Positions 1 to 64,000 of a stretch of DNA of 64,000 bases are shown one piece after another. The first letter of the stretch is position 1. Each line of letters opens with the position of its first letter. The position numbers and the translations under genes are program-made. The stretch lies in assembly GCA_015062115.1 (NCBI GenBank), contig SUVG01000002.1, forward strand, positions 124,001 through 188,000, in the 5' to 3' direction. Source of the DNA: Elusimicrobium sp. (GTDB lineage: Bacteria > Elusimicrobiota > Elusimicrobia > Elusimicrobiales > Elusimicrobiaceae). The notes under the pieces are model-generated. The model was not told the origin of the DNA. It ran no database searches and saw nothing but the letters and a program-made list of their open reading frames with translations.

Positions 1-237
1 ATTTTTGGCTACGGCGGATAATTCGGCAATTAAGCGTTTGGCGCGGTCTACCGGCACATAAGTGGGGGCAAAGCCGTGGTCGATATCCACTCCGATATCT
101 TTGGAGGGCAAGTCGCGCACATGGCCAAAAGAACTGCGTACAATAAAATCGTTTCCTAAAATTTTACTAATCGTTTTTTGTTTGGTGGGAGACTCCACAA
201 TCACCAATTTTTTGCCTTTTACATTGGTAGTTGCCAT
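1..237 (-). CDS. topA: DNA topoisomerase I, N-terminal fragment
   Basis: This is the first 79 codons of a type IA topoisomerase, which relaxes negatively supercoiled DNA through a covalent 5'-phosphotyrosine. The gene runs off the left edge of the window, so only the beginning of the TOPRIM domain is visible. The N-terminal signature [19 protein letters not shown], with the catalytic TOPRIM glutamate in VESPTK, is followed by [11 protein letters not shown], both typical of TopA. The ATG at 237 has a good Shine-Dalgarno (AAGGAAG) upstream. It lies 19 bases downstream of dprA on the same strand; dprA-topA adjacency is common in bacteria and supports the call. The active-site tyrosine and the zinc-finger C-terminus lie outside the window. 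Confidence 0.95.
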
Positions 238-256
238 AGTTCACTTCCTTATCAAA

Positions 257-1393
257 TTAAAATTTGCTCTTACTGTAGAGGCCGTTTTCGCAGGCTAAAA
301 AACCTTTTACCTCTAACTCAAATAAAATTCCAGCCGCCTCGGGCACATCGGCCCCGATGGCTTCGGCCACTTGGTCCAGGCTGGCTTGCCCGTCTCCCAC
401 CGCGGCCAAGGCTTCGCGTTCCCGGGGAGATAAATTATCCTGTTCTTTGTTGGGGGTAACGGACGGCGTTTCAAAGTAGCGAGCGTCCAACCCGAAACGA
501 AGTTGCTGTGGTATATAGTCTAGTATATCTGCGACGGAAGTTACAACCCCCGCCCCGTCCTTTATGAGAGAATTGGGGCCTGCGGATTGCGGACTGTCTA
601 TCGGGCCTGGAACGGCTAATACATCTTTTCCCATCTCCAAGGCCAGTTTAGCGGTGATGAGCGCGCCGGACTTAATTTCTCCTTCCGCCACCACAACGGG
701 TTGCGATAAACCGGCAATAATGCGGTTGCGGCGCGGAAAGTGAAAAGCATTGGGCGGCTTATTAAAGGGAAGTTCGGAAACAATGGCTCCGCCGTATTCC
801 AAAATAGCGCGCGCCAGGGCTCTGTTTTCCGGGGGATAACAACGCCCCACCCCGGTGCCGATAACGGCTACGGTAGGTTTTTTCAGGCGAACTGCCGCCG
901 CATGGCACTCGCTATCTATTCCGCGGGCCAAACCGCTGACAACCGTTACTCCGCAGGCGGTTAAGTCCCCCGCCAATTTGTGGGCAACACGGCGGCCGTA
1001 GGGGGTAATTTTGCGTGTACCCACCATGGCCACACAGGCTTGTTTGTCCGCGGGTAATTTTCCAAGCACATAAAGGGCAATAGGGGCCTCTTTAATGTTT
1101 CGTAAAGATTGGGGGTATTCTTCGTCTTCCGGCACATAAATGTGCCCGCCCAAAGCGGCTGTTTTATCCCATTCTTCTTGCGGGTTAACGGCAAAAGCAT
1201 CTCGCAAAAGATGGGCAGCGGTATCGGGGTTTAGGTTGGCTTCGCGGGCTAAAGTGGGGGCATCTTGGCGTAAGATTTCTTGTGCGGAGCCGAAAATTTG
1301 TATCAGTCTTTCTAACCAATCTGCCCGAAAGTAAAGAAAAGCGTTTAATTGAATACGGGCCAACCGTTCGGCGGCGGAGATGTTTTCGTTCAC
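257..1393 (-). CDS. dprA: DNA processing protein DprA (Smf)
   Basis: DprA binds single-stranded DNA entering during natural transformation and loads RecA on it in the cytoplasm. The 378-residue protein has the family layout: an N-terminal SAM/HhH-like segment (about 1-80), the Rossmann-like DprA core (about 100-300) with the motifs MVGTRKITPYGRR, VSGLARGID and FPRRNRIIAGLS, and a C-terminal winged-helix-like tail (about 310-375). Its start overlaps the end of comM by 4 bases (ATGA), so the two are probably translationally coupled, and topA follows. Together with comM and the pilin-like gene at 9628 it suggests competence for DNA uptake, although no channel or pilus motor genes are in the window. 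Confidence 0.95.
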   Translation of the reverse strand: MNENISAAERLARIQLNAFLYFRADWLERLIQIFGSAQEILRQDAPTLAREANLNPDTAAHLLRDAFAVNPQEEWDKTAALGGHIYVPEDEEYPQSLRNIKEAPIALYVLGKLPADKQACVAMVGTRKITPYGRRVAHKLAGDLTACGVTVVSGLARGIDSECHAAAVRLKKPTVAVIGTGVGRCYPPENRALARAILEYGGAIVSELPFNKPPNAFHFPRRNRIIAGLSQPVVVAEGEIKSGALITAKLALEMGKDVLAVPGPIDSPQSAGPNSLIKDGAGVVTSVADILDYIPQQLRFGLDARYFETPSVTPNKEQDNLSPREREALAAVGDGQASLDQVAEAIGADVPEAAGILFELEVKGFLACENGLYSKSKF

Positions 1394-2928
1394 AGGTCAG
1401 CCACTCCTTTGCGATCCAACGGACGGTATTGCATTACTTCTACCAAGTGTTTGGTTTCTATGGACTCTTTCCCTTCCAAATCGGCAATCGTTCGGGCCGT
1501 TTTTAAGATTTTGTCCAAACTGCGTGCACTTAAACCGAATTTGCGCATAGCCGTTTCCAAAATGGTATCGGCTCCCGGAGGCAGTGTGCAAAAATCTTTA
1601 ATTTGTTTGGGTGTCATAAAGGCATTAGCCGTGGTGGGAGTGCCCGCAAAGCGTTTGCGTTGGATTTCACGCGCTTTGATGACCCGTTCGCGAATTTGAC
1701 CGGAAGACTCCCCTTCGCTTTTTTGGTTCCAGTCCGTATATTTGACGGGATTTAAGTTGACGGTTAAGTCAATACGGTCAAGCAACGGCCCCGAAATACG
1801 AGATTTGTAGCGGTTTACCTGCATGGGGGAGCAAGTGCAGGGTTTTAACGGATTTCCCAAATTACCGCAGGGGCATGGGTTCATGGCGGCTACTAAAGTA
1901 AAGCGGGCCGGATAGGACACCGTTTCTTTCGCGCGGGAAATGGTCACACGGCCGTTTTCCAACGGTTCGCGCAGGACTTCTAAGGAAGAACGCGAAAATT
2001 CGGCAAATTCGTCCAAAAAGAGTACGCCGTTGTGCGCCAGGGAAACTTCGCCCGGGCGCGGAGAGGAACCTCCGCCGATAAGGGCAACATCGGAAATGGT
2101 GTGGTGCGGATCTCGAAACGGACGGCGGGTTAAGAGTTTGCTTTTTCCCATCAAATTACAAATGGAATAAATTTTGGTAATTTCCAACGATTCTTCCTGC
2201 GTGAGCGGCGGCAAAATACCGGGGAAGCGTTTGGCCAACATACTTTTTCCCGTGCCGGGAAGGCCAATCATCAGCACATTGTGCCCGCCTGCGGCGGCAA
2301 TTTCCAAGGCTCTTTTGGCCAGGGCCTGCCCTTTTACTTCGCTGAAATCTACTTCCGGCAAGAGGTCTTCTTCCGCTTGGGGAAGGTAGTTGATTTTAAG
2401 GGCTGATGCATCTGTTTTTTCTTCCAAATAGTCGGCTAACTCTTTTAAGGTATGCGGTGTGATAAACGGCGCGCCCGATACTTGCCCTTCCAATACATTT
2501 TGAGGGGGGATAACCGCGGTTTTTTGCAGGCCTTTACAGGAAATCAGCATCGGCAGGACCCCGGCACACGGACGGAGCGAACCGTCCAATGCCAGTTCTC
2601 CCAAAACGAGTAAGTCTTTTAATTTGGCGGTGGCTTGAGGGGAAAGTTGTTCGCTGGCGGCTAAGATGCCAAGGGCAATCGGTAAATCGAATTGTGTTCC
2701 GCTTTTGCGCAGTTCTGCCGGGCTTAAATTGACGGTGATGCGTTTGGAAGGGAAGTCGAACCCGCTGTTACGAACGGCCGCCACCACGCGTTCTTTGCTT
2801 TCGCGCACTTCGGCATCGGGCAGACCCACCACGGCCAGGGTAGGAAAACCGGGGGCAATATCTACCTCTACGGATACGGTAAATCCGTCGATTCCTTTGA
2901 TGCCCCCGGTAAAAACATTGGCTAACAT
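1390..2928 (-). CDS. comM: ComM / YifB family Mg-chelatase-like AAA+ helicase
   Basis: ComM is a hexameric AAA+ motor that promotes branch migration during integration of transforming DNA. The 512-residue product has the usual three parts: an N-terminal Lon-protease-like ChlI fold (about 1-180), an AAA+ Mg-chelatase core with Walker A GLPGTGKSM near residue 220 and Walker B GVLFLDEFAEF, and a C-terminal lid domain. A zinc-knuckle-like cysteine cluster (NPCPCGN followed by PCTCSP) sits in the AAA+ core, as is usual for YifB/ComM. Length is normal for the family. It lies 2 bases after the lipoprotein gene at 2931 and overlaps dprA by 4 bases. Confidence 0.93.
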   Translation of the reverse strand: MLANVFTGGIKGIDGFTVSVEVDIAPGFPTLAVVGLPDAEVRESKERVVAAVRNSGFDFPSKRITVNLSPAELRKSGTQFDLPIALGILAASEQLSPQATAKLKDLLVLGELALDGSLRPCAGVLPMLISCKGLQKTAVIPPQNVLEGQVSGAPFITPHTLKELADYLEEKTDASALKINYLPQAEEDLLPEVDFSEVKGQALAKRALEIAAAGGHNVLMIGLPGTGKSMLAKRFPGILPPLTQEESLEITKIYSICNLMGKSKLLTRRPFRDPHHTISDVALIGGGSSPRPGEVSLAHNGVLFLDEFAEFSRSSLEVLREPLENGRVTISRAKETVSYPARFTLVAAMNPCPCGNLGNPLKPCTCSPMQVNRYKSRISGPLLDRIDLTVNLNPVKYTDWNQKSEGESSGQIRERVIKAREIQRKRFAGTPTTANAFMTPKQIKDFCTLPPGADTILETAMRKFGLSARSLDKILKTARTIADLEGKESIETKHLVEVMQYRPLDRKGVADL

Positions 2929-2930
2929 AG

Positions 2931-4037
2931 TTAGTTAAAACTCAATACAATGGTGCTGGGTGTAATGTTTACTACCGTAAAATTAACATTGTACTTGCGG
3001 ATAATTTTAGCGGCTAATTCTTCGGGTGTGGAAATGTTTGCCGAAATTTCAAACTGGGCGCTGGAGTTGGCATAGCGCACTAAGTTGAAATCTTCAATTT
3101 CTCGTAAGTCTTTGAAAATGTCTTGAATTTGTTTCAGGCGCTCAATGGTGTTAACATCTTTTACCGTCAGTTGGAAAACTTGGGCGGAGTTGATGGCCGC
3201 GTTAATGGGTTCCACCAATTGTTTGGCGGCGGCTTCACACGCGGCGGAGATAGATTTTTGAGCGGCGATATCTTCCAGCGGATCCAAACCGCTTAATTGT
3301 TGGGCTCCCTCGGCCACTAACGCGTAGTTATGGGTGGCATAGGTGCGGATATTGGCGCGGGCCCGGTAGGACTTAAAGGGAGAAGTTGTTCCCGGCAAGG
3401 CGGCCAACGGATTGGAAACAACATCGGCCATGATGACAAAACGGGCCCCTTCTTGGCGGGCTTTATCCACCACCGGGTTGGGGTTTTCGATGTTGTTTTG
3501 ACTCAGGTTATCCCCGTTTACGAGAGCAAAAGATTGGTCTTTTAACGCACGGTAAATGGCTTGTTTGCATTCTTGGCGCAAAGATAAATCTTCGCCGACC
3601 GTTTCGCGGGAGGTAACCAAAATGTTCGTTTTTTTGGCAAACGCATCCGATTCGGATTGCTTGATAATATCCCCAATATCTTTTACAAGCACCATGGCTT
3701 TGATTTGGGTGTAAAATTCATCTCCTTTGCGGTACGACTTCTTAACAGCCGTGCGACGAATAAAACCGGCAGTTTTGGAGACGATTTTATCTTCCACCAG
3801 TTGGGCTTGATCCACGGTGGTGGCGGAGGAAATAAAGATGCCTGCCACTTTTTCTACGGCGGCTTTTTGGGCGGCTAAAATACCGTCTTTCTTCATTTGC
3901 TTTAGGTTGTTTTCATCGTAGGGGACTAACGATTCGGCCGTTACATACTCCCCTTCGCCTTTCGGGCCGATGCGTAAGGAACTGCAGGCAGACAAAGCCA
4001 AAGAGGCCGCTAAAAGAGATAAAACCAGTTTCTTCAT
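2931..4037 (-). CDS. LPP20/FlgT-like lipoprotein, 368 aa
   Basis: This is a predicted lipoprotein of unknown function. The N-terminus is a lipoprotein signal with lipobox L-S-A-C (Cys18). Residues about 45-130 resemble the N-terminal domain shared by LPP20-type lipoproteins and the flagellar protein FlgT: a helix rich in AQKAAVEKVAG, a valine-rich strand and a YRKGDEFYTQIKAMV strand. Residues about 130-260 look like a CsgG/FlgT-middle-type alpha/beta region (RFVIMADV), and the C-terminus is a small alpha/beta domain ending in IVLSFN. It shares one base with the stop of the smaller lipoprotein gene upstream, so the two form a coupled pair. No flagellar genes are nearby; the FlgT resemblance is fold-level inference only. 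Confidence 0.75.
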   Translation of the reverse strand: MKKLVLSLLAASLALSACSSLRIGPKGEGEYVTAESLVPYDENNLKQMKKDGILAAQKAAVEKVAGIFISSATTVDQAQLVEDKIVSKTAGFIRRTAVKKSYRKGDEFYTQIKAMVLVKDIGDIIKQSESDAFAKKTNILVTSRETVGEDLSLRQECKQAIYRALKDQSFALVNGDNLSQNNIENPNPVVDKARQEGARFVIMADVVSNPLAALPGTTSPFKSYRARANIRTYATHNYALVAEGAQQLSGLDPLEDIAAQKSISAACEAAAKQLVEPINAAINSAQVFQLTVKDVNTIERLKQIQDIFKDLREIEDFNLVRYANSSAQFEISANISTPEELAAKIIRKYNVNFTVVNITPSTIVLSFN

Positions 4038-4483
4038 TATTTACCCTCCGGGTCAATTCCGGCGGCTTTTAGGCGTTCGCGAGACAAGCGCATCACTACC
4101 GCACAACCGCCGTCTTGTAAGTATTCGGTGGAAATCAACTCCATTTGTTGCACGATTCCTTCGGAGGAAGACTCTATCGTGCTACCGGTGGAAAGTGCAT
4201 CTACCACTTGCACATGGGCTTCCAAATGCGAACCGTAAAGCACTTCCGTGGCGCGTTGATACGCATGAGCGATGGCGGCTTCGCGGCTCATGATGCGGCG
4301 TTGCGAGTCGCTGGTGTGGGCCGGGTTGGCGGCTCCAAAACCGCGCACCCACAGGTAATCTCCCGTCAGTAAAGTATCATTAAAAGAAGGCGCAATTGCC
4401 CCGTCTTTTACCGCGGTTTTAAGCCCGCCCGCGCACGCGCACAGGCAACACACACAAGCACACAAAGCAAGCAGTTTTCTCAT
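4037..4483 (-). CDS. Small LPP20-like lipoprotein, 148 aa
   Basis: This is a predicted lipoprotein, function unknown. The signal peptide is unusually cysteine-rich (Cys 8, 10, 12, 13, 15 and 17); the best lipobox is L14-C-A-C17. The mature part has an SREAAIAHAYQRATEVLYG helix followed by two beta-strand stretches, which resembles the LPP20 fold and the N-terminal domain of the lipoprotein downstream. The two may therefore be distant duplicates or partners. It is 3 bases downstream of the DnaA-like gene and 1 base overlaps the next, placing both lipoproteins in the tpiA-topA transcript. I do not recognise a specific ortholog. Confidence 0.7.
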   Translation of the reverse strand: MRKLLALCACVCCLCACAGGLKTAVKDGAIAPSFNDTLLTGDYLWVRGFGAANPAHTSDSQRRIMSREAAIAHAYQRATEVLYGSHLEAHVQVVDALSTGSTIESSSEGIVQQMELISTEYLQDGGCAVVMRLSRERLKAAGIDPEGK

Positions 4484-4486
4484 ATA

Positions 4487-7400
4487 CTACCTCAAGAGTT
4501 CCGAAATCACTTTTACATAGGTGCTGGGGGCTTTTACGTTTTCGTAATTGATAATACCGCAACGAATCAGCATGATTTCCAACATGTGCGTTAAAATATC
4601 GTAGAAGTTTTCACGCACGGACGGATCGCAAGCAGATTTTTGGGGCCCTAAAATAACAGCACCTTTCAATTTTTTATTATCGCACAAGTTAGCGATTTTG
4701 AAAGCGGAAGAGATAACATTTTCCGTTGCGTAAGAAGAACGAACCGCAATTTCAAACCCGCCGGGAACACCCAATTCTTTGGCGCGTTGTTCCAAAGCAT
4801 ATACCATCCAGTTCATCATGTGAGAACTGTTTTGCGGATAGAAGAAACCGATTCTTCCCCACTCTCCGTTTCCGGTAGTGGCTAAGGTGGTAATGGTTTC
4901 GGGCGATTGGTTCAACACTTCGCTGGTGGCATCTTCACCGGTGGTGGCCAAGAGTTTTTCAAAAATGTTGGCTTGAGAACGGTCATTTTCGTTCATATTG
5001 GCGAAGATTAAATTTTCCAATACTTTCAAGCGGCGGATGCTGCGGGTAACCGTGCCGAGCGTCATGTGCGGGCCGCTAAAGAAAGCGGTAATTTGGGCAT
5101 CGTTCAAATCTACCCCGTTATCCAACAGCATTTTTTTGACGATTTTTAAGTGTGCCGCGCCTTTAGCCGGTTTTAATTCGCTAATCCAACCCGAATCTAA
5201 CTTAAAGCGGAGGAGTTCTTCCAACTTGGCCAAACTTTCCGGCGGATATTTGGAAGTGATAACAATTTGCTTTTGTTCCTGGCGGAATTTGTTGAGCAAA
5301 GCGGAAATGTGGGCGCGGTTTTGTTCGTTAATGGCAATCAAGTGGATATCGTCGATTAACAATACTTTTACCGTATCCATGAATTTTTCGAATTTTTCGA
5401 TGTTGCCTTCCATTACATAACGCTGAATCCCGCGGGAAAGACGGACACCGTTAGTCATGAAGATGTTTTCTTGTCCGTATTTTTTGGAGAAGGCATAGGC
5501 CATGGCATTTAGGAAGTGCGTTTTCCCTGTGCCGGTGGAACCGTGAAGCACGAGCGGATTGTACATTTTGCCGGGGGTTTCAATGACCGAAATGGCCGTA
5601 GCATGCGCAAAACGGTTTACCGACATTACCATATTTTCCAAGGTGTAAGTGGGCACGAGCGGCACTTCAAGCGGCCAGTTATGTTTTTTAAGTTCGGAAA
5701 GAGGGATTTCGATGGAGTGGTCGATGGTTTTGGTTTTTTCAATCGTAGTGTTAGCCGCCGCGGGTTCCGGTTGTGGCGTAGCAGGGGCCGGTTGAGCCGG
5801 GGTAGGAGGGAGCACCGGAGCAGGCGCGGGAGCGGGTGTACCGGGCGCGACCGGGCCGGCAGGCATAGCAGGAGTCGGCGGAACGGGTGCAGCAGGGGCC
5901 GGCGGTTGCGGCGTGGCAGGCGTTTCCGTCTTGCGTCTGATTCTAAAAGTAGTTTTTAATTCGTTGTTTTCTTCCATATCTTTTTCCCTCTGTATAACTG
6001 TTGAATTGTTTTGCGGTTGCTGCTCTTTTTTTCTTCCCACCAAGCGTAAAATTTTTTGTTTTCGTTTTGGGGGTGCGGCTTTTGTATCGGCGGCCGCAGG
6101 CGGCGGAGTGGAGGACGCGGTTTGAGGCGGGGCGGCAGGCTCCGCGGTAGGCCTTTCAACCTGTGCCTTCATCAGTTCCGTATTAAGAGTGGTTTCTAAA
6201 TTGAAAGTTTTATCCAGCGAATCTGTTTTTTGCCCTTGAACGGTGTTCAACAATACTTCTTCCGGGCAATCGCTGATGAGTTGGCCTTCCGTATGCGCCG
6301 TAGCCGTTTCCGTCGGTTGAGACACAGGGGGTTCTTGGGCCTGCACGGCCAAAGGCTCGCTCTGTTCTGCTTCCGGTTCTTCCTCAGGCATTGCGTAAGA
6401 ACGGGCATACTGCATTTGCATACCGGTATTGAGAGTCGTTTCCAAATTAAAAGTTTTATCCAAAGATTCTTCGTCCATACCGTCTTTAACGGGCGGTACG
6501 GTATTCAAAATTTCTTCTTCGTTGGGCAACTCCCTGGCGGATACAATTTTGCAATTTTCTTGCGAGAAAACAGTTTTTTGTGCCGCTTGGATAATCTCCT
6601 GTTCTTGGGGAGAGGTCGGCAACGGTACCGGAATTTTCCACCGCAAAGTGGCTTCCGCCACATCGGGGATTTCTTCCACTTTGGAACTTAAAGTAAAAGT
6701 TCCTTGGGTTGCAGTCATGGTATTGGCTAAATTTTCTTCTTTTTGATCTTCTTTTTCCGTTTGTTCCACGGGGCGAGCCTGAACGCGCAGTTCAATCGAT
6801 TCGCCCGCATCTTTGCCCTTGTTCGGATCCGGTTTAGGGGCGGGCTTTTCTGCGGGAACTTCCGGCGCTTTGGGAGCGGCGGGTTCTTTGGTTGCGGAAG
6901 CGGACGGGGCGGCAGGCGCTTGAGGCGTCGGCTGCTGGGCATGTTCCACAAAGCCTAAATCTTTTTGAGCCAAGCGATCCGTTACGTCTTTTAAGTCGTC
7001 TAAATCGATAATACAAGTTTGATCTTTGATTTTCTGTTCAAAGACATTAAAAGAATCTTCTAAATGGGGTTTCCCGTCGGCGAGGACATCGATTTTTTGT
7101 TCGCGTTGAATTTGGGAATTTTTAACGAGTTTTTGATTTTCCAAATCTAAAAACATATCGTATTTTGTTTCCGCACCGAAAATATCATCTAAAGGCATTT
7201 GTCCGAGTAAGGTGCCTTCCATATCCTTGATAAGCATATCCTTATCGTTGATGGTAATTTCGTTGGAATTTTCCTTGGTGTTTAAGGAAGGGGTTTGCAC
7301 GGTTTGGTGTTCTAATCCCATTTCGGCGGAGCCTTCCGGCGCAGAAACCTGTTGAGATTGCAAATCTTCCACGGGAGCCGGCGGTTGCGGCGCATCCTGC

Positions 7401-7774
7401 GGGGTGCGGAAAAAACTTTCGGAGGGGTCTAAAGTCATAAAAGTAGGGAAATTTTTATCTTCTTTGGTTACTTCGTTATTAAAAAGAGGGTCACCCAAAA
7501 TTCCGCCCGGTACGAATTGGTTTACTTTGTTGGTTTGTTCCACCCCTTCGCGTACAGCGGTGCGAATTTTTTCCAGGGTGTCTTCGTCCAGGTCTGCAGG
7601 CAGTTCAAACGCATACACATAAGGCGCTACCGCCGGAGTGGGGGGGTGCACATAGCCTTGTAATTTTTTGGCAATTAAACGGGCATCATGCTCCGTCCCG
7701 TCCGTAACGAGCGTGTAACAAAGAGAACCCGCTTGCTGGTCCAGGCGGGAGATAATATCCCAGTTGTTAATCAT
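4487..7774 (-). CDS. Large DnaA-type AAA+ protein with Pro-rich linker (1095 aa), not a replication initiator
   Basis: Residues about 700-920 form a DnaA/Hda-type AAA+ module: Walker [10 protein letters not shown] near residue 745 and Walker [12 protein letters not shown] near 805, both close to the DnaA versions, followed by sensor-type segments ([12 protein letters not shown]). The DnaA domain IV helix-turn-helix that binds the origin is absent. In its place is a 160-residue alpha/beta domain (about 935-1095) that I do not recognise. The N-terminal 100 residues form another small unrecognised domain. Between them lie about 500 residues of acidic and Pro/Ala-rich linker carrying a near-identical motif twice, near residues 436 and 516 ([12 protein letters not shown]), plus weaker TF-x-L-like copies. 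The gene overlaps deoC by 4 bases and precedes two lipoprotein genes. It is probably a cytoplasmic ATPase acting as a scaffold or regulator; function unknown. Confidence 0.8.
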
Positions 7775-8415
7775 TTTCCCTCTACAATTTTTACGCCGCT
7801 GCTGGCGCCGATACGGGTAGCCCCTGCGGCTACCATGGCATCAAAATCTTCCCGCGAACGCACTCCGCCGGAGGCTTTTACCTGCATTTCGGCCGGAATA
7901 GATTTTTTCATTAAAGCCACATCGGGTGCGGTCGCTCCGCCGCCGGTAAAGCCGGTGGAGGTTTTTACAAAGTCCGCCTTGGCCTCTGCGGAAAGTTCGC
8001 AGGCTTTTACTTTTTCTTCTTCCGTCAGTTGGGAAGTTTCGATAATCACTTTTAAGATGAACCCTTCGCACGCGGCACGCACGGCTTTAATGTCGTTCAA
8101 AACGGTGTCGTAATCTTTGCTTTTTAAGGCGCCGAGGTTGATGACCATGTCAATCTCTTCGGCGCCGTTTTTCAAAGCGTCTTGGGTTTCGTATGCTTTT
8201 ACCGCGGAGGTATTGGCCCCCAACGGAAAACCGATGACCGTACATACTTTTACATCTGTTCCTTGCAAGAGTTCCTTGGCGTAAGATACCCAATACGGGT
8301 TTACGCACACACTGCAAAAGCCGTATTCGCGGGCTTCTTGGCAGATTTTGGCAACATCTTCTTTGGAAGCAACGGGTTTTAAGATAGTATGGTCGATCAG
8401 TTTGGCTAAGTTCAT
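7771..8415 (-). CDS. deoC: Deoxyribose-phosphate aldolase
   Basis: DeoC cleaves 2-deoxyribose 5-phosphate to glyceraldehyde 3-phosphate and acetaldehyde, the last step of deoxynucleoside catabolism. The 214-residue protein is a TIM barrel with the Schiff-base lysine motif KTSTGF, the second conserved lysine in KASGGVR and the catalytic aspartate segment [12 protein letters not shown] chose the ATG at 8415 rather than an in-frame start 17 codons upstream, because homologs begin at [10 protein letters not shown] and an AGAGG Shine-Dalgarno lies just before it. It is 13 bases downstream of tpiA, whose enzyme handles the triose product, so the pairing makes metabolic sense. Its stop overlaps the start of the DnaA-like gene. 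Confidence 0.95.
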
Positions 8416-8428
8416 ACGAAACCTCTTT

Positions 8429-9184
8429 TTAGTTAAAGTTGATGATGCGGGCAAATTTATCCGCAATTAAGGACTGACCGCCCACCAAGGCGCCGTCCAC
8501 ATCGGGTTTGGCCATGATTTCATCTACATTGGAATCTTTCACGCTGCCGCCGTACAAAATGCGGGTGGCTTCGGCATAAGCGGCGGAATAGGCTTTGGCC
8601 AAGTAAGCGCGGATAGTGGCGTGTACTTCTTGGGCTTGTTCGGGCGTGGCGGTTTTGCCGGTACCGATGGCCCAGACGGGTTCGTAAGCAATTACGAGGC
8701 CGGCCAATTGTTCTTCGGTAAAATCTTTCAAGCCGTTTTTGAGTTGGTTTTCAATAACTTCCAAGGTTTTGTTGGCTTCGCGTTCTTCCAAGGTTTCGCC
8801 TACGCAGAAGATTACTTTAATGCCATGGCGCAAAGCGGCGGCTACTTTTTTGTTCAAAATTTCATCGGTATCACCGAAAACGCTTCTGCGTTCGCTGTGG
8901 CCGATTAAGGTGTGGGTGGCGCCGGCATCTTTGGCTTGTACGGGGGAAACGGCGCTGGTGAAAGCACCTTTGTCTTCCCAGTGGACATCTTGAGCGGATA
9001 CTTGGATATCGGAGCCTTTGGCGAGTTCGGCCACTTTGGCTAAAGAAGTGTAAGACGGGGCAACAATAATTTCTACATTGTTTTTATTGCCGGCTTTGGT
9101 TAAAGCAGTAATCAAGGCTTCGGATTCGGCCAAGGTGTTGTGCATTTTCCAGTTTCCGGCGATAATGGGGGTTCTGTTGGTCAT
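8429..9184 (-). CDS. tpiA: Triosephosphate isomerase
   Basis: TpiA interconverts dihydroxyacetone phosphate and glyceraldehyde 3-phosphate in glycolysis. The 251-residue TIM barrel carries the active-site lysine in GNWKMH, the electrophilic histidine in LIGHSERR, the catalytic glutamate in [11 protein letters not shown] and the phosphate-binding LYGGSV loop. The ATG at 9184 has a GAGG Shine-Dalgarno; a longer in-frame reading upstream would run through the promoter and is rejected. It is the first gene of the leftward transcript that continues through deoC to topA. Confidence 0.97.
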
Positions 9185-9255
9185 AGATAAATTCCTCTTT
9201 ATAAAAAGTGATATAGTGGCACGGCCTCGCGTTCGGGCGAGACTCTTCCTATTAA

Positions 9256-9284
9256 ATACTATCATATAGAAAGCGAATTGAAAA
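9256..9284 (-). promoter_or_regulatory. Promoter of the tpiA-topA transcript
   Basis: Reading leftward, a -35 box TTTTCA and a -10 box TAGTAT are separated by 17 bases. This is about 70 bases upstream of the tpiA start and in AT-rich DNA, as expected for a sigma-70-type promoter. It is inferred from sequence match only. Confidence 0.5.
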
Positions 9285-9530
9285 GATGTTTTTAATTGTT
9301 TTTTGAGAGACCCCTTTTGCCGATGTGCAGAACACAACTTACATTGGGAAAAAAGGGTAAAAATTATCCATACCCAAACCTGACAGACTGCTCTGTTTTT
9401 TAGGAAGATTTAATATTCTTTGTTTGTGGCGGTGTTAACTCCACCATTTACCTGTTTATCAAATGCGCCTTGGGGCGACTACTTTTTATTTTTTTGGGGG
9501 CCGTAAAAGAAGGGGTTTCTCGCCCAAGGC

Positions 9531-9559
9531 TTGACCCGTTTTTTTTTCTTACAATAGTG
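9531..9559 (+). promoter_or_regulatory. Possible promoter of the pilin-like gene
   Basis: A good -35 box, TTGACC at 9531, is followed after a T-rich spacer of about 16-18 bases by a poor -10 region (AATAGTGCT). The predicted start of transcription would give a leader of about 60 bases. The -10 match is weak, so this is tentative. Confidence 0.35.
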
Positions 9560-9627
9560 CTAATCGGCAGGCAGGAAGAATTGTAGTATTGTTTGTTTGC
9601 CGTAAATCTGTTTATAAGAGGTTTTGT

Positions 9628-10161
9628 ATGAAAAAGGGTTTTACTTTGATAGAACTTTTGGTCGTAGTGTTAATCATCGGTATCTTGTCGGCGGTGGCGT
9701 TACCTCAATACGAAAAAGCCGTTTGGAAAAGCCGTGCTTCTACCATGCTTCCCAATGTGAAGGCTTTGGCAAACGCGCAGGAGTTATATTATTTAGCGAA
9801 CGGCACTTATGCTACGGCCTATGATCAGTTAGATATTTCTTTTGACAGTTTGCCCTATACAACTAGTAGTGACGGTCGTTTAACCGCGGCTTCCGGAAAT
9901 GCTACTCGTGCAAACAAAGATTATAAATTGGTTATAAATTCTGTGCCTGCTAGATTTTTTCATAGCACGGCGATTTTTACTACAGGTCCTTATAACGGAG
10001 GTGGCTTGCTGATTCCACATGTAGTTTATAATTTAAGCGTGGAAAAAGGGGCTTTGTATTGCTTTGAATATGATGTGGTAAAAGATAAATTCTGTAAGCC
10101 TTTTTACGGGGGTATAAGTGTTGGGAAAGCCAACGAAATTACTTATTATAAAATTCCTTAG
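9628..10161 (+). CDS. Type IV pilin-like protein (PilE/pseudopilin family)
   Basis: This 177-residue protein starts with a class III pilin leader: a very short basic segment MKKG, the prepilin peptidase site G|FTLIELLV with glutamate at position 5 of the mature protein, and a hydrophobic N-terminal helix (to about residue 24) ending in [16 protein letters not shown]. The C-terminal part is a variable globular domain with two cysteines (about 147 and 156) that could form a D-loop disulfide. The ATG at 9628 has an AAGAGG Shine-Dalgarno 6 bases away; an in-frame start 13 codons upstream would spoil the prepilin leader. It is a single-gene unit with its own terminator. It could be a pilus subunit, a minor pilin or a type II secretion pseudopilin; no assembly genes are in the window. 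Many such stand-alone pilin genes are a known trait of Elusimicrobium. Confidence 0.88.
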
Positions 10162-10175
10162 TATTATAACAATAA

Positions 10176-10209
10176 AACACCCCGCAGATAAGTCTGCGGG
10201 GTGTTTTTT
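10176..10209. terminator. Bidirectional rho-independent terminator
   Basis: A perfect 13-base-pair stem (AACACCCCGCAGA and its complement) with loop TAAG is followed by six T on the plus strand and by TTTTATT on the minus strand. It can end both the pilin-like gene and the converging lpx operon. Confidence 0.9.
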
Positions 10210-10228
10210 CAAACTAACAAATTTTTAT

Positions 10229-11056
10229 CTACACTGCCAACAAACAAAGGTGGTGTTTATCTGCCAAGGTAATTACTTCTTCCAAATCTAAAACTAAAGT
10301 TTTTTCGGCCTCAAAAGCCAGTACCGAAAAGCCGGCCTTCACCACGGTTTCTACGGTGCCTTTTCCCAGAACGGGTAAGTCGTAGCGAAAATCTTGGTTG
10401 GGGCGGGCCACCTTTACTACGGCTACGGCGGAGTGTTTTTCGGCCCCTTCGCGGTAGAGTTCCCCGGCGCGTAAAATACAGCGGTCGGTTCCTTCCATGC
10501 CTTCTACGGCTATCACGGCGTTTTGCCCTACCACACAGGTAAGGCCGATATCCATGGCGGCAATTTGTTTAGCCGTTTGATAGCCGAAGTCCACCACTTT
10601 TTGTTCTTCTTCGGTGGGTTTGCGTTTGGATAAAACGCCTTTGGCGGGCATAAAATCTTCCAAAAACAGAGCGGAACTGGTAAATTCTATTCCGTCTTTT
10701 TTGAACTCGTCCATCACACGCGAAAGCAAGTTTTTGGTTTGCATATTTTTTAAGGAAGCCAAAAATTTTGCTCCGCGCAAGTCCGGCATGAGGTTAGAGA
10801 AGATATTGGTGTGCTTTACGCGCCCGGCCATTACAATTTGCGTAACGCCGTTGTTTTTGAAGAAGGAAATGGCTGCGCCCAGTTGCCCCAATCTTAAGGA
10901 TTGGAACACTGTGGCGCAGTGTTTGAAATCTTCTTCTTTGGCATTTCCTTTGGCTCCGGCGACAAAAACCTCATACCCCTTTTCCATGGCTTTTTGAGCA
11001 ATGTAAACGGGCATTTTCCCTTCGCCGGCAATGATGCCAATTTTATTCTTCGTCAT
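10229..11056 (-). CDS. lpxI: UDP-2,3-diacylglucosamine pyrophosphatase LpxI
   Basis: LpxI hydrolyses UDP-2,3-diacylglucosamine to lipid X and UMP, the fourth step of lipid A synthesis; it replaces LpxH in many bacteria. The 275-residue product matches the LpxI (formerly DUF1009) family in length and in its segments KIGIIAGEGKMP near the N-terminus, QIVMAGRV, and GTDRCILRAGEL. I chose the ATG at 11056, which overlaps the end of lpxA by 14 bases; an earlier in-frame start would lie further inside lpxA and add residues without family similarity. It is the last gene of the bamA-lpx operon and is followed by a terminator. lpxB, which normally acts next, is not in this window. Confidence 0.9.
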   Translation of the reverse strand: MTKNKIGIIAGEGKMPVYIAQKAMEKGYEVFVAGAKGNAKEEDFKHCATVFQSLRLGQLGAAISFFKNNGVTQIVMAGRVKHTNIFSNLMPDLRGAKFLASLKNMQTKNLLSRVMDEFKKDGIEFTSSALFLEDFMPAKGVLSKRKPTEEEQKVVDFGYQTAKQIAAMDIGLTCVVGQNAVIAVEGMEGTDRCILRAGELYREGAEKHSAVAVVKVARPNQDFRYDLPVLGKGTVETVVKAGFSVLAFEAEKTLVLDLEEVITLADKHHLCLLAV

Positions 11057-11846
11057 CGGTTTCGCTTGCTTTGCGTTTGGCCGCCGTAATACCGCGTTTG
11101 GTGGCTTTGCAGAAGTCAATCATATGTTGAACTTCGGCGCACGGGTTGGTGGCTTCCAATTCCGCAATGGCTTCTTGTAAGGTTTTATTGGTTCTAAATA
11201 GTGCTTTGTACGCGCGGCGGATAGCCATAATGGTTTCGCGGGCAAGGCCGGCGCGGCGTAAACCCACTACATTGAGGCCGATTAACTTGGCGCGGCCGCC
11301 TTGGGCAATACAGTAGGGGGGAATATCCAACGGGGCCATGGTGCCACCGGAAATCATGGCCATGGTGCCGATGCGGGAGAATTGGTGCACGCCCACCATG
11401 CCGGAAATAACGGCACGGTCTTCAATAATTACATGCCCGGCAATACCGGTGCTGTTGGCGATAATGATGTTGTTGCCCAATTGGCAGTCGTGTGCGATGT
11501 GCGAGTTGGCCATCAAAAGGCAGTTGTTGCCGATTGTGGTGGGTACATCTACAAAAGTGGAGCGGTGAATCGTTACGCATTCGCGGATTTGGTTGCCGTT
11601 GCCCATCACTACGCGGGTGGGTTCGTCGCGGTAGGACAAATCTTGCGGTTTTACGCCGATAAACGAACTGGCAATTAAGTGGTTGTTATCGCCCATAGTG
11701 GTGTTTTCAATGACGCAGAACGGGCCGATTTTATTGTTTTTGCCGATTTGTACATCGGCCCCGATAACCGTGTAAGGGCCTACTTCGGTAGAGGGGTCAA
11801 TTTTAGCAGAAGGATCGATGATAGCGGTAGGGTGAATTTTAGTCAT
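11043..11846 (-). CDS. lpxA: UDP-N-acetylglucosamine acyltransferase
   Basis: LpxA transfers a 3-hydroxyacyl chain from ACP to the 3-OH of UDP-GlcNAc, the first committed step of lipid A synthesis in the cytoplasm. The 267-residue protein is a left-handed beta-helix built from hexapeptide repeats (IDPSAKIDPSTEVGPYTVIG and onward) followed by a helical C-terminal domain (about 195-265). The catalytic-histidine region is visible as IAGHVIIEDRAVISGMVGVHQF. Its start overlaps fabZ by 8 bases and its end overlaps lpxI, so the three are coupled. Length is typical of LpxA. Confidence 0.96.
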   Translation of the reverse strand: MTKIHPTAIIDPSAKIDPSTEVGPYTVIGADVQIGKNNKIGPFCVIENTTMGDNNHLIASSFIGVKPQDLSYRDEPTRVVMGNGNQIRECVTIHRSTFVDVPTTIGNNCLLMANSHIAHDCQLGNNIIIANSTGIAGHVIIEDRAVISGMVGVHQFSRIGTMAMISGGTMAPLDIPPYCIAQGGRAKLIGLNVVGLRRAGLARETIMAIRRAYKALFRTNKTLQEAIAELEATNPCAEVQHMIDFCKATKRGITAAKRKASETDDEE

Positions 11847-12327
11847 GGTTACGGGCTCCTAAGATAAAGTTTAGAGTGGCCTGCGCACACAGTTTTCCGT
11901 TTACATAGGCCTCGGCATAGATTTTAGAGATTTTACCTAAACGCAAAACCTCAATGGGCATTTCAAGCAAATCCCCGGGGCGTACAATTCCGCGGAATTT
12001 GGCGTCGTCGATGCTTAAGAAAAGCGGCAAACTGTTTTCGTCCGCCACTACATGCATCAAGGCTCCGCCAAAGGCTTGCGACATGCTTTCAACTACTAAA
12101 ACTCCGGGCATTACAGGGCTGCCGGGAAAGTGCCCTTGAAAGTAATACTCCTCGCCGTTTACATGGCGAATACCCAGGTATTTTTTACCGGATTCCAACA
12201 CGCGCACTTCATCAATCAGCAGGAACGGCTCGCGGTGGGGAATATTTCTTTTAATTTCTTCTTGATTGTACGTTTCCAAAACGGGAAGCGTCAAAAAATC
12301 TTTCAAACTGCTTGCTTTTGCGCTCAT
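11839..12327 (-). CDS. fabZ: 3-hydroxyacyl-ACP dehydratase FabZ
   Basis: FabZ dehydrates 3-hydroxyacyl-ACP in fatty acid elongation and competes with LpxA and LpxD for the same substrate, which explains its place among the lpx genes. The 162-residue hot-dog-fold protein has the signature IPHREPFLLID, the active-site histidine in GHFPGSPVMPG (His66) and the catalytic glutamate about 14 residues later (VVESMSQ, Glu80). It overlaps lpxC by 4 bases at its start. In Bacteroidetes lpxC and fabZ are fused; here they are separate but coupled. Confidence 0.96.
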   Translation of the reverse strand: MSAKASSLKDFLTLPVLETYNQEEIKRNIPHREPFLLIDEVRVLESGKKYLGIRHVNGEEYYFQGHFPGSPVMPGVLVVESMSQAFGGALMHVVADENSLPLFLSIDDAKFRGIVRPGDLLEMPIEVLRLGKISKIYAEAYVNGKLCAQATLNFILGARNHD

Positions 12328-13148
12328 TTATCCTCCGAGTTGGCTAAGAGTATCTTAGCAAAAATAACATTGTGTTTGTGTCCGCCGCAGGCGCAGGTAA
12401 TTTTGAGCGGGGGTAATTTCCGTCCGGTGAGGCTTAAATCTCCCACTAAATCTAAAATTTTATGGCGTACCATTTCATCGGCATAACGAAGTTCGTTTAA
12501 GAATTTTTCTTTTCCGATGATGACGGCATTTTCCAAGGAGCCCCCTTTCGCAAGGCCGTGGGCTTTCAAAAAGGCAAGTTCTTCTTCAAAACCGAAAGTG
12601 CGCGCGCGGGCAATTTGCTCGATGTAATTTTCGGTGGAAAATTCCAAGGTAAATTCCTGGCGGGCCACTAAAGGGTGTTTGTGCAAATACAGAAAAGAGA
12701 AAGTCAACTTATCTGCCGGTTCGGCTTCGTAAGAAATGTTACCGCTGGTGTAAGTAATTTTGTTTTTGATAACAAGCGGTTTTTGCTCTTCACCCAGTTC
12801 CGTGATGCCGGCTTTTTGCAAGGTTTCGATGTAGATATCGGTTGCGCCGTCCGTAATGGGCGGTTCGGGGCCGTCCATTTCCACGGCAACATCCGTAATG
12901 CCCAAAGCATGCAGGGCAGACAAAGCATGTTCCACCGTCCACACTTCGGCGGTTTCGTTTTTCAGGTTGGTTCCGCGCAGGGTAGAACCTACATTGTCCA
13001 CATGGGCCACAATCGGCAAAGCGTGGGGAAGATCCGTGCGAAGAAAGGTAATTCCGTTTTGGGCAGGTTTGAAGGTCATGGTGGCCGGAACCCCGGTGTG
13101 CAGACCGATGCCTTTTACAACGGCAGTAGAGGAAAGTGTTTTTCTCAT
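12324..13148 (-). CDS. lpxC: UDP-3-O-acyl-N-acetylglucosamine deacetylase
   Basis: LpxC is the zinc deacetylase that commits the cell to lipid A synthesis. The 274-residue protein has the expected zinc ligands: His74 in TVEHALSA, and His229 and Asp233 in RHKILDLVGD. The general-base/polarising histidine is His257 in GGHKHN. The N-terminal segment VKGIGLHTG is also characteristic. In E. coli lpxC sits in the cell-division cluster; here it lies between lpxD and fabZ, so control of lipid A and outer-membrane assembly is probably shared at the transcript level. It is 2 bases downstream of lpxD. Confidence 0.96.
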   Translation of the reverse strand: MRKTLSSTAVVKGIGLHTGVPATMTFKPAQNGITFLRTDLPHALPIVAHVDNVGSTLRGTNLKNETAEVWTVEHALSALHALGITDVAVEMDGPEPPITDGATDIYIETLQKAGITELGEEQKPLVIKNKITYTSGNISYEAEPADKLTFSFLYLHKHPLVARQEFTLEFSTENYIEQIARARTFGFEEELAFLKAHGLAKGGSLENAVIIGKEKFLNELRYADEMVRHKILDLVGDLSLTGRKLPPLKITCACGGHKHNVIFAKILLANSEDK

Positions 13149-13150
13149 AA

Positions 13151-14227
13151 TTAGCGTCCCATTAGTTTTTTAATTTTACCGAAGAAGGAAAGTTTTTTCG
13201 TTTCTTCCAGTTGTTTTTTGAAATTCTTAAATTCTTTGTGCATTTCGGGCAGTTTGCGCAAAATGGCTAATTGCTTGAAGGCTTCTTTTTGCGGCATGGC
13301 CGGATAGCCGAAATAGGTTTGCCCGGCAGGAATAGAACTGATAACCCCCGATTGGGCCCCCACTTGCACACGGTCGCCTATTTTCATGTGTCCGGCTAAA
13401 CCCACTTGACCGGCCAAAATAACGCCGTGGCCGATATCGGTGGTGCCGGCAATACCTACTTGCGCGCAGAAAATATCACTCATGCCGGTGCGGACATTGT
13501 GCCCCACTTGCACAAGGTTGTCGATTTTGGTGTTATCGCCAATAATCGTGCTGGCAATTTTGGCACGGTCGATACAGGTGTTAGATTGGATTTCCACATC
13601 GTTGCCGATTACCACATTGCCGATTTGCGGGATTTTTTGGTGGCGGCCTTCATGGAAGGTGAAGCCAAACCCGTCGGAGCCGATTTTAGCCCCGGCTTGC
13701 AAAATGACATAATCTTTTAAGATGCAGTCTTCCCGAATAACCACTTGCGGGTAAATGTAGCAGTTTTTACCGATGGTAACATCTTTGCCGATGTAGCATT
13801 GGGGAAAAATGACGGTATTGTCCCCTACGGTTACGCCGTCTTCAATGACGGTGTAGGCGCCCACGGATACATTTTCGCCGAGTTTGGCTTTTTCGCTGAT
13901 GACGGCAGTGGGGTGAATACCGGTGGTATGTTTTTGGCGGGCGGCATCAACATATTTCATCAAAAGAACAAAGGCCCACTCCGGGTTTTTGGCGTATAAA
14001 AGGGCCCCTTCAAAAGGAATTTCCTTTCCTTTGGCATCTTCGGGCAAGATAAGGGCCGCAGCTTTGAAATCTTTGGGAAGATTTATTTTTTCAAGAGAGG
14101 TAAGATAGCAGATTCCGCCTTCGTGCGCTTCGTCCAAAGCGCAAAGTTGGGTGATAGCGGTTTGCGGGTGGGTGCCTACTTCGGCCCCGGTGATTTTGGC
14201 AACTTCGGTTACGGTCAAGTTTAGCAT
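13151..14227 (-). CDS. lpxD: UDP-3-O-(3-hydroxyacyl)glucosamine N-acyltransferase
   Basis: LpxD adds the second 3-hydroxyacyl chain, to the 2-amino group, in the third step of lipid A synthesis. The 358-residue protein has the LpxD layout: an N-terminal uridine-binding domain (about 1-100), a long hexapeptide-repeat beta-helix (about 105-310) with the catalytic-histidine segment NLVQVGHNVRTG, and a C-terminal helical extension rich in lysine. It follows the OmpH-like gene by 9 bases, as in the bamA-skp-lpxD order of proteobacteria, and has a GAGG Shine-Dalgarno. Confidence 0.96.
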   Translation of the reverse strand: MLNLTVTEVAKITGAEVGTHPQTAITQLCALDEAHEGGICYLTSLEKINLPKDFKAAALILPEDAKGKEIPFEGALLYAKNPEWAFVLLMKYVDAARQKHTTGIHPTAVISEKAKLGENVSVGAYTVIEDGVTVGDNTVIFPQCYIGKDVTIGKNCYIYPQVVIREDCILKDYVILQAGAKIGSDGFGFTFHEGRHQKIPQIGNVVIGNDVEIQSNTCIDRAKIASTIIGDNTKIDNLVQVGHNVRTGMSDIFCAQVGIAGTTDIGHGVILAGQVGLAGHMKIGDRVQVGAQSGVISSIPAGQTYFGYPAMPQKEAFKQLAILRKLPEMHKEFKNFKKQLEETKKLSFFGKIKKLMGR

Positions 14228-14236
14228 AAGCGTCCT

Positions 14237-15091
14237 CTATTTGCCGCGTTTGCGGTATTTTTTAGATTTTTTAAGCCGGTTGATAAAGTCCTTCGTTACA
14301 TTTACCGGTTTTTCGCCGTATAATACTTCATCTTTGCGCACCAACGCACCGATGTTTCTTTTTTGGGCGAAAGATTTTAATTCTGTATAAATATCTTTCA
14401 AAATGGCATCGACTTCTTTTTTTTCTAAAGTCAAAATTTCTTCGCGGGTGTTATATTTATAATTATCAATAAATAAACTGCGCTCTGCAATCACTTTTTT
14501 GTTGGCCGCTATTCTGGAAGTTAAGTCTTCCCGTCTGGCAGGGGTGTTTAAGGGACTCGTGGAAAGAGGTTCCGAACCGGCAAAAGTCAGGCGGTTTAAC
14601 AAGTTTCCCATAAGCAGAGAATCGGCATTTTCTTTGATTTGCGGTTGCAGGCGTACGGGTTCTACCACGATGCGCTCGTAATAGGGTTTCAGTTCTCTTA
14701 ATTGGGCGGAAAGCAGTTCGTTCTCTTGGGTTAAGAGGTCTATTAACTGGCGCGCCCCTTGCACTTCTTCTTCTTTGGCTAAAATTTTTAACCGAATTTG
14801 TTCTTTCACGGCTACCGTGCGCGGGTGTTGGTTGAAGGCTTCGTCTATATCCACATACGCCACCGTTAAGCATTTTAATTTTTCCACAGGCGTATTTTCT
14901 TCTTCATCTTCCTCTTCCGTTTCTTCCTCGGCAGGTTCCGTTTTTGGTGTTGGCGGCGCGGCTTGTGCGGCCAAAATGGCAGCCACGGCAGCCTCTTCTT
15001 CTTTGGACAAAACCCCCACATCAGCTGTTTCCTGTGTCCAAGCGAAACTTGCTAAAAAGAGTGTTAAAAGAAGAAGGCCTGTTTTTTTCAT
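14237..15091 (-). CDS. OmpH/Skp-like periplasmic protein with acidic N-terminal insert
   Basis: This exported protein probably acts as a periplasmic chaperone for outer-membrane proteins, as Skp does. A signal peptide (about 1-20, AWTQ end) is followed by an Ala/Pro/Glu stretch that becomes a run of acidic residues (about 45-67), then by the OmpH-type start CLTVAYVDIDEAFNQHPRT and a long helical region with coiled-coil character (about 85-260), ending in a very basic tail. At 284 residues it is much longer than E. coli Skp (161), mainly through the acidic insert and the extra helical part. It lies between bamA and lpxD with 7- and 9-base gaps, exactly where skp is found elsewhere. The Skp role is inferred from fold-level similarity and position. 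Confidence 0.75.
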   Translation of the reverse strand: MKKTGLLLLTLFLASFAWTQETADVGVLSKEEEAAVAAILAAQAAPPTPKTEPAEEETEEEDEEENTPVEKLKCLTVAYVDIDEAFNQHPRTVAVKEQIRLKILAKEEEVQGARQLIDLLTQENELLSAQLRELKPYYERIVVEPVRLQPQIKENADSLLMGNLLNRLTFAGSEPLSTSPLNTPARREDLTSRIAANKKVIAERSLFIDNYKYNTREEILTLEKKEVDAILKDIYTELKSFAQKRNIGALVRKDEVLYGEKPVNVTKDFINRLKKSKKYRKRGK

Positions 15092-15098
15092 GTAATTC

Positions 15099-17465
15099 CT
15101 AAATCATATTGGACATATTGAAATAGAAGTGGGAACGGTCTTCTCCGCCCTTATGGTTTAAGCCGTAACCCCAGTCAATACGAATTGGCAAGGACGGTGT
15201 GGTAAAGCGTAAGCCTACCCCGACGCCGGCCTTAAACTGATTTTCGTTCGGGCCGAGAGAAAAGTCTAAATCATTAAATTCGTTCCAAGAGTTCCCGACA
15301 TCGAAGAAGAAGGCAAACTGGGCCATGTTGCGCCGTCCTTCGCGTGCTAACGGAAAGCGGAGCTCCGCGTTTAACACATAGTACATATCCCCGCCGTATT
15401 CCGGCCCGATTTCTCCCGCTCTTTCGTATCCGCGGACGGTGTCTGCTCCGCCCAGGAAAAATTTTTCATAAGGGGGAACTTCTTTGGTGCGCCCGTAAGG
15501 TTGCACGGAACCGAATTTATTGGAGAGAACGAAAACAATGGGGTAATTCCCGCCCACGTTCCAAACCGTATGATTGAATACGGAGCGTGCGTTGAAGTAC
15601 CATAAGTCCAAATCTCCGCCGATCGGCCCGCCGGCCAGAGCAAGCCCGATGGAGTTGCGCCAACCGCGGGTAGGATCCCAAATGTTATCGCGCGTATCTA
15701 CGGCAAAGTCCGTGCTGATGGTGGACATATTCGTATCGCCTTTTGCGATACACTCACCGGACGGTTTCGTGCCATCGCATTGATAGCGTTCGTCGATATC
15801 GTAAATGTCGATATTTTCAAACGAGTAGCCCAAAGACAGTTGGTAAATATCGTCCTTAAAACGCGGGCCCACTTTTACGCGTCCGCCTACGCGTCTTTCC
15901 GTGTAGGCTTGGTTTTCGGTCGCAAAAGAACGGTAACGGCGAGTGTTAAATAAATCTAATCCCAAGGAAGTGGGTTTATCGTAAATCCACGGGGTGGACC
16001 AACTGACGGTATAATCCAAAATTTCTTCCCCGAATAAGGTGCGTAAAGCCAAGCGTTGGGCGCGGCCAAATAAGTTCATGTGGTTAATGGAAAGTTCCCC
16101 ATAAAGTCCGTCCATAGAACTCATGGCAAGGCCTGCCGTAAACATACCCGGGCGGCCCTCCACCACATTAAAGCCCAAGTCCACTTTTTGCGGGTCGGCG
16201 GTAGGTTGAAGGTCTATTTGTACATCGTTGATAAAACCCAAATTTAAGATTTTGGTCTGGCTGCGTTTGATTTTTTCATTATCGTACAAATCGCCGGGCT
16301 TAATGGAAAGTTCGCGCGTAAAGACATGCTTTTTGGTGTTTTCGTACCCGGTTACATCAACATGGTCAATGTAGAAAATATGCCCTTCGGCAATATCGAA
16401 ATTGACATTTAATTGGCCGTTTTCGACAGTGGTTTCCGGGTTGACGCGCACTTGCAAATAGCCTTTGTTGGCGTATTGTTCTTGAATAGCCACAATGGTG
16501 TCGTCAAAATCTTTTTGATTGTAGAGTTTTCCTTCGCGGAAGAATACCTGCTGGTTGAGTTCTTCGGGGGTGAAAACATTGTTCCCGGCAAAATTAACCG
16601 TACCGAAATTCACCTTTTCTCCTTCGGTAACATCGTAAGAAATGGTTACTTCGGTTTTATCGTTATTGATATCTATTTGAGGAGCCGCCAGGTTAAAATT
16701 GGCATAACCTTTGTTGCGTCCGTAAAGAATCATTTTGATGTAATCGCGTTGTAAATTTTGCGGTTTGAACACTTTTCCGGGGCGGTTGGAGGCTTTTTTC
16801 AAAATTTTTTCGGCCGGGATTTCGGCCAAGCCGTTTAAGTTGACGGTTTGCACGCGAACCCGTTCGCCTTCGTTAATGATAAGTTTTACATCTACCGTTC
16901 CCAGTTTTTCGTTAGGGGTAAGTTCGTAGGAAATATCTGTATTTACATAGCCTTTTTCGGCGTATTTGGCTTTGATACGATCCAAGTCGCCCTGCAGTTT
17001 GGCTTCGTTGAAGGGATCTTTGATTTTAAGCGTCATGGCTTGGGTAATAGCGCCTTTGCCCAAGTGTTTTCGTCCTTCGTAGGTCAAACGGTCGAAAATC
17101 GGTTTTTCCCGAACAATGTAGGTAATGCGGTGGCAGGGGTGGAGTTCGCCTGTGCCGTCTTTTTCTTTGCGGGTTCCCGGTATGGGGGAAATGTCTATTT
17201 CCACGCTGTCAAAATTTCCCAGCGCGGATATTTCGTGTACATCTTCGGCCACTTGAAAACGGTCGTAGAGTTCGCCTTTTTTGGCAGTGGCCGCTTTGGT
17301 AACCGTTTTGGGGCGGATATTCTTTAACCCTTCGGTGGAAATGTTACAAATCATCCACGGGCCGTTGGGATCCATCTGTGCTTGCGCGTGCTCGTCCGCG
17401 CGCGCGTACGAAACGGCCGTCAGTATAAGTAATGCCCACAGGGCGGTATGCTTAAAAAATGTAAT
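15099..17465 (-). CDS. bamA: Outer membrane protein assembly factor BamA
   Basis: BamA is the central Omp85 component that folds beta-barrel proteins into the outer membrane. After a signal peptide ending SYARA|DE come five POTRA domains (about residues 35-410) and a C-terminal 16-strand barrel with the conserved loop-6 motif as VRGY (GGADTVRGYERAGEIGP). The last residues FYFNMSNMI resemble a barrel-sorting signal but end in Ile, not Phe. The start is unusual. No ATG precedes the signal peptide. An ATT codon at 17463-17465 lies 5 bases after a near-perfect Shine-Dalgarno (AAGGAGGGGG) and gives an ideal signal peptide, so I propose an AUU start (788 codons). A GTG at 17495 is in frame but lies inside the preceding terminator hairpin and has no ribosome site. 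Confidence 0.92.
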   Translation of the reverse strand: MTFFKHTALWALLILTAVSYARADEHAQAQMDPNGPWMICNISTEGLKNIRPKTVTKAATAKKGELYDRFQVAEDVHEISALGNFDSVEIDISPIPGTRKEKDGTGELHPCHRITYIVREKPIFDRLTYEGRKHLGKGAITQAMTLKIKDPFNEAKLQGDLDRIKAKYAEKGYVNTDISYELTPNEKLGTVDVKLIINEGERVRVQTVNLNGLAEIPAEKILKKASNRPGKVFKPQNLQRDYIKMILYGRNKGYANFNLAAPQIDINNDKTEVTISYDVTEGEKVNFGTVNFAGNNVFTPEELNQQVFFREGKLYNQKDFDDTIVAIQEQYANKGYLQVRVNPETTVENGQLNVNFDIAEGHIFYIDHVDVTGYENTKKHVFTRELSIKPGDLYDNEKIKRSQTKILNLGFINDVQIDLQPTADPQKVDLGFNVVEGRPGMFTAGLAMSSMDGLYGELSINHMNLFGRAQRLALRTLFGEEILDYTVSWSTPWIYDKPTSLGLDLFNTRRYRSFATENQAYTERRVGGRVKVGPRFKDDIYQLSLGYSFENIDIYDIDERYQCDGTKPSGECIAKGDTNMSTISTDFAVDTRDNIWDPTRGWRNSIGLALAGGPIGGDLDLWYFNARSVFNHTVWNVGGNYPIVFVLSNKFGSVQPYGRTKEVPPYEKFFLGGADTVRGYERAGEIGPEYGGDMYYVLNAELRFPLAREGRRNMAQFAFFFDVGNSWNEFNDLDFSLGPNENQFKAGVGVGLRFTTPSLPIRIDWGYGLNHKGGEDRSHFYFNMSNMI

Positions 17466-17477
17466 AACCCCCTCCTT
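17463..17477 (-). promoter_or_regulatory. Strong ribosome binding site with proposed ATT start of bamA
   Basis: On the minus strand AAGGAGGGGG (17468-17477) is followed after 2 bases by the proposed ATT start codon (GGAGG to ATT spacing 5). The only other in-frame start-like codons before the signal peptide are a GTG and two TTG, which lie in or directly after the terminator hairpin and have no Shine-Dalgarno. Confidence 0.55.
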
Positions 17478-17481
17478 CAAC

Positions 17482-17515
17482 AAAAAAGCCCGCACTACAG
17501 GTGTAAGCGCGGGCT
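17482..17515 (-). terminator. Terminator between rpmB and bamA
   Basis: On the minus strand the stem AGCCCGC/GCGGGCT (17509-17515 with 17487-17493) is extended inward by pairing of TTACA with TGTAG and is followed by TTTTT. It ends rpmB. It also sits directly before the bamA ribosome site, so it could act as an attenuator if bamA is transcribed from the rpmB promoter. Confidence 0.8.
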
Positions 17516-17536
17516 GGTTCGTCCAAAAAAACTGAC

Positions 17537-17731
17537 TTATTTGGTAGGTCTTGTCGCCAAACCGCTTTTGATGCAGTTAGTGCAGACGTACGCCGTTTGG
17601 GTTTTGCCGTCGAGCACTACTTTTTGTTTTTGCAAATTCGGTTTGAAAGTTCTTTTCGTTCTCAAGTTAGAGTGGCTGTAAGAACCGCCGGACACGGGGG
17701 CTTTGCCACACACTGCACATTTATACGCCAT
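17537..17731 (-). CDS. rpmB: 50S ribosomal protein L28
   Basis: This is the large-subunit ribosomal protein L28. The 64-residue sequence has the family start MAYKCAVCGK and a basic middle (HSNLRTKRTFKPNLQ). Two CxxC pairs (Cys5/Cys8 and CTNC near residue 50) make it the zinc-binding form. The start has a strong Shine-Dalgarno (AAGGAAGG). It has its own promoter and terminator, so it is likely a single-gene unit; rpmG does not follow it here. Confidence 0.96.
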   Translation of the reverse strand: MAYKCAVCGKAPVSGGSYSHSNLRTKRTFKPNLQKQKVVLDGKTQTAYVCTNCIKSGLATRPTK

Positions 17732-17770
17732 AGTTTCCTTCCTTGTAACTGAAATAAATTTGGTCTTTAT

Positions 17771-17799
17771 ATTTTAGTAAAAAATTGCGGGTCTGGCAA
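17771..17799 (-). promoter_or_regulatory. Promoter of rpmB
   Basis: Reading leftward, TTGCCA (-35) and TAAAAT (-10) are 17 bases apart, about 40 bases before the rpmB start. It begins 3 bases after the end of the terC-family gene. Confidence 0.6.
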
Positions 17800-17802
17800 G
17801 TT

Positions 17803-18738
17803 TTATGCCTCTTTGGGCGGGAAAAACTTGCTGGCCAAAATGGAAATGGCCAAGATGCCTACAATCACTCCTAAAGATGCCACCACCGGTATTTTGAAGT
17901 GGTGGGAAATAATCATTTTTACACCTACGAAAAGCAAAATAACGGAAATACCGTATTTAAGGTACGGAAATCTCCCTGCCATGCCGGAAAGCAAAAAGTA
18001 CAACGAGCGCAAGCCGATAATGGCAAAAATGTTGGAAGAATAAACGAGGAAGGTATCCTGGGTAATGGAAAGCACGGCCGGGATAGAATCTACCGCAAAA
18101 ATAAGGTCGGACATTTCAATCACTAACACCGCCGCAAAGAGGGGGGTGGCATAGCGTTTGGCATTTTCCAACACAAAAAAGTTATCGCCGTGATAGTCGG
18201 TTTTAATCGGCATAAATTTTTTGAGAATTTTAAGCGCGGCAGAGTTTTCGGGGTCAAACTTTTCGTCTTCCTTTTGGAAAAGCATTTTGCCTGCAGTAAA
18301 TACGAGTAACGCACCGAAAACATAAATTGTCCACGCAAACATGGAAATCAGTTTTACACCCAGGAAAATGAAGATAAAGCGCAAGATAACCGCACCCAAA
18401 ATACCCCAAATAAGGGCTTTGGGTTGCAGGTGGTTGGGGATAGCAAAGGCACCGAAAATCATAATAAACACGAACATATTGTCGATAGACAACGAGTATT
18501 CAAGCACATACCCCGTGTAAAATTCCAGCGCGTGACGCGGGCCTTCGGTCAGCCAAATGGCCCCGCCAAACAGTAACGCGAGCGAAATCCATGCGGCTAC
18601 CATCACGCCGGCTTCCTTCATGCTTACTTTGCCGTGATGTTTGTTCATAACGGCCAAATCGATAAATAACGCCACCAGTACGATTACCCAAAAAGCAATC
18701 CACATAGCAACGGAGGTTGTAGCAGAAACAGGTTCCAT
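17803..18738 (-). CDS. TerC/Alx family integral membrane protein
   Basis: This is a TerC-family inner-membrane protein, a family tied to metal (notably manganese) export during protein secretion or to tellurite resistance and pH stress. The 311-residue sequence has about eight to nine membrane segments and the conserved acidic motifs LEYSLSIDNMFVF and EMSDLIFAVDSIPAVLSIT, whose aspartates and glutamates lie within the membrane and are thought to handle the ion. Length and both motifs match the Alx/TerC group. The start has a TAGGAG Shine-Dalgarno. No yybP-ykoY (manganese) riboswitch is visible in the short leader, so manganese control at that level is not supported here. Confidence 0.9.
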   Translation of the reverse strand: MEPVSATTSVAMWIAFWVIVLVALFIDLAVMNKHHGKVSMKEAGVMVAAWISLALLFGGAIWLTEGPRHALEFYTGYVLEYSLSIDNMFVFIMIFGAFAIPNHLQPKALIWGILGAVILRFIFIFLGVKLISMFAWTIYVFGALLVFTAGKMLFQKEDEKFDPENSAALKILKKFMPIKTDYHGDNFFVLENAKRYATPLFAAVLVIEMSDLIFAVDSIPAVLSITQDTFLVYSSNIFAIIGLRSLYFLLSGMAGRFPYLKYGISVILLFVGVKMIISHHFKIPVVASLGVIVGILAISILASKFFPPKEA

Positions 18739-18770
18739 GAATACTCCTAGTGTGTAATTAAGATATAAAT

Positions 18771-18779
18771 ATTATAGCA
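18771..18779 (-). promoter_or_regulatory. Extended -10 promoter of the terC-family gene
   Basis: On the minus strand the sequence TGCTATAAT is a perfect extended -10 element, about 33 bases before the start codon. I see no good -35 box. Confidence 0.6.
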
Positions 18780-18817
18780 ATTTGCAGGTTTGCAGATAGA
18801 GAAAAAAGCGACAAAAA

Positions 18818-18890
18818 AGCCGAGGATGGGAGTCGAACCCACAACCTACGGTTTACAAAACCGTTGCTCTGCCAGTTGAGCTACCTCGGC
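18818..18890 (-). tRNA. tRNA-Thr (anticodon TGT)
   Basis: The minus strand folds into a standard cloverleaf: acceptor stem GCCGAGG/CCTCGGC (7 bp), D stem GCTC/GAGC, anticodon stem ACGGT/ACCGT with loop TTTGTAA (anticodon TGT, reading ACA), and a T arm with GGTTCGACTCC. The 3' CCA is not encoded. A run of T follows directly and may serve in termination. Confidence 0.95.
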
Positions 18891-18944
18891 GAAAAACTTT
18901 CATATATTCTAGCATTTTTGCGTTATTTCTCCAAGTTGTCATTA

Positions 18945-18953
18945 TGCTACAAT
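18945..18953 (+). promoter_or_regulatory. Extended -10 promoter of the exported TldD-like pair
   Basis: TGCTACAAT is a good extended -10 element 18 bases before the start codon, which itself has an AGGAGGA Shine-Dalgarno. No clear -35 box is seen. Transcription would start about 10 bases before the ATG. Confidence 0.55.
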
Positions 18954-18971
18954 ACAAGAATAGGAGGAATT

Positions 18972-20663
18972 ATGAAAAAAATCTCTCTTTTCTTTCTTAT
19001 TTTTATGTTAATGGCTTTACCGGGGGCAGCCACTTTATGTGATATTTCTGCCGAGGAGCCGATCCGCCTTATGGAGGCGGAAATGAAACGCGGTTTTAAG
19101 ACCTATAAAAAGCAAAAGCCGTCCATTTATTATTTATCCTACTCCTACCACGAACTTCTGTTGCGTAATTTGTGGGTGTATGCGGGAGGCGTAGCAAGCA
19201 AAAGCGAACAAGAAAGGCACGCCCTCAGTGTGCTTGCCCGAGCCGGAAGCACTAAAATGGATAATTCCCGCTACTTAAAAGGAGAAGCGAAAAAGGAGTA
19301 TGTGGCGTTTGCAAATATGCCCTTTGGGGAAAAGCCTTTTTCCATCGTTTTGTGGGGGGCTACGGAACGTGCAATCAAGTCGGCGCAAGAGGGCCTGAGT
19401 CAGGTTCAAAGTAATAATCAGGTGGCTTCCAAACGGGCTGACGATTCTCCTGATTTTGTCATGCCTCCCGTTTCTGTTTATTGCAGAAATGAAGAATATA
19501 CCCCCATAGATATGCAAAAAATAGAGGATTTGTTAAAAGAAGCCTCTTTGGCTGTCCTCGGGAACAAAATAGTACTGGGTTCTTCTTTTGTTTTTTCTCA
19601 AAAACAAGGACATACATACTTCCTTGATTCCAACGGAACCAAGTTAAAAACTCCCGTCAATTTGGGCCGTATTTCCTACGAAGTGTGGGGGAAAAAAGCG
19701 GACGGAGCCTATATTGAAAGGGGCAATTCCTACGATATCATTTCTCCCGAAAGTGTTCCGTCCCTTGAAACTTTAGTGGCAGATGTAAAAAAATCGTTGG
19801 CGGAACTGGAGGCCCTGTTTCACGCTCCGGATGCCGAACCTCTTACGGCTCCGGCTATTTTGAAAAACAAGGCTATGGGTGTTTTCGTGCACGAAATTTT
19901 GGGGCACCGTGTGGAAGGACACCGCCAGAAAATAGACTCTTTCGGCAAAACTTTTACCGATAAGTTGGGGCAACAAATTATGCCTTCGTTTTTAAGCATT
20001 GTGGACGACCCCACCATGGCTTATTTTAAGAATATCCCGTTGCGCGGTTTTTATGAGTACGATGACGAAGGCGTAAAGGCGCAACCCGTTACGATTGTTG
20101 AAAACGGTGTGCTTAAAAACTTTTTGATGAACGCCAGCCCGATTAAGGGTTTCCCGGTTTCTAACGGCCACGGCAGAGCTTCTCTCGGAAATAGCCCGGT
20201 GGCTCGCATGGGGGTAACCCGTCTTGTGTCTTCTCAAAGTGTTTCGTATGAAGAACTGGAAAAAATGTTGATTGAAGAAATCAAAAAACAAGGCAAGCCG
20301 TATGGTTTTATTATTGAAGATTTATCCGGCGGATTTACCCAAACCGATTCTTTTGCTCCGCAAACATTTAAGTTGGAACCGACTTTAGTTTACCGTGTTT
20401 ATCCGGACGGTAAAAAAGAATTTGTCCGCGGGGCAGATTTAGTAGGTACGCCGCTGGTAAGTTTCAGCAAAATATTAGCCACTGCCGATGACGACGATGT
20501 CTTTAACGGAAATTGCGGGGCAGAGTCCGGTTGGGTGCCGGTGTCTGCCATTGCCCCCAGTGTGCTATTGGAGTCCATAGAGGTGGAAAAAACGGCGAAA
20601 AGCAGCAGCAAGCCTCCGCAACTGCCGTCCCCGTTTTCGCTGCCTGAAAGGGGGAACAAATGA
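18972..20663 (+). CDS. Exported TldD-like metalloprotease, catalytic member
   Basis: TldD proteins, with their partner TldE/PmbA, are zinc proteases that trim modified peptides such as microcins. This 563-residue protein has the TldD zinc motif HEILGHRVEGHRQ (HExxxH with His307, Glu308 and His312). The cysteine that acts as third ligand in TldD is probably Cys515 in NGNCGAESG. Unlike known TldD, which is cytoplasmic, it begins with a clear signal peptide (MKK, hydrophobic to about residue 20, GAA end), so it should act outside the cytoplasm. I chose the ATG at 18972 because of its strong Shine-Dalgarno; a longer reading would run back through the tRNA. Its stop overlaps the start of the next gene by 4 bases. 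Confidence 0.85.
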   Translation: MKKISLFFLIFMLMALPGAATLCDISAEEPIRLMEAEMKRGFKTYKKQKPSIYYLSYSYHELLLRNLWVYAGGVASKSEQERHALSVLARAGSTKMDNSRYLKGEAKKEYVAFANMPFGEKPFSIVLWGATERAIKSAQEGLSQVQSNNQVASKRADDSPDFVMPPVSVYCRNEEYTPIDMQKIEDLLKEASLAVLGNKIVLGSSFVFSQKQGHTYFLDSNGTKLKTPVNLGRISYEVWGKKADGAYIERGNSYDIISPESVPSLETLVADVKKSLAELEALFHAPDAEPLTAPAILKNKAMGVFVHEILGHRVEGHRQKIDSFGKTFTDKLGQQIMPSFLSIVDDPTMAYFKNIPLRGFYEYDDEGVKAQPVTIVENGVLKNFLMNASPIKGFPVSNGHGRASLGNSPVARMGVTRLVSSQSVSYEELEKMLIEEIKKQGKPYGFIIEDLSGGFTQTDSFAPQTFKLEPTLVYRVYPDGKKEFVRGADLVGTPLVSFSKILATADDDDVFNGNCGAESGWVPVSAIAPSVLLESIEVEKTAKSSSKPPQLPSPFSLPERGNK

Positions 20664-22225
20664 AGAAAATTCTTTTTATTTTGATTAGTCTTGTAAACAT
20701 TTCCGCTTTAGAGGCGGTTGCTTTGCCGGACAATGTGTATTTTCGTGCCATGAAGGACGAAATGGATCGTACCATGAAGGAATACCGGATAGAAAAAGGC
20801 CCGGAACTTTTTTACATGGCATATAATCTAAAACTTTACCAAAGAGTAAAAGCGGGGGGCCTTTTCGGGAAGAGAGTCTCTTTTAATCAAAGTGAAGAAT
20901 TGCAAGTCGCGGCCCAGTCTAATGTGGGAAGTTACAAAAATGATTCCCTGGGGTTTTTCTCGGACGATAGTATGTACGGGGAGGTATTTCCTTCTCCGCG
21001 AAACTATGAGGGGATTCGGCAGAATTTGTGGCGTGTGTCGGATAGCGAAATTCTTAAACAACAGAAGAATTATGAGGAAAAACAAGCATACAAAAAGCAA
21101 AAACAGATTAAACAGGATAACTTTTATGATTTTGCTCCCGTGAAATCGAGTTCTTACGTGGAGGAACTAAAAGAATTTACGCCTCCTTCTCGAGCGTACT
21201 TGGAAAACCTGGTGGAAAAACTGTCTGCCCGAGGAAAAGACTATTCGTTTATAGAACATTTTGAAGCCTCTGTTTTGGTTTCCAACACCACTCATTTTTT
21301 CTTAAATTCAGAGGGCAGTTTCAGTCAATACAGCACCCCGGAAGTTATGATAGTGTTTCTAGGGAAAGTCCGCCATGAAAAAGGATATGTGTTTCAGCGC
21401 CAAGAAAGAATCTCTTTTTCCGCTTTAACACCGGAACGCGAACCTTTATTAGAACAAAAAGCCGATGAATTTTTACAAAAATTATTGGTTTTTCATAAAG
21501 CTCCTATGGCGGATGCTTATATCGGCCCCGTATTATTTAAGCCGGCGGTTGCGGGTTCTCTGATTGCATCGGGGCTGGATTTGTCAAACATTACTCCCTT
21601 TTTTAACAGTCAGCACGACACAGACCCTTCGGCCAGCCCGTTGCGTGATAAAGTAGGTATGCGGATTATGTCTCCCGGAATCAATGTTTATGACCGCCCG
21701 CTTTTGCGGGAATATAAGGGGAAGCCGGCAATCTTTTCCCCGATGGACGATGAGGGAGTTTTGGCACAAGAGTTATTATTGGTTAGTAAAGGAAAGTTAA
21801 AAAATCTGCCGCTTTCCCGTCGTTCCGGTAAAAGAGGAAAAAGCAACGGACATGGTTTTGGGTTTTTGCGTCAGCCGCGCGAAGATACTACTACCCTGGT
21901 TATAGAGCCGGAAAATCCTCTTTCCCAGAAAGAATTGGAAGAGAAATTATTGACGCTTTGCCGCGAACAGGAACAGGAATACTGCTATATTGCCCATGAC
22001 GGTAGCTTTTTTGAGCGCATTGATATGAAATCCGGCGCGCGGGAGTTTGTTTTAGGGCTAAATATGAAATATTCAGCCACGCGGGCGTTACGGGATATTT
22101 TGGCTGCGGGTGATGATTTTGACTTAAAAAACGGAAGCGTCGTTCCTTCCTTGCTGGTAGATGAAGTGGAACTGGAGCCTAAAGAGATGATTCCCGAACG
22201 GAAACCGCTTATCCCTCGCCCTTAA
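20660..22225 (+). CDS. Exported TldD-like protein lacking the zinc motif (TldE/PmbA-like role)
   Basis: This 521-residue protein has a signal peptide (MKKILFILISLV to about residue 22) and shares landmarks with the protein before it: the SPMDDEGV / YDDEGV turn, the NGHG motif followed by an arginine-containing loop (FGFLRQPRE), and the C-terminal run RDILAAGDDF. At the place where its neighbour has the HExxxH helix it reads KPAVAGSLIASGLD, so it cannot bind zinc in the same way. A Lys/Gln-rich segment (about 135-155) is an insertion. A coupled catalytic and non-catalytic TldD-like pair mirrors the TldD-TldE heterodimer of other bacteria, but here both are exported. Substrate unknown. Confidence 0.75.
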   Translation: MKKILFILISLVNISALEAVALPDNVYFRAMKDEMDRTMKEYRIEKGPELFYMAYNLKLYQRVKAGGLFGKRVSFNQSEELQVAAQSNVGSYKNDSLGFFSDDSMYGEVFPSPRNYEGIRQNLWRVSDSEILKQQKNYEEKQAYKKQKQIKQDNFYDFAPVKSSSYVEELKEFTPPSRAYLENLVEKLSARGKDYSFIEHFEASVLVSNTTHFFLNSEGSFSQYSTPEVMIVFLGKVRHEKGYVFQRQERISFSALTPEREPLLEQKADEFLQKLLVFHKAPMADAYIGPVLFKPAVAGSLIASGLDLSNITPFFNSQHDTDPSASPLRDKVGMRIMSPGINVYDRPLLREYKGKPAIFSPMDDEGVLAQELLLVSKGKLKNLPLSRRSGKRGKSNGHGFGFLRQPREDTTTLVIEPENPLSQKELEEKLLTLCREQEQEYCYIAHDGSFFERIDMKSGAREFVLGLNMKYSATRALRDILAAGDDFDLKNGSVVPSLLVDEVELEPKEMIPERKPLIPRP

Positions 22226-22241
22226 TAAGGCTTATATTTAC

Positions 22242-22279
22242 AACCCCCCCGCGAGAGGTTTTCTCCTGCGGGGGGTTTT
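22242..22279. terminator. Bidirectional terminator
   Basis: A stem of CCCCCCGC with GCGGGGGG, flanked by AA/TT and closed by a GAGAGG-to-TCTCC inner pairing, is followed by TTTT on the plus strand. It lies between the converging TldD-like pair and the six-gene minus-strand operon and can serve both. Confidence 0.85.
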
Positions 22280-22298
22280 ATGTGGCGTAAAAATGTTG

Positions 22299-23267
22299 TT
22301 AAAAGTTATTTTCTAACAGTTTTGCGGCTACTTTGCCGGTAAAGGAGTAGGGGTCGTCATGGGAAAGTTTTTCCAACTGTTGGCGTGCGGAAACAGTTTT
22401 GCCCAACCGATATTCATTAAGGGCTTTGATAAAAAGGGCGAGCGGGTCTTCCGGTTCTGCGGTTAAGATATATTGAACGGTTTGCAGGGAAGCCTCGTAA
22501 GATTTTTCCTGATAGAGCCACAGGGCTTTTTGTGCCAATAAATCCTTACGCTCAGGGGCCAATACCAAGGCTGTGTTCAAGTCCTTAAGGGCTTCCTGTG
22601 TTTGGGAAAGGCCGTAACGGGCTTTGGCACTTAGGAGCCAAAAGTCCGGGTTTTCGGGTTCCTGGTTTAAGGCCAAAGTAATGTTTTGGAAGGCTTTAGA
22701 AAACTCGCGTTGTTTTAAGAAGGTGTTTGCGTAGCGCGCCCGATAAATGGGGGTTGCGTTGGGCTCTTGTTCAAAAAAGCGGTCGTACAGAACGCGGGCT
22801 TTGGAGTAAAAACCTTGTGCGGCATAGTTATCGGCTTGGCCGGAAAGGGCCGCCAAGTTGTTCGGTTCCTCTTTCAATACTTGCCCGTATAGTTCCATAG
22901 AACGGTCTGACAGGCCGGTGCGTTGATATAGTTGGGCAGCTGCCAGTAATAACGGTATATTATCCGGGTGGAACTCCAAGGCTTCCAAATAGACTTCCAA
23001 TGCTTTTTCCGGGTTGTCTAAATGTTCGTAACTAAGCCCCAACAAGCGGTAAGCGCGCACTTCGCGTCGTTTCACATTTTTTGTTTTATAAATGTACTCG
23101 GTCAGTTCTACCACGGCTTGCTCATATCTTCCTTCGTTAAAACAATCGCGCGCCCGTGTGTATTCTTGGCGGTCTCCCACCGGGGCCAAACCCAAAAAGC
23201 CGGCCCGGCAAGCGCCTAAAAGAAGGCTTAATAAACAAATAAAAAATACTTTACGGTTTAAGTACAT
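22299..23267 (-). CDS. TPR-repeat lipoprotein
   Basis: This is a predicted lipoprotein (lipobox L-G-A-C, Cys20) made almost entirely of tetratricopeptide repeats: about eight TPR-like helix pairs between residues 35 and 320, with repeats such as RAYRLLGLSYEHLDNPEKA. TPR lipoproteins generally hold envelope protein complexes together. The ATG at 23267 lies 17 bases inside the end of the patatin gene, so translation is probably coupled; a TTG four codons earlier is possible but less likely. It is the last gene of a six-gene envelope operon. No specific ortholog recognised. Confidence 0.75.
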   Translation of the reverse strand: MYLNRKVFFICLLSLLLGACRAGFLGLAPVGDRQEYTRARDCFNEGRYEQAVVELTEYIYKTKNVKRREVRAYRLLGLSYEHLDNPEKALEVYLEALEFHPDNIPLLLAAAQLYQRTGLSDRSMELYGQVLKEEPNNLAALSGQADNYAAQGFYSKARVLYDRFFEQEPNATPIYRARYANTFLKQREFSKAFQNITLALNQEPENPDFWLLSAKARYGLSQTQEALKDLNTALVLAPERKDLLAQKALWLYQEKSYEASLQTVQYILTAEPEDPLALFIKALNEYRLGKTVSARQQLEKLSHDDPYSFTGKVAAKLLENNF

Positions 23268-24213
23268 AAGGCAACGCAAAGAGCAGGAGATCTTCCTGCA
23301 GTTTCTCCAATTTGTGGTGAGTTTCCAACATGCCTACTTCTCCGGCTTTGTGGAGTTTGTCCATTTCCAAAGTTCCGATATCCAAAACCCTGCTATTGAG
23401 TACAAAGTTGGCTTTTTGGGCAGATTCTTCAATCATGGCTGCCCCGCGTACATCTCCTACGCGCAGTAAGTAGGCCGCTACACTTTGGGGGGTTTTGGAA
23501 AAAAAGTCCGGCGGGGTAATGGACGCTAAAATATAGTCTGCCCCCATAGATTTTACAGATTCTACCGGCAGATAATCTACCACGGCTCCGTCCACAAGCG
23601 CACGGTGGCGGTATTCGACGGGTTCAAATACCCCCGGCAAGTTCATGCTGGCCCGTACGGCAATGGCAAGCGGGCCCGAATCAAACACTACCCGTTCCCC
23701 GGTTTTAATGTCCATGGCGGCACAGGTAAACGGGATACGCAAATCTTCAAATTGCATATCGCCCAATTGTTCGTGGAAAAAATTGAGTAAATTGGAAGAG
23801 GACGGGAGCCTTTTGGCAAACAGAAAACGGAAAAGCCCCATTAAATCAAAATCGGGGGTGATATTGTCCAGGGTGAGGTGCTCGCTGATGTCCCACAACC
23901 GTTCGGTAGGCAAACCTGCCGCATAAAGAGACCCGATAACCGAACCCATGGAAGTACCGGAAATCATATCGATAGGGAAGCCGGAATTATCTAATGTTTC
24001 CAAAACTCCCACATGGGCAAAACCCCGTACTCCGCCGGCGGAAAGAGCCACCCCCACTTTGGGGCGTTCTTCTTTGGGAAGAGAAACAAACTGCTGCCAC
24101 AAAAAATCGCGCAACACATCGTCATCACTCTGTATTTCCAGAGCACCGGAAGGTTGCACGGCCCATAGGGCAAGCAGCAGACAGCCCGCCAAACGGCGGA
24201 GAAAATTTTTCAT
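23251..24213 (-). CDS. Exported patatin-like phospholipase (RssA/NTE type)
   Basis: Patatin-like enzymes are lipid acyl hydrolases with a Ser-Asp dyad. The 320-residue protein shows the oxyanion loop SAGGVRGFAHVG, the nucleophile elbow GTSMGS (Ser88) and the catalytic DGAVVDYLP (Asp208). A signal peptide covers about residues 1-24, so it should act on periplasmic or outer-membrane lipid. The start shares one base with the tolC-like stop. Some secreted patatins are fused to an outer-membrane barrel that exports them; this one has no barrel of its own, but its operon has a separate barrel protein and a TolC-like protein. Phospholipase activity is inferred from intact motifs. Confidence 0.88.
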   Translation of the reverse strand: MKNFLRRLAGCLLLALWAVQPSGALEIQSDDDVLRDFLWQQFVSLPKEERPKVGVALSAGGVRGFAHVGVLETLDNSGFPIDMISGTSMGSVIGSLYAAGLPTERLWDISEHLTLDNITPDFDLMGLFRFLFAKRLPSSSNLLNFFHEQLGDMQFEDLRIPFTCAAMDIKTGERVVFDSGPLAIAVRASMNLPGVFEPVEYRHRALVDGAVVDYLPVESVKSMGADYILASITPPDFFSKTPQSVAAYLLRVGDVRGAAMIEESAQKANFVLNSRVLDIGTLEMDKLHKAGEVGMLETHHKLEKLQEDLLLFALPYVLKP

Positions 24214-25508
24214 TATAAATCCTGGCCAATGGCCCACTCTAAGCGGGCTTTAGATACATGGTTTTGACGGACGGCATCTAAATAGTTTTGCGCCGCCGCG
24301 GAATAAGCACCCAACGCTTCCAACGGAGCCGTGCCTGTTTTAGGGGAAGAATCGGCTTTTTTCAGTAATTTTTTCAGTTCGTTATAGGTGTTTTGGCGAA
24401 CCAATACCTCTTCTTGCCAAAAGAGCATATCGGCAAAATTTTCGGCCACTTGAATACGTATTTTATCTTCAATGGCGGCACGCCGTAAAGAACTTTTCTT
24501 TTGTTCCGCTTTCTTTTGCGCAATCTGTTCCGAAATGTTGTAGGGAATCGGTAAACGCACAGCCAAAGAGATTTGTTTGTTTACTTCATCTAAACTATCG
24601 GTTCCTAACTGTTCAAAGGAGCCGTTCAAAATAATATCGGGGTAGCGTTTGGAGAGGGCTAAATCCATGGCGATATTATCCGCTTCCAACGCATACAGGG
24701 CTGATTTCAATTCCGGGCGGAACTCCAAGGCCCACAGGTTGAGGTGGGGGAGGTCTCTATCCGTATGAACGGGAGAAAAATCCCCTTTAATGGTAATGTT
24801 GGAATTGAGTTCTTTGTTTAAGCTGACGAGCATGGCCAGCTGGGCTTTTTTAAGCAGTCGGGCAGCATCGCTTTGTTTGGTTTTAAGGTCGGCCAGCAAG
24901 GCATGAATTTGTATTTGTTGCCACAAATTGCCGCCGGGGCGTTTGTACCAAGAATCTGCCATAGTGGCTATTTCGTTTGTCAGTTTGGCATATTCCTGCG
25001 CGTACAAAAGGCCGTAGAAAGATTGTTTGATGTCCAAAATCGCCGCGCTTTTGACGATTTCGTAGCGGCTTTGGACTTGCTTTAAGTGGGCCCGCGCCAT
25101 TTTAAGCGTGTTATTGATTCTCCCGCCGGAATAGATATATTGCGTGGCGGTAATTCCCACTCCGTAAAATTGGTCTTTCCCGCCCAGATATTCGCTTCCC
25201 GGCAAAAAGCGGTTGGCTACAGCATCGGGCAATACCATGGGATAGTCCAAATCGAACCAAGTAGCGGTGCCTTGGAGAGAAAATTGCGGCAGATAACGAA
25301 ATTTTGCCTCGTTTACTTTTTGCTCTGCAATGATAATTTCCTGTTGGGCGGTGAGAAATTCGGAATTATTTTCCAAGCCCAAGCGAATGGCATTTTCCAA
25401 GGTTAAATTGTCGTTAATCAGGCTGGAAAATTTAAGCCCGTATTCTTTTTGCGCAAAAACGGTGCCGGCGCAACACAACGCAAGCACAAGCGCAACTAAT
25501 TTTTTCAT
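24213..25508 (-). CDS. TolC-family outer membrane efflux protein
   Basis: This 431-residue protein with a signal peptide (about 1-20) belongs to the outer-membrane efflux (OEP) family. It has two helical-hairpin halves, each beginning with a family-like segment (LTLENAIRLGLENNSEF near the N-terminus and LRAALEADN-like residues in the second half), and a tripartite-pump-style barrel segment (FYGVGITATQYIYSGGR). TolC proteins form trimeric channels that normally work with an inner-membrane pump and a periplasmic adaptor. Neither is encoded nearby, so its partner must lie elsewhere or the protein has a dedicated role with the neighbouring patatin and HAMP proteins. Confidence 0.88.
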   Translation of the reverse strand: MKKLVALVLALCCAGTVFAQKEYGLKFSSLINDNLTLENAIRLGLENNSEFLTAQQEIIIAEQKVNEAKFRYLPQFSLQGTATWFDLDYPMVLPDAVANRFLPGSEYLGGKDQFYGVGITATQYIYSGGRINNTLKMARAHLKQVQSRYEIVKSAAILDIKQSFYGLLYAQEYAKLTNEIATMADSWYKRPGGNLWQQIQIHALLADLKTKQSDAARLLKKAQLAMLVSLNKELNSNITIKGDFSPVHTDRDLPHLNLWALEFRPELKSALYALEADNIAMDLALSKRYPDIILNGSFEQLGTDSLDEVNKQISLAVRLPIPYNISEQIAQKKAEQKKSSLRRAAIEDKIRIQVAENFADMLFWQEEVLVRQNTYNELKKLLKKADSSPKTGTAPLEALGAYSAAAQNYLDAVRQNHVSKARLEWAIGQDL

Positions 25509-25519
25509 ACAACCCCCGT

Positions 25520-25984
25520 TTACTTCTCTTTATTTTTATTGATTTCCGCTTCTACGCGGTCCATCATTTTGTTAAATTCGGCTTGCAGTTCGGTCAGTTG
25601 ATCGCCTTGGCGCAAGCGTACCCGTTGGGAAAAATCACCTTTGGCGATTTCTTTGCAGGTTTGTTCAAAGCGATACACGGGCCCTGCCATTTTGTGAGAC
25701 AAAATAGCCGATATCAATACCACAAACAACAGGTAGATGGCTATTTTATAGAAAAAACTGGCCGCAATGGGGATAAACTCGTCGTAAATGGGTTGAACCA
25801 GTACGGGGTAGGAATCAAACAGATCATTTAAGGTTGCGGTCAGTTCAAAAGTCATAATAGCCAACCCGCACAGCACGCTTAAAATAATCATCATCATGTA
25901 GCGCAGTTGCAACGCTTTTTTGATGAAAATCGTGCGGCGTTTGAATTGCGGGTGTTTGTTCGGGGGAACGGTCGGTTGGTTCAT
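25520..25984 (-). CDS. Membrane protein ending in a HAMP domain, no output domain
   Basis: This 154-residue protein has a basic cytoplasmic N-terminus, a first membrane segment (about 30-50), a short periplasmic loop of about 25 residues, a second segment (about 75-97) and then a HAMP linker (about 98-150) with the motifs AGPVYRFEQTCKEIAKGDFSQR and a helix ending in KNKEK. HAMP domains normally pass signals to a kinase, cyclase or chemotaxis domain; none follows here. It may signal to another protein or act as a structural clamp. It sits 9 to 11 bases from its neighbours in the envelope operon. No specific function is known to me. Confidence 0.8.
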   Translation of the reverse strand: MNQPTVPPNKHPQFKRRTIFIKKALQLRYMMMIILSVLCGLAIMTFELTATLNDLFDSYPVLVQPIYDEFIPIAASFFYKIAIYLLFVVLISAILSHKMAGPVYRFEQTCKEIAKGDFSQRVRLRQGDQLTELQAEFNKMMDRVEAEINKNKEK

Positions 25985-25993
25985 AAGGCCTCG

Positions 25994-26722
25994 TTAAAAA
26001 TGGGTTACATAGCGGATTTGTAAAATGCGTTCGCTTTCGCTTCCACGGCCGATGCGGCGCACGGCTGCATCTAAGGCTAAAGAGGGGTGGAGATAAAAAC
26101 GGGCCCCCAAATTCAGGCGGGAATCGCGCATATTGCGGATATTATCCCACTCGGCAAGCAGGCCTACTTTTTCGGCCAGGTTGTAATAAAGACCGGTGAA
26201 CATATACAGTTCGCTCCAGTCAAAATCGGAAAAATTGATACCGGCAGTGGCGTGGAAACCCGGTACGAAAATTTCGCGTGTGAGGGTTAAGTAGCCGCCT
26301 TTGCGGTCGTCCAGATAGTGTTTGGTATCTCTGTATTTGCGGGTTTCGTCGTAACCGTACCCATAGCGGCGGCCGTCGTAGCCGATGGCAATGGCAGGCA
26401 AATAGAGGCTTCCGTCGTAAATTTTCCATTTGGCTTGAAAATCCGGATCCAACACGCGCACCGAGTCGGACGAACCGAGCAGTTCATGCGCGGCAACGGA
26501 TACCCCGATGTTTAAGCGGGGGAATACGCCGAAATCCAAACTTTCCATGACGGTTCCGTGGTCGTAAGTGCGGGTAAGGAAGGAAACTTGGTAACGGTCA
26601 AAAGTTTCAGCCGTGGGGACATCAATGACGGTCGTTTCCACACTGATAGGGTCTCCCTGGGCGGCAAAGGCCGCCAAAGGCAAGAAGAAAAGTGCGGCTA
26701 AAAGAGAAATTTTCAATTTCAT
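25994..26722 (-). CDS. Predicted outer-membrane beta-barrel protein, 242 aa
   Basis: A signal peptide (about 1-20, AFAAQ end) is followed by alternating hydrophobic and polar strands rich in Tyr, Arg and Gly (for example YLTLTREIFVPGFHATAG and RLNLGARFYLHPSLALDAAVRR). The chain ends in RYVTHF, a terminal phenylalanine being typical of outer-membrane barrels. The strand pattern loosely resembles YjbH-type and other small barrel proteins, with about 10 strands. It lies 17 bases after the first lipoprotein gene of the operon. The barrel prediction rests on composition and the C-terminal residue; the function is unknown. Confidence 0.7.
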   Translation of the reverse strand: MKLKISLLAALFFLPLAAFAAQGDPISVETTVIDVPTAETFDRYQVSFLTRTYDHGTVMESLDFGVFPRLNIGVSVAAHELLGSSDSVRVLDPDFQAKWKIYDGSLYLPAIAIGYDGRRYGYGYDETRKYRDTKHYLDDRKGGYLTLTREIFVPGFHATAGINFSDFDWSELYMFTGLYYNLAEKVGLLAEWDNIRNMRDSRLNLGARFYLHPSLALDAAVRRIGRGSESERILQIRYVTHF

Positions 26723-26739
26723 GTTAATTATCTCCCAAG

Positions 26740-27294
26740 TTATAAGAAAGTGCGGACATCTTGCACTTCGGGTTTAGTGATGTAGCGGACGTTATGCAAA
26801 TAGACGCCTTCGCGAGCGGGCATAAAGTCGTTGCGATCGCGCGGAAATTCTACATCTAAAATGCCTTTTTCCAAACGGGAAGTAGAGGATACCACCGCTT
26901 TATGCCAGCGGTCTGTGCGGTCTTGATCCAGGGGCTCTTGGGGGTTCCAATAATTGCGGAGCACCACCGTGCCTTTGGTAATCGGGTCAGCCGAACCCAT
27001 GGCCGCCGTTTTTAAGATGACATCTTCCGTCCATACCACTTTGCCGCTACAGGGGCCGTTGATAAATTTTACTTTGTAGCGGGGGTTATCGTCGGACGGG
27101 CGTTTCTTTAGGTCTGCCAAGGAATAGAGGGCATAAGGTTGGCCTTCGTGTTGGCAGGCGGCAAAAACGTGGGTGTTCAAAAAGCGTTCGTAATCTTGTT
27201 TGTTATCCGTGCGGTTGTAGGGGGTTTTTTCAGAGTGGCACCCGGCAAGCAATGCCACGGAACAAATTAAAAAAAGGCTCAGCAGTTTTTTCAT
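26740..27294 (-). CDS. Lipoprotein of unknown function, 184 aa
   Basis: The N-terminus is a lipoprotein signal with lipobox L-A-G-C (Cys19). The mature part (about 165 residues) is hydrophilic with several predicted beta strands (RYKVKFINGPCSGKVVWTED, GILDVEFPRD, GVYLHNVRYITK) and two further cysteines (about 47 and 82) that might form a disulfide. I recognise no family. It is the first gene of a six-gene operon and has a good AAAGGAG Shine-Dalgarno and an upstream TATAAT box. Confidence 0.7.
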   Translation of the reverse strand: MKKLLSLFLICSVALLAGCHSEKTPYNRTDNKQDYERFLNTHVFAACQHEGQPYALYSLADLKKRPSDDNPRYKVKFINGPCSGKVVWTEDVILKTAAMGSADPITKGTVVLRNYWNPQEPLDQDRTDRWHKAVVSSTSRLEKGILDVEFPRDRNDFMPAREGVYLHNVRYITKPEVQDVRTFL

Positions 27295-27352
27295 AACGGT
27301 TCTCCTTTGGGGGCTTTGCGCGTACGGGCGCGCGCGTAAGGCCGATATACAA

Positions 27353-27358
27353 ATTATA
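27353..27358 (-). promoter_or_regulatory. -10 box of the six-gene envelope operon
   Basis: A perfect TATAAT on the minus strand lies about 58 bases before the first start codon. No good -35 box is seen 16-18 bases upstream. The leader between the box and the gene is GC-rich (alternating CG), unlike the surroundings. Confidence 0.45.
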
Positions 27359-27401
27359 CCCGTTTTTTTACGGAAAAGGGAAAAAGTTTTTTGTTTTCGG
27401 A

Positions 27402-27434
27402 TAAAAAAATCCCCGCCCGAGTAACAGGGCGGGG
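27402..27434 (-). terminator. Terminator after the anchored-pair genes
   Basis: On the minus strand CCCCGCCC (27427-27434) pairs with GGGCGGGG (27411-27418) and is followed by ATTTTTTT. It lies 22 bases after the stop of the 680-residue protein gene and separates it from the six-gene operon. Confidence 0.88.
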
Positions 27435-27456
27435 AAAAGCGGAACTGAAAAGCCGA

Positions 27457-29499
27457 TTAGTTGCGTTGATAAGTTCCTACATCTGTGCGGCTTTCTCGCA
27501 GGTTATCAGTATTTTCTTTATCGCCTTTAAGCTCGTCGGGGGTGGAGGTACCTCTTTTGAAAGAAGATTCCATTTTTGCCCGCAGCTCTTCTTTTCCGAA
27601 ATGCTGTTCAAGTGCTTCGTGCGCTTGTTTGCGGAGGGTGAGATTGTAGGATATATCGTCCGAGATTTCTTTTGCCCTGTCTATACTGGAAATGGGTTTC
27701 TCTCCGGAGCTTTCAGAGATTGCAACGGCATTTTTTCCAATGGCGGGGGATAAGCCTAAACCAATCAGCGTTGCGCCGGTTTTAGCGGTAGCAGTGTAGG
27801 CGAGGGTAGTTTCGGTTGCGGTGTTTTTATCCCGTGCCATTTCTCTGTTTTGCCTGCCCCAGGCTTGGAGGTCTTCTTGCGTATAGGCTACATAAGCGGG
27901 GGAGAAATTTTGGGCAAATTCAATTTCTTGTTGAATTTGTTCGGGGGTTTTCCCTAATTCGGCCAGTTTTTCAGGTAATGCTTGGATATATTCTTCCCGT
28001 ATTTGGGCATAGCGGTTTAACGGATCCCCTTTGAAAACAACATTTCCGGCCATATCCACGCTTTCTTTCAAAAAGTGATCCGGTTGGTCGGTTGCGGCCA
28101 CCCAAAAACAAGAGTTTTTTTCGCAATTGGCTTTAGATACCATGAATTGATACATTTGTTGAGCGACAAAACCGGACTGCTTTGCCAGATAATTTTTTTG
28201 AGCTTCGGGATCGGGATCGTTTTGCAATCCCTCACCATCCACTAGATTTTCCTGTAATCCTTGGGAAAATTTTTCTATATCCATTTCTTGCCCGTAAACA
28301 ACCGTTACGGGAAATCTGTAGTTTTTTCCGTTATCGAACTCAGGATATTTTTTGGCATTTTCCCGTCTTACTTCTTCTTTCTTTTTTTCATCAATGGGGT
28401 TTGGACCTTTAGTGGCGCAACTTACACTGTTATGAGATTTGAGAGATTTGTTTCCTCCGCAGCTCAGCGTTTCTATCAAACTGGGAGTGGCATTTTCCGG
28501 TTCTTCTTTTCCTTGTTGCACAGCCAAGGTTTCTTGTTTTACACTTTGCATTGTTTGTCTTATAAAAGCGCGTTGTTCTCCGGTGAATTGTTGGATAGCT
28601 TTTTGTTGTTCCGGTGTGTACGGAGGGGGCCCGAAACGTTCTTCAATGATTCTTTGGATATTTCCTTCATATTTTTCTTCCGGATAGAAAAGGGATAAAA
28701 CCTTACTTAAGATTTCGTTTTCATTTTCGCTATCGGCATTTTCTTCCTTATTTGTGCCGTTATCCCCGTCGTAGGAAATGTTGGGCATATTCATATCCGG
28801 CATGCCGGCGCGTTTGAATTGGCGCGGGTTCTTGGCCGATTCACGCTCTCCCTGTGCATAGGCCAGGCGGGCGGCTTCTTCGTCCGTCCAGTCCGTATCT
28901 TCCAAGGAGTAAGGGTCGTCAAACCCGAAGAATTGTTTAATGGGGTTAAAAATGCGGGCCAGTTTGGAGTCCGGCACGCGTTTGGTTTGCGGGTTGATAG
29001 CTACCGGGGTGAAACGGGCGGCGCGTTCGGCGCGGACATAGTTATCATACGCATCCCCCTTGGCGCTGATTTCGTGCATACCGCGGGAGGTGCCTTCCGG
29101 GGCTACTTGCGGAGCTAGCACCCATTCATCTTCGTAATCGCCAAACAACAGACCGCCGCCTTCCCCGCCGCCTGCTTGGGGTGTTTCTTCGGTAAGGGGG
29201 GAACCAGCAGCTCCGCGGGCATCAGCCAGCATTTCTTCGTTTCCTGCCAAGGCATTTTCGTTTGTGTTTTGCGCGGCGTTTGCGCCCGGGTGGGCGGAAC
29301 CTTTTTTGGTAAATACGGACGCAATCCGATTGACCAGTTCCGTCAACGGATTGGAAGTAAAAATTTGAGGGGTGGCTTGTTGGGCTGATTCCCCCGGTTT
29401 TTGGTTAACGGGTTTGTTGCCCATAAAAAACGGCAACGATAAAAAGAGCAACACCGCTACACCGAGCGAAATACCGACGATTTTAATAGTTTTTTTCAT
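27457..29499 (-). CDS. Membrane-anchored protein of unknown function, paralog A (680 aa)
   Basis: One N-terminal membrane segment (about 7-26) with a basic start anchors a long hydrophilic chain, most likely in the periplasm. Just after the membrane comes PQIFTSNPLT-x-LV-x-RI (44-59), then a low-complexity Ala/Gly/Glu part and the motif W-V-L-A-P-Q-x-x-P-E ending GMHE (126-143). Both are shared with the next gene upstream, paralog B. A third shared block is a helix LSLFYPEEKY near residue 270, followed by Gln-rich helices, and a fourth is FPVTVVYGQE. Four cysteines in two clusters (SC-GG...SC and NC-EKNS-C) suggest disulfides and support an extracytoplasmic location. I recognise no domain. 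It has an AAGGAT Shine-Dalgarno and lies 43 bases after paralog B. Confidence 0.72.
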   Translation of the reverse strand: MKKTIKIVGISLGVAVLLFLSLPFFMGNKPVNQKPGESAQQATPQIFTSNPLTELVNRIASVFTKKGSAHPGANAAQNTNENALAGNEEMLADARGAAGSPLTEETPQAGGGEGGGLLFGDYEDEWVLAPQVAPEGTSRGMHEISAKGDAYDNYVRAERAARFTPVAINPQTKRVPDSKLARIFNPIKQFFGFDDPYSLEDTDWTDEEAARLAYAQGERESAKNPRQFKRAGMPDMNMPNISYDGDNGTNKEENADSENENEILSKVLSLFYPEEKYEGNIQRIIEERFGPPPYTPEQQKAIQQFTGEQRAFIRQTMQSVKQETLAVQQGKEEPENATPSLIETLSCGGNKSLKSHNSVSCATKGPNPIDEKKKEEVRRENAKKYPEFDNGKNYRFPVTVVYGQEMDIEKFSQGLQENLVDGEGLQNDPDPEAQKNYLAKQSGFVAQQMYQFMVSKANCEKNSCFWVAATDQPDHFLKESVDMAGNVVFKGDPLNRYAQIREEYIQALPEKLAELGKTPEQIQQEIEFAQNFSPAYVAYTQEDLQAWGRQNREMARDKNTATETTLAYTATAKTGATLIGLGLSPAIGKNAVAISESSGEKPISSIDRAKEISDDISYNLTLRKQAHEALEQHFGKEELRAKMESSFKRGTSTPDELKGDKENTDNLRESRTDVGTYQRN

Positions 29500-29542
29500 A
29501 AGGGATCCTTTCTATGGTTAATTTCTAATAGTTTATAAGGTA

Positions 29543-31174
29543 CTATTTGTGATTCCGAGCGTAATTCGTTCCTACAACACTTAAAGGATTTTGGATCTTT
29601 TCCAATGCTTGCTGGAGTGCCTCTTTCGGGTCATAAAAATTGATGTTTCCGTTGAGAGCCATGCCAATAAAGGATCCCTCAAAGGTGCCATCGTAATCAA
29701 GAGTAGCATCTCTCTCTGCCTGTTCACCCGATCCCTCAGCCAGTTCTGTTGTGTCTTTATTGAATTCCTCAGAAAGATTCAAGAGGGAGTCTCCATTTCT
29801 AGGATTAACATTGATCGATTTCCGTCCTTCAGACGTCCAAGAAATAGCGGAATCGTTCACTGTTTCCCCATAGATGAGACCTGGGGTAACAATTTCTACG
29901 GATTTATATGGTATGCCTTGCATTTCTCCTTCTACATGTGTAGGATCTTTGGCTCCTTCAGCGCCTTTTTCCTCGTTTTCAAGATGTTGCCAAAAGCGAG
30001 AAATAACAGTTTTCGAAGTAGACAGCATGGAATTCGCACTTGAGGAGATTGCCTCCCACGTGGTCGCTTCCTTCCCCGCAGTTTTCGAAGTAGACAGCAC
30101 GAGATCCGCACCTGAGGTGGTTCCCTTCCCCGCGGCCTCTACTGCTGCTGCTACTCTTTGTAGCGTTGCAGTGTTAGTAAGGCCCATTTTCGTCAAACGA
30201 ACTTTTCCTTCTTCTTCTTTAGAGACAATAGTTATCGGCAAATCTATCGTTTCCTTCCCTTCTCGTTTGGCGGCACGAACATAATTACCCAAATAATCTT
30301 TCGCGGGCGGAGGCGGGGGCTCTTGCGAATCTAACATGCGCATGATATCTTCCCATTGGAGGCGGCGGAATTCCTTAATTACCTGTTCCTTTTTCTCTTT
30401 AATAAAAGCCTCTTTTTCTTTTAACGAAGCAGGTGTAGCCGGAACTAAACCGAATTTAACACTAGCATAATCTTCAACCAGTTTGGCTAATCTACGTTCG
30501 GGGTAAACAACATCCATGAGTTCTTTGAGGGCTTTTTCCGTCTCGCTGAGCGGGGCTTGTGTTTTGGTCGGTTCCGGGGCGTACCGTGCGGGCTTGGGCA
30601 ATTGCAGATTTGTATTGGCCCGGGCCAACAAAAGCGGTTCTTTTTGCGCCGAGAAAGAGGCGTTTTCTTCCGTCGGAGAGACAAGCGGCAAGGCTTGCAA
30701 CGGTTGTTCCGTTGCTTGCATCTCGGCAGATTGGGGCAGTTCCTCGTCGGTGTTGACCTCGTGCATACCTTTGACGCCCATATCTTCGGGCGAAATTTGC
30801 GGGGCAATCAACCAGTTCCCGTCGTCCTCTCCTTGCGGCAGTTCAATCGGTTCGCCGGGGGCATCTTCCTGCGACGGAAGTGTTTTTAACAGAGCGGCAC
30901 GGTAATTGGTGGGGGCAAGTTTCCTTTTTTCCTGCATGCGCGCTACCGCCAAGCGGCGTTTTTCCCGTTTTTTATCCCACTCGGTTTGCAGAGCATTTAC
31001 AATGCGTTTTACTAAAGTGGTAAGCGGGTTTGAAGTAAAAATTTGCGGACGGGGCCGGGCCTGCGCCGCAGGGACGGCGGACGGCGGAGGGGTGGTTTCC
31101 AAAAACGGAAGAAGTACAAAAATAATGCCGAGAATAAAAACCAATACAAATAAAAAACCCATCAGTTTCTTCAT
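29543..31174 (-). CDS. Membrane-anchored protein of unknown function, paralog B (543 aa)
   Basis: This protein has the same plan as its downstream neighbour: a membrane segment (about 5-24), the juxtamembrane motif PQIFTSNPLT-x-LV-x-RI (43-58), the W-L-I-A-P-Q-x-S-P-E...GMHE motif (121-139), the helix MDVVYPERRL and the strand DLPITIVSKEE. In between are Pro/Gln/Glu-rich linkers. The second half differs: it holds a 24-residue imperfect tandem repeat with core M/VLSTSKT, then a region rich in Gly/Glu. It has no cysteines, unlike paralog A. I chose the ATG at 31174, preceded by GAGG, instead of an in-frame start 14 codons earlier, since it begins the membrane anchor. Own promoter TTGAAA-17-TACACT upstream. 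No function known. Confidence 0.72.
   Translation of the reverse strand: MKKLMGFLFVLVFILGIIFVLLPFLETTPPPSAVPAAQARPRPQIFTSNPLTTLVKRIVNALQTEWDKKREKRRLAVARMQEKRKLAPTNYRAALLKTLPSQEDAPGEPIELPQGEDDGNWLIAPQISPEDMGVKGMHEVNTDEELPQSAEMQATEQPLQALPLVSPTEENASFSAQKEPLLLARANTNLQLPKPARYAPEPTKTQAPLSETEKALKELMDVVYPERRLAKLVEDYASVKFGLVPATPASLKEKEAFIKEKKEQVIKEFRRLQWEDIMRMLDSQEPPPPPAKDYLGNYVRAAKREGKETIDLPITIVSKEEEGKVRLTKMGLTNTATLQRVAAAVEAAGKGTTSGADLVLSTSKTAGKEATTWEAISSSANSMLSTSKTVISRFWQHLENEEKGAEGAKDPTHVEGEMQGIPYKSVEIVTPGLIYGETVNDSAISWTSEGRKSINVNPRNGDSLLNLSEEFNKDTTELAEGSGEQAERDATLDYDGTFEGSFIGMALNGNINFYDPKEALQQALEKIQNPLSVVGTNYARNHK
30007..30150 (-). repeat. Imperfect 72-base tandem repeat inside paralog B
   Basis: A 21-base stretch at 30007-30027 recurs exactly at 30079-30099, a shift of 72 bases (24 codons), with further partial matches downstream of each copy. 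It encodes two copies of a segment with core LSTSKT and appears to be a recent in-frame duplication. Confidence 0.8.
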
Positions 31175-31231
31175 ACACAACCTCAAAGAAAGAAAAGTAG
31201 CAAACCGAAGACACACTCGTCTATGATTAGT

Positions 31232-31260
31232 AGTGTAGTTTTTTATAAGAGGTTTTTCAA
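31232..31260 (-). promoter_or_regulatory. Promoter of the anchored-pair genes
   Basis: On the minus strand TTGAAA (-35) and TACACT (-10) are separated by exactly 17 bases, the same boxes and spacing as the greA promoter at 32089-32117. The leader to paralog B would be about 50 bases. Confidence 0.65.
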
Positions 31261-31265
31261 GGGTT

Positions 31266-32048
31266 TTAAGACCTAGCAGTAGCCTGGGCCTTTTGGGGGC
31301 GGGAGAACAATCGTTTTACAATTTCCCACGATTTTTGAATATGCGCCTTAAAAGGGTTGGTTTCTTGCTGGGTTGCGGTGGCGGGTTGGTCTTCCGGGTG
31401 GACGGGAAGCGAAAATCCCGCCCGGTACGCCAATTGGCGTAAATAGTTGGAAGGAATAGCAAAGTTGAGATTTTGGTTGCCTTCGCCGCTGTAACTGGCA
31501 AACGCAACGGAAACTACTTTCCCTTCCGCATTAAAAACGGGGCTTCCGCTGGAACTGGGCGAAATGGGCGCGCTGATTTGATGCCAAATCACACCGTCCG
31601 CCTTTTTGCGTACCTGGCTGATAAGACCCGAAGAAATAGTGTTTTGCAAGCGGCGCGGATTGCCGATAACCGTGATGGGTTGCCCGGGGAGGACGGTGTC
31701 CGAATCGGCCAAATACACAACGGGCAAATGCAAGGCTTTTATTTTTAGCAGAGACAAATCTACATTTCCTGCTTCGGCCACCACAATGGCTTCGCCCGAT
31801 ACGGCGCCTGTATTAAAAGTAATGTTGCTGTAGAGAGAGTCTTGTGTAACATGGCGGCTTGTGGCAATAAGCCCATCCTGTGTGAGTACAAAACCCGTTC
31901 CCGTGAAGGTGGTTCCGTCCTTTTTGGCCACATTGATAGTTACCACGGCCGGTGCGTTTTGGTTGGCAATAGCCACGTGGTCGTTCTCCGCCCCGAAACA
32001 GAGCGGCGATAAAAGGAACAATGCAGTAAAAAGGGGCAGATATCTCAT
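31266..32048 (-). CDS. Exported trypsin-like serine protease (HtrA/DegP-type catalytic domain, no PDZ)
   Basis: This 260-residue protein has a signal peptide (about 1-20) and a trypsin-like protease domain with the catalytic triad His66 (ATSRHV), Asp97 (GNVDLSLLKI) and Ser167 (PSSSGSPVF). HtrA proteins usually read GNSGGP at the nucleophile; here the second Gly is Ser, a mild change that keeps the active serine. The chain ends after a short basic tail, with no PDZ domain, so it is not a full DegP. It precedes the two anchored paralogs on the same strand and could cleave periplasmic proteins, possibly them. No Shine-Dalgarno is seen and a TATAAT box lies just 6 bases before the ATG, suggesting a leaderless mRNA. 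Confidence 0.88.
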   Translation of the reverse strand: MRYLPLFTALFLLSPLCFGAENDHVAIANQNAPAVVTINVAKKDGTTFTGTGFVLTQDGLIATSRHVTQDSLYSNITFNTGAVSGEAIVVAEAGNVDLSLLKIKALHLPVVYLADSDTVLPGQPITVIGNPRRLQNTISSGLISQVRKKADGVIWHQISAPISPSSSGSPVFNAEGKVVSVAFASYSGEGNQNLNFAIPSNYLRQLAYRAGFSLPVHPEDQPATATQQETNPFKAHIQKSWEIVKRLFSRPQKAQATARS

Positions 32049-32054
32049 ATTTTG

Positions 32055-32060
32055 ATTATA
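32055..32060 (-). promoter_or_regulatory. -10 box of the exported protease gene
   Basis: A perfect TATAAT on the minus strand ends 6 bases before the ATG, so transcription would be expected to start at or next to the A of the start codon. A small GGCG/CGCC stem-loop lies just upstream in place of a recognisable -35 box. Confidence 0.5.
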
Positions 32061-32088
32061 TATAAATTTGGGCGTTTTGCGCCTTTAG

Positions 32089-32117
32089 TTGAAATAAAGT
32101 TGCATAATTAGTACACT
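32089..32117 (+). promoter_or_regulatory. Promoter of greA
   Basis: TTGAAA (-35) and TACACT (-10) are 17 bases apart and 22 bases before the greA start codon. Confidence 0.7.
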
Positions 32118-32139
32118 AATAAAAATAAGGAGTATGATT

Positions 32140-32613
32140 ATGCAAGAAGTGTTTTATGTAAGCCGTAAAAAATATGAATCGTTAGTAAACGAACTAAAAG
32201 ATTTGAAAGAATTAAAAGCGCAACTTTCCAACGAAATCGGCGAAGCTGCCGCTCAAGGCGATTTGAAGGAAAATGCCGAATATCACGCCGCTAAAGAAAA
32301 ACAGGCGGAAACACTTATCCGTATCCAAGAATTGGAAACCCGCCTGAGAAATGCTCAAATTACGGACGATTTAACCGTAGATAAAAGCGAAGCACGCATC
32401 GGGGCGACCGTAACCATTGCCGATTTGGACGCCGGTATCGAATTTACCTATACCTTGGTAGGGTCTATGGAATCTAACCCGGAAAAAGGGTTGTTGTCCG
32501 TTAAATCTCCCTTAGCCAATGGGGTGCTCGGTAAAAAAGAAGGCGAAACTTTTGAAGCCATTTTGCCGCGCGGGCCGAAAAAATACAAATTGGTAAAGTT
32601 GGAATATAAATAA
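32140..32613 (+). CDS. greA: Transcription elongation factor GreA
   Basis: GreA rescues backtracked RNA polymerase by stimulating transcript cleavage in the secondary channel. The 157-residue protein has the N-terminal coiled-coil hairpin (about 1-75) with the acidic tip in ARGDLKENAEYHAAKE-like form (AAQGDLKENAEYHAAKEKQ), and the C-terminal FKBP-like domain with ARIGATVTI and SPLANGVLGKKEGE. The ATG at 32140 is 7 bases from an AAGGAG Shine-Dalgarno; the ATG two codons earlier is too close to it. It is a single-gene unit with its own promoter and terminator. Confidence 0.96.
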   Translation: MQEVFYVSRKKYESLVNELKDLKELKAQLSNEIGEAAAQGDLKENAEYHAAKEKQAETLIRIQELETRLRNAQITDDLTVDKSEARIGATVTIADLDAGIEFTYTLVGSMESNPEKGLLSVKSPLANGVLGKKEGETFEAILPRGPKKYKLVKLEYK

Positions 32614-32636
32614 TCTGTTTTTCGGTTTTACAATCA

Positions 32637-32668
32637 AAAACCTCCCTTGATAAAAAGGGAGGTTTTTT
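32637..32668. terminator. Bidirectional terminator after greA
   Basis: A 12-base-pair stem (AAAACCTCCCTT and its complement) is followed by TTTTTT on the plus strand; the complementary strand also shows a short T run. It lies between greA and the converging gene at 32674. Confidence 0.9.
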
Positions 32669-32673
32669 GTGGG

Positions 32674-33879
32674 TTATAAATTGAGTTCCGGAACATCGGG
32701 GTATCTGTACTTTTCAAACAAGGAGCGGAAGCTCACATCTTTTGTCCACCAGTAAAAGACACTTTCCAAAAACAAACCTTCCGCATAGGTAAGAGTGTTT
32801 TCATCTTCCGGCCAAGAGGGGGTTGTGCCATGCTTTTCCACATATTCAATTAAGCGGTCGGTGGTTTCGTCCAGGGTGATATATTTTTTGGGATAGGATT
32901 CCAAAATAGTTTGTATTTTTTCCCGCAACGGAAGAACATCTTTGAAAAAGTTAGTTTGGTTATGTTCCATGATTACCGAAATGCGGTTAAATAACAACCG
33001 TTCCTGCGGGTCTCCGCTGTGCCACGCCGGTAAACGGCCGTGTTGTGCCACAAACTGTTCCAAACGGGCCAACATTTCTTGGTAAACAATAACGGTAGAT
33101 TGGGCGTTATGCTCCGCTTGGACAATAGATTTTGTATGTTGGGTGTATGCTTCTTTTAACAACTCAAGGAGTTGCTGTTGTTGCACGGGAGTTAAACTCC
33201 GGGCCGCTATATATCCGCGGAGCAAGTCCTTTAAGGAAGCATCCAAAAACGGATTTTTCATAATCTCGCGGAACTTTAAGTTAATTTTATGCGGGTGGCG
33301 TACCATGTAATTTACCGCCGATTGGGCAAAGGTTTCCGCCGGGTTTTTAGAGGCAATAAAACGGAGTTCCGTGGAGGAAATAAATTCTACCGGAACGGAG
33401 TAGTAGTCCGCTAAATCCATTAAAAACTGTTCGTAGTTTTGGGTTTTTATCGATTGGGATAAGAAATCATGCAAAGCATTATTGCGTACGGCGATAATTT
33501 CGGTAAGCAAAGCTTCGCGGGCGGCTAAATCACCCAGGTCTAAACGGGGTTGCAACTGCTGGGCTTTGCCCAAAATGGCTTTGGCGGTGTAGCGCTCCAA
33601 ATCGTATGTATGTTGGCGGTTGAGCAAATTTTTCGTTGGAGAGTTGCTCATAACTGTTGCCAATATTTCTCCTTCCGTAGCGGCAGTTAGGGGGCGCAAG
33701 TTGGTGTTGATAAGGGTTCCGTTGACAACACGGAAACCGGCCCCCGCGGGCACACCCGTGACGGCCTTGGAAACACCTTTGGCGGTAACGGCCTTGGCGG
33801 CACCTTTTACAAGTTGCCCTTGCGCATGGGAAAGAAGAGGGGAAATAGTTAATAATAAAATAAGTATCGTGTTTTTCAT
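32674..33879 (-). CDS. Exported protein of unknown function, 401 aa
   Basis: A signal peptide (about 1-19, SHAQ end) is followed by a Lys/Ala/Val stretch and a largely alpha-helical protein. Two C-terminal segments resemble each other: LARLEQFVAQHGRLPAW and LIEYVEKHGTTPSW, each followed by about 15 residues and a hydrophobic helix. This L-x-x-(F/Y)V-x-x-HG-x-x-P-x-W pattern is like the helicase-associated repeat found in many Elusimicrobium-like and other exported proteins, here without a helicase. No catalytic motif is seen. It is a single gene with its own promoter-like box 6 bases before the ATG and no Shine-Dalgarno. Function unknown. Confidence 0.65.
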   Translation of the reverse strand: MKNTILILLLTISPLLSHAQGQLVKGAAKAVTAKGVSKAVTGVPAGAGFRVVNGTLINTNLRPLTAATEGEILATVMSNSPTKNLLNRQHTYDLERYTAKAILGKAQQLQPRLDLGDLAAREALLTEIIAVRNNALHDFLSQSIKTQNYEQFLMDLADYYSVPVEFISSTELRFIASKNPAETFAQSAVNYMVRHPHKINLKFREIMKNPFLDASLKDLLRGYIAARSLTPVQQQQLLELLKEAYTQHTKSIVQAEHNAQSTVIVYQEMLARLEQFVAQHGRLPAWHSGDPQERLLFNRISVIMEHNQTNFFKDVLPLREKIQTILESYPKKYITLDETTDRLIEYVEKHGTTPSWPEDENTLTYAEGLFLESVFYWWTKDVSFRSLFEKYRYPDVPELNL

Positions 33880-33885
33880 GTCTAT

Positions 33886-33891
33886 ATTCTA
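33886..33891 (-). promoter_or_regulatory. -10-like box of the 401-residue protein gene
   Basis: TAGAAT on the minus strand ends 6 bases before the ATG, with no Shine-Dalgarno between them; this again fits a leaderless mRNA. The -35 region (TGGCGG) is poor. Confidence 0.35.
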
Positions 33892-33922
33892 ATACAAAAA
33901 AATACCCCCCGCCAGGGTCTTT

Positions 33923-33950
33923 AGGCCCAGAAGGAGACTGGGCCTTTTTT
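33923..33950 (+). terminator. Terminator-like hairpin on the plus strand without an upstream plus-strand gene
   Basis: AGGCCCAG pairs with CTGGGCCT across a 7-base loop and is followed by TTTTTT on the plus strand only. No plus-strand gene ends nearby; greA, 1.3 kb upstream, has its own terminator. It may stop antisense transcripts before they enter the GH57 gene, or end an unseen small RNA. Confidence 0.6.
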
Positions 33951-33957
33951 AAGGCAC

Positions 33958-33985
33958 AAAAACCCCGGTTTTGAAACCGGGGTTT
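33958..33985 (-). terminator. Terminator of the DUF4912-GH57 operon
   Basis: A perfect 12-base inverted repeat (AAACCCCGGTTT) with a very short loop is followed on the minus strand by TTTTTG, 17 bases after the GH57 stop codon. Confidence 0.88.
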
Positions 33986-34002
33986 GAAAGGCATTGGGCG
34001 TA

Positions 34003-35625
34003 TTAGTATTTTTTTAATACGGCTTCTTTAGCGGCCGTGGAATAGACATTGTAGTCCATTTGTTGGAAAATGGAATCACGCTGTTCCAGGTCGTACACAT
34101 AGCCTTCGTTGATGCGGTTGCCTTGAATTTGTTCATACAACTCGTTGAAACGCTGGACATGGTCTTTGGTGCGTTTGGTGGAGTATTCTTTTGCGGTACC
34201 CGTGGTCATCAGGAAGGCCCAGTCGGACGATTGCATCAATACCAACTCGCGGGCTAATTGATTGAGGGCTCTGCGCAATAAGCCGTCAGCATGGGGGAAC
34301 TTGTTGGCCAGTTCCATCATGCGTTCAGCCGATTTGATGAGGTGGCGGTAAATCCAGTCGTTACCGCTGTTGAGCCACACATCGTGGTAGCCTTTATCAC
34401 CCCAAGAGGACATGGAAGGCTGCACCGCTTGGTTTTCGGGGTACATTTCCAAGTATTCGCTGGGGGTAACCAGTTTGATGTCGGTTTGATCGTAATAGAT
34501 TTTTTTGAATAAAAATTCCAAAAATTCAATCCCTTCGTACCACCAGTGGCCGTACAGTTCCGCGTCATACATGGAAACCACGAGCGGTTTGCGGTCGATG
34601 ACGGTGGAAAGGTATTCGATTTGTTTTTGGCGGTTGAACATAAAGTTCCCCGCGTGATCGGCCGCCACCTGGCGCGCTTCGTGCGGATTGTAGGCCTGTT
34701 TTTGGTTGAGGGCTACTTTGCCGGTAATCTTGTGATATTTCACGCTGATGTTGCGGCGGACACCGTCGGAGTGCAGGTAGGGTTTGATATAGTCGTAGTC
34801 CAAGTCGTAACCCAAGTCGCGGTAGAATTCGCGGTAGCGCGGATCGCCGGGGTAACCCGATTCGGCACTCCATACCTGTTGGGCAGATTCCATATCGCGG
34901 GCAAAAGCGGCAACGCCGGTTTGCGGGCAATACACGGGAGCGTAAATGCCGTATTTCGGGCGGGGAGTGCCATGCAATACCCCGTGAGATTCGGTAAAGA
35001 AGAAACGGATTCCTTCGTCGCGCAGGAACTTGTCGTCTCCCGGGTTGTAGGCGCATTCGGCCAACCAAATACCGCGCGGGCTGCGGCCGAAACGGCTGCG
35101 GTAATCGTTCGCGGCGGTTTTGATTTGGGCGTTTACGCTTTCTTTGTGTACCATAAGCGGCAAGTAACCGTGGGTGGCACAGCAGGTGATAATTTCCAAT
35201 TTACCCATATCCTGGAATTTTTTGAAACCTTGGAGCACATGCCCGTGGTAGCGGTTTTCAAACAAGTCCTGGTAGCGGCGGAATTTGTCGTAGTACATTT
35301 TGGCTACGGCTTCAAATTCGGTGCCTTTGGTGCGGGTTAATTCTTTTTCGGTAAGTTCAATGCGCTGATTCAAATAATGGCGGAAGCGGCTGATTAAAAG
35401 CGGGTCTTCCATCATATTGCAAAGCGGAGGAGTAAGAGACATGGTCAAGCGGAAATCGGTTCCTTCTTCCGTTAAATTTTCAAATACATTAAGTAACGGA
35501 ATATAGGTTTCCACCATGGCTTCATAAAACCAATCTTCTTCCAAAAAGTCCGGATATTCCGGGTGCTTAATGAAGGGTAAGTGAGCGTGGAGTACGAGGG
35601 CTAAATAACCTTTTTCTTGTCCCAT
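34003..35625 (-). CDS. GH57-family 1,4-alpha-glucan branching enzyme
   Basis: GH57 branching enzymes move alpha-1,4 glucan chains to alpha-1,6 positions in glycogen synthesis. The 540-residue protein begins with the GH57 motif LHAHLPFIKHPE, and the catalytic nucleophile is Glu190 in GIWLAECAYNPG. The acid/base is Asp354 in MYDAELYGHWWYEG, the same number as in the characterised Thermococcus enzyme. The C-terminal helical domain (about 430-530) with WLNSGNDWIYRHL and the tryptophan-rich SSDWAFLM motif is typical of the DUF1957 branching subgroup. It starts 2 bases after the DUF4912 gene, a pairing seen in several phyla. Confidence 0.9.
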   Translation of the reverse strand: MGQEKGYLALVLHAHLPFIKHPEYPDFLEEDWFYEAMVETYIPLLNVFENLTEEGTDFRLTMSLTPPLCNMMEDPLLISRFRHYLNQRIELTEKELTRTKGTEFEAVAKMYYDKFRRYQDLFENRYHGHVLQGFKKFQDMGKLEIITCCATHGYLPLMVHKESVNAQIKTAANDYRSRFGRSPRGIWLAECAYNPGDDKFLRDEGIRFFFTESHGVLHGTPRPKYGIYAPVYCPQTGVAAFARDMESAQQVWSAESGYPGDPRYREFYRDLGYDLDYDYIKPYLHSDGVRRNISVKYHKITGKVALNQKQAYNPHEARQVAADHAGNFMFNRQKQIEYLSTVIDRKPLVVSMYDAELYGHWWYEGIEFLEFLFKKIYYDQTDIKLVTPSEYLEMYPENQAVQPSMSSWGDKGYHDVWLNSGNDWIYRHLIKSAERMMELANKFPHADGLLRRALNQLARELVLMQSSDWAFLMTTGTAKEYSTKRTKDHVQRFNELYEQIQGNRINEGYVYDLEQRDSIFQQMDYNVYSTAAKEAVLKKY

Positions 35626-35627
35626 AA

Positions 35628-36497
35628 TTATTTTCCTTGCTCGCGCAGAGCTTTGATGTTTACAAAGCGCGTTTTATCGCCTTTGGCGTTGCGCGCGTGA
35701 ATGGGCAAGTCCACCACGCTGCCGGCCGGGAGCGGCTGTCGGATGGAAAATTTGCCTTCTTTGAGTTCTATTTCTTTTCCGTTAATGGTTACGATGGCAT
35801 TTTTGGAGGCGGAACCGTAGATGATAATTTCGCAATCGGCCTTGAGCCAAATGTCTTCGTCCTCTACTTGTACTTTATCCAAATGCAGGGAAAAAGAACT
35901 CCAGGAACTCGGGGCCCCGGAAGGGGTTAAATCGGTAATTTTCCAGCGTTGGCTGAGCACTTGCATGCGTTCGCTGGCGCCTAAACCGATGTAATCGGCC
36001 CCGGAAAGTTTCAAAAGTTTTTGGAAGTCGCCTTCTACCACAATCCATTTGTCGTCAATAACATTGGAAATGCGGCCGGGCGGTAAAGTGGTGGTATTGC
36101 TGCGGGAAAGCAGAATAAAGCGGCCGTCGGCGGTTAAATAACCCAATTCAGCCACATAAGCGCGGCCGGACTCCGGCGCGTTGATATACCAACTGCGGGC
36201 TTCAAAAATAACCGGCAAGTCGTAGTGGCAGACGGAGTTATTCCCGTCAAAATACGGCACATCGGTTACATCATGCAAGCGAATAATGGTGCGTGCGGCA
36301 TCAAGCAAGTGGCCGTATTCGCTTTTTACAAAGTCGATAGTGCTTTGGGTGATTTCCCAAAATAAAAATAACCAAGCCGGATCTTTCGGCAGTAGGTAAC
36401 TTTCGGTTTTGCCGTATCCGGACGGAATATCCGCTTCGGCATTAGCGTCCTTTACAATGGGTTTTACCAAGGCGGACGAAGAGAGATGTTGCGTCAT
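35628..36497 (-). CDS. DUF4912 domain protein, partner of the GH57 enzyme
   Basis: This 289-residue cytoplasmic protein has a DUF4912 domain (about 35-175), visible from LLPKDPAWLFLFWEIT to the RSWYINAPESGRAYVAELGYL segment, and a C-terminal beta-rich part (about 210-285) that looks like a carbohydrate-binding or Ig-like fold (IWLKADCEIIIYG, NGKEIELKEGKF). DUF4912 genes are often found next to GH57 glucan enzymes, and the 2-base gap here supports a joint role in glucan handling. Its exact function is not known. It has a GAGG ribosome site and a good promoter. Confidence 0.82.
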   Translation of the reverse strand: MTQHLSSSALVKPIVKDANAEADIPSGYGKTESYLLPKDPAWLFLFWEITQSTIDFVKSEYGHLLDAARTIIRLHDVTDVPYFDGNNSVCHYDLPVIFEARSWYINAPESGRAYVAELGYLTADGRFILLSRSNTTTLPPGRISNVIDDKWIVVEGDFQKLLKLSGADYIGLGASERMQVLSQRWKITDLTPSGAPSSWSSFSLHLDKVQVEDEDIWLKADCEIIIYGSASKNAIVTINGKEIELKEGKFSIRQPLPAGSVVDLPIHARNAKGDKTRFVNIKALREQGK

Positions 36498-36556
36498 TTT
36501 AATACCTCTATCCTATTAAGTTAAAGTTTAGTAGTCGTTTAAGTCCTATTCACTCT

Positions 36557-36584
36557 ATTATATTTTAGCATTTATGGAGCCCAA
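36557..36584 (-). promoter_or_regulatory. Promoter of the DUF4912-GH57 operon
   Basis: On the minus strand TTGGGC (-35) and a perfect TATAAT (-10) are 16 bases apart, about 60 bases before the DUF4912 start. Confidence 0.65.
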
Positions 36585-36594
36585 ATAGGGGAAG

Positions 36595-36628
36595 AAAAAA
36601 CCCGGCCGTCAAAGGAGGCCGGGTTTTT
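36595..36628. terminator. Terminator after the EamA exporter gene
   Basis: AAACCCGGCC pairs with GGCCGGGTTT around a 9-base loop, with T runs on both strands. On the minus strand it ends the EamA gene, 15 bases after the stop. Confidence 0.88.
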
Positions 36629-36642
36629 GAAAGAAAGTTCAT

Positions 36643-37536
36643 TTAGGCTTTCACCGGTTTTTGAATCAAAAACAGACTGATAAATAAAATTCCCAGCCCT
36701 ACCAGTTCCAGTCCGCTCGGTATTCTGCCCCGGGCAATAATATCGCTCCCCATGGCTACTACCGGGGTAAAATAGGTAACCGAAGCCATACGGGTAGCAC
36801 CCCAGCGTTTGATTAAGGCCACCATCAACAGAAACGCCACCGCGGAAGAAAATACGCCTGCGCTGATAATGGAAATAATCACTTTAGGCGTAAAGGCTTC
36901 GGCAGGGGGGAAGGGTTCTGTCAGGCCGGCTATCAGCAACAGTGCCACCGCCGCAAAGAGATACTGATGAAAGGTGTTTGCCTCGTGGGGAATCGCTTTG
37001 CTGTTTACCATAATTTTGGCGGTTATTACATTTCCAAACCCGTAAGACCAAGCCATAATCAACAAGGCCATACAACCATATAAGGCAGTGGGGTTTTCGG
37101 CCAGATTAACGGAAGAAATGGTGGGATACATAAACACAATAAGGCCTGCCATACCTAACCCGACCCCAAGGGCGCGCGTCCAAGTAAAGCGATCTACCCC
37201 TTTTAACAGGATTGCCCCCGCAATAAAAGACCAAATCGGCACACTGCCGTTAAATACTCCGCTGATAGTAGGAGCAATAAAGCGTTGTCCCCAAGACATT
37301 GCGGCAAAGGGAAGTAAAATCAGCAGCAGGCCGATCGTCCACGGGCGCCATAATTCTTTAACCGGGCATTTCAGGTTTTTGCGTTGTACTCCGTAAAGCA
37401 CAATAAAGAAACTTAACCCTGCCAATACCCGAAAAAAAGTACCCCAATAAGGCGGCAGTGTGGTAACAAAATTTTTAGTGGCTAGAAAAGCCGTTCCCCA
37501 ACATAAAGCCAAACAAAATGCTAAAAAATAACTCAT
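36643..37536 (-). CDS. EamA-family (DMT) transporter
   Basis: This is a drug/metabolite transporter of the EamA type, an inner-membrane exporter for small metabolites such as amino acids. The 297-residue protein has ten membrane segments in two EamA repeats (about 1-140 and 150-290); each repeat has a family-type start (LALCWGTAFLATKNF and LLIMAWSYGFGNVI). The substrate cannot be told from sequence. The start has a strong AAAGGAGG Shine-Dalgarno and a TATAAT box (37554-37559). It is transcribed away from znuA. Confidence 0.88.
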   Translation of the reverse strand: MSYFLAFCLALCWGTAFLATKNFVTTLPPYWGTFFRVLAGLSFFIVLYGVQRKNLKCPVKELWRPWTIGLLLILLPFAAMSWGQRFIAPTISGVFNGSVPIWSFIAGAILLKGVDRFTWTRALGVGLGMAGLIVFMYPTISSVNLAENPTALYGCMALLIMAWSYGFGNVITAKIMVNSKAIPHEANTFHQYLFAAVALLLIAGLTEPFPPAEAFTPKVIISIISAGVFSSAVAFLLMVALIKRWGATRMASVTYFTPVVAMGSDIIARGRIPSGLELVGLGILFISLFLIQKPVKA

Positions 37537-37553
37537 ACTTCCTCCTTTTTCTC

Positions 37554-37610
37554 ATTATAGTAAATTGTGTGGTAAATTCGTGTTCGTACGGGGAGAGAAA
37601 ATCGTATAAT
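37554..37610. promoter_or_regulatory. Divergent -10 boxes of the EamA and znuA genes
   Basis: TATAAT lies at 37554-37559 on the minus strand (18 bases before the EamA start) and at 37605-37610 on the plus strand (21 bases before znuA). Neither has a good -35 box. A Zur-type operator would be expected here if the zinc genes are zinc-regulated, but I could not identify a clear inverted repeat. Confidence 0.45.
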
Positions 37611-37630
37611 ATAGGCACACGGGGGAAAAT

Positions 37631-38512
37631 ATGAAGAAAACAATTTTTTGGGTAGGAATATTCTTAGTTATTATCGGTGGTATTTTTTGGAGTACACGAA
37701 AAATGCCTGTGTCGGCAGATAACCATAAACTTCGGGTGGTAACTTCGGGTTATGTGCCTTATTCTTTGGCCAAACAAATCGGCAGGGAGCGGATTGAGGT
37801 GTCTATGCTGCTGCCCGTCAATGCGGAACCTCACTCGTTTGAGCCTACCCCCGGGGTAATTGTTGCCATAAACCGGGCAGATATGTTTGTGTATATTTCG
37901 GATCGGTTGGAACCCTGGGCGCAAGATGCGCTGGGGGAAAGTGCAACCAAAGCGGTACGGTTAGCCGCTGCGGCGGCTCCGGCAGAAGATCCCCATGTGT
38001 GGATGGATTTTAACAATATGCGCCAAATGGCGAAATTGTTAACGGAAAAATTAGCCGAAAAAGACCCCGAAAATAAATCTTTTTACGAAGAAAACCTACA
38101 TGCGTTTTTAACGGAGATGAATTTGTTGGACGAAGCCTTCCGCGAGGGCCTTTCCGCTTGCCAAAGCCGGGAAGTGGTGCATGTAGGGCACTTGGCTTTT
38201 AAGAATTTAACTCAAAACTATCAACTTTCTCTTTCCGCATTGGCAGGGGCTTCGCACGACGGGGAACACTCTGTTCATAAATTGGCCGAACTCATAAAAT
38301 TTATTCGGGAAAAACAAGTCAAAGCCATTTTTACGGAAGAAACTCTTTCTCCGCGCTTGTCTGCTGCCGTGGCGGAAGAAACGGGCGTGCAGGTGTTGCC
38401 TCTTTATACGGTGGAACATGTCAGCAAAGACGATTTTGACCAACAAGTAACCTACGGCGAATTTATGCGCCGCAATTTACAAAGTTTGAAAAGGGGGCTT
38501 GTGTGTCGGTAA
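37631..38512 (+). CDS. znuA: Zinc/manganese ABC transporter, substrate-binding protein
   Basis: This is the periplasmic or lipid-free membrane-anchored metal-binding component of a ZnuABC-type importer. The 293-residue protein has an N-terminal hydrophobic segment (about 5-22) and the cluster A-I metal ligands: His in AEPHSFEP (about 68), His in EDPHVWMD (about 122), His in VHVGHLAF (about 188), and Glu in FTEETLSPR (about 239). The His-rich loop common in zinc-specific ZnuA is absent, so manganese or mixed specificity is possible. There is no lipobox, so the segment could be cleaved as a signal or stay as an anchor. The GTG start of znuC lies inside its end. Confidence 0.88.
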   Translation: MKKTIFWVGIFLVIIGGIFWSTRKMPVSADNHKLRVVTSGYVPYSLAKQIGRERIEVSMLLPVNAEPHSFEPTPGVIVAINRADMFVYISDRLEPWAQDALGESATKAVRLAAAAAPAEDPHVWMDFNNMRQMAKLLTEKLAEKDPENKSFYEENLHAFLTEMNLLDEAFREGLSACQSREVVHVGHLAFKNLTQNYQLSLSALAGASHDGEHSVHKLAELIKFIREKQVKAIFTEETLSPRLSAAVAEETGVQVLPLYTVEHVSKDDFDQQVTYGEFMRRNLQSLKRGLVCR

Positions 38513-39285
38513 TTAAAACTCAGGGCCTTAGTTTTGCCTATACGCGCGTGCCGGTATTGGAAGATATTTCTTTTTCTATTCAGGCAGGGGACTATGTAGG
38601 GCTTATCGGCCCGAACGGCGGTGGAAAAACCACGCTGTTAAAAACAATTTTGGGGCTGGAAAAGGCCCGGGGCGAAATTTCGCTTTTCGGCACTCCGCTT
38701 CCTGCTTTTACGGATTGGCATAAAATCGGTTATTTGGCGCAAAAGAGCCCCGTGTCGCAAAGCAGGTTTCCCATATCCACCGAGGAAGTGGTGCTGATGG
38801 GTTTGCCTAATTGCCGCGGAATCGGGGTGAGCCGAAGTGAATTAAAACAAGTCTATGAGGCCATGGAAAAAACGCACACGCGGGAATATGCCGGGCGTAT
38901 TTTCCATGATTTGTCTATCGGGCAACAACAGCGTGTACTGCTGGCGCGGGCCATCGTCGGCAAGCCCGAACTTTTGATTTTGGACGAGCCTTCCACCGCG
39001 TTGGACGCGTCCTCCCGCGAGATGTTTTTTGATTTATTGGGAGAATTAAACACACACCACCGAGTAACCATTTTGCTCATCACGCACGACACCAGCGAAG
39101 TAGGAAAATACATATCCAAATTTATGTATGTAGATAGGACGCTTGTTTTTTTTGGTACGAAGGAAGAGTTCTGCCGTTCGGAAAAAGTGGCCGAAAAACT
39201 GGGTGCGTTTGCCCAACATACCATTGACCATTTGCACAACCAAGGGCATTGTCCGTTGGGGTGCCATTGCGAGGAGGGTAAATGA
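38503..39285 (+). CDS. znuC: Zinc/manganese ABC transporter, ATP-binding protein
   Basis: This 260-residue ATPase powers the importer. It has Walker A GPNGGGKTT, the signature LSIGQQQR, Walker B LLILDEPST and the switch histidine in LLITHDTSE. It starts with GTG at 38503, overlapping znuA by 10 bases, with AAGGGGG as ribosome site. The last 25 residues are rich in His and Cys (HLHNQGHCPLGCHCEEG), a possible cytoplasmic metal-sensing tail; a His-rich tail is also known in some ZnuC proteins. It overlaps the permease gene by 4 bases. Confidence 0.92.
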   Translation: MSVIKTQGLSFAYTRVPVLEDISFSIQAGDYVGLIGPNGGGKTTLLKTILGLEKARGEISLFGTPLPAFTDWHKIGYLAQKSPVSQSRFPISTEEVVLMGLPNCRGIGVSRSELKQVYEAMEKTHTREYAGRIFHDLSIGQQQRVLLARAIVGKPELLILDEPSTALDASSREMFFDLLGELNTHHRVTILLITHDTSEVGKYISKFMYVDRTLVFFGTKEEFCRSEKVAEKLGAFAQHTIDHLHNQGHCPLGCHCEEGK

Positions 39286-40100
39286 TAACCGAGTTTTTGA
39301 GTTACGGTTTTGTGCAACGCGGGTTACTGGCGGGGAGTTTGGTGGCGGCCGCGTGCGCGTTATTGGGGGTGTTTTTGGTACTCAAACGCCTGTCACTTAT
39401 CGGGGACGGCATGAGCCATGTTTGTTTGACGGGTGTAGCGGCGGCTTTGCTGACGGCTATGAACCCTGTTTATGTGTCTATTCCGGTGGTGATGATTTCT
39501 TCTTTAGGTATTATGAAATTGGCCCGAAAATTCAGGATTTACGGGGATGCCGCTATCGGTATTGTCAGCGCGGCGGGGCTTTCGGTAGGGCTTTTGTTGA
39601 CTGCCTTGGCGGGTGGATTTAATACCGATTTGCTGGGGTACCTGTTTGGCAGTATTTTAACGGTAACATGCACGGAAGTAATGCTCTGTGTCGTTTTATT
39701 ATTGGGTGTGTTAGCGGGGTTGTTTATTTTTTACCGCGAACTGGTGGTAACTTGTTTTGATGAGCCCTTTGCCTGCACGCGCGGCGTACCTGCCGAGTGG
39801 TTAAATGCAGGATTGGTAATGATTACTTCCGTAGCGGTGGTGCTGGCATTTAAGGTGGTGGGTATCTTTTTGATTTCCGCTCTTATTATTATCCCTCCGG
39901 TAAGCGCGCTGTTGGTCTCGCGTACTTTTAAGCAAGTCTTGTGGCGTGCGGTTCTTTTCGGGGTAGGTAGTGTGTGGGGCGGTGTGTATGCTTCGTTTGT
40001 GTTCAATATCCCGTCAGGTGCCACTATTATTTTTATCAATCTGCTTTTTCTGTGCGGCAGTTATGTGTACAGTAAATTAGGAGACGGCAATGCCCGCTAA
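39282..40100 (+). CDS. znuB: Zinc/manganese ABC transporter, permease
   Basis: This 272-residue integral membrane protein is the ABC-3-type permease of the importer, with about eight or nine membrane segments. Typical features are the N-terminal FVQRGLLAGSLVAAACALLG-like helix, the loop IGDGMSHVCLTGVA and the segment KVVGIFLISALIIIPPVSALL near the C-terminus. It overlaps the ATPase gene by 4 bases at its start and nth by 11 bases at its end. Confidence 0.93.
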   Translation: MITEFLSYGFVQRGLLAGSLVAAACALLGVFLVLKRLSLIGDGMSHVCLTGVAAALLTAMNPVYVSIPVVMISSLGIMKLARKFRIYGDAAIGIVSAAGLSVGLLLTALAGGFNTDLLGYLFGSILTVTCTEVMLCVVLLLGVLAGLFIFYRELVVTCFDEPFACTRGVPAEWLNAGLVMITSVAVVLAFKVVGIFLISALIIIPPVSALLVSRTFKQVLWRAVLFGVGSVWGGVYASFVFNIPSGATIIFINLLFLCGSYVYSKLGDGNAR

Positions 40101-40737
40101 AAAAAAGGATATTTCCCTTCTCATTGACGGTTTGAAGCAGCTATATCCCGAGCATATTATTCCCCTGCATCACAAAAGCGCTTGGGAACTGTTGTGTGCG
40201 GTTATCCTCTCGGCCCAATGCACGGACGCGCGCGTCAATCAAATTACCCCGCATTTATTCAAAAAATATCCTACGGTGCAACACTTGGCGCAGGCGGATA
40301 TAAAAGAATTGGAAAAAATTATTCACTCGGCGGGTTTTTATCACAGCAAAGCCCTGTCGTTAATAGAAATGTCCAAACGGTTGTGTGAAGTGTACGGCGG
40401 GGAAGTGCCGCAAACAATGAAGGAACTTCTCACCTTGCGCGGAGTCGCCCGCAAAACAGCCAATGTGATGTTGGGGGACTACTTTAAGAAACCCGAAGGA
40501 ATTGTTGTGGACACCCATGTAAAAAGATTGGCTTTCCGTTTGGGTCTTACCCGCCAAACCGACCCCGTAAAAATTGAGCAAGATTTAATTAAACAAATTC
40601 CCTACGAACACTGGGGTTGGTTTTCCTTGGCTCTTATTCTGCACGGCCGGCAAGTGTGTAACGCACGCAAGCCGGAATGTTCCCGTTGCACATTGGCAAA
40701 CATTTGCCCCAAAAAAAATGTAGAAACTATGGCCTAA
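40090..40737 (+). CDS. nth: Endonuclease III
   Basis: Endonuclease III is a DNA glycosylase/AP lyase that removes oxidised pyrimidines. The 215-residue protein has the helix-hairpin-helix LLTLRGVARKTANVML with catalytic Lys122, catalytic Asp141 in VDTHVKRLAFRLG and the 4Fe-4S cluster Cys190, Cys197, Cys200 and Cys206 (C-x6-C-x2-C-x5-C). It overlaps the end of znuB by 11 bases, so it is transcribed with the metal importer, an unusual pairing. Confidence 0.95.
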   Translation: MPAKKKDISLLIDGLKQLYPEHIIPLHHKSAWELLCAVILSAQCTDARVNQITPHLFKKYPTVQHLAQADIKELEKIIHSAGFYHSKALSLIEMSKRLCEVYGGEVPQTMKELLTLRGVARKTANVMLGDYFKKPEGIVVDTHVKRLAFRLGLTRQTDPVKIEQDLIKQIPYEHWGWFSLALILHGRQVCNARKPECSRCTLANICPKKNVETMA

Positions 40738-40756
40738 CAGATTTCGGTAACAAAAT

Positions 40757-40788
40757 AAAAACCCCCGCTCGTTTGAGCGGGGGTTTTA
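40757..40788. terminator. Bidirectional terminator between nth and oadB
   Basis: AAAACCCCCGCTC pairs perfectly with GAGCGGGGGTTTT around loop GTTT. It serves the two converging transcripts. Confidence 0.9.
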
Positions 40789-40800
40789 GTTTGGAAAAAT

Positions 40801-41967
40801 TTATTTTCCCAGCAAGGCCAGTAGCACACCGGCCGCTACTGCACTGCCGATTACGCCTGCCACGTTCGGGCCCATAGCGTGCATCAACAGGTAGTTTTGT
40901 TTGTCGTATTCCAACCCTACTTTATTGGATACGCGCGCAGCCATCGGAACCGCGGATACCCCGGCGGAACCGATAAGCGGGTTGATTTTGGTTTTGCTAA
41001 AGCAGTTCATTAGTTTAGCAAGCAACACCCCCGAGGCGGTGGCCACAGAAAAGGCGATAATTCCGAGGAATAAAATACCCAAGGTTTCCGTGGTGAGGAA
41101 CTTGTCTGCCTGTAATTTGGAACCGACCGACAAACCGAGCAAAATGGTTACAATGTTGCAAAATTCGTTTTGCAAGGTTTTGGACAAGCGTTCCGCCACA
41201 CCCGATTCTTTTACCAGGTTGCCGAAGGTAAGCGCACCGATAAGCGGAGCGGCAGACGGCAAGAGTAACGCACAGAGTAAAAGAATTACAATCGGGAACA
41301 GAATTTTTTCACGTTTGGAAACGGGACGCAATTGAGACATACGAATTTTGCGTTCCGCGTCCGTAGTAAGCAACTTCATAATGGGCGGTTGGATAATCGG
41401 TACTAACGCCATATAGGAATACGCCGCCACGGCAATGGCCCCGAGCAAATCGGGTGCCAAGCGCGTGGTGAGGTAAATGGAGGTAGGGCCGTCCGCCCCG
41501 CCGATAATACCGATAGAAGCCGCTTCTTTTAAGCCGAAGGCGAACAACTGGTCCCCGCCGATATGAATATAACTAAGGGCAATAGCGCCAATCAGCGTGG
41601 CAAAAATACCAAACTGCGCCGCACCGCCTAAAATGGCCATTTTCGGGTTGGCAATTAAGGGGCCGAAGTCCGTCATGGCGCCTACCGCCATGAAGATAAA
41701 GAGCGGAAACAAGCCCGAGTTAATACCGAAGTTAAACACAATGCCCAAAAAACCGTTGGGGCCGGCGATGGCTTCGCCCGGAGGCATGGGGATGTTGGCT
41801 AACAGGCCGCCAAATGCAATGGGAACTAACAAAAGCGGCTCAAATTGCTTTTTAATACCCAGCCACAAGAGGAAACAACACACCGCAATCATGGTAAGTT
41901 GTTGCCAGGTAACAGAGTAAATCCCTGTGGTTTGCCAGATTTGATTCAATGCTTGCATGATATCCAT
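40801..41967 (-). CDS. oadB: Na+-translocating decarboxylase, beta subunit
   Basis: The beta subunit is the membrane part that couples decarboxylation of carboxybiotin to export of Na+. The 388-residue protein has about nine to eleven membrane segments and the family signatures [10 protein letters not shown] in the middle (the aspartate is part of the Na+ site), [17 protein letters not shown] near the N-terminus and [14 protein letters not shown] near the C-terminus. It is the last gene of the birA-oadG-oadA-oadB operon. The closest functional types are oxaloacetate, methylmalonyl-CoA and glutaconyl-CoA decarboxylases; oadA next door favours oxaloacetate. Confidence 0.92.
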
Positions 41968-41978
41968 AGGGTAGCCTC

Positions 41979-43772
41979 TTATTTAATTTCAGCCAATACA
42001 TGGCCGGTTTGTACTTGGTCGCCTTGTTTGACGGTAAAGTGAATCGTGCCGGCGGCCGGAGCGGAAACCGGGGTTTCCATTTTCATGGCTTCCAAGACGA
42101 TGATTTCCTGGCCTTCGGCTACGCTGTCTCCGTCTTTTACGCTAAAGCGAAGCACCGCACCCGGCATGGGAGCCGTAACGGTGGCGCCGTTTCCTGCCGG
42201 TTTGGTAGCGGCGGTTTTGGCATCGGCCGCGCCTACACCGATAGCATAGCGTTTGCCGTTGACGACAGCCGTGTCGTTGCCTTCAAAAGCAACTTCGTAG
42301 GCTTTGCCGTCCACGGTTACTTTCACGGGGCCGTCCGCGGGAGCAGCGGCTTTTTTGGCATCTTCTGCCCAGCGGATACCGTTTACTTTGGCTTCGCCTT
42401 TAAGATACAAGATACCTTTGTCGGCACAAGTGGCTACGATAAAAGCATTTTCTTCGGTTACGGGCAGGCCCGCTTCTTTCAATTTTTCTTCCGCTACTTT
42501 GAGGCCTTTTTTCGGGTCGGCATCGTTGATTTCAAGCGGAGTTTTGGTGGTGGGTTCCAAGCCCAGTTGTTCACTGGCGGCTTTTACCACTTCGGCAGCG
42601 GGTTCCACGGGGGTTTTACCGAAATAACCGAGAACCATTTTACCGTAACCGGGAGTAATTTTTTTCCAAGGGCCGCTCATTACATTGGAGTAGGCTTGTT
42701 GGAAATAGAATTGAGAAACCGGGGTAACGGAAGTACCGAACCCGCCGAGTTTCACGCATTCACCCATGGCTTTTACCACTTCGGGGAATTTGTCAAAGGT
42801 GCCGTTGTCGCGCATCATTTGGGTGTTGGCTGTTAACGCACCGCCCGGCAAGGGAGAGAACGGAATAATCGGGTTGACGGCGGTGGCTTCCGGCGGCAAG
42901 AAGTATTTGCTCATGCAGTCCTTGAATACATTTTCGGCTTCTTGAATTTTTTGAGGGTCGATATCTAAGGTGTATTCGGTACCGCGCAAGGCGTGCCACA
43001 TGGTTAAAATATCGGGTTGGCAGGTACCGCCGGACACAGGTTGCATGGAAAGGTCTAAAGAATCCGCACCCGCTTTAATGGCTTCTAAACAGCAGGCAAT
43101 GGCGTTGCCGGCGGTTTCGTGTGTGTGGAAAACGATTTTGGTTCCTTCCGGAAGTACGCGGCGGGCCATGGCGATGGTTTCCGCGACGGTTTTGGGGGTA
43201 GAAGTACCGGAAGCGTCTTTGAAGCAGACGGAATCAAACGGTACGCCCGATTTCAAAATATCGCGGAGGACTTTTTCATAAAATTCGGCGGTATGGTATT
43301 TGCCGGTGGTGTCCCAACCCGGAGCCAAAGACATCATGGTTACGCAGACTTCGTGTTTCAAGCCCGCATCATGAATACATTGACCGGAATAGATGAGGTT
43401 GTTTACATCGTTTAAGGCATCAAAGTTGCGAATCGTGGTGGTGCCGTGTTTTTTGAAAAGTTGGGCGTGGGCTTTGATGACATCGGAAGATTGGCTTTCC
43501 AACCCTACCACGTTTACCCCGCGGGCGAGAGTTTGCAGGTTAGCATCCGGCCCGGCGGTTTTGCGGAAGGTGTCCATCATATCAAAAGCATTTTCGTTGC
43601 AATAGAAATAAAGCGCTTGGAAGCGGGCCCCGCCGCCAAATTCCATGTGGTTAATACCGGCATGGCGGGCGGCTTCAACGGCCGGCATAAAATCTTTGGT
43701 AAGAACGCGAGCCCCGTAAACAGATTGGAATCCGTCGCGGAAAGCGGTTAACATAAAGTTTACTTTTTTCAT
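41979..43772 (-). CDS. oadA: Oxaloacetate decarboxylase alpha subunit (carboxyltransferase with biotin domain)
   Basis: The alpha subunit transfers the carboxyl group from oxaloacetate to its own biotin. The 597-residue protein has an HMGL-like carboxyltransferase TIM barrel (about 1-300) starting [13 protein letters not shown], a conserved-carboxylase middle domain (about 310-480), an Ala/Pro linker and a C-terminal biotinyl domain with the EAMKM site (Lys564). The first motif usually reads RD-x-x-Q with the order DTTLRDAHQS; here [10 protein letters not shown] is a variant that keeps Arg-Asp and Gln. It is 11 bases before oadB and has a good AGAGG ribosome site. A pyruvate-carboxylase-type B subunit is an alternative, but the oadG and oadB neighbours favour the pump. 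Confidence 0.92.
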
Positions 43773-43798
43773 AATGTTCCTCTTAAATTAAAATAGGT

Positions 43799-44029
43799 TT
43801 ATTTCTCTTGAAATTTTTTCGCGGCCGCAATGGCTACGGCGATTAAAGAAGCGTCTTGAGCGGCGCCCGGTGCAACGGCCACTTCTTGCGGAAAGTATTT
43901 TTCCATAGCCTGCACAATTACCCCAAGCAGTTTCATAATTCCTATCATGATAATAAGGAAGGAAAGCACAACCCCCATACCGATGGCGGTTATGTTGAAG
44001 GATTGCATCAATAAACTATCTGCACTCAT
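43799..44029 (-). CDS. oadG: Na+-translocating decarboxylase, gamma subunit
   Basis: The gamma subunit is a small membrane protein that holds alpha to beta in the Na+ pump. This 76-residue protein has a single membrane segment (about 14-36), then an acidic/Ala-rich cytoplasmic part with ALIAVAIAAAKKF-like features, as in the OadG family. Sequence conservation in this family is low, so the call rests on size, topology and position between birA and oadA. Its start overlaps birA by 4 bases. Confidence 0.82.
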   Translation of the reverse strand: MSADSLLMQSFNITAIGMGVVLSFLIIMIGIMKLLGVIVQAMEKYFPQEVAVAPGAAQDASLIAVAIAAAKKFQEK

Positions 44030-44730
44030 ACCTTAACATCTCCTATGTATATTTCTTCGAGGCCTTTTTCGGTACGCAACAAAAGCGTGCCGCGTGCGGA
44101 AATGTCTTCCGCCAGGCCGAAAATCGTTTTATCGTTATTTGTAACGCTGATTTCTTTGCCCAAGAAACCGGAGCGTTCTTTGTAAGCGGTGCGAATGGTT
44201 TGAAAACCGCTTTCGCACAAGAGGGAATATCCCTTCCAAAAGTACTCTAAAATTTGTTGTAAAAGAACTTCTTTTTCCGTGTTAATACCCAGTTTTTTAA
44301 GTGAAGTGGCGGGTTGGTCTATTTGTTCCAAACCTTCTTGGGATAAGTTAAGCCCCACGCCCAAAACGACGGCTCCTATACAAGAACCTTTCACGACGGC
44401 TTCGCTTAAAATACCGCAAATTTTTTGTCCGTTAATTAGCACATCGTTGGGCCATTTTAACTGCGGGTTTAGTCCTGCCGTTTCTAAGGTTTGGCAGATG
44501 CAAAGTGCCATCAGTTGGGTAAGATTGGGCAAAAAATCTTGCCGGGTCGGTTGTAAAAGAACGGAAAAATAAAGGCCGCCTTCTTGGGATACCCACACTC
44601 GGTTGTAGCGACCGCGGCCCGTGGTTTGTTTGTTTGCTACTACGACGGTATCCGGTGGCAAGGATTCCCAGTTTTTTTTGAGGTAAGTATTGGTAGAATC
44701 TAACTCGTCAAAATGCACCAGGTGTTCCAT
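44026..44730 (-). CDS. birA: Biotin-protein ligase
   Basis: BirA attaches biotin to carrier lysines. The 234-residue protein is the short form without an N-terminal DNA-binding domain. It has the ATP/biotin-binding loop TTGRGRYNRVWVS, the ligand segment LKWPNDVLINGQKICGIL and the GVGLNLSQ motif. Being in one operon with the biotin-dependent oxaloacetate decarboxylase is direct functional context: Lys564 of OadA is the likely substrate. The gene has no Shine-Dalgarno at a normal distance, and an extended -10 box lies 6 bases before the ATG. Confidence 0.94.
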   Translation of the reverse strand: MEHLVHFDELDSTNTYLKKNWESLPPDTVVVANKQTTGRGRYNRVWVSQEGGLYFSVLLQPTRQDFLPNLTQLMALCICQTLETAGLNPQLKWPNDVLINGQKICGILSEAVVKGSCIGAVVLGVGLNLSQEGLEQIDQPATSLKKLGINTEKEVLLQQILEYFWKGYSLLCESGFQTIRTAYKERSGFLGKEISVTNNDKTIFGLAEDISARGTLLLRTEKGLEEIYIGDVKV

Positions 44731-44736
44731 ACCCTT

Positions 44737-44745
44737 ATTGTAACA
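44737..44745 (-). promoter_or_regulatory. Extended -10 promoter of the birA-oad operon
   Basis: TGTTACAAT on the minus strand is an extended -10 element ending 6 bases before the birA ATG, placing the transcript start at or next to the start codon. Confidence 0.5.
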
Positions 44746-44798
44746 AATAAAGGAGGAAAAGGGGCGTTTATTCGCGTGGAAAAAGTGTGCAAAACAAT

Positions 44799-44828
44799 AA
44801 AATAACCCCCCGGGTATTAACCGGGGGA
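44799..44828 (-). terminator. Terminator after pdxA
   Basis: On the minus strand CCCCCGG pairs with CCGGGGG around a 7-base loop and is followed by TTATTTTATT, directly after the pdxA stop codon. Confidence 0.75.
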
Positions 44829-44831
44829 TAT

Positions 44832-45767
44832 TTAATAAGAAAGCAGTTTCTTTCCGCGTACGGCCGCAAACAAAATGGCGGCTATCATGCTGGAGGGGTC
44901 TGCTTGATTGGTTCCGGCGATATCAAAAGCCGTTCCGTGAGTGGGGGAAGTACGCAAAAATTTCAATCCTGCCGTAATATGTACGATAGGCTCTTTGGCG
45001 GCAATTTTCAAAGGGGCGAGGGCTTGGTCGTGATACATACACAAAATGCCGTCATACTTGCCCTGCGCGTGTGCATACCACAAACTGTCCGACGGGAAAG
45101 GCCCTTCAATTCGAATACCCTTTTTTTGAAGTTGTTTAATAACAGGCGTGAGAATCTTTTTTTCTTCCGTGCCGAATTTGCCGTTATCGCCGGCATGCGG
45201 GTTTAAGGCGGCCACCGCCACTCGGGGGTTTTCTATTCCCAGGCGCATTAAGGCGGATACAAATTCCCGCGCTGTATGAAAAACTCGTTTTTTGGTAATG
45301 GCGGAAGATAAGTCGGCAATGGCAAAGTGTTCGGTTACAAGCGCGCACCGCAATTTCCCGCTCACAAACATCATCAGGCCTTCTTTGCCGCCTTGTTCGC
45401 GCAAAAATTCCGTGTGCCCGGTATAGGGAATATCGGCCAAAGTCCAACTTTGTTTGGAAATAGGAGCGGTTACCAAGGCAAAGCCGCTCTGTCGGGCCAG
45501 TTTGGCACCCAATTCTACGGCCTTGAACGAGCAAAGCCCGCCTGCCCGGGTGGGGCCCGGTAAGGCGTCTTGCAGACACTCGCACGCGTCAATGTTAATA
45601 AAACGAGCCAATTTTTCTTCAAAGCCGGCCCGTAAAAGAGAACTCGCTTCTCCTATTACCACAGGGGAGCACGCTTGCTGAACGAGTGGATTTTTAAGTG
45701 ACTTCACCGTCACTTCCGGCCCGATCCCGAGGGGATCTCCGGCGCTGATAAATACAAGGGGTTTCAT
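44832..45767 (-). CDS. pdxA: 4-hydroxythreonine-4-phosphate dehydrogenase
   Basis: PdxA oxidises 4-phosphohydroxy-L-threonine in the DXP-dependent pathway of pyridoxal phosphate synthesis. The 311-residue protein has the family start FISAGDPLGIGPEV, and the metal-binding histidines lie in YTGHTEF, NPHAGD and TSPTHGTAFD. I chose the ATG at 45767; a start 23 codons upstream would add an unrelated basic stretch. It is the last gene of the PBP1A-mfd-chaperone transcript. In many bacteria pdxA also lies next to surA, as here with a SurA-like gene. PdxJ is not in the window. Confidence 0.93.
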   Translation of the reverse strand: MKPLVFISAGDPLGIGPEVTVKSLKNPLVQQACSPVVIGEASSLLRAGFEEKLARFINIDACECLQDALPGPTRAGGLCSFKAVELGAKLARQSGFALVTAPISKQSWTLADIPYTGHTEFLREQGGKEGLMMFVSGKLRCALVTEHFAIADLSSAITKKRVFHTAREFVSALMRLGIENPRVAVAALNPHAGDNGKFGTEEKKILTPVIKQLQKKGIRIEGPFPSDSLWYAHAQGKYDGILCMYHDQALAPLKIAAKEPIVHITAGLKFLRTSPTHGTAFDIAGTNQADPSSMIAAILFAAVRGKKLLSY

Positions 45768-45845
45768 AATTTGTCCGTGACGCAAAAAAGGAAATTGGGG
45801 AATCGGAAAGTTCTTTTTTTGGAGAGTTTTGGGCAAACTTCTTAC

Positions 45846-47036
45846 TTATTTTTTCTTTTCTTCTTTTTTTGTATTTTCTTTCTCGGCTTTTTCGGCGGCG
45901 GCCTTGGCGGCGATTTCTTCAATCACTTTGTCGGATTCGTAAGTAATGGTTACTTTTACATCCGCTTTGGTGTAAAGGTCTTCGATATATTTTGCCATGG
46001 CTAACTGCACGCGTTGTTGAGCGAGATATTGGGCCAAGTCGCGCGAGATGTCTTCATAAGAAAGGGTTTTTTCGGCCCGTTTTTCTTTAATTTTGATGAT
46101 GTGGTAGCCCACATCACTTTTGATAGGTTCGCTTACTTTGCCGACGGCAAGCGTAAACGCCTTGGCATCGATTTCTTTGGGGGCGATGCCTTTAATCAAA
46201 ATCATATCACCGCCGCTGGCGAGGGCGGCTTTGTCTTCGGTGTATTTTTTAACCGCGGAAGAAAAATCCAATCCGCCGTCAATTTCTTTTTTAATTTGTT
46301 TGGCCAGTTCTTCTTTTTTCTTTACCTCTTCGGGTTTCATGTCTTTGGTAACGGCCAAGAAGATGTGCCCCAAGCGCACTTGTTCGGCAGTTAATTGTTT
46401 AAGTTTGGCCGCAATAGCCTGCGCTTCTTTTAAGCGGGTGGGGTTTTCTTTTTCCAATTTTTTAAGGGCTTTGGTGTTATTTTTCAAAGCGGCATCTACA
46501 TCGGCATACAAGGCTTTGGCGTCTTCTTCGTTCACCGGAGTAACGGAGGCTTTTAATTGGCCTTCCATCAGTTTGCGAACGGCTACATCTTTTTTGATTT
46601 TTTCTTTGTAGCGTTTCAAAGACATGCCTTGTTTTTTAAGGGCTTCATTAAAGCGTTTATCGGCCCCTTTGGGGTCTTGTTTGCCGGTTACTTCGTCGAT
46701 AATAAAACGGGTTTTAATTTCGTTGATGCCGGCATCTACTTCGGAATCTTTCACCTGAATTTTGGCTTCTTCGGCGGCTTGGTATAAGAGTTCTTTAGAG
46801 ATGAGTTCTTTGAGCACTTCGCGGCCCAAGATGTCTTCGGCATACGGTTGTTGCAAAATTTGCGGCGCGGCCGCTTTGTATTGTTCGATAACTCCTTGTA
46901 AATAGTCGTTATATTCGGAGGCCAATACCGGGCGACCGTTTACCGTGGCAACGGAAGAATCCATCACCTTGGCTTGTAAATTTGTTCCGCACACCGCAAA
47001 CACGGCGGCTAATAATAAGTTATTCAGTTTTTTCAT
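45846..47036 (-). CDS. Periplasmic parvulin-type peptidyl-prolyl isomerase (SurA/PrsA-like)
   Basis: This 396-residue protein has a signal peptide (about 1-22, LQAK end), an N-terminal SurA-type chaperone helix bundle (SSVATVNGRPVLASEY and following, about 25-200) and one parvulin domain (about 220-325) with LGHIFLAV, GGDM and VGYHIIKI. The last 60 residues are charged and end in a Lys/Glu-rich tail. It is likely a chaperone for outer-membrane proteins. Its start lies 17 bases inside the upstream parvulin lipoprotein gene. E. coli SurA has two parvulin domains; here there is one. Confidence 0.85.
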   Translation of the reverse strand: MKKLNNLLLAAVFAVCGTNLQAKVMDSSVATVNGRPVLASEYNDYLQGVIEQYKAAAPQILQQPYAEDILGREVLKELISKELLYQAAEEAKIQVKDSEVDAGINEIKTRFIIDEVTGKQDPKGADKRFNEALKKQGMSLKRYKEKIKKDVAVRKLMEGQLKASVTPVNEEDAKALYADVDAALKNNTKALKKLEKENPTRLKEAQAIAAKLKQLTAEQVRLGHIFLAVTKDMKPEEVKKKEELAKQIKKEIDGGLDFSSAVKKYTEDKAALASGGDMILIKGIAPKEIDAKAFTLAVGKVSEPIKSDVGYHIIKIKEKRAEKTLSYEDISRDLAQYLAQQRVQLAMAKYIEDLYTKADVKVTITYESDKVIEEIAAKAAAEKAEKENTKKEEKKK

Positions 47037-47847
47037 AAATGATAACCTCGTATTTATTTTTCAAATTTTCCAGTACTTCGTCCAACTTTTTATTTTCGAG
47101 CACTTCGCGGATGCGCGGCTCGGCTTCTTTGCGGGAAAGGCGTTTCTCTCCCGTTTTCATTATTATATGAAATCCCAGCGGGGTTTTGATAAACCCTTGC
47201 ACACTCCCGGAAGCGGAATTGGCGGCAATTACTTCGATTTCGGGGAGGAATTCTCCCGGCATGAAGGAAAATTTATCTCCGCGGATAATTTCCGGCGCTA
47301 CGCTATATTGGCGTTCCATTTCCTTCCAGCGGCGGGGAGAGCCTTTTAAGGTGCGCAGTACCTGTTCGGCCGTTTCGGCATTGTCTATCACAATCTGGCG
47401 AACGGTCATTTCGTAAGGGTATTTGTCGAAATAGGCATTTATTTCTTCATCCGTAACGGTTAAGGTTCCGTTTTCTTTTAAGGAATCGTACCACAATTGT
47501 TCCAAGGTTTGGGAAGCAAAATCGTTAAATACTTCGGCCAGTTGGGCGCGTTTATCTTCCAGTAAGGTAAGGTAAATATCCGTTTCGTGAATCCCGGCTT
47601 CTTCCGCGGCGGCGGCAATCAGTTTTTCGCGTGCGATGATTTGCAGGAAATTTTGCCGTCCGATAGGAGTTTGGGCAAATTCGCGGTCTTCCTCCGGCAA
47701 GAAACGAAGGCGTGCCTGCACATCATTTTCCGTGATGACTTCCTGCCCGATTTGTACAGCCGCTTGCCGGCCGTCGTCTTGCGGAGCTTGTTGTTGGCAA
47801 GCACTCAAAAGAAGGAAGGGGATAAGAAATAAAAACGATTTTTTCAT
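47020..47847 (-). CDS. Parvulin-type peptidyl-prolyl isomerase lipoprotein (PrsA-like)
   Basis: This 275-residue lipoprotein (lipobox L-S-A-C, Cys17) has an N-terminal SurA/PrsA-type helical part starting AAVQIGQEVITENDV and a parvulin-like domain (about 145-235) with VRQIVIDN, a PGEFLPEIE loop and LGFHIIMKTGEK. Some parvulin active-site residues are weakly conserved (no GG-x-M motif), so it may work mainly as a chaperone. It lies 12 bases after mfd and overlaps the SurA-like gene, forming a coupled pair of one lipoprotein and one soluble chaperone. Confidence 0.83.
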   Translation of the reverse strand: MKKSFLFLIPFLLLSACQQQAPQDDGRQAAVQIGQEVITENDVQARLRFLPEEDREFAQTPIGRQNFLQIIAREKLIAAAAEEAGIHETDIYLTLLEDKRAQLAEVFNDFASQTLEQLWYDSLKENGTLTVTDEEINAYFDKYPYEMTVRQIVIDNAETAEQVLRTLKGSPRRWKEMERQYSVAPEIIRGDKFSFMPGEFLPEIEVIAANSASGSVQGFIKTPLGFHIIMKTGEKRLSRKEAEPRIREVLENKKLDEVLENLKNKYEVIIYEKTE

Positions 47848-47859
47848 ACTTATACTATA

Positions 47860-50800
47860 TCATTTTTCCGTTAGAATAATGCGCTCAAAAAATACTAAAG
47901 TTTCCGTGGCAAAAGAAAGCGGGGTTGCTTCTTGCGGGACTAATATGCGCAGGCCGTCTCCGTTTTTAGATTTGATAAATTCCAGATTCCGGGGCCCGAA
48001 ACGGTTAAAAAGTTCTCCCGGAAGGTTCGGCGGCATTTGGAAACGGCGCGTAAAGAGTAGTTCCAGTTTGTCATCTATAAAATCAAGGTGGTAAATTTCC
48101 AATTTTCCCGCACGGGCGGAAAGGCGGAAGAGTTGGGTTAAGTTCAAAACTTCTTGAGGAACGGGCCCGCATAAATCGGTCAAACGCGTTAAAATCGTTT
48201 GGGTTTTAGATTCGTCTGCGTCCATAAGTTCTTTGTAGTATTTTAAGCGGTCGGCGTCATCGGGCAGATAGTCCGGCGGGATAAAAGCAGGCACGGGCAA
48301 ATTGACGGTGGCGCGCAAGTTTTTCTCTACTCGTTCTCCGCGTAATTTTTTTACTTCTGCTGCTACCAAATCGCAATACAGGCTGATGCCTACTTCGTTT
48401 ACATATCCGTGTTGTTTGACGCCCAACAGTTGCCCCGCTCCGCGGATTTCCATATCCCGCAGGGCCAAGCGAAAGCCGCTTCCCAGTTCGCCGAATTCCA
48501 TAAGAGCCGAAAGGCGTTTTTTGGCTTCTTCGGTAGGGTCTTTTTCTTCTTTGGGTTTCCAATAAACGGCAGACAAATCGGCAAAGTTATCTTCGGGTTG
48601 TTCGGGTTTATTAAACAACCAATCGGGGTGAAAAAGGTAACAATAGGCTTTGGTTTCTCCACGCCCGATTCTGCCGCGAAGTTGATAAAGTTGCGCCAGC
48701 CCGAAGTTTTGGGCATTTTCCACGATTAAGGTGTTGGCGTTGGTAATATCAATGCCGGACTCAATGATGGTGGAAGCCAGTAAAATATCATATTTCCCTT
48801 GGTTAAAATCCCATAAAGTTTGTTCCAATTCTTTTTCGTCCATTTGGCCGTGCGCCATGCAGATGCGCGCTTGCGGAACAAGATTTTTTAAGAAAAGATA
48901 GCGGGACTCCATACTCTGTACACTGTTATATACATAGTAGATTTGTCCTTTTCGGGCGAGTTCTTGGGTAATGGCAGCGGCGGCCAAGTCGTTATTCCAG
49001 GGAGTAACTACCGTTTTAATCGGGGTGCGTCCGCGGGGCGGTGTATCGATTAAAGAAATATCGCGCAAAGCGGAAAGAGATTGGTTAAGGGTGCGCGGGA
49101 TAGGAGTGGCACTTAACATTAAGGAGTGCACCCCCGAACTTTTGGCACGGATTTTTTCCTTCTGTTTTACTCCAAATCGGTGTTCTTCGTCTATAATTAC
49201 AAGGCCTAAATCTTTGAAGGCAATATCTTTGCTCATCAGGCGATGCGTGCCGATAATGATATCGCACACCCCGTTTTTGAGTTGCCCGATTACCTCTTGT
49301 TGTTCTTTGGGTGTTTGGAAACGGCAAAGCATTTGCACATGAACCGGGAACCCGGCCAAGCGTTTGGAAAAGGTTTTATAATGTTGTGCGGCCAAAATGG
49401 TAGTGGGCACAAGCATCATTACCTGTTTGCCGGATAGAACCACTTTTAAGGCCGCGCGCATGGCTACTTCGGTTTTACCGAAACCCACATCTCCCACCAA
49501 TACACGATCCATGGGTTTTTGTAAATCTAAATCGTGCAAAGTTTCTTCGATGGCTTGTTGTTGCCCGGGGGTTAGCGTGTAGGGGAAGGAGTCTGCAAAT
49601 TCTTGTTCGATGCGTTCGTCTCCCGGCACTTGCGGAGCCGGGGTGGCCTGGCGCAAGGCTTCCATTTTAAGGATTTCTTTAGCGGTTTTTTGGGCTTCTT
49701 CCTTTACCCGTTTTTTAACATCTTTCCACGCAATACCGCCCAGCACGGAAAGCGTAGGGCGCTTCCCGCCGGCCCCGATGTATTTTTGAACTTTCTTAAA
49801 ATCGTACATGGGCACATATAGTTTGCTTCCGCGGCGGTATTCGATAATCAGGCAGTCGGTGGGATTGTCTCCCGGATCCATGAGTTCCAAGCCTAAATAG
49901 CGGCCGATGCCGTGTTCTTGGTGAACTACATAATCTCCGGCTTCTAATTCCTTAAACCGCACCCGCTTGGCTCCTTGTATATCAAATTGCTTAATCACGC
50001 GTGCGGCCTGGTAATGGCGGTTTAAGATTTCGTTGGTAGTAATAAAGGCCACTTTATCTTGCGGAGAATAAAACCCCTGTGTAAGAGAAGAAATCTTGAA
50101 ACCCAATGCGTGCAGACTGGGATAATCGGCGGATAGTTCGGTCATTCTGTCGAGTTCCCCGCGGTTTAGGCAACACAAAGTAATGCGGATACCTTGTTTC
50201 TGCAAAGTGTTTACTTCTCTTTCCAATAAAGCAAAGTTGGCTTGAAAAGAGATATTGGCTTTTAGCCCGCAATCGACGGCTTGATGATGGGGAAGGCGCG
50301 TGAAAACGGCTGAAGCGGAAAAAGCGGAAAAATCTGCTTCTTTTTCCGGATCGTCAAAAATATAAATACCCGAGGAAACATAATCGGCCAAGGAAGAGGT
50401 GCAGTCATTAAACTGAACAGGTAAAATAAGGGCTTCTTCCTCGCGGGAACGAGTGTTTTGGGTATCTAAATCAAAGGAACTGATAAGTTCAATTCGGTTT
50501 CCGGAAAAATACAGGCGTAAAGGCTGCGGACGGTTCAAACAAAAAATGTCCACCACGCTTCCGCGGGCGGCGTACTGGCCGGGGGTTTCCGCGTAGTCTT
50601 CGCGGGTATAGCCGTTTTCTTCCAAGCGGTCTAATAATTGTTGGCGGGGGAGGGTGTCGCCCGGCTTAATAATAAAAGTGCGGGATAAAATTTCTTCCTT
50701 GGCGGGAAGGCCCGCAAACAACCAATCATAACGGGCACACAATAAGAAGGAGGAATTTTTTTCATGTAAAATCTGCCACAAAGCGGCGGTTCGCCCGGTA

Positions 50801-51003
50801 TCCGTTTCCGGTAAAGTAAACACAGAAGCGGAAGCGGGCGTAAATTCCCGCGCGGCATGTTCAAAATCGTCCGTGTCGTCGTGCGTGATAAATAAAACGG
50901 GTTTAGATTGGGTGAGAAATTGTTTGCAGACAAAAAACGCCCTCGCGGCACTGTTGGGCAGACCGTAGTAGTAAGTAGGGCACAAAGGCTTCGCGTTAGG
51001 CAT
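47860..51003 (-). CDS. mfd: Transcription-repair coupling factor
   Basis: Mfd removes RNA polymerase stalled at DNA lesions and recruits UvrA. The 1047-residue protein has the full layout: a UvrB-homology N-terminus (about 1-330) with YAARGSVVDIFCL, the RNA polymerase-interaction domain with GDYVVHQEHGIGRYLGL (about 355), the RecG-like translocase with Walker A GDVGFGKTEVA, the DEEH box and SATPIPRTL, the helicase half with LASTIIESGIDI and QLRGRIGRG, and the C-terminal TRCF domain (about 890-1000). It is about 100 residues shorter than E. coli Mfd. It follows PBP1A by 30 bases. Confidence 0.96.
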   Translation of the reverse strand: MPNAKPLCPTYYYGLPNSAARAFFVCKQFLTQSKPVLFITHDDTDDFEHAAREFTPASASVFTLPETDTGRTAALWQILHEKNSSFLLCARYDWLFAGLPAKEEILSRTFIIKPGDTLPRQQLLDRLEENGYTREDYAETPGQYAARGSVVDIFCLNRPQPLRLYFSGNRIELISSFDLDTQNTRSREEEALILPVQFNDCTSSLADYVSSGIYIFDDPEKEADFSAFSASAVFTRLPHHQAVDCGLKANISFQANFALLEREVNTLQKQGIRITLCCLNRGELDRMTELSADYPSLHALGFKISSLTQGFYSPQDKVAFITTNEILNRHYQAARVIKQFDIQGAKRVRFKELEAGDYVVHQEHGIGRYLGLELMDPGDNPTDCLIIEYRRGSKLYVPMYDFKKVQKYIGAGGKRPTLSVLGGIAWKDVKKRVKEEAQKTAKEILKMEALRQATPAPQVPGDERIEQEFADSFPYTLTPGQQQAIEETLHDLDLQKPMDRVLVGDVGFGKTEVAMRAALKVVLSGKQVMMLVPTTILAAQHYKTFSKRLAGFPVHVQMLCRFQTPKEQQEVIGQLKNGVCDIIIGTHRLMSKDIAFKDLGLVIIDEEHRFGVKQKEKIRAKSSGVHSLMLSATPIPRTLNQSLSALRDISLIDTPPRGRTPIKTVVTPWNNDLAAAAITQELARKGQIYYVYNSVQSMESRYLFLKNLVPQARICMAHGQMDEKELEQTLWDFNQGKYDILLASTIIESGIDITNANTLIVENAQNFGLAQLYQLRGRIGRGETKAYCYLFHPDWLFNKPEQPEDNFADLSAVYWKPKEEKDPTEEAKKRLSALMEFGELGSGFRLALRDMEIRGAGQLLGVKQHGYVNEVGISLYCDLVAAEVKKLRGERVEKNLRATVNLPVPAFIPPDYLPDDADRLKYYKELMDADESKTQTILTRLTDLCGPVPQEVLNLTQLFRLSARAGKLEIYHLDFIDDKLELLFTRRFQMPPNLPGELFNRFGPRNLEFIKSKNGDGLRILVPQEATPLSFATETLVFFERIILTEK

Positions 51004-51033
51004 TGTTTTTTCTCAACGCGCGGAGAACGGAAC

Positions 51034-53163
51034 TTAGAAACTCTGCGGTTCCGTTCCGGAAATAAATGCTTCTAAAAATTTGTTGCGTTCGGAAGGCATG
51101 GCCAGTTTCCCGGTGGCGGGGTTGATATAGACCAAGGAAATTCCTTCCGGCACGGCGAAATCTTCGTTGGGTTCGTCTTTTAAGATTTCTTCCATAATGC
51201 TCGTCCACCAGCGGGCGGTGGTGCTACCGGTAAAACGGGCGCCCTGTTCGTGGGAGGTGTCATCGTCGTAACCCATCCAAGCGGCGGCAGCCGTATGAGG
51301 TGTCATGCCGACAAACCACATATCGCGGTGGCTTTGGGTGGTACCTGTTTTGCCGGCTATGTGGCGGCCCAAGCGAGAAACATACGCCCCGCTTCCGCGT
51401 TGGGTAACCCCTTTCATCATGTTAATAAGAAGGTAAGAGTTTTGAGGGGAAAATTCAGCCGATTCCAACGGAATATGTTGTTCCAAAATACGGCCGTTGG
51501 CATCTTCTACCCGTTCTATATAATAGTTGTCCGTATGAATACCGCCGTTGGCAAAAGTGCTAAGGGCAGCCAAGTGTTCGTCCATTTGCAAAACACTGAC
51601 CCCTAATGCCAGGGCCGGTACGCGCGGCAAGGCGGCAGTCAGCCCCGCTTTGCGGGCCACACGCACTGTCTCCGGTACGCCGATGGCATCAATCAAATTA
51701 ACGGCTACTAAGTTTTTAGATTTTTCTAAAGCTTTTCGCAGTGTAATCCAGCCTTCGTTTCTTCCACCGTAGTTTTGCGGAACCCATACATTAAAATCTT
51801 TACTGGCAATGAAAGTTTGTTTGGCTAAGTCCAAAGAGTACAAATCGGCATTTTCGTCAAAAGTGCGCCAGTTTCGTCCGTCGTAATAAAACATGGTAGG
51901 CAAATCTTTTACCAATGTAGCGGGGGTATAGCCTTTTTGCAAAGCGGCCATCCACACATAGGGCTTAAAGGAAGAACCCGGCTGGCGTTTGGCTTGGGTT
52001 ACGCGGTTAAATTTACTTTCGCCGAAAGCCCGGCCGCCGACCATAACGCGCACCGCGCCGCTTTTTACATCGCGCACCATAAAAGCCCCTTGCAAGCGCG
52101 GATATTCCGCCTCCGGGTCTTTGGGAAGGAGTTCTTCGTCCGTGGGGGTGGTGTCGGCTTCGGTGTCGTTGGGGTCTATTTCGATGCCGAGCCCTTTGGC
52201 CACTTGTTCATCGTAGGCTTGCAGGGCTTCGTTCATAATTTTTTCGGCTATGGCCTGTTTTTCAATATCAACGGTAGTATAAATGTTTAACCCCGCCTTC
52301 CATAATACATCCATGCCGTATTTAGGTTCTAACATGCGGCGGATATGTTCGATAAAATACTGACCGGGTTTGCTTTCCGGAGCGGGTTGTTTTTCGGGCA
52401 GGGGTTCGGCTTTGGCTTTTTCCAACTCTTCTTTGGAAATATAGTTTTGCTGGTGCATGACGTCCAGCACTAAGTTGCGGCGGTTTTTGGCGGTTTCGGG
52501 GTTAGCAAAAGGATTGTAGCGTCCCGGTGCGGGAATAAGCCCCACGATAAGTGCCGCTTCCCCGGTAGTAAGTTCGGAAAGTTCTTTGTCAAAATATTTT
52601 TTGGCGGCAGCTTTTACCCCATAGGCTCCGCTGCCTAGGTAAATTTCGTTTAAGTATAACTGTAAGATTTCGCGTTTACTGAATTGGTGTTCGATTTGGA
52701 TAGCCAAAATAATTTCGCGTATTTTGCGAATAATCTTTTTCTCTTGCGTTAAAAATACACCGCGCGAGAGTTGCTGGGTAAGGGTGGAAGCCCCCTGCTT
52801 GGCACTGCCGGTGATAATGTCGTGAATCAGTGCGCGTAAAATACCGCGGACGGAAAACCCGGCATGGGAGAAGAAATCGCGGTCTTCCATAGCCACCACC
52901 GCATTTTGCAAATCTACGGGGATATCTTCCAACGGCACCATGCTGCGTTTTTCGATGGAAAATTCGTGAATTAAGTTGTTATTGCGGTCAAACACCTTGG
53001 TGGTAAGCGAAGGGGTATATTCTTCCATCTCGTACACGGGCGGCAAGCCGGAGAAAATATAGCGCATAAACACTGCCCCGGCCAAAATGCAGATAAACAG
53101 CCCCGCCAAAGAGGAAAAAATAAAAAAACGGGAAGTAAATAATTTTGTAATCTTTTTACCCAT
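51034..53163 (-). CDS. Class A penicillin-binding protein, PBP1A family
   Basis: This bifunctional enzyme polymerises glycan strands and cross-links peptidoglycan. The 709-residue protein has one N-terminal membrane anchor (about 12-34) and a GT51 transglycosylase (about 55-230) with catalytic Glu93 in AMEDRDFFSHAG. A GASTLTQQLSRG motif follows, then the transpeptidase domain with SSFKP (serine about 395), SKN and KTGTTQ. The C-terminus is short, and no OB-domain insertion is evident beyond a modest linker. It heads the mfd-chaperone-pdxA transcript. No Shine-Dalgarno is seen; an extended -10 box ends 8 bases before the ATG. Confidence 0.95.
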   Translation of the reverse strand: MGKKITKLFTSRFFIFSSLAGLFICILAGAVFMRYIFSGLPPVYEMEEYTPSLTTKVFDRNNNLIHEFSIEKRSMVPLEDIPVDLQNAVVAMEDRDFFSHAGFSVRGILRALIHDIITGSAKQGASTLTQQLSRGVFLTQEKKIIRKIREIILAIQIEHQFSKREILQLYLNEIYLGSGAYGVKAAAKKYFDKELSELTTGEAALIVGLIPAPGRYNPFANPETAKNRRNLVLDVMHQQNYISKEELEKAKAEPLPEKQPAPESKPGQYFIEHIRRMLEPKYGMDVLWKAGLNIYTTVDIEKQAIAEKIMNEALQAYDEQVAKGLGIEIDPNDTEADTTPTDEELLPKDPEAEYPRLQGAFMVRDVKSGAVRVMVGGRAFGESKFNRVTQAKRQPGSSFKPYVWMAALQKGYTPATLVKDLPTMFYYDGRNWRTFDENADLYSLDLAKQTFIASKDFNVWVPQNYGGRNEGWITLRKALEKSKNLVAVNLIDAIGVPETVRVARKAGLTAALPRVPALALGVSVLQMDEHLAALSTFANGGIHTDNYYIERVEDANGRILEQHIPLESAEFSPQNSYLLINMMKGVTQRGSGAYVSRLGRHIAGKTGTTQSHRDMWFVGMTPHTAAAAWMGYDDDTSHEQGARFTGSTTARWWTSIMEEILKDEPNEDFAVPEGISLVYINPATGKLAMPSERNKFLEAFISGTEPQSF

Positions 53164-53171
53164 ACACTTAA

Positions 53172-53180
53172 ATTATATCA
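53172..53180 (-). promoter_or_regulatory. Extended -10 promoter of the PBP1A-mfd-pdxA transcript
   Basis: TGATATAAT on the minus strand is a perfect extended -10 element ending 8 bases before the PBP1A ATG, leaving room for a leader of only 1-2 bases. Confidence 0.55.
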
Positions 53181-53249
53181 AAAATCCCTATTGAAAAATG
53201 GGGAGGAATTAACTAACCTTTTTGGTAGAAAAACGGAGTAAAAATCTAG

Positions 53250-53255
53250 TACAAT
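53250..53255 (+). promoter_or_regulatory. Possible -10 box of the two-component operon
   Basis: TACAAT lies 27 bases before the kinase start codon, which has a good GAAAGGGGG ribosome site. I find no matching -35 box, so this is tentative. Confidence 0.4.
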
Positions 53256-53282
53256 AATAATGCAGGACGAAAGGGGGTATTT

Positions 53283-54428
53283 ATGGCTCAAGAAAAAAAC
53301 GAAGAGCAGATAAAGCGTAAACGGTCTTGCGAGTTTTCGTGTTCTCAATGTGCCAACCGTTTGGACGGAACCTGCCCGCACGAGGTAGTGAAGTTGTCGT
53401 TTCGCCCGGAAGATTTGGAAAATATCAAAAAGAACGGTATGGCCGGTAACGACATAGTTATTTTTATCAATGCCGATACCCAGCAGGCGCTTGTTTTAAG
53501 TAATACATTTTCCAATATTACCTTGGAAGATTTAATGAAAGACAGCGCCATACATCAACAGGCTTGGTTGGAAACCCTGAAACACGGGGTTCATCACTAC
53601 GAGTGGAGTTTTGAAAAAGATAATAGAGTGTATCTTTTCCAAACTACGGTAGTGGCTATGTCGGACGAGAAAGGGGTCGTTACGGGCGGACTTTCTCTAT
53701 CGCGCGACATCAGTCACTGGGGAGTTGGGCGTAGCAAAGTGCTGCGGGACGGTTCTACCCCGCGTACGCTTTCCCAGATACTTATTTCCGCGCGCGAAAT
53801 GGAAAAGAAAGATATTGCCAAAGCACTTCACGATGAAGTGGGTTCCATGGCCGTTATTTTGACGGCTCTTTTAAGTGTGGTGAAAACCCGTGTAAAAAAG
53901 GGCGAACAAAAACAAGCCTTGGCGGATATATCGCGTTTAGATGGGCAGATTAAAGAAAGTATCGAACGCATCAAAAACATTGTGGTTTCTCTGCGTCCGC
54001 CGAGTTTGGAAAACGACGGGGCCCTTGGGGGCGCAATCCGCGAACTCTTGGATAATATCAGCGAACTGACCCATATTCCTTACCAGTTTGATTATAAACC
54101 CGTTTCGGGCCAGTCGGGAGTATCGGATCAGGTAAAAATTTTGCTTTACCGCATTGTGCAGGAATCGCTTAATAACATTGTTAAACATGCACAGGCCAAA
54201 AATATTTATGTTTTGTTGGAAAAAACAGATGTAATTCGCCTGGTCGTGCAGGACGACGGCGTAGGTTTTAAGGTAAGAAAACAAAACTCTATTCGCCATA
54301 TCGGGCTGTTAGCCATGAAAGACGGCGTAAAGTTGTTAGGCGGAAAAATTTCCATTAAAAGTTCACCGGGTAAAGGAACGCGCATAGAAGTAATTTGCCC
54401 GTGTGTGGTTTATGTGGGGGAAAAATGA
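53283..54428 (+). CDS. Cytoplasmic NarL-type sensor histidine kinase with N-terminal Cys cluster
   Basis: This 381-residue protein has no membrane segment or signal. It begins with a basic segment and four cysteines, Cys16, Cys20, Cys23 and Cys31 (C-x3-C-x2-C-x7-C). A PAS-like domain (about 40-145, ending SLSRDIS) follows, then the HisKA_3 dimerisation helix with the phosphorylated His183 in ALHDEVGSM and an HATPase domain with ESLNNIVKHAQA, DDGVGF and SSPGKGTRI. The architecture recalls cytoplasmic redox sensors of the NreB type, which hold an iron-sulfur cluster, although the spacing differs. The cysteines could bind zinc, iron-sulfur or be redox-active. Its stop overlaps the response regulator start, so the two form a pair. 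Confidence 0.88.
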   Translation: MAQEKNEEQIKRKRSCEFSCSQCANRLDGTCPHEVVKLSFRPEDLENIKKNGMAGNDIVIFINADTQQALVLSNTFSNITLEDLMKDSAIHQQAWLETLKHGVHHYEWSFEKDNRVYLFQTTVVAMSDEKGVVTGGLSLSRDISHWGVGRSKVLRDGSTPRTLSQILISAREMEKKDIAKALHDEVGSMAVILTALLSVVKTRVKKGEQKQALADISRLDGQIKESIERIKNIVVSLRPPSLENDGALGGAIRELLDNISELTHIPYQFDYKPVSGQSGVSDQVKILLYRIVQESLNNIVKHAQAKNIYVLLEKTDVIRLVVQDDGVGFKVRKQNSIRHIGLLAMKDGVKLLGGKISIKSSPGKGTRIEVICPCVVYVGEK

Positions 54429-55075
54429 AGAAAAAAATTGTACTGGCGGACGACCATGCTATCGTTCGAAACGGCGTGCGTGCCGTGCTTGAAAATTTGG
54501 GCAAAGATATGGAAGTAATTGCCGAGATTTCCAACGGGAAAGATTTGGTGGAATTTGCCCAAAATAACAAAGCAGATGTATATGTGGTGGATATTTCCAT
54601 GCCGATACTAAACGGTATCGAAGCCGTGGACCGTATCGTCAAACAAGATCCCGAAGCCAAGGTGGTTATGCTGAGCATGTATGATGACCGGGTTTCGGTA
54701 GAAAAATCGCTCAAGGCCGGGGCCAAAGGTTTTATCGTAAAAGTTTCCACTGCCGATGAAATCGTAGATGCCATCGAAGAAGTATCGGCCGGGCGTTTTT
54801 ACCTGTGCAGTAAGGTTTCCAAATATGTAGTGCAAGGTTTTTTAGGTAAAACAACTCCCCGTAACAAACGGGATTCTTCGGGCTTAACTCCCAAAGAAAA
54901 AGAGGTACTGCAACTCATTGCCGAAGGGTATAGCAGCAAAGATATTGCCAAGTCGTTCAACCTTTCGCTCAATACAATTCATGTGCACCGTAACAACATT
55001 ATGAAAAAACTGGGTATTCACAAACAGGCGGAACTGGTGCGTTTTGCCATTAAAGAAGGAATTGCCCAACTTTAG
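54425..55075 (+). CDS. NarL/FixJ-family response regulator
   Basis: This 216-residue transcription regulator is the partner of the kinase. It has a receiver domain (about 1-120) with the acidic pocket ADDH, phospho-acceptor Asp56 in VVDISMP and the conserved Lys in AKGFIVK, and a LuxR-type helix-turn-helix (about 150-212) with GLTPKEKEVLQLIAEGYSSK and NTIHVHRNNIMKKLGI. The ATG at 54425 overlaps the kinase stop (ATGA); an in-frame start 10 codons earlier is less likely. Targets unknown. Confidence 0.94.
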   Translation: MKKKIVLADDHAIVRNGVRAVLENLGKDMEVIAEISNGKDLVEFAQNNKADVYVVDISMPILNGIEAVDRIVKQDPEAKVVMLSMYDDRVSVEKSLKAGAKGFIVKVSTADEIVDAIEEVSAGRFYLCSKVSKYVVQGFLGKTTPRNKRDSSGLTPKEKEVLQLIAEGYSSKDIAKSFNLSLNTIHVHRNNIMKKLGIHKQAELVRFAIKEGIAQL

Positions 55076-55090
55076 TTAAAGGATTTTACT

Positions 55091-55681
55091 ATGCGTATTA
55101 TTGCCGGCACTGCCCGTGGACGGAGAATTTTTTCCGTGTCTAAAAACTTACCGGTCAAACCGATTTCAGACCGGATTAAACAATCTTTATTCGATATTTT
55201 GCGCCCGCGCATTACCGGGGCCATTATGTTGGATTTATTTGCCGGAACGGGCAATGTGTCTTTGGAAGCCCTTTCCCGCGGGGCCATGAAAACCGTTATG
55301 GTAGACCGCGAACCGGCCTGTATTAAAAATATCCACCGCAACTTGGCGCATTTAGGTTTTGAAGACCGTGCCAAAGTGCTGCGCGGTGATGTATTAAAAC
55401 CGCTTGATTGGGTGATGCCTTACAGCGATAACGAAGGGTACGATATTATCTTTATGGGGCCGCCTTACCGCGATATTAACAACAAAATGCTCTCTTTTTC
55501 AGAGCCTGCCTTAAAAAATGTGGCCGAGGCCCGTCTGCTGGCTCCAAACGGAATTGTGGTATTGCAAACGCATAAAACGGAAGAATTTGCCGTGCCGGAC
55601 AGTTTGGAAATTTACCGCGTAGAAAAATACGGTGATACCTTGGTACATTTTATGCGTGCCGCCGAAAAAAAGGAAGCCTGA
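55091..55681 (+). CDS. rsmD: 16S rRNA (guanine(966)-N(2))-methyltransferase RsmD
   Basis: RsmD methylates G966 of 16S rRNA. The 196-residue protein has the SAM-binding motif MLDLFAGTGNVSLEALSRGA (as DLFAGTG with LEALSRG), the N-terminal RIIAGTARGRRI start and RPISDRIKQSLFDIL-like segment (KPISDRIKQSLFDIL). The catalytic motif reads GPPY instead of the usual DPPY or NPPY, a small deviation that may affect activity. It follows the response regulator by 15 bases. Confidence 0.92.
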   Translation: MRIIAGTARGRRIFSVSKNLPVKPISDRIKQSLFDILRPRITGAIMLDLFAGTGNVSLEALSRGAMKTVMVDREPACIKNIHRNLAHLGFEDRAKVLRGDVLKPLDWVMPYSDNEGYDIIFMGPPYRDINNKMLSFSEPALKNVAEARLLAPNGIVVLQTHKTEEFAVPDSLEIYRVEKYGDTLVHFMRAAEKKEA

Positions 55682-55684
55682 TTC

Positions 55685-56446
55685 ATGAATAGCGATGTGC
55701 GCGAATTAAACTATTCCAAAATAAAAACCTATATGGAGTGCCCACTTCTATATAAATATAAGTATATAGACGGTCGGCGGGAAGGATTGGTGCCCGCTTC
55801 TTCTTTGGGGGTTTCAATTCACCGCGCTTTGGAAGAATACCACCGCGATTGTAATGACCCTTCCGAACTGCTTGCTTATTATGATGATTGTTGGTTGGGG
55901 GCGGGCTATTCTTCTTCCGGCGAACAAATGGAGTGGTACTTAAAAGGGCAAAAAATGTTGGAAAAATATGCCGAACGCGAATATGAACGCAAAACCACGG
56001 TGGACAGCACCGAACGGGAGTTTATTTTCCAGGAAGGGGATTGGACTTTACGCGGAAAAATAGACCGTATTGATAAACACCCCGACGGTTCTTGGGAAGT
56101 TATCGATTATAAAACGGGTACCGATGTGGACTTGTCTATCCCGGTTACGGATTCGTTGCAAATGGGAATTTATGCGGTTGGTGCCCGACGCGCTTGGAAT
56201 ATGCAAAAAGGAAAAGCCAGTTTTTATTTCGTAGCGTATGATACCGTACAATCGGCTCCGTTTGAAGCATTTGACGAACGAAAAATTTTAGACACCTTTA
56301 TCGAAATAGGCAAGAAAATAGAGGCGGAAAACTTTGAGCCTAATTTGGAGCATTGCCAAAATTGCGCCTTCAAAGACCGTTGCGAAAAATCTTGTGCAGC
56401 CGGTGAGGAGAAACCCTTAGACTTTACCGGTTCTTCTCCGGCCTGA
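55685..56446 (+). CDS. RecB/Cas4-like PD-(D/E)XK nuclease with four-Cys cluster
   Basis: This 253-residue protein is a stand-alone RecB-family nuclease domain. The catalytic set is visible: His in GVSIHRALEEYH, Asp in GKIDRIDK, and the Asp-x-Lys core EVIDYKTG. One cysteine near the N-terminus (YMECPLLYKY) and three near the C-terminus (HCQNCAFKDRC) match the 4Fe-4S cluster ligands of Cas4 and AddB nuclease domains. It is not next to CRISPR or cas genes. It lies 3 bases after rsmD and 1.4 kb before addBA, so a role with DNA end processing is plausible. Confidence 0.88.
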   Translation: MNSDVRELNYSKIKTYMECPLLYKYKYIDGRREGLVPASSLGVSIHRALEEYHRDCNDPSELLAYYDDCWLGAGYSSSGEQMEWYLKGQKMLEKYAEREYERKTTVDSTEREFIFQEGDWTLRGKIDRIDKHPDGSWEVIDYKTGTDVDLSIPVTDSLQMGIYAVGARRAWNMQKGKASFYFVAYDTVQSAPFEAFDERKILDTFIEIGKKIEAENFEPNLEHCQNCAFKDRCEKSCAAGEEKPLDFTGSSPA

Positions 56447-56464
56447 AATATTTTTCCGTCAATC

Positions 56465-56494
56465 AAAAACCCCGAGTATTTCTCGGGGTTTTTT
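56465..56494. terminator. Bidirectional terminator
   Basis: ACCCCGAG pairs with CTCGGGGT around loop TATTT, flanked by A and T runs on both sides. It lies between the nuclease gene and the converging uppP. Confidence 0.9.
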
Positions 56495-56510
56495 GTTGGG
56501 AAAGAGCGTG

Positions 56511-57305
56511 TCAGTTTTTGAAAAAATAAAAGGCAATAATTGCTAAGCCCAATGCCAATCGGTAGTACACAAAAACATTAAAACTGTGGTTTCTAATGTA
56601 TTTCATCAACCACCCGATAACGGCCAACGCTCCCAAAAAAGCACTGACAAAGCCGCAAACCAGCGGAGCATTAAAATCTTGCCAGGATAAGTGTGTCATT
56701 TCCAACACGGCTGCTCCCGCAATAATGGGCGCGGAAAGCAAAAAGGAAACTCTCGCCCCCGCTGCGCGCGTAAGCCCCAAAAGCAGGGCCGCCGTAATGG
56801 TTATCCCGCTGCGTGATACCCCCGGCATAATGGCCAACGCCTGTGCACAGCCGATAAGAAGAAAAGTGCTAAACGGAATAGAAAAAATATCTGTTCCGCG
56901 GGTATTTCGGTTGCCGCGTTTATCGGCCCACCACAACAGAAGTGCAAAGCCCATTAAACAAGCGGCAATCATCAGCGGGTTTCTAAAGGTATGTTCGGCC
57001 CAATCGTTTAACAGAAATCCTGCCAGCCCGGCCGGTACGGTGGCGGCGGCTAAATACCAAAGGACTTTCCCTTCGCGGGAAGCGGGGCGGGAAAGGCCGT
57101 TTTTGATTAAGACAAACCAATCTTTTGCAAAATATAACAATACTGCAAGCAAAGTGGCCGCATGAAGCATTACATCAAAAGCAAGGCCCTGATATTCTTG
57201 CCCGCGGAAAAAGGGCAGGAGTACCAAATGGGCAGAACTGGAAATGGGTAAAAATTCGCCCAATGCTTGTAAAAGTCCTAACAAAACAGCATCTAAAATA
57301 GTCAT
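56511..57305 (-). CDS. uppP: Undecaprenyl-diphosphatase UppP (BacA)
   Basis: UppP dephosphorylates undecaprenyl diphosphate so the lipid carrier can be reused in cell-wall and O-antigen synthesis. The 264-residue integral membrane protein has the two family motifs GEFLPISSSAHLVLLP near residue 17 and PGVSRSGITITAALL in the second half, and about eight membrane segments. It starts 3 bases after sixA. No promoter of its own is seen. Confidence 0.95.
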   Translation of the reverse strand: MTILDAVLLGLLQALGEFLPISSSAHLVLLPFFRGQEYQGLAFDVMLHAATLLAVLLYFAKDWFVLIKNGLSRPASREGKVLWYLAAATVPAGLAGFLLNDWAEHTFRNPLMIAACLMGFALLLWWADKRGNRNTRGTDIFSIPFSTFLLIGCAQALAIMPGVSRSGITITAALLLGLTRAAGARVSFLLSAPIIAGAAVLEMTHLSWQDFNAPLVCGFVSAFLGALAVIGWLMKYIRNHSFNVFVYYRLALGLAIIAFYFFKN

Positions 57306-57308
57306 CTT

Positions 57309-57764
57309 TTATTCTCCAAAATATACGAGGTTCGGGGTTTTATCCGTAAAAGAAAACACGGCAAAAGATCCGGGGGAAAACGGACGGACTTGTTTTGCCA
57401 ATAAATGGGTTAAATAAGATACATTGGGGTTATGCCCCACCGCAATTACCGTATCGCGGGTTTGCAAATTTTCCCACAGAAACTCAAAAACATCTTGTTC
57501 TTCGTGCATACCGTTTAATTCCGCAGCCGTTTGCAGAGGAAATCCGAGCGTTTGTGCCAGAACTTCTGCCGTTTGTCGGGCGCGCAACAGGGGACTGGTC
57601 AAAATCAGGCCGGGTTGCAGCCGGCGCGAAAGAAGTTGCCCGGCTGTTTGGCGTGCCTTGGCAAAACCTTCCTCGGACAAAGGGCGTTCGGCGTCGGTAT
57701 TTACCCGGGCCACATACCCCGGCAACGCGTGTGCATGGCGTACGATAATAAGGGTTTTCGTCAT
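57309..57764 (-). CDS. sixA: Phosphohistidine phosphatase SixA
   Basis: SixA removes phosphate from histidine in phosphotransfer proteins, most likely of the nitrogen-type phosphotransferase system. The 151-residue protein is a histidine phosphatase with the signature IIVRHAHA (His10), a conserved arginine in SPLLRARQTAEVLAQ and the second histidine in VIAVGHNPNVSYL. Length is typical. It is transcribed away from addB and precedes uppP. The link to the two-component system nearby is not supported; SixA has not been shown to act on NarL-type kinases in general. Confidence 0.9.
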   Translation of the reverse strand: MTKTLIIVRHAHALPGYVARVNTDAERPLSEEGFAKARQTAGQLLSRRLQPGLILTSPLLRARQTAEVLAQTLGFPLQTAAELNGMHEEQDVFEFLWENLQTRDTVIAVGHNPNVSYLTHLLAKQVRPFSPGSFAVFSFTDKTPNLVYFGE

Positions 57765-57848
57765 AAACGGTTGGCGTCTTTTGTTTTCGCTCTTAAAAAT
57801 GTAATAATAAAGAAAGCCACTTTATTTTACTATTTTTATCAGGTATTT

Positions 57849-60800
57849 ATGGAACTGTTTTACGCGCATTATCCGTCCTTGGAAAAATCTTTCCTTCGTT
57901 TTGTCCGCACGCGCCGCCAAAGTCCGCTCGAGAAGTGGCTGATTGTTTGTTCTTCTAGTTTTCTATCCAAGCGCCTGTCTGCCGAATTGGCAAAAGAATA
58001 CGGTGCCGTGGCCAATTTACATTTTGCCACACCGTCTTCGCTTCTTCGCCAGTTAGATAGCGAAATGGGCGCGGCTTTGCCCGAGTTCCCGCAAGATAAC
58101 CTGCGCGATTTTTTAATCAAAGAAATTTTAGCGGAGCCCGGTTTGAACCGTTATCCCGTCTCGCGCGGTTTTGTGCAGGCTTTGAAAGCTTCCCTGCGCG
58201 ACTTGGCTGATGCCCAAGTAGATGTAGAAGTGTGGGAGGAATACCTGCAAACTTTGCCCGCGGAAACCCTCCCCGAAGAGAAAGAACGCCTTTGCTGGTT
58301 GGCAAAAGTTTATCGCCGTTACCAAGAATGCGAAGCCAAAGTGCCCGGTTTCCGTCCGTATCAGCAAATGTTTGAGCGTGCTTTGGGACAGGTGGAAAAT
58401 TCACCTTTTTTGCGCGAATTTAAGCAAATCGTTTTTTATGGTTTCTATGATATGCCGGGGCGGCAACAGGAATTTTTCAAACACATTTGTTCCGTATATT
58501 CTCCGGCCGTGTTTGCTCCTTACAAAGACCATGCCGCCTATCGTTTTGCCGAAAAGTTTTTTAGGAGTAATTGGTTAGGAATTTCCAAAACCGCCCAAAA
58601 TGTAGATCAAGACGATTTCGGTGTTTTGGGTGCGTCCGGGAAAAGTTTGTTTGAAGCCCGTGCGGGGGAATCATGCGCGGGGGTGGAAGTCTGGTCAGCA
58701 CCGGACGCTCGCGGCGAACTATTTTTTGTAGCCAAAGAAATTTTGCGTTTGGTGGAAAAAGAAGGATACCACTTTTCCGACATTGCGGTACTTGCGCGCA
58801 ATACGGCACCATATCAGGACGAAATTCGCCGTGCATTTAAGCAAAATTTTATTCCGTTAGATGCGTCTTTCTCTTATTCGTTACGGCATCTTTCTTTAGG
58901 GATATTCTGTTTCAATTTATTTTCACTTCTTGCGCGCGGGTGGGAACGAAATGATGTGTTGTCGGTTGTTTCTTCTCCCTATTTCAAATACGCGTACAAA
59001 AAAAATTGGCGCAAATTGATTAACAAATCGCTTGTCAGCCGCGATTTTACCCAATGGAAAGATTTGCTCCCCCAAACGCAACATTACGACCCGGAATTGA
59101 TGACCTGGTTGGAAAACTGTAAAAAGGGATTGGAAGATTTAAATAAAGCCCGTTCATGGACGGATGCCTCCGCGGCGGCGGTCAGTTTTCTAAAAGATAA
59201 TGTAGCCGAGCAAAACCTTACTCCCCGGGAAACGGATATTTTCCGCACCGTGTGCGAAAAAATTTCTTCTTTGCAAAGATATGCGGTGATGCGCCCCGAC
59301 TGCCGCGAGGGAGAGTTTTTACCGGAACTAACAGATGCGCTTCTTTCACTTTCTTTTAATGAAGCCGAATCGGTGCGCGGCGGGGTTACTTTTACAGATG
59401 CCGTCCGCGGGCGCGGTTTGCGTTATAAAGTGGTATTCCTATTGGGACTCAATGAAAAATCATTTCCCATGTCCGTCCCAGAAGACCCTGTTTTGCGCGA
59501 TTACTACCGCTATATTTTGCGCGACGGATTGGGGTATTGGATAAACCAAAAAGTAGAACGATTTGACGAAGAACGACTCCTCTTTTTCAGTGCCGTTACC
59601 ACCGCTTCGCAAAAACTGTATGCGCTTTACGCTCGCGGAACGGAAGACGGAAAGAATATGGTTCCTTCCGTGTTTTTAGCGGAACTGGCCCGTGTTTGTT
59701 GTATCGACTGGCAAAATAAACAAGCCCCGCGTATCAGTGGCCGTTTGGCGGAAAGAATAGCAAGCTTTCCTTCCGGTTTTTTAACGGAAGCGGAGCTTTC
59801 TTATTCTTTGTCTTTGCATCCGCAGACCGCCGAAGAAAAATACCTGCAGGCAGGTTTATTGACCGAAGCAAAAAAGCGCTCGCTTGCTTGTGCGTTGGCC
59901 CTCAACCGTACGGGTAACCTTACTGCGTATGACGGGCAGATTTCAAGCGGAGAAGATTTTCTGGAGCGGATTAACAAAAAGAAAGGTTTTTCTTGTACGG
60001 CGTTGCAGTCTTTGGCGGCCTGTCCGCTGAAATACTTTTTTGAAAAAGGCCTTCACTTGCGGGAAGAAGACCCGCTAAGCCGCCAAGAATTGGCCCCCAA
60101 TTACCGAGGAACGGTGTACCACAAAATTTTGCAAAATTTCTACACCGAACTTTTACGCTTGGGAATTACCAACAACACCCTTTTCTCCGGGGCGGAAACT
60201 TACTTGGAACGGGCCGTTTCATCGAGTTACACGCTTTGCTCGTACAAAGAATTTGGGCTCTACCCGGTGGTGTGGCAGGTAATTTTAGAAGAAATCTGTG
60301 CCCAATTGCGCGCATTTATTGCAGATGATTTGTTCACTCAGGGCCCTTATATCCCTTCCTATTTTGAAAAAGAATTTTGTGTTTTCGCTCCCGAAGAACT
60401 TCCTTTCAAAATCAACGGAGTAATCGATCGGGTAGATGTGGACGAAAAGAGCAAAACTTTTTTGGTAATGGATTATAAATCTTCCAAAAAAGGCACGAAA
60501 GATTTAGCGAACGACTTTTTTAATAAACTTATTTTTCAACCTTTCCTATATGTGTGGGCCGCGCAACACATGGAAGAATTTGTTTCTCTTAAGCCGGCCG
60601 GGTCGGGGTTGTTATCCATCAAAGACGGTTTTTCCCGGCAGGACTTGCCTTTTAGCCGTTGGGAAGATATGCGTCCCCAAGCGGAAAAATTACTCACGGC
60701 CTTGGTGAACCTGATTAAAGAAGGAAATTTTTTCTTAAATAACGAGCATAAAAAAGTGTGCGACTATTGCCCGTTTGCTTCTATTTGCCGCCGGGACGCC

Positions 60801-60875
60801 TTCCGCCCGCTCATGCGTGCGCGCAAAAGCGACGGGCATAAAAAAATAAAGGAGATTTGCCAAGCATGGAAATGA
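57849..60875 (+). CDS. addB: AddB-like subunit of a double-strand break repair helicase-nuclease
   Basis: AddB works with AddA to resect DNA ends for RecA-dependent repair. The 1008-residue protein has UvrD-like helicase remnants and a C-terminal RecB-type nuclease domain (about 800-990) with FSCTALQSLAACPLKYFF, GTVYHKILQNF, DRVD, VMDYKSS and three cysteines at the end (VCDYCPFASIC), giving the four-Cys iron-sulfur cluster. I see no Walker A motif in the N-terminal 60 residues, unlike Bacillus AddB. I chose the ATG at 57849, since the longer reading overlaps sixA in antisense and has no family match. The addA start lies inside its end. Confidence 0.85.
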   Translation: MELFYAHYPSLEKSFLRFVRTRRQSPLEKWLIVCSSSFLSKRLSAELAKEYGAVANLHFATPSSLLRQLDSEMGAALPEFPQDNLRDFLIKEILAEPGLNRYPVSRGFVQALKASLRDLADAQVDVEVWEEYLQTLPAETLPEEKERLCWLAKVYRRYQECEAKVPGFRPYQQMFERALGQVENSPFLREFKQIVFYGFYDMPGRQQEFFKHICSVYSPAVFAPYKDHAAYRFAEKFFRSNWLGISKTAQNVDQDDFGVLGASGKSLFEARAGESCAGVEVWSAPDARGELFFVAKEILRLVEKEGYHFSDIAVLARNTAPYQDEIRRAFKQNFIPLDASFSYSLRHLSLGIFCFNLFSLLARGWERNDVLSVVSSPYFKYAYKKNWRKLINKSLVSRDFTQWKDLLPQTQHYDPELMTWLENCKKGLEDLNKARSWTDASAAAVSFLKDNVAEQNLTPRETDIFRTVCEKISSLQRYAVMRPDCREGEFLPELTDALLSLSFNEAESVRGGVTFTDAVRGRGLRYKVVFLLGLNEKSFPMSVPEDPVLRDYYRYILRDGLGYWINQKVERFDEERLLFFSAVTTASQKLYALYARGTEDGKNMVPSVFLAELARVCCIDWQNKQAPRISGRLAERIASFPSGFLTEAELSYSLSLHPQTAEEKYLQAGLLTEAKKRSLACALALNRTGNLTAYDGQISSGEDFLERINKKKGFSCTALQSLAACPLKYFFEKGLHLREEDPLSRQELAPNYRGTVYHKILQNFYTELLRLGITNNTLFSGAETYLERAVSSSYTLCSYKEFGLYPVVWQVILEEICAQLRAFIADDLFTQGPYIPSYFEKEFCVFAPEELPFKINGVIDRVDVDEKSKTFLVMDYKSSKKGTKDLANDFFNKLIFQPFLYVWAAQHMEEFVSLKPAGSGLLSIKDGFSRQDLPFSRWEDMRPQAEKLLTALVNLIKEGNFFLNNEHKKVCDYCPFASICRRDAFRPLMRARKSDGHKKIKEICQAWK

Positions 60876-63800
60876 AGGAAAACCGTTTGGAAGTTCAAAC
60901 CGAACTTAATATAAACATGGTGGTTGAGGCCGGTGCCGGCACGGGGAAAACCACCCTGCTTATAGACCGCTTGTGCTTGGCGGTGTTGGTGCATGCGGTA
61001 GCAGTGGAAAAACTGGTGGCCCTTACTTTTACCGAAAAAGCCGCCGCCGAAATTAAAACCCGTTTTATTTTCAAATTACAAAAATTGGTAGAAACCATTA
61101 AACTTCAACGCTCGGCCCGCCAAAAGCAAGAGGCTGATGAGCCGTTAACCCAAGAAGAAACAAAAGCCGTAAAAGAATCGGACAAAACCCTGGACTTGTT
61201 GCGCGCGCACTTTATGGACGATGCCCCCGAAGTCGCCCGCGAGCCGCTTGAAAAGCGCCAAGAAAAATTGGAAGATTTATGGATTTCCCGCGCGGAGACG
61301 GCTTTGGCCCGTTTGGACAGAAGTTCTATCGGCACGATTCACGGCTTTTGTGCCGATATTTTGAAGGCATTTCCGTTGGAAGCGGGCTTAACCCCCAATG
61401 CGGAAATTGATTCCGGCCAAAAAAGCGAGCGTTTGTTTGATGCATACTGGAATACTTTTTTGGATAAAGAACTGGGCGAAAATGCGCCTCGCCCCGATAA
61501 GTGGAAAATCCTTCTGCCCGAAGTTTCCTTAACCGATTTGAAAAAATTTGCCCGTCAATTATGTAGCGGGAAAATAGATCATTACGACTATTGGGCCCAT
61601 GCCGAAGAAGTGGCTGCCGTTTGTGAAGCAAAGGCTGCTCGTGCCGTGGAATGGAGCACCGCCTACTTGCCGGAAGGAAAAGAAAAACGCCGAAGCGAAA
61701 AGAGCCTTATTTGGGCAGGAAAATCACTGTTGCGTACCGTTAAATTTTTGCGTGAACGGGTGATTCTTCCCCCGGTGGAAGATGCAAAACCCTCCTTCCC
61801 GGATAGTCCCGTTGCCGGGTGGGACAAAGAGGCGCATGAAGAAGCCAAAGCCCTTGTTGCGTTTGCCGAAAAAATCACGCCCGAAAATCAACAACTCTTT
61901 TTAACCGCGTGGGAACTGGTAAAAGATTTAGCTGCTACCGTGCGCGCGGAATTTGCCAAGGAAGGCATTTTAAGTTTTGACGACTTAATCGTTAAAACTC
62001 GCAATTTACTGCAACGCGATTTTTATGTGCGCCGCCAATTAAAAGAGAAATTTGATGTATTGTTTGTGGACGAATTCCAGGACACAGATCCGGTGCAAGG
62101 CGAACTCCTCTTGTTTTTAGCGGAAGAAAAATCTTCGGCGGCAGCATATTGGCCGGAGGTAAAACTCGCGCCCGGGAAATTGATTGTGGTGGGAGACCCT
62201 AAACAATCTATCTATCGTTTCCGCGGAGCCGATATTACAGCCTATGAACTGTTTACCGATTTAATTTTGCAACAAGGCGGAAAGAAATGTTTTCTCCAGT
62301 GCAACTTCCGTAGTGTTCCCGATATCGTTTCCACCGCTAACAGTGTTTGTTCGAAAGCCATGGTGCAAGAGCCCACTTTCCAACCGGCCTATGTGCCCAT
62401 TTTCCCCACCAAACCGGCCGGGAAATCGGCGGTGGAGTGGGTGTTTGTTGCTTTGCCCGAGAAAGAAAGAGGTTCGGAAAAAGACAAAGTAGATTTGTTC
62501 CGTTATAATCAAGGAGAACAGATTGCCCAATGGATTAAGGCCCATGTCGGCCACATGAAATTGGCGGACGGCTCCCCGCTTTCCTACCGCGATATTACAA
62601 TTCTTTCTCGTGCTACCACCACTTCGGGCCCTTATACAGATGCTTTGCGCCGGCACGGTATCCCGTTTAATGTGGAGGCGGACAAAGATTTCTACCGCAA
62701 ACAGGAAATTCACGATTTTCTAAGTTTGTTGCGCGTGGTGTGCGACCCGGACGATTCGGTTGCACTGACGGGCGTGTTAAGAAGTCCGTTCGGCGGTTTT
62801 ACTGACGAAGAAATTTACCAAATTGCCAATCGGGGTGAACTGAATCTTTCCGTTACCCCTCAAGACCCGCGCCTTGCGGAATTTTATGTTACCCTTCGTC
62901 ATTTAATTGATTTATTGGGTCGGGTGAGTTTGCAGGAATTTTTGGTGCAAGTGCTTACTACCGTGTTCCTGCCGGAATCTTGTGCGGCGGCTTATGACGG
63001 AGAACAAACTTTAGCCAACCTCAACCGCCTGGTATTATTGGCAGAAGGTTTTTGCGGAGAAAGTGCCGCCGGGTTGGGGCAATTTTTGGCAAAAGTAGAA
63101 GATTTGATGAAAAACCACCCGGAGATGTTGGGCGCTCCCACCTCGGACGATGCACTGGACGCCGTATCCGTCATGACGGTTCACAAATCAAAAGGGTTGC
63201 AGTTTCCGGTGGTCATTTTGGCAGATTTGTCCAAAAAAGACAGCGGAAATTCTGCAAAAGATGATCATATTTTTTCTTGGCAATACAATATGCACGGGCT
63301 TCGCGTCGGGAAAATAGCAGACGCCAATTTGCTTTTTTTGGAAGAAGAACAGAAAAAGCATAGCCGTTGCGAAGAAATTCGCGTACTTTATGTAGGCTTA
63401 ACCCGTGCCAAGGAGCATATGGTGTTGGTGGCGGATAACCGCAAAAACACCTCGCAATTGGCACAGGCTTTTAGGCGGTGCGGTCTTTTCCCGAGTGGGG
63501 ATAGCGAGCAAAAAGAATTGAAACAGTTGGAACTTACCGTCCCCGTTAGTTTGATGCCATACCAAGAGACGGATGAGTTTATTTTCCGTACTTCTTCGCA
63601 GGAACGCGAAGTGCCTTTTGAACACGATGTGCCCGCGTGGAAAACGGCTTTTTCTGCCCGTAAAGCCAAATACGAACAAATGGCGGGGGAGAAAAATTTA
63701 GCTCCCAGCGAACTGGCGGGGCTTGCGCTTTTAAGTGAAGAACAACGCATCGGTGCGGAAGTAGGAACGGTGTGCCACCGCGCGTTGGAACTGCTTGTCA

Positions 63801-64000
63801 GCCGTAAAGAAACGGACGCGGCCACCGCCGTCAAGCAAGCGGCCGCTTCCACGGCATTTGCGCAACACGAAGAGGCCGCCGCCGGAATTATTGTACCGTT
63901 CAGCAAAAGTCCTCTTTTCAAACAGATTTCCTCCTGTGAAGTATTAGCCTGTGAAATGCCCTTTTCGTTCGCGCAAGAAGGCATAGTTACTTCGGGGGTG
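60866..64000 (+). CDS. addA: AddA/UvrD-type helicase-nuclease, truncated by window end
   Basis: This is a superfamily 1 DNA helicase of the AddA/RecB type. The 1045 codons in the window contain the motifs EAGAGTGKTTLL (Walker A), FTEKAAAEIKTR, SIGTIHGFCADIL, LFVDEFQDTDPVQ (Walker B), GDPKQSIYRFRGAD, MTVHKSKGLQFPVVIL and LYVGLTRAKEHMVL, in the usual order. The C-terminal nuclease domain would follow; the region near the end (VGTVCHRALELL) looks like its beginning. The ATG at 60866 overlaps the stop of addB by 10 bases, with AAGGAG 12 bases upstream. The right end is missing, so the nuclease residues cannot be checked. Confidence 0.93.
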   Translation, partial: MEMKENRLEVQTELNINMVVEAGAGTGKTTLLIDRLCLAVLVHAVAVEKLVALTFTEKAAAEIKTRFIFKLQKLVETIKLQRSARQKQEADEPLTQEETKAVKESDKTLDLLRAHFMDDAPEVAREPLEKRQEKLEDLWISRAETALARLDRSSIGTIHGFCADILKAFPLEAGLTPNAEIDSGQKSERLFDAYWNTFLDKELGENAPRPDKWKILLPEVSLTDLKKFARQLCSGKIDHYDYWAHAEEVAAVCEAKAARAVEWSTAYLPEGKEKRRSEKSLIWAGKSLLRTVKFLRERVILPPVEDAKPSFPDSPVAGWDKEAHEEAKALVAFAEKITPENQQLFLTAWELVKDLAATVRAEFAKEGILSFDDLIVKTRNLLQRDFYVRRQLKEKFDVLFVDEFQDTDPVQGELLLFLAEEKSSAAAYWPEVKLAPGKLIVVGDPKQSIYRFRGADITAYELFTDLILQQGGKKCFLQCNFRSVPDIVSTANSVCSKAMVQEPTFQPAYVPIFPTKPAGKSAVEWVFVALPEKERGSEKDKVDLFRYNQGEQIAQWIKAHVGHMKLADGSPLSYRDITILSRATTTSGPYTDALRRHGIPFNVEADKDFYRKQEIHDFLSLLRVVCDPDDSVALTGVLRSPFGGFTDEEIYQIANRGELNLSVTPQDPRLAEFYVTLRHLIDLLGRVSLQEFLVQVLTTVFLPESCAAAYDGEQTLANLNRLVLLAEGFCGESAAGLGQFLAKVEDLMKNHPEMLGAPTSDDALDAVSVMTVHKSKGLQFPVVILADLSKKDSGNSAKDDHIFSWQYNMHGLRVGKIADANLLFLEEEQKKHSRCEEIRVLYVGLTRAKEHMVLVADNRKNTSQLAQAFRRCGLFPSGDSEQKELKQLELTVPVSLMPYQETDEFIFRTSSQEREVPFEHDVPAWKTAFSARKAKYEQMAGEKNLAPSELAGLALLSEEQRIGAEVGTVCHRALELLVSRKETDAATAVKQAAASTAFAQHEEAAAGIIVPFSKSPLFKQISSCEVLACEMPFSFAQEGIVTSGV

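What the first reader, a model, noticed from the sequence alone, without database searches (positions are those of the whole stretch)
18972..22225. Exported pair of TldD-like proteins, one active and one without the zinc motif
TldD and TldE are known as cytoplasmic partners. Here two coupled TldD-like proteins both carry signal peptides; the first has HEILGH and the matching cysteine, the second has lost the motif. This looks like a periplasmic or secreted version of the TldD-TldE machine with unknown substrates.
Basis: partly seen in the sequence, partly recalled or inferred. Interest (0 to 1): 0.6.

Follow-up and report, generated by a model that had tools for sequence, protein, structure and literature searches.

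The report
Exported TldD-like protease with inactive partner
This gut bacterium carries two neighbouring genes for an exported version of a known intracellular peptide-cutting machine, one working half and one dead half, and the dead half seems to have evolved separately from the dead half of the classic machine.

Summary
ORF A (18972-20663) and ORF B (20660-22225) overlap by 4 bp. Both start with Sec-type signal peptides. A has HEILGH plus the distal Cys; B has neither. AlphaFold models of both have the complete TldD/TldE fold (A vs E. coli TldD Z 38.4; B vs PmbA Z about 25).

The pair is not a local oddity. A is in 87 of 90 genomes of the family. A scan of species genomes returned 80 loci in at least 13 named phyla: in 76 B follows A on the same strand, one is a natural A-B fusion with a single signal peptide, one has B about 9.5 kb away, two end too early. 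Hydrophobic signal segments occur in nearly all A and B and in none of 52 canonical TldD/TldE checked. All 90 family genomes lack the canonical TldD N-terminal domain, so here the exported pair stands alone.

A and B are sister clades, and the topology (A with TldD, B with TldE) is rejected (AU p 0.022 catalytic domain; 1.7e-53 full length).

Best reading: an extracytoplasmic hollow heterodimeric metallopeptidase trimming unfolded peptides. Activity, substrate and heterodimer are inferred. New variant of a known kind.

The parts
18972..20663 (+). ORF A: exported TldD-like metallopeptidase subunit (563 aa)
18972..19031 (+). signal peptide of A (residues 1-20, cleavage after GAA by eye)
   Evidence: sequence; conserved in orthologs
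18962..18967 (+). Shine-Dalgarno AGGAGG, 4 nt before the ATG of A
   Evidence: sequence
19890..19907 (+). HEILGH (H307, E308, H312), inferred metal site
   Evidence: invariant in the 44-row alignment; motif present in 80 of 80 A loci
20514..20516 (+). Cys515, inferred third metal ligand (matches TldD Cys454)
   Evidence: C in 118 of 119 scored rows, the other a gap
20660..22225 (+). ORF B: exported non-catalytic TldD-like partner (521 aa)
20660..20722 (+). signal peptide of B (residues 1-21, cleavage after AVA by eye)
   Evidence: sequence; conserved
20660..20663 (+). ATGA start/stop overlap of A and B (translational coupling inferred)
22244..22281 (+). terminator-like hairpin and T run after B
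   Evidence: by eye; a shorter stem listed (7 found, 5.2 expected in shuffles, so weak)
19038..19040 (+). Cys23, co-varies with Cys171 in Elusimicrobiaceae
19482..19484 (+). Cys171, co-varies with Cys23

Best explanation
A and B are secreted through the Sec route and assemble outside the cytoplasm into a hollow TldD/E-like heterodimeric metallopeptidase. A binds the metal (His307, His312, Cys515; Glu308 as base) and cuts; B is a pseudo-subunit that closes the shell and stabilises A. As in E. coli TldD/E, unfolded chains would be threaded in and trimmed from the N terminus into short peptides, so the likely job is clearing or recycling unfolded peptides and protein ends in the periplasm, by size gating and without ATP. 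Shown here: the genes, their overlap, conserved signal-peptide-like N-termini, conserved catalytic residues, predicted folds, sister relationship of A and B, a natural A-B fusion. Inferred: localisation, heterodimer, metal, activity, substrate class.
For: Folds: A pLDDT 92.2, best structural match E. coli TldD 5nj5_A Z 38.4, rmsd 3.6, 453 aligned, against 26.9-31.0 for TldE/PmbA-type chains; B pLDDT 92.3, PmbA/TldE 23.7-25.6 and TldD 23.5-23.8, nearly tied. Catalytic residues: 80 of 80 A of the wide set have the motif; B lacks it at the aligned place in 30 of 30. Export: 74 of 78 A and 75 of 75 B against 0 of 52 canonical proteins. Partnership: A then B, same strand, gap -4 to 102 bp in 37 of 37 fetched pairs; 76 of 80 wide loci with B downstream; L165 a 1121-aa A-B fusion with one N-terminal signal peptide and none before the B half, seen again as one 1124-aa open frame in that genome. 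Mechanism by analogy: PMC5810440, passages read.
Against: No activity, localisation or interaction data. B's model is nearly equally close to TldD and TldE chains. TldD's Asp272-Lys456 tether is replaced (His317 and Ala517 in the window protein), so active-site details differ. No complex could be modelled. Many loci are MAGs; in L191 A and B lie about 9.5 kb apart. PMC5810440 cites a report of an active TldD homodimer, so a partner may not be strictly required in all TldD.
Confidence: 0.7

Rival explanations
1. A works alone as an exported homodimeric peptidase and B is an exported homodimeric binding or chaperone-like protein with its own role; the genes are only co-expressed.
For: TldE/PmbA proteins crystallise as homodimers, and an active TldD homodimer has been reported (both as told in PMC5810440).
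Against: A-B fusion L165, near-obligate adjacency, A and B trees of similar branching.
Confidence: 0.14
2. A is not a general peptidase but an amide hydrolase of another kind, for example an N-deacetylase acting on a cell-envelope glycan or lipid.
For: The TldD/TldE family is said to include N-deacetylases (title of Vobruba 2022, seen only in a reference list). LptF-LptG permease gene after B in 8 of 11 Acidobacteriota loci; a polysaccharide deacetylase gene shared by 4 loci, directly after B in L175.
Against: These neighbours are lineage-specific; no third gene is conserved across phyla. The metal site matches the peptidase TldD.
Confidence: 0.08
3. Ordinary TldD and TldE whose hydrophobic N-termini are misread: the real starts lie downstream and the proteins are cytoplasmic.
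For: Later in-frame ATG codons exist near residues 34 and 38 of A.
Against: A hydrophobic segment after a start codon is conserved across at least 13 phyla in both proteins and absent from canonical members; strong ribosome sites at the upstream start; B does not group with TldE.
Confidence: 0.03
4. The pair is exported TldD plus exported TldE (one ancient duplication, both later exported). This concerns descent and is compatible with the best explanation's mechanism.
For: Same division of labour as TldD/TldE; expA is only weakly supported (57) as one side in the catalytic-domain tree.
Against: expA+expB form one side with support 100 in the catalytic-domain tree; AU rejection p 0.022, lnL 63 lower; full length p 1.7e-53, lnL 152 lower; N-domains A-B 6.9e-60.
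Confidence: 0.2

Closest known systems
TldD/TldE (PmbA) heterodimeric metalloprotease, E. coli (MEROPS M103; PDB 5nj5)
   Same: Full fold of both subunits, HExxxH plus distal Cys in one subunit only, HEx2GHxxE core, probably a closed two-subunit shell
   Different: Signal peptides on both; no PF01523-detectable N-domain; Asp272/Lys456 pair not kept in the window A (His317, Ala517); Pro-rich C-terminal tails; partner B is sister of A, not TldE; genes adjacent and overlapping
Second TldD group of the neighbouring family f2 (HESVGH..ELD with NCGKGQ; rows labelled TldD_asp)
   Same: TldD family, HExxxH and Cys (aligned)
   Different: No hydrophobic N-terminal segment; groups with canonical TldD/TldE
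Peptidase U62 MXAN_2519 in the outer-membrane-vesicle-enriched proteome of Myxococcus xanthus (PMC4158809)
   Same: A TldD-family (U62) protein found outside the cytoplasm
   Different: Its sequence could not be fetched here, so whether it belongs to this exported clade is untested
TldD in the exoproteome of Leptospira interrogans (PMC5881292)
   Same: TldD-family protein seen in culture supernatant
   Different: 49.9 kDa, listed beside ClpP, HslU and Map, so lysis or non-classical release is likely; no signal peptide mentioned in the passages read

Membership tests
TldD/TldE superfamily (PF19289, MEROPS M103) | PmbA/TldD C-terminal domain | tested here: met
   A 1.8e-28, B 6.3e-19, both above cut-off
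TldD/TldE superfamily (PF19289, MEROPS M103) | overall two-domain TldD/TldE fold | tested here: met
   predicted models: A Z 38.4 to 5nj5_A over 453 residues; B Z 25.6 to 3qtd_B over 410
TldD/TldE superfamily (PF19289, MEROPS M103) | HExxxH plus distal Cys metal ligand in the catalytic subunit | tested here: met
   metal itself not tested
Canonical TldD (NF008006, NF040952) | reaches the curated family cut-off | tested here: not met
   A: 61.5 bits against 513 and 100.2 against 635
Canonical TldD/TldE | PF01523 N-terminal domain | tested here: not met
   no match in A or B or in the genome; by sequence only, the fold is there
Canonical TldD/TldE | cytoplasmic, no signal peptide | tested here: not met
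   (by sequence only)
Canonical TldE/PmbA (for B) | B groups with TldE in a tree | tested here: not met
Canonical TldD/TldE | active only as a heterodimer | not testable with these tools
   no complex prediction or assay; the L165 fusion is indirect support
Lipoproteins | lipobox Cys at +1 | tested here: not met
   Cys23 of A follows Leu and is absent in 13 of 57 scored Elusimicrobiaceae rows; consensus recalled

The most novel reading that the evidence does not exclude
The 'one live, one dead' TldD-type peptide-trimming chamber evolved twice: once as cytoplasmic TldD/TldE and once, independently, as an exported pair spread over many phyla, giving bacteria an ATP-free, gated peptidase chamber outside the cytoplasm; in Elusimicrobiaceae it is the only such machine left.
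Probability: 0.5. Interest if true: 0.68.

Novelty: new variant of a known kind. Interest (0 to 1): 0.52.

Why it matters
TldD/TldE is common in prokaryotes yet its ordinary role is unsettled. A sister system that works outside the cell membrane, has no fixed gene partners beside it and stands alone in a whole bacterial family offers a clean place to find what such chambers do. If the inactive partner arose twice, a catalytic/pseudo-catalytic pairing is something this fold favours, which is a testable statement about how gated peptidases are built. The natural fusion L165 is a ready single-chain construct for structure and assay.

Tried and rejected
Neighbour genes as clues to substrate: clustering of ORFs from 81 stretches (80 loci and the window) gave only genus-level synteny (TerC, TPR lipoprotein, patatin, OEP, BamA- and lpx-like genes, the last two named by reading) and lineage-specific neighbours (LptF-LptG, xanthine-dehydrogenase-like by reading, histidine kinase); no third gene is shared across phyla. 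HExxxH in four B proteins (HEEPxH) looked like surviving motifs but lies in a C-terminal 'HEEPxH' stretch, not at the site. The plasmid collection search with A gave 37 records, all under 60% identity and mostly the catalytic half of ordinary TldD. Cys23-Cys171 as disulfide evidence is weakened because DsbA (PF01323) and DsbB (PF02600) models find nothing in the genome; other oxidation routes were not tested. A first Cys count by regular expression was wrong because signal-peptide Cys were counted; replace it. Row L223_2 in the first tree was cut from a long merged frame and is a false long branch; it was dropped from then on, and L180, L196 and the L165 halves were not taken into. The label TldD_asp is a misnomer: my pattern missed their Cys (NCGKGQ). 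All trees are 'quick' trees without bootstrap, with long-branch warnings. Literature: ten searches (terms TldD, TldE, PmbA, peptidase U62, TldD-related, with signal peptide, periplasm, secreted, exoproteome, outer membrane vesicles, Elusimicrobi; and Elusimicrobium minutum with peptidase) showed in their listings no paper that describes this exported pair; the library lacks most subscription journals, and the Vobruba 2022 review is not held.

Full report
The thing itself. The window carries two overlapping plus-strand genes, A at 18972-20663 and B at 20660-22225. Upstream lie a tRNA-Thr gene on the minus strand at 18818-18890 and a TerC gene, also minus; downstream a terminator-like hairpin and minus-strand TPR, patatin and OEP genes. 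So A-B is a two-gene unit of its own. A matches the PmbA/TldD C-terminal domain at 1.8e-28 and only weakly the central domain; B matches the C-terminal domain at 6.3e-19. Neither matches PF01523, the usual N-terminal domain, and neither reaches an NCBIfam TldD cut-off.

Motifs. A has H307-E308-I-L-G-H312 and Cys515. The phmmer alignment puts them on E. coli TldD's HExxxH and its distal Cys, which are metal ligands in the crystal structure (PMC5810440, passages read). In 44 aligned A proteins H307, E308, H312 and C515 are invariant; all 80 A of the wide set carry the motif. In E. coli TldD the helix is tethered by Lys456 to Glu270 and Asp272. In A the Glu is kept (E315), but Asp272 is replaced by His317 and Lys456 by Ala517 in the window protein and most relatives: both partners of that salt bridge are gone together. 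B has nothing at these places.

Export. Both proteins begin with Lys-Lys, a hydrophobic run and a small-x-small site. With one measure (best mean Kyte-Doolittle value of 11 residues in the first 45, cut 1.9, my own cut), 74 of 78 A and 75 of 75 B of the wide set pass; 2 of the 80 A and 2 of the 77 B had no start found and were left out. The four A that fail score 1.73-1.89. No canonical protein passes: 0 of 23 TldD and 0 of 30, 29 of them TldE-type, the highest being 1.64. With another rule that also asks for a start codon and a cleavage-like site, 75 of 80 A and 75 of 77 B pass; two of the A misses are cut by contig ends.

Distribution. PF19289 occurs in 240 of 340 genomes of the phylum searched, PF01523 in 144 of 340. 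In the window's own family A is found in 87 of 90 genomes (50 of 51 of the good ones), while none of the 90 is among the PF01523 matches. The window genome itself has exactly two PF19289 matches, A and B; it is 95.64% complete. The neighbouring family f2 (59 genomes) has both kinds: 57 with PF01523, 56 with a match to B. So the exported pair does not need the cytoplasmic one. In one sample of 99 genomes drawn around an Acidobacteriota genome, 13 have an A-type match below 1e-100, two of them known beforehand; the other 43 genomes with matches score far lower, as canonical TldD would. Of 22 chosen genomes outside Elusimicrobiota with the pair, 16 also have PF01523 and 6 do not.

Pairing. In 37 of 37 fetched pairs of the two Elusimicrobiota families, B follows A on the same strand with a gap of -4 to 102 bp (nine starts set by hand; G080, split over two contigs, not counted). 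Of the 80 wide loci, 76 have B downstream on the same strand (in L177 after a gap of several hundred bases, in L161 broken by Ns), one (L165) is a fusion, in L191 B begins about 9.5 kb downstream with other genes between, and in L169 and L204 the contig ends too soon. L165 encodes one 1121-aa chain: one signal peptide, A, a short linker, then the B half without a second signal peptide. Because the second signal is missing, a sequencing frameshift does not explain it. This is the best evidence that A and B act together in one compartment.

Folds. AlphaFold models made from window and genome-scan proteins are confident: A 92.2, B 92.3 mean pLDDT. Foldseek's first 16 hits for A are all TldD/TldE structures, and nothing else passes 0.001. 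VIA-align gives A against E. coli TldD Z 38.4 over 453 residues, TldE-type chains 26.9-31.0. B gives 23.7-25.6 with PmbA/TldE chains and 23.5-23.8 with TldD, close to a tie. So the full fold is there although the N-domain has drifted beyond PF01523.

Origin of the dead partner. The full-length tree puts A (22 rows) and B (22 rows) each on one side of a branch and together apart from canonical TldD and TldE, apart from one mis-cut row. That could reflect the shared N-domain, so I repeated it with the catalytic domain alone, where A and TldD share the metal site and should attract each other: A+B is still one side with support 100, and the tree that joins A with TldD and B with TldE is rejected, p 0.022, log-likelihood 63 lower. 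On full length p is 1.7e-53, 152 lower. Profile comparison of N-domains: A-B 6.9e-60, TldD-TldE 8.5e-25, A-TldD only 85 columns at 1.3e-4. Limits: quick trees, no bootstrap, long-branch warnings, canonical rows only from this phylum plus one E. coli TldD. After these cautions I take a separate origin of B as somewhat more likely than not.

How it most likely works. By analogy with TldD/E, where a hollow heterodimer lets unfolded peptides reach the metal site and trims them from the N terminus without sequence preference (PMC5810440, passages; review PMC10885120, passages), the exported pair should trim unfolded peptides outside the cytoplasm. No gene stands fixed beside it across phyla, so housekeeping peptide clearance or scavenging fits better than maturation of one product. 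In 8 of 11 Acidobacteriota loci an LptF-LptG gene follows B, and the window unit sits near BamA-, OmpH- and LpxD-like genes (named by reading); that is a hint towards the envelope, no more.

Known or new. The ten literature searches listed no paper on this pair. Two leads exist: a 'Peptidase U62' (MXAN_2519) in the vesicle-enriched proteome of Myxococcus xanthus (PMC4158809, one passage) and TldD in a Leptospira exoproteome (PMC5881292, passages). Neither sequence was compared here. I file the pair inside the TldD/TldE superfamily (fold, domain and metal motif tested and met), but not as canonical TldD/TldE, since PF01523, the cut-offs, location and partner orthology were tested and not met.

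Noticed in passing
L165:9977-13342: Natural A-B fusion (1121 aa) in a Candidatus Eisenbacteria MAG with a single signal peptide.
   Followed up: yes
window Cys23 (19038-19040) and Cys171 (19482-19484): The two Cys co-vary: 43 unique Elusimicrobiaceae rows have both, 13 neither, 1 only the first; 62 rows outside have neither (5 rows with a gap not scored). Suggests a lineage-specific disulfide, but DsbA and DsbB models find nothing in the genome.
   Followed up: partly
L189, L196, L198, L200, L202, L203, L205, L206, downstream of B: A fused LptF-LptG permease gene follows B in 8 of 11 Acidobacteriota loci.
   Followed up: partly
L226-L233, L130 (family f2): A second TldD group with HESVGH..ELD and NCGKGQ, clearly apart from the usual TldD.
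   Followed up: no
L191:148-1878 and 11341-11877: A and B separated by about 9.5 kb of other genes, the only split pair seen among 80 loci.
   Followed up: no
C-termini of A and B, window about 20612-20660 and 22180-22222: In relatives both end in conserved Pro-rich tails (PPVLPPP and KPYLPHP types) whose role is unknown.
   Followed up: no

What the first reader, a model, noticed from the sequence alone, without database searches (positions are those of the whole stretch)
22299..27294. Six-gene envelope operon with TolC-like channel, patatin, HAMP protein and barrel
Lipoprotein, beta-barrel, HAMP membrane protein, TolC-like channel, exported patatin and TPR lipoprotein lie with gaps or overlaps under 20 bases and share one promoter and terminator. 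No pump or adaptor is present for the TolC-like protein. The set spans the inner membrane, periplasm and outer membrane and could be an undescribed lipid-handling or export system.
Basis: inference. Interest (0 to 1): 0.55.

Follow-up and report, generated by a model that had tools for sequence, protein, structure and literature searches.

The report
TolC-like channel paired with phospholipase
Most sampled members of a little-studied bacterial phylum keep side by side the genes for a TolC-like outer-membrane channel that seems to have lost its pump-docking tip, an exported phospholipase and an exported repeat protein; they may tend outer-membrane lipids, and the other three genes of the reported operon joined later.

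Summary
The six genes are real, on the minus strand at 27294-22299, gaps 9-17 bases or overlaps 1-17. The genome is an Elusimicrobiota MAG. All six stand together in 31 of 33 sampled members of its family, but the set is a nested assembly. The old unit is three genes: TolC-like channel, patatin, TPR protein. By my sorting, channel and patatin orthologues occur together in 100 of 119 phylum genomes (98 within 2 kb), are both missing in 17, and stand alone in one genome each. Around 58 out-of-phylum patatins no such channel was found. G030 lacks exactly these three genes but keeps HAMP and barrel. The channel has the TolC/OMF fold, yet it is the only one of five OEP proteins in its genome without a nearby adaptor gene. 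Its hairpins are shortened and a tip glycine motif is nearly gone (3/50 and 2/50, against 20/20 and 18/20 in paralogues, 19 of them adaptor-linked). The patatin resembles PlpD (1e-71). MlaA is absent from 118 of 119 genomes. Best guess: an outer-membrane phospholipid-handling triad. Linkage is well supported; the mechanism is inferred.

The parts
24213..25508 (-). TolC-family outer-membrane channel (431 aa), core gene 1; no adaptor or pump gene beside it
   Evidence: Pfam OEP 2.5e-32; AlphaFold2 pLDDT 85; VIA Z 26.5-29.6 to TolC chains, 375-381 residues aligned; orthologue in 100 of 119 phylum genomes by my sorting
23251..24213 (-). Exported PlpD-type patatin phospholipase (320 aa), core gene 2
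   Evidence: Pfam Patatin 1e-31; closest solved relative PlpD 5fqu, E 1e-71 for the family profile; nucleophile Ser and Asp invariant in 25 of 25 aligned
22299..23267 (-). Exported TPR protein (322 aa; lipobox here), core gene 3, overlaps patatin by 17 bases
   Evidence: Pfam TPRs; follows channel and patatin in 45 of 50 gene-called channel loci and in 30 of 30 f1 loci checked
25520..25984 (-). Protein with two hydrophobic segments ending in a bare HAMP domain (154 aa); neighbour, not part of the ancestral unit
   Evidence: Pfam HAMP 1.7e-7, no output domain; hydropathy; beside the channel in f1, f2, f7, f8 and in none of f3-f6
25994..26722 (-). Small outer-membrane beta-barrel (242 aa); neighbour; near-universal in the phylum
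   Evidence: 115 of 119 genomes; model of about 12 strands; fold like FapF/KdgM, Z about 17
26740..27294 (-). Small lipoprotein (184 aa) found only in family f1
   Evidence: 33 of 119 genomes, all f1, within 3.5 kb of the channel in 33 of 33; lipobox pattern in 17 of 18 relatives
24897..24959 (-). Channel residues 184-204: periplasmic tip 1, docking glycine motif absent
   Evidence: [YFHQ]xxG in 3 of 50 channels of this family against 20 of 20 paralogues
24303..24365 (-). Channel residues 382-402: periplasmic tip 2, shortened; the window and close relatives keep a G-x-x-x-LEAL stretch, a possible remnant
   Evidence: [YFHQ]xxG in 2 of 50 against 18 of 20; sequence
27353..27358 (-). Perfect -10 hexamer TATAAT, candidate operon promoter
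   Evidence: weak -35, not listed by the scan
27410..27435 (-). Terminator-like hairpin after the preceding gene
   Evidence: folded (-20.9 kcal/mol for 27400-27445)
22245..22275 (.). Hairpin between the convergent operon end and the TldD/PmbA-like gene
   Evidence: -26.4 and -25.1 kcal/mol for the two strands of 22226-22298

Best explanation
The functional core is a phylum-specific triad: a TolC-family outer-membrane channel that has lost its adaptor-docking tip motif, an exported PlpD-type patatin, and an exported TPR protein. Shown by computation: conserved linkage, largely joint presence and absence, OMF fold of the model, loss of tip motif and hairpin length, conserved patatin catalytic residues, no adaptor gene nearby. 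Inferred: the patatin hydrolyses glycerophospholipids on the periplasmic side of the outer membrane; the TPR protein holds it on the periplasmic mouth of the channel trimer, where a pump adaptor would otherwise dock; the channel is the outer-membrane anchor and perhaps the exit for lysolipids or fatty acids. This would be outer-membrane phospholipid quality control in a phylum that almost wholly lacks MlaA. In the window's family the triad is probably co-transcribed with a housekeeping barrel, a HAMP protein and a family-specific lipoprotein that came next to it later.
For: Of 119 phylum genomes, by my sorting, 100 have both channel and patatin orthologues (98 within 2 kb on one contig), 17 neither, 1 patatin only (G085), 1 a disrupted channel fragment only (G075). 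Channel-patatin-TPR are consecutive in 45 of 50 gene-called channel loci, median gaps 3 and -14 bases, in three contexts: after argH or argG, after HAMP with dapF behind, and in the f1 operon (names checked). In G030 the triad is missing and HAMP's stop abuts dapF's ATG; in G017 only patatin pieces match between argH and lysA. Own genome: five OEP proteins, four within about 4 kb of adaptor genes, this one not. Hairpins typically 114+109 residues (down to 95+86) against about 121+115 in 20 paralogues; tip glycine motif 3/50 and 2/50 against 20/20 and 18/20; the equivalent glycines are needed for pump function in MdsC (PMC4069162, passages). Patatin nearest to PlpD, whose patatin domain is periplasmic and whose deletion raises phospholipids (PMC11116518, abstract and section 9). 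MlaA in 1 of 119 genomes.
Against: No direct evidence of contact between the three proteins or of lipid activity. Conserved order can be inertia: in many families the triad sits in a conserved arginine/lysine gene chain. Channel and patatin are apart in G008 and G117, and G085 has patatin with no channel found. TPR was not found after patatin in L158 and L163. The window's genus keeps a possible tip-2 glycine (GTAPLEAL), so docking may not be wholly lost there; the tip patterns were chosen after seeing the alignment. An unlinked adaptor could still use the channel. MlaA is also missing from genomes that lack the triad, so it does not track it.
Confidence: 0.42

Rival explanations
1. The channel is an ordinary shared TolC, docking to unlinked RND or type I adaptors as E. 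coli TolC does; patatin and TPR are independent periplasmic proteins kept near it by inertia.
For: OMF fold. E. coli tolC is itself unlinked to its pumps (recalled). Adaptor-family and RND matches are present in 25 of 25 genomes searched. A possible tip-2 glycine stays in the window's genus.
Against: In the own genome each of the other four OEPs has its own adaptor within about 4 kb. Tip motif lost and hairpins shortened and variable in length. Largely joint absence with patatin.
Confidence: 0.17
2. Export route: the channel releases the patatin, or products it makes, to the cell surface, so the triad is a small secretion system for a lipolytic enzyme.
For: Co-inheritance of channel and enzyme; hydrophobic N-terminal segment on 45 of 47 patatins.
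Against: No inner-membrane energy source is linked; a folded 35 kDa enzyme passing a TolC duct from the periplasm has no precedent known to me (recalled). The related PlpD patatin domain stays periplasmic (PMC11116518, abstract).
Confidence: 0.13
3. One reading: all six genes form one trans-envelope lipid or export system.
For: All six together in 31 of 33 family members; plausible single transcription unit.
Against: Barrel absent in G013 and G094 with the other five present; HAMP and barrel present where the triad is missing (G030); HAMP and barrel not beside the channel in f3-f6; no best barrel match within 20 kb of the channel outside f1, f2, f7, f8 (read by eye); lipoprotein only in f1.
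Confidence: 0.13
4. No functional link: the triad is a relic of a conserved chromosomal segment and the proteins act separately.
For: The triad sits between argH and lysA/dapF in many families.
Against: Linkage survives in three different contexts, including f1 where the arginine and lysine genes are not beside it, and the triad is missing as a block while neighbours stay.
Confidence: 0.12

Closest known systems
TolC / outer membrane factor (OMF) family, Pfam PF02321
   Same: Fold of the model: four strands and two long helical hairpins per chain
   Different: Shorter, length-variable hairpins; tip glycine motif nearly absent; no adaptor gene nearby in the own genome
PlpD / FplA patatin autotransporters (type Vd)
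   Same: Same patatin subfamily (1e-71 to PlpD); in PlpD a periplasmic patatin domain is tied to an outer-membrane barrel (PMC11116518, abstract)
   Different: No Omp85 barrel in the chain, which is about 320 aa; the linked outer-membrane protein is TolC-like instead
Mla pathway / OMPLA outer-membrane phospholipid control
   Same: Proposed role only: clearing phospholipids at the outer membrane
   Different: No MlaA in 118 of 119 genomes; different proteins; OMPLA and the rest of Mla were not searched
YbjP, TolC-binding lipoprotein of E. coli
   Same: An accessory outer-membrane lipoprotein on TolC (PMC13095208, abstract)
   Different: No sequence comparison made with the TPR protein or the first lipoprotein

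Membership tests
TolC/OMF family | OEP domain and TolC-like fold | tested here: met
   2.5e-32; TolC chains Z 26.5-29.6, rmsd 3.4-4.0, 375-381 residues; other OMFs score nearly as high
TolC/OMF family | Conserved adaptor-docking tip glycines | tested here: not met
   3/50 and 2/50 channels of this family against 20/20 and 18/20 paralogues; possible tip-2 remnant in the window's genus
TolC/OMF family | Trimeric assembly | not testable with these tools
   Only a monomer was modelled
Tripartite efflux or type I secretion system | Inner-membrane transporter and periplasmic adaptor linked with the channel | tested here: not met
   None among the six genes and their tested neighbours; all 5 TIGR01730 matches of the own genome lie beside the other four OEPs. 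An unlinked partner is not excluded; HlyD-type adaptor families were not searched
Patatin phospholipases | Oxyanion glycines, GxSxG serine, catalytic Asp | tested here: met
   Invariant Ser and Asp in 25 of 25; GxSxG in 46 of 47, DG[GA] in 47 of 47, [GA]GGxR in 45 of 47 (L163 reads ATSMG)
PlpD / type Vd autotransporter | Patatin passenger of the PlpD subfamily | tested here: met
   E 1e-71
PlpD / type Vd autotransporter | C-terminal POTRA and Omp85 barrel in the same chain | tested here: not met
   Gene-called patatins of 301-352 aa; only the Patatin domain in the window protein
Mla pathway | MlaA outer-membrane lipoprotein | tested here: not met
   1 of 119 genomes, not the own one
HAMP sensor proteins | Output domain (kinase, cyclase, MCP) after HAMP | tested here: not met
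   HAMP spans residues 95-145 of 154; no further domain
YjbH exopolysaccharide barrel | Pfam YjbH above cut-off | tested here: not met
   19 bits against a cut-off of 24, partial

The most novel reading that the evidence does not exclude
A whole phylum has turned a TolC channel away from pumps: with its docking tip lost, the trimer is a fixed outer-membrane port to which a PlpD-type phospholipase is fastened by a TPR protein. It would be a pump-independent lipid-clearing or lipid-export machine that stands in for the MlaA-based pathway.
Probability: 0.33. Interest if true: 0.8.

Novelty: new variant of a known kind. Interest (0 to 1): 0.6.

Why it matters
TolC-family channels are known as the exit duct of energised pumps. 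A phylum-wide branch that appears to have lost pump docking and is co-inherited with a phospholipase would show a second use of the duct. It would also give a testable answer to how bacteria without MlaA police phospholipids in the outer membrane. The triad is small enough to be cloned whole and tested in laboratory E. coli.

Tried and rejected
Considered and rejected or left open. (1) The six genes as one ancestral machine: rejected. (2) A functional tie to arginine or lysine synthesis: the neighbours are housekeeping genes and the triad keeps together where they are not beside it (f1), so left aside. (3) Repeats in the region: only short two-copy matches and two imperfect inverted pairs, not followed. 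(4) TPR core length against channel hairpin length: Spearman -0.40, n = 27 loci, p 0.04, related sequences; not relied on. (5) MlaA absence: it is also absent where the triad is missing, so it is background only. (6) Paper searches: TolC+patatin+operon+outer membrane+TPR, Elusimicrobi+TolC, YjbH+outer membrane+barrel, PlpD+patatin+type Vd, Elusimicrobi+patatin, TolC tip-to-tip, Elusimicrobium minutum+outer membrane, outer membrane factor+patatin+phospholipase. No listed title or abstract start describes this triad; most hits were not opened. Of PMC8277102 I searched the held part for five tip terms and found none; of PMC3391258 I saw passages.

Weak points of the counts. In the gene-called set 5 of 50 channel loci were not scored as triads: in L158 and L163 no TPR was called after patatin; L179, L184 and L186 are stretches where my longest-ORF caller chose wrong frames, as in L177 and L188, which gave no channel anchor at all. 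Whole-genome coordinates put channel beside patatin in these seven. The tip regular expressions were chosen after seeing the alignment. In one search (and the lipoprotein places) places were typed by hand; strand was not part of that test. For HAMP only 61 of 98 and for barrel only 49 of 115 best places were typed; the rest I compared by eye (HAMP as far as listed). Weak matches were judged not to be orthologues by strength, frame length and context. The 20 paralogues were picked by hand from PF02321 matches of eleven genomes; 19 have an adaptor match within about 4 kb, L318 has none listed and lies at a contig start, and L309 is incomplete (365 aa of a 443-aa frame). Absence of other families from the fold lists is no evidence.
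Full report
What is there. Six ORFs lie head to tail on the minus strand: lipoprotein 26740-27294, barrel 25994-26722, HAMP protein 25520-25984, TolC-like channel 24213-25508, patatin 23251-24213 and TPR protein 22299-23267. Gaps are 17, 9, 11, -1 and -17 bases. A terminator-like hairpin after the preceding gene (27410-27435), a TATAAT at 27353-27358 and a hairpin between the convergent ends (22245-22275) make a single transcription unit plausible. Families: OEP, Patatin, HAMP and TPR clear; barrel weak; lipoprotein unknown.

Where it comes from. The window is part of contig 2 of a 1.44 Mb, 95.6% complete genome. Loci of related genomes carry names such as Elusimicrobia bacterium and Elusimicrobiaceae bacterium; the contig of L227 (UBA1202) has the same length, 481,330, as that of G025, a genome of the window's genus. 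So the phylum is Elusimicrobiota.

Conservation. I searched 119 phylum genomes, drawn evenly from a larger group. Any match at E 0.001 or better: channel 109, HAMP 98, barrel 115, patatin 105, lipoprotein 33, the last in family f1 only. Some channel, HAMP and patatin matches are paralogues. After sorting, 101 genomes have a patatin orthologue; in 98 of them the channel lies within 2 kb on the same contig. The exceptions are G008 (channel beside argH on one contig, patatin and TPR on another), G117 (channel beside argH with no patatin match in the rest of its 7.1 kb contig, part of a patatin at another contig's end) and G085 (88% complete, no channel found). G075 has a disrupted channel fragment beside argH at a contig end and no patatin. 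Seventeen genomes have neither orthologue: G001, G017, G030, G039, G043, G051, G054, G083, G087, G089, G091, G097, G100, G105, G109, G113, G115. They belong to five families (f2, f4, f9, f15, f16). Nine of the seventeen have no channel match at all and the other eight only weak ones (5.6e-13 or weaker). The weak channel matches in G030 and G039 lie beside adaptor and RND genes, so they are paralogues.

Gene order. I fetched 60 stretches and called genes. Of 50 loci with a called channel, 45 show channel-patatin-TPR in a row on one strand, median gaps 3 and -14 bases. Directly upstream of these 45 stands HAMP (27), argH (16) or argG (2). In many families the triad lies between argH and lysA, dapF or dapA. 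In f2, f7 and f8 it follows barrel, phosphofructokinase and HAMP. In f1 it follows lipoprotein, barrel and HAMP. Names of argG, argH, lysA, dapF, dapA, dnaE, phosphofructokinase and accA were checked on one representative each. In the eight barrel-anchored stretches from other families (L204-L211) accA follows the barrel in 8 of 8. Family counts: f1, channel-patatin and HAMP adjacent in 33 of 33, barrel within 5 kb in 31 (not G013, G094); f2, 11 of 12 for all three; f7 and f8, 6 of 6 for all three; f3 to f6, channel-patatin 3 of 5, HAMP and barrel 0 of 5. In f1 the lipoprotein is within 3.5 kb of the channel in 33 of 33, and the TPR follows channel and patatin in 30 of 30 loci checked and in the remaining three genomes (G013, G042, G044; L200, L191, L190). 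So all six stand together in 31 of 33.

Natural deletions. In G030 the three core genes are missing: HAMP's stop codon is followed at once by dapF's start. In G017, a 1.1 Mb genome, only pieces matching the patatin lie between argH and lysA. In G013 and G094 the barrel was not found and the other five are in place. So channel, patatin and TPR behave as a unit; barrel and HAMP do not belong to it. All nine f9 genomes without the pair are of genus g19, which is probably the termite-flagellate endosymbionts described in PMC11257099 (passages); this assignment is mine.

Outside the phylum. Twenty-two are Elusimicrobiota-like; two of these carry other labels (L217 'Clostridia', L221 'bacterium'). 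All 22 have the TPR and 21 have the channel; the last, L222, has the contig length of G008's patatin contig. Of the 58 others, 0 have a channel match; 5 have a TPR match, each on the opposite strand; and 51 lie in stop-to-stop frames of 1,700 bases or more, long enough for PlpD-type proteins.

The channel. Its model (pLDDT 85) matches TolC chains at Z 26.5-29.6 and other OMFs nearly as well. The own genome has five OEP proteins; one further weak match (5.6e-7) lies inside an adaptor frame. The other four stand within about 4 kb of an adaptor match, two of them also with an RND pump; this one does not. Compared with 20 paralogues from eleven genomes (19 with an adaptor match within about 4 kb), channels of this family have shorter hairpins: typically 114 and 109 residues against 121 and 115, down to 95 and 86. 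At the tips the pattern [YFHQ]xxG occurs in 3 of 50 and 2 of 50 of them, against 20 of 20 and 18 of 20 paralogues; 27 of 50 carry a W/F-containing pattern at tip 1 that 0 of 20 paralogues have. In the aligned column the tip glycine is present in 20 and 19 of 20 paralogues and in 0 and 1 of 50. In MdsC the equivalent glycines are conserved and needed for pump function (PMC4069162, passages). The window's genus keeps a GTAPLEAL-like stretch at tip 2 that may be a remnant.

The patatin. The Ser and Asp of the catalytic dyad are invariant in 25 of 25 aligned. The family profile matches PlpD at 1e-71; the next solved patatins are at 9e-12 or weaker. PlpD's patatin domain is periplasmic, and its deletion raises many lipids, phospholipids among them, in P. 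aeruginosa (PMC11116518, abstract and section 9). TPR relatives carry a lipobox pattern in 7 of 49, six of them in the window's genus, so lipidation is not a general trait.

The barrel. The model (pLDDT 83) has about 12 strands and resembles FapF and KdgM (Z about 17, 11-12% identity). That does not define a function.

How it may work. Co-inheritance and lost docking motif suggest that the periplasmic mouth of the channel serves patatin and TPR instead of an adaptor. The patatin would cut phospholipids at the inner face of the outer membrane; the channel would anchor it and might release products. The phylum sample has MlaA in 1 of 119 genomes, which leaves room for such a system but does not prove it. 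No step of this mechanism has been tested in the laboratory.

Verdict. Observation confirmed. Interpretation partly supported: a real and apparently undescribed system is likely, but its core is three genes, not six. My eight paper searches (listed under Tried and rejected) showed no description of it; most papers of subscription journals are not in that library.

Noticed in passing
window 25994-26722 and relatives: The small barrel family occurs in 115 of 119 Elusimicrobiota genomes, including genomes of 0.6-1.3 Mb, with one match in each but G070 (two fragments); in eight stretches from other families it stands before accA. It may be a near-universal outer-membrane protein of the phylum.
   Followed up: partly
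window 27457-31216: Two adjacent large proteins (680 and about 543-557 aa) fall into one sequence cluster and match no Pfam or NCBIfam family at the thresholds used.
   Followed up: no
window 18864-22225: Two TldD/PmbA-like proteins, overlapping by 4 bases, with signal-like N-termini (by eye); unusual for a family known as cytosolic (recalled). They converge on the operon.
   Followed up: no
window 4487-7774: A 1095-aa protein with a DnaA ATPase domain in its C-terminal half (residues 708-864).
   Followed up: no
family f10 genomes, e.g. G024, G006: Relatives of the HAMP protein give 4 to 12 matches per genome; many are proteins of similar small size, some lie in longer proteins.
   Followed up: no
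L217: A contig labelled 'Clostridia bacterium' carries the Elusimicrobiota triad; probably mislabelled or misbinned.
   Followed up: no

What the first reader, a model, noticed from the sequence alone, without database searches (positions are those of the whole stretch)
27457..31174. Paralogous membrane-anchored proteins with two shared signature motifs
Two adjacent genes encode proteins with the same plan: N-terminal anchor, PQIFTSNPLT-x-LV-x-RI just after the membrane, W-x-x-APQ-x-x-PE...GMHE, a V/FYPE helix and an I-T-V/I-V strand, joined by low-complexity linkers. Only one has cysteines. An exported protease gene lies directly upstream. I recognise no known family; the pair may be a lineage-specific envelope scaffold, perhaps processed by the protease.
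Basis: partly seen in the sequence, partly recalled or inferred. Interest (0 to 1): 0.65.

Follow-up and report, generated by a model that had tools for sequence, protein, structure and literature searches.

The report
Protease-coupled membrane-anchored orphan protein pair
Gut bacteria of one Elusimicrobia family carry a fast-changing membrane-anchored protein of no known family, nearly always encoded right behind a secreted protease; the two probably work as one unit in the cell envelope, and this genome has an extra, reduced copy of the anchored protein.

Summary
P0001 (27457-29499) and P0002 (29543-31174) are true paralogs: residues 1-145 match at E=3e-13, and the YPE helix block beats all 2000 shuffles. 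The claimed shared "ITVV strand" is not supported. In P0001 it opens a folded alpha/beta domain with a conserved cysteine pair, which P0002 lacks. No Pfam, NCBIfam or PHROG family covers them, and the PDB search found no sequence or fold match for that well-predicted domain. The family occurs in three genera of Elusimicrobiaceae and was not found elsewhere in the class. Within the genus of the window nearly every genome has exactly one copy; P0002 is extra. In 43 of 44 loci the gene directly upstream encodes an HtrA-like serine protease with an intact triad and no PDZ domain. An intrinsic terminator follows the anchored gene in 32 of 39 loci, so protease plus anchored protein probably form their own transcription unit. 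In a sister genus whose protease is encoded elsewhere, the anchored proteins have lost the cysteine domain and most of the W..Q..P..GMHE motif. Best reading: a periplasmic protease with a dedicated inner-membrane-tethered partner. Whether the partner is adaptor or substrate is undecided. A new lineage-specific family, not a known system.

The parts
31266..32048 (-). P0003: exported trypsin-like (HtrA-like) serine protease, no PDZ domain; triad H66, D97, S167; conserved C-terminal amphipathic helix
   Evidence: Pfam Trypsin_2 E=3e-25; triad invariant in 29 of 29; C-terminal helix
29543..31174 (-). P0002: 543-aa membrane-anchored paralog without cysteines, lacking the alpha/beta domain; extra copy found only in this genome among 66 of the genus
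27457..29499 (-). P0001: 680-aa membrane-anchored protein, the ortholog kept by the whole genus
29425..29496 (-). P0001 transmembrane helix, residues 2-25 (K2-K3 at its start; folded part predicted outside)
   Evidence: hydropathy, AF2 helix 2-25
29311..29370 (-). P0001 PQIFTSNPLT-x-LV-x-RI motif, residues 44-63 (short amphipathic helix 51-63)
   Evidence: near-invariant in 45 sequences
29065..29130 (-). P0001 W-x-L-x-x-Q-x-x-P...GMHE motif, residues 124-145, weakly predicted as two short strands
   Evidence: W126, L128, Q131, P134, G140 invariant in 45 sequences; AF2
28465..28737 (-). P0001 YPE helical block, residues 255-345, shared with P0002
27682..28350 (-). P0001 alpha/beta domain (residues 384-606) with conserved Cys459/Cys464; no PDB fold match
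   Evidence: pLDDT 84, pTM 0.78; Foldseek none at E<=0.001
27475..27687 (-). P0001 C-terminal long helix, residues 605-675
   Evidence: AF2
30989..31048 (-). P0002 PQIFTSNPLT-x-LV-x-RI motif, residues 43-62
30755..30817 (-). P0002 W-x-x-APQ-x-x-PE...GMHE motif, residues 120-140
30320..30550 (-). P0002 YPE helical block, residues 209-285
27410..27435 (-). intrinsic terminator directly after P0001 (9-bp GC-rich stem, then T7)
   Evidence: same position in 32 of 39 relatives

Best explanation
P0003 and P0001, plus the extra copy P0002, form a small envelope module in Elusimicrobiaceae. The protease is secreted to the periplasm and lacks the PDZ domain by which HtrA proteases normally find substrates and oligomerise. 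The anchored protein is held in the inner membrane by its N-terminal helix. It reaches out on a long, mostly disordered arm carrying two conserved short motifs and ends in a disulfide-bearing alpha/beta domain followed by a long helix. The most likely mechanism is that the conserved motifs dock the protease, or another conserved envelope protein, at the membrane, so that the anchored protein acts as tether or adaptor; the variable C-terminal part selects a target or spans the periplasm. Shown: homology, predicted anatomy, adjacency, shared unit, co-distribution. Inferred: periplasmic location, disulfides, docking, adaptor role.
For: The protease ortholog is immediately upstream in 43 of 44 loci of the genus; the exception is cut off by the contig end. 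An intrinsic terminator lies 30-65 nt after the anchored gene in 32 of 39 loci, with no strong one consistently between the two genes. Protease orthologs (E<=1e-53) occur in the three genera that have the anchored family; in genera g14-g16 and the order-level outgroups only generic, weak HtrA matches occur. The triad is intact in 29 of 29 and no PDZ is found. The motif residues in the predicted disordered arm are invariant while the rest has diverged to about 30% identity, as expected of docking motifs. In g13 (protease adjacent) the W..Q..P..GM[HY] motif and the C-x4-C-F/Y-W core are largely kept (hhalign E=3.5e-5); in g12 (protease unlinked) the domain is not detectable and the motif is mostly gone.
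Against: No physical interaction is shown. Evolutionary-rate covariation between protease and P0001 (partial r=0.31) is no higher than for some unrelated neighbour pairs. The family exists in g12 without linkage to the protease. A resemblance between the protease C-terminal NP-helix and the NPLT motif was not significant.
Confidence: 0.42

Rival explanations
1. The anchored protein is the dedicated substrate: the protease clips it in the disordered arm and releases the C-terminal domain, as a processing or stress-signalling step.
For: Long disordered arm between anchor and folded domain, protease gene in the same unit, fast divergence of the arm. In g12 the protease gene sits upstream of genes that look like ECF sigma factor, anti-sigma factor, a BamA-like protein and LpxD (read from sequence), i.e. 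an envelope-stress setting.
Against: No conserved cleavage-site-like segment was identified. The invariant motifs look like binding rather than cutting sites. P0001 has almost no cytosolic part that could pass a signal inward.
Confidence: 0.3
2. The anchored protein is a structural periplasmic tether or scaffold, linking inner membrane to wall or outer membrane; the protease is linked only as a quality-control enzyme for it or for the neighbouring outer-membrane genes.
For: Anatomy (anchor, long arm, folded domain, about 70-residue helix); the next unit encodes a lipoprotein, a YjbH-like predicted barrel, a HAMP protein, TolC and patatin throughout the genus.
Against: The terminator separates it from that unit. 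That block exists in the order-level outgroup and in g14 without the anchored family. Tethers are usually not the fastest-evolving gene of a locus.
Confidence: 0.2
3. A surface-exposed, host- or phage-facing protein under diversifying selection, with the protease as its maturation factor.
For: About 30% mean identity while the other compared genes of the locus show 57-91%; copy-number changes between lineages (1, 2 or 3 tandem copies); different C-terminal parts in g12.
Against: N-terminal inner-membrane anchor, with no lipobox or outer-membrane export signal seen; strict single copy in most of the genus is unlike antigen families.
Confidence: 0.08

Closest known systems
HtrA/DegP/DegQ/DegS (peptidase family S1C)
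   Same: P0003 has the chymotrypsin-like protease domain (Trypsin_2, NCBIfam DegP hit 95 bits over residues 42-207) and an intact triad
   Different: No PDZ domain; only 260 aa; far below NCBIfam cut-offs (416 bits for degP_htrA_DO); has instead a conserved C-terminal amphipathic helix
DegS-RseA / AlgW-MucA (protease with single-pass membrane partner; from general knowledge)
   Same: Envelope serine protease working next to a single-pass inner-membrane protein with a periplasmic domain
   Different: P0001 has no cytosolic sigma-binding domain, no sigma-factor gene lies alongside it in this genus, and no sequence relationship was found; the protease is soluble and PDZ-less
Magnetosome proteases MamE/MamO
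   Same: HtrA-type protease with lineage-specific partner proteins
   Different: Only generic protease similarity (67 and 41 bits against cut-offs of 800); no magnetosome genes were noted in the loci read

Membership tests
HtrA/DegP (S1C) protease - P0003 | trypsin-like protease domain | tested here: met
   Pfam Trypsin_2 E=3e-25; PDB HtrA chains at E=6e-18 and weaker
HtrA/DegP (S1C) protease - P0003 | catalytic triad His-Asp-Ser | tested here: met
   H66, D97, S167 in 29 of 29 orthologs
HtrA/DegP (S1C) protease - P0003 | at least one C-terminal PDZ domain | tested here: not met
   protein ends about 50 residues after the protease domain; no PDZ hit
HtrA/DegP (S1C) protease - P0003 | curated NCBIfam score cut-off | tested here: not met
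   94.9 bits against 416.2
RseA/MucA-type anti-sigma substrate - P0001 | cytosolic N-terminal sigma-binding domain | tested here: not met
   transmembrane helix starts at residue 2; no Pfam hit
RseA/MucA-type anti-sigma substrate - P0001 | cleavage by a DegS-type protease | not testable with these tools
   needs a protein assay
any known Pfam/NCBIfam/PHROG family - P0001/P0002 | profile match over the shared blocks | tested here: not met
   only a weak PHROG hit of unknown function in P0002 at E=0.004
any solved fold - P0001 alpha/beta domain | Foldseek match | tested here: not met
   none at E<=0.001 in PDB or BFVD; AlphaFold DB was not available

The most novel reading that the evidence does not exclude
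The anchored family is a new class of membrane-tethered adaptor that replaces the PDZ domain for a PDZ-less HtrA protease, with a conserved docking arm and an exchangeable C-terminal target-binding domain of a new fold.
Probability: 0.2. Interest if true: 0.65.

Novelty: new variant of a known kind. Interest (0 to 1): 0.42.

Why it matters
Elusimicrobiaceae are common, little-studied gut bacteria. Here is a protein family without any recognised domain that nearly every genome of one genus keeps, linked to an HtrA-like protease without the domain that normally guides it. If the anchored protein supplies that guidance, it would show another way of aiming an envelope protease. The pair is small and can be tested outside its uncultured hosts.

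Tried and rejected
Known-domain search with Pfam, NCBIfam and PHROGs, including all 45 relatives in Pfam: nothing consistent. PDB by sequence and fold, BFVD by fold: nothing. Shared alpha/beta domain or ITVV strand in P0002: rejected, profile score below shuffles. Internal beta-alpha-beta-alpha-beta duplication in the domain: aligns in register and above 40 column shuffles, but hhalign probability is only 2%, so unproven. Shared NP-helix motif between protease C-terminus and anchored protein: not above background. Mirror-tree co-evolution of protease and P0001: not specific. Age of the P0002 duplication: unresolved; each copy is closer to other species' proteins than to the other copy, and P0002 sits on a very long branch. 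Ankyrin proteins as partners: seen beside two separate g12 loci, but these genomes are ankyrin-rich anyway. Literature: no paper describing this locus was found.

Full report
What is there. The window belongs to a 1.44-Mb genome of a gut Elusimicrobiaceae; named relatives include Candidatus Avelusimicrobium excrementipullorum and uncultured Elusimicrobium species. On the minus strand, in order of transcription, lie P0003 (31266-32048, exported serine protease), P0002 (29543-31174) and P0001 (27457-29499).

Check of the pair. BLASTP between them gives E=3e-13 over residues 1-145. The block after the membrane helix scores 117 against a maximum of 54 in 2000 shuffles, and the YPE helix block 69 against 55. 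So the paralogy is real in two blocks. The third claimed feature, a shared I-T-V/I-V strand, is not supported: in P0001 it opens a folded domain that cannot be detected in P0002.

The family. P0001 is the member kept by the genus. Of 66 genomes, 64 match with P0002 as query, and only the window genome shows two copies. One of the other two has a partial copy (G031) and the last is a 78%-complete assembly. A profile search finds the family in 86 of 90 genomes of the family Elusimicrobiaceae, in three genera; no match was found outside it in 196 genomes of the class, and the alpha/beta domain alone was not found outside the window's genus at E<=0.001 in 295 genomes of the phylum. Genus g13 has one or three tandem copies; genus g12 has up to three tandem copies plus dispersed ones. 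The three tandem copies of one g13 genome group together in the tree, so copies are gained independently. P0002 has a very long branch (2.87, against 0.89 for P0001 and a median of 0.31), and P0001 of this genome has itself drifted: 31% identity to a relative that shows 58% to a comparable third species, while protease and TolC of the window show 71% and 74% to the same relative.

Anatomy of P0001. AlphaFold2 on 45 natural sequences gives a transmembrane helix (2-25), a mostly low-confidence arm to about residue 250 carrying the two motifs, a helical block (255-345), an alpha/beta domain (396-590, mostly above 90 pLDDT) and a long helix (605-675). The domain alone folds with pLDDT 84 and pTM 0.78. 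Cys459 and Cys464 are near-invariant, as are Cys347 and Cys361, which fits disulfides in an exported protein (inference). Foldseek finds no PDB or viral match at E<=0.001. Cellular AlphaFold models could not be searched, so a new fold is not claimed.

Link to the protease. In 43 of 44 loci fetched from named genomes the protease ortholog lies immediately upstream; in the remaining one the contig starts at the anchored gene. The protease has an invariant triad in 29 of 29 and no PDZ. A strong intrinsic terminator follows the anchored gene in 32 of 39 loci, at different sequences but the same place; in the 220 nt before the gene only 8 of 39 show a candidate, mostly weaker. The window has one at 27435-27410. 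Protease and anchored protein thus most likely form one unit, apart from the next genes (lipoprotein, YjbH-like predicted barrel, HAMP protein, TolC, patatin, TPR), most of which are older, occurring in the outgroup and in g14 without this family. Protease orthologs of this type (E<=1e-53) occur in genera g1, g12 and g13, while g14-g16 and the outgroup have only generic, weaker HtrA hits. In g12 the protease lies elsewhere, upstream of genes that look like an ECF sigma factor, an anti-sigma factor, a BamA-like protein and LpxD (read from sequence). There the anchored paralogs lack the cysteine domain and most of the W..Q..P..GMHE motif, whereas g13, with the protease adjacent, keeps both in most copies. 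This is a correlation over three genera only.

Mechanism. The pattern (invariant short motifs in a disordered arm, a variable end domain, a PDZ-less protease in the same unit) is best explained by a membrane-tethered partner that holds or feeds the protease. Shown: homology, anatomy by prediction, unit, co-distribution. Inferred: location, docking, target choice. The substrate model is close behind. Rate covariation did not discriminate.

Verdict. A real, lineage-specific orphan family and a well-supported genetic link to an HtrA-like protease; function open. Interest moderate.

Noticed in passing
L080:7204-7845, L083:9092-9763 and 9923-10579, L084:5100-6589: In genus g12, exported ankyrin-repeat proteins sit directly beside the anchored paralogs, in both the main and a dispersed locus. 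The whole family is ankyrin-rich (22 Ank_2 matches in the window genome).
   Followed up: partly
window 32674-33879 (-): Predicted exported 401-aa protein without Pfam family, fast-evolving (23-39% identity within the genus) and near the protease locus on the other side of greA.
   Followed up: no
window 22299-27294 (-): Lipoprotein, YjbH-like, HAMP-only, TolC, patatin and TPR genes form a conserved block; most of it recurs in another family of the order with a phosphofructokinase-like gene inside it. An old envelope locus of unknown task.
   Followed up: partly
L094-L097: In genus g12 the PDZ-less protease sits upstream of genes that look like ECF sigma factor, zinc-finger anti-sigma factor, Spy-like protein, BamA-like protein and LpxD, an arrangement resembling an envelope-stress locus.
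   Followed up: partly
P0003 residues 227-248 (window about 31305-31370): The protease ends in a conserved amphipathic helix (often NP[LF]xxHIxKSWxIxKRLF) in place of a PDZ domain; possibly a membrane or partner contact.
   Followed up: partly
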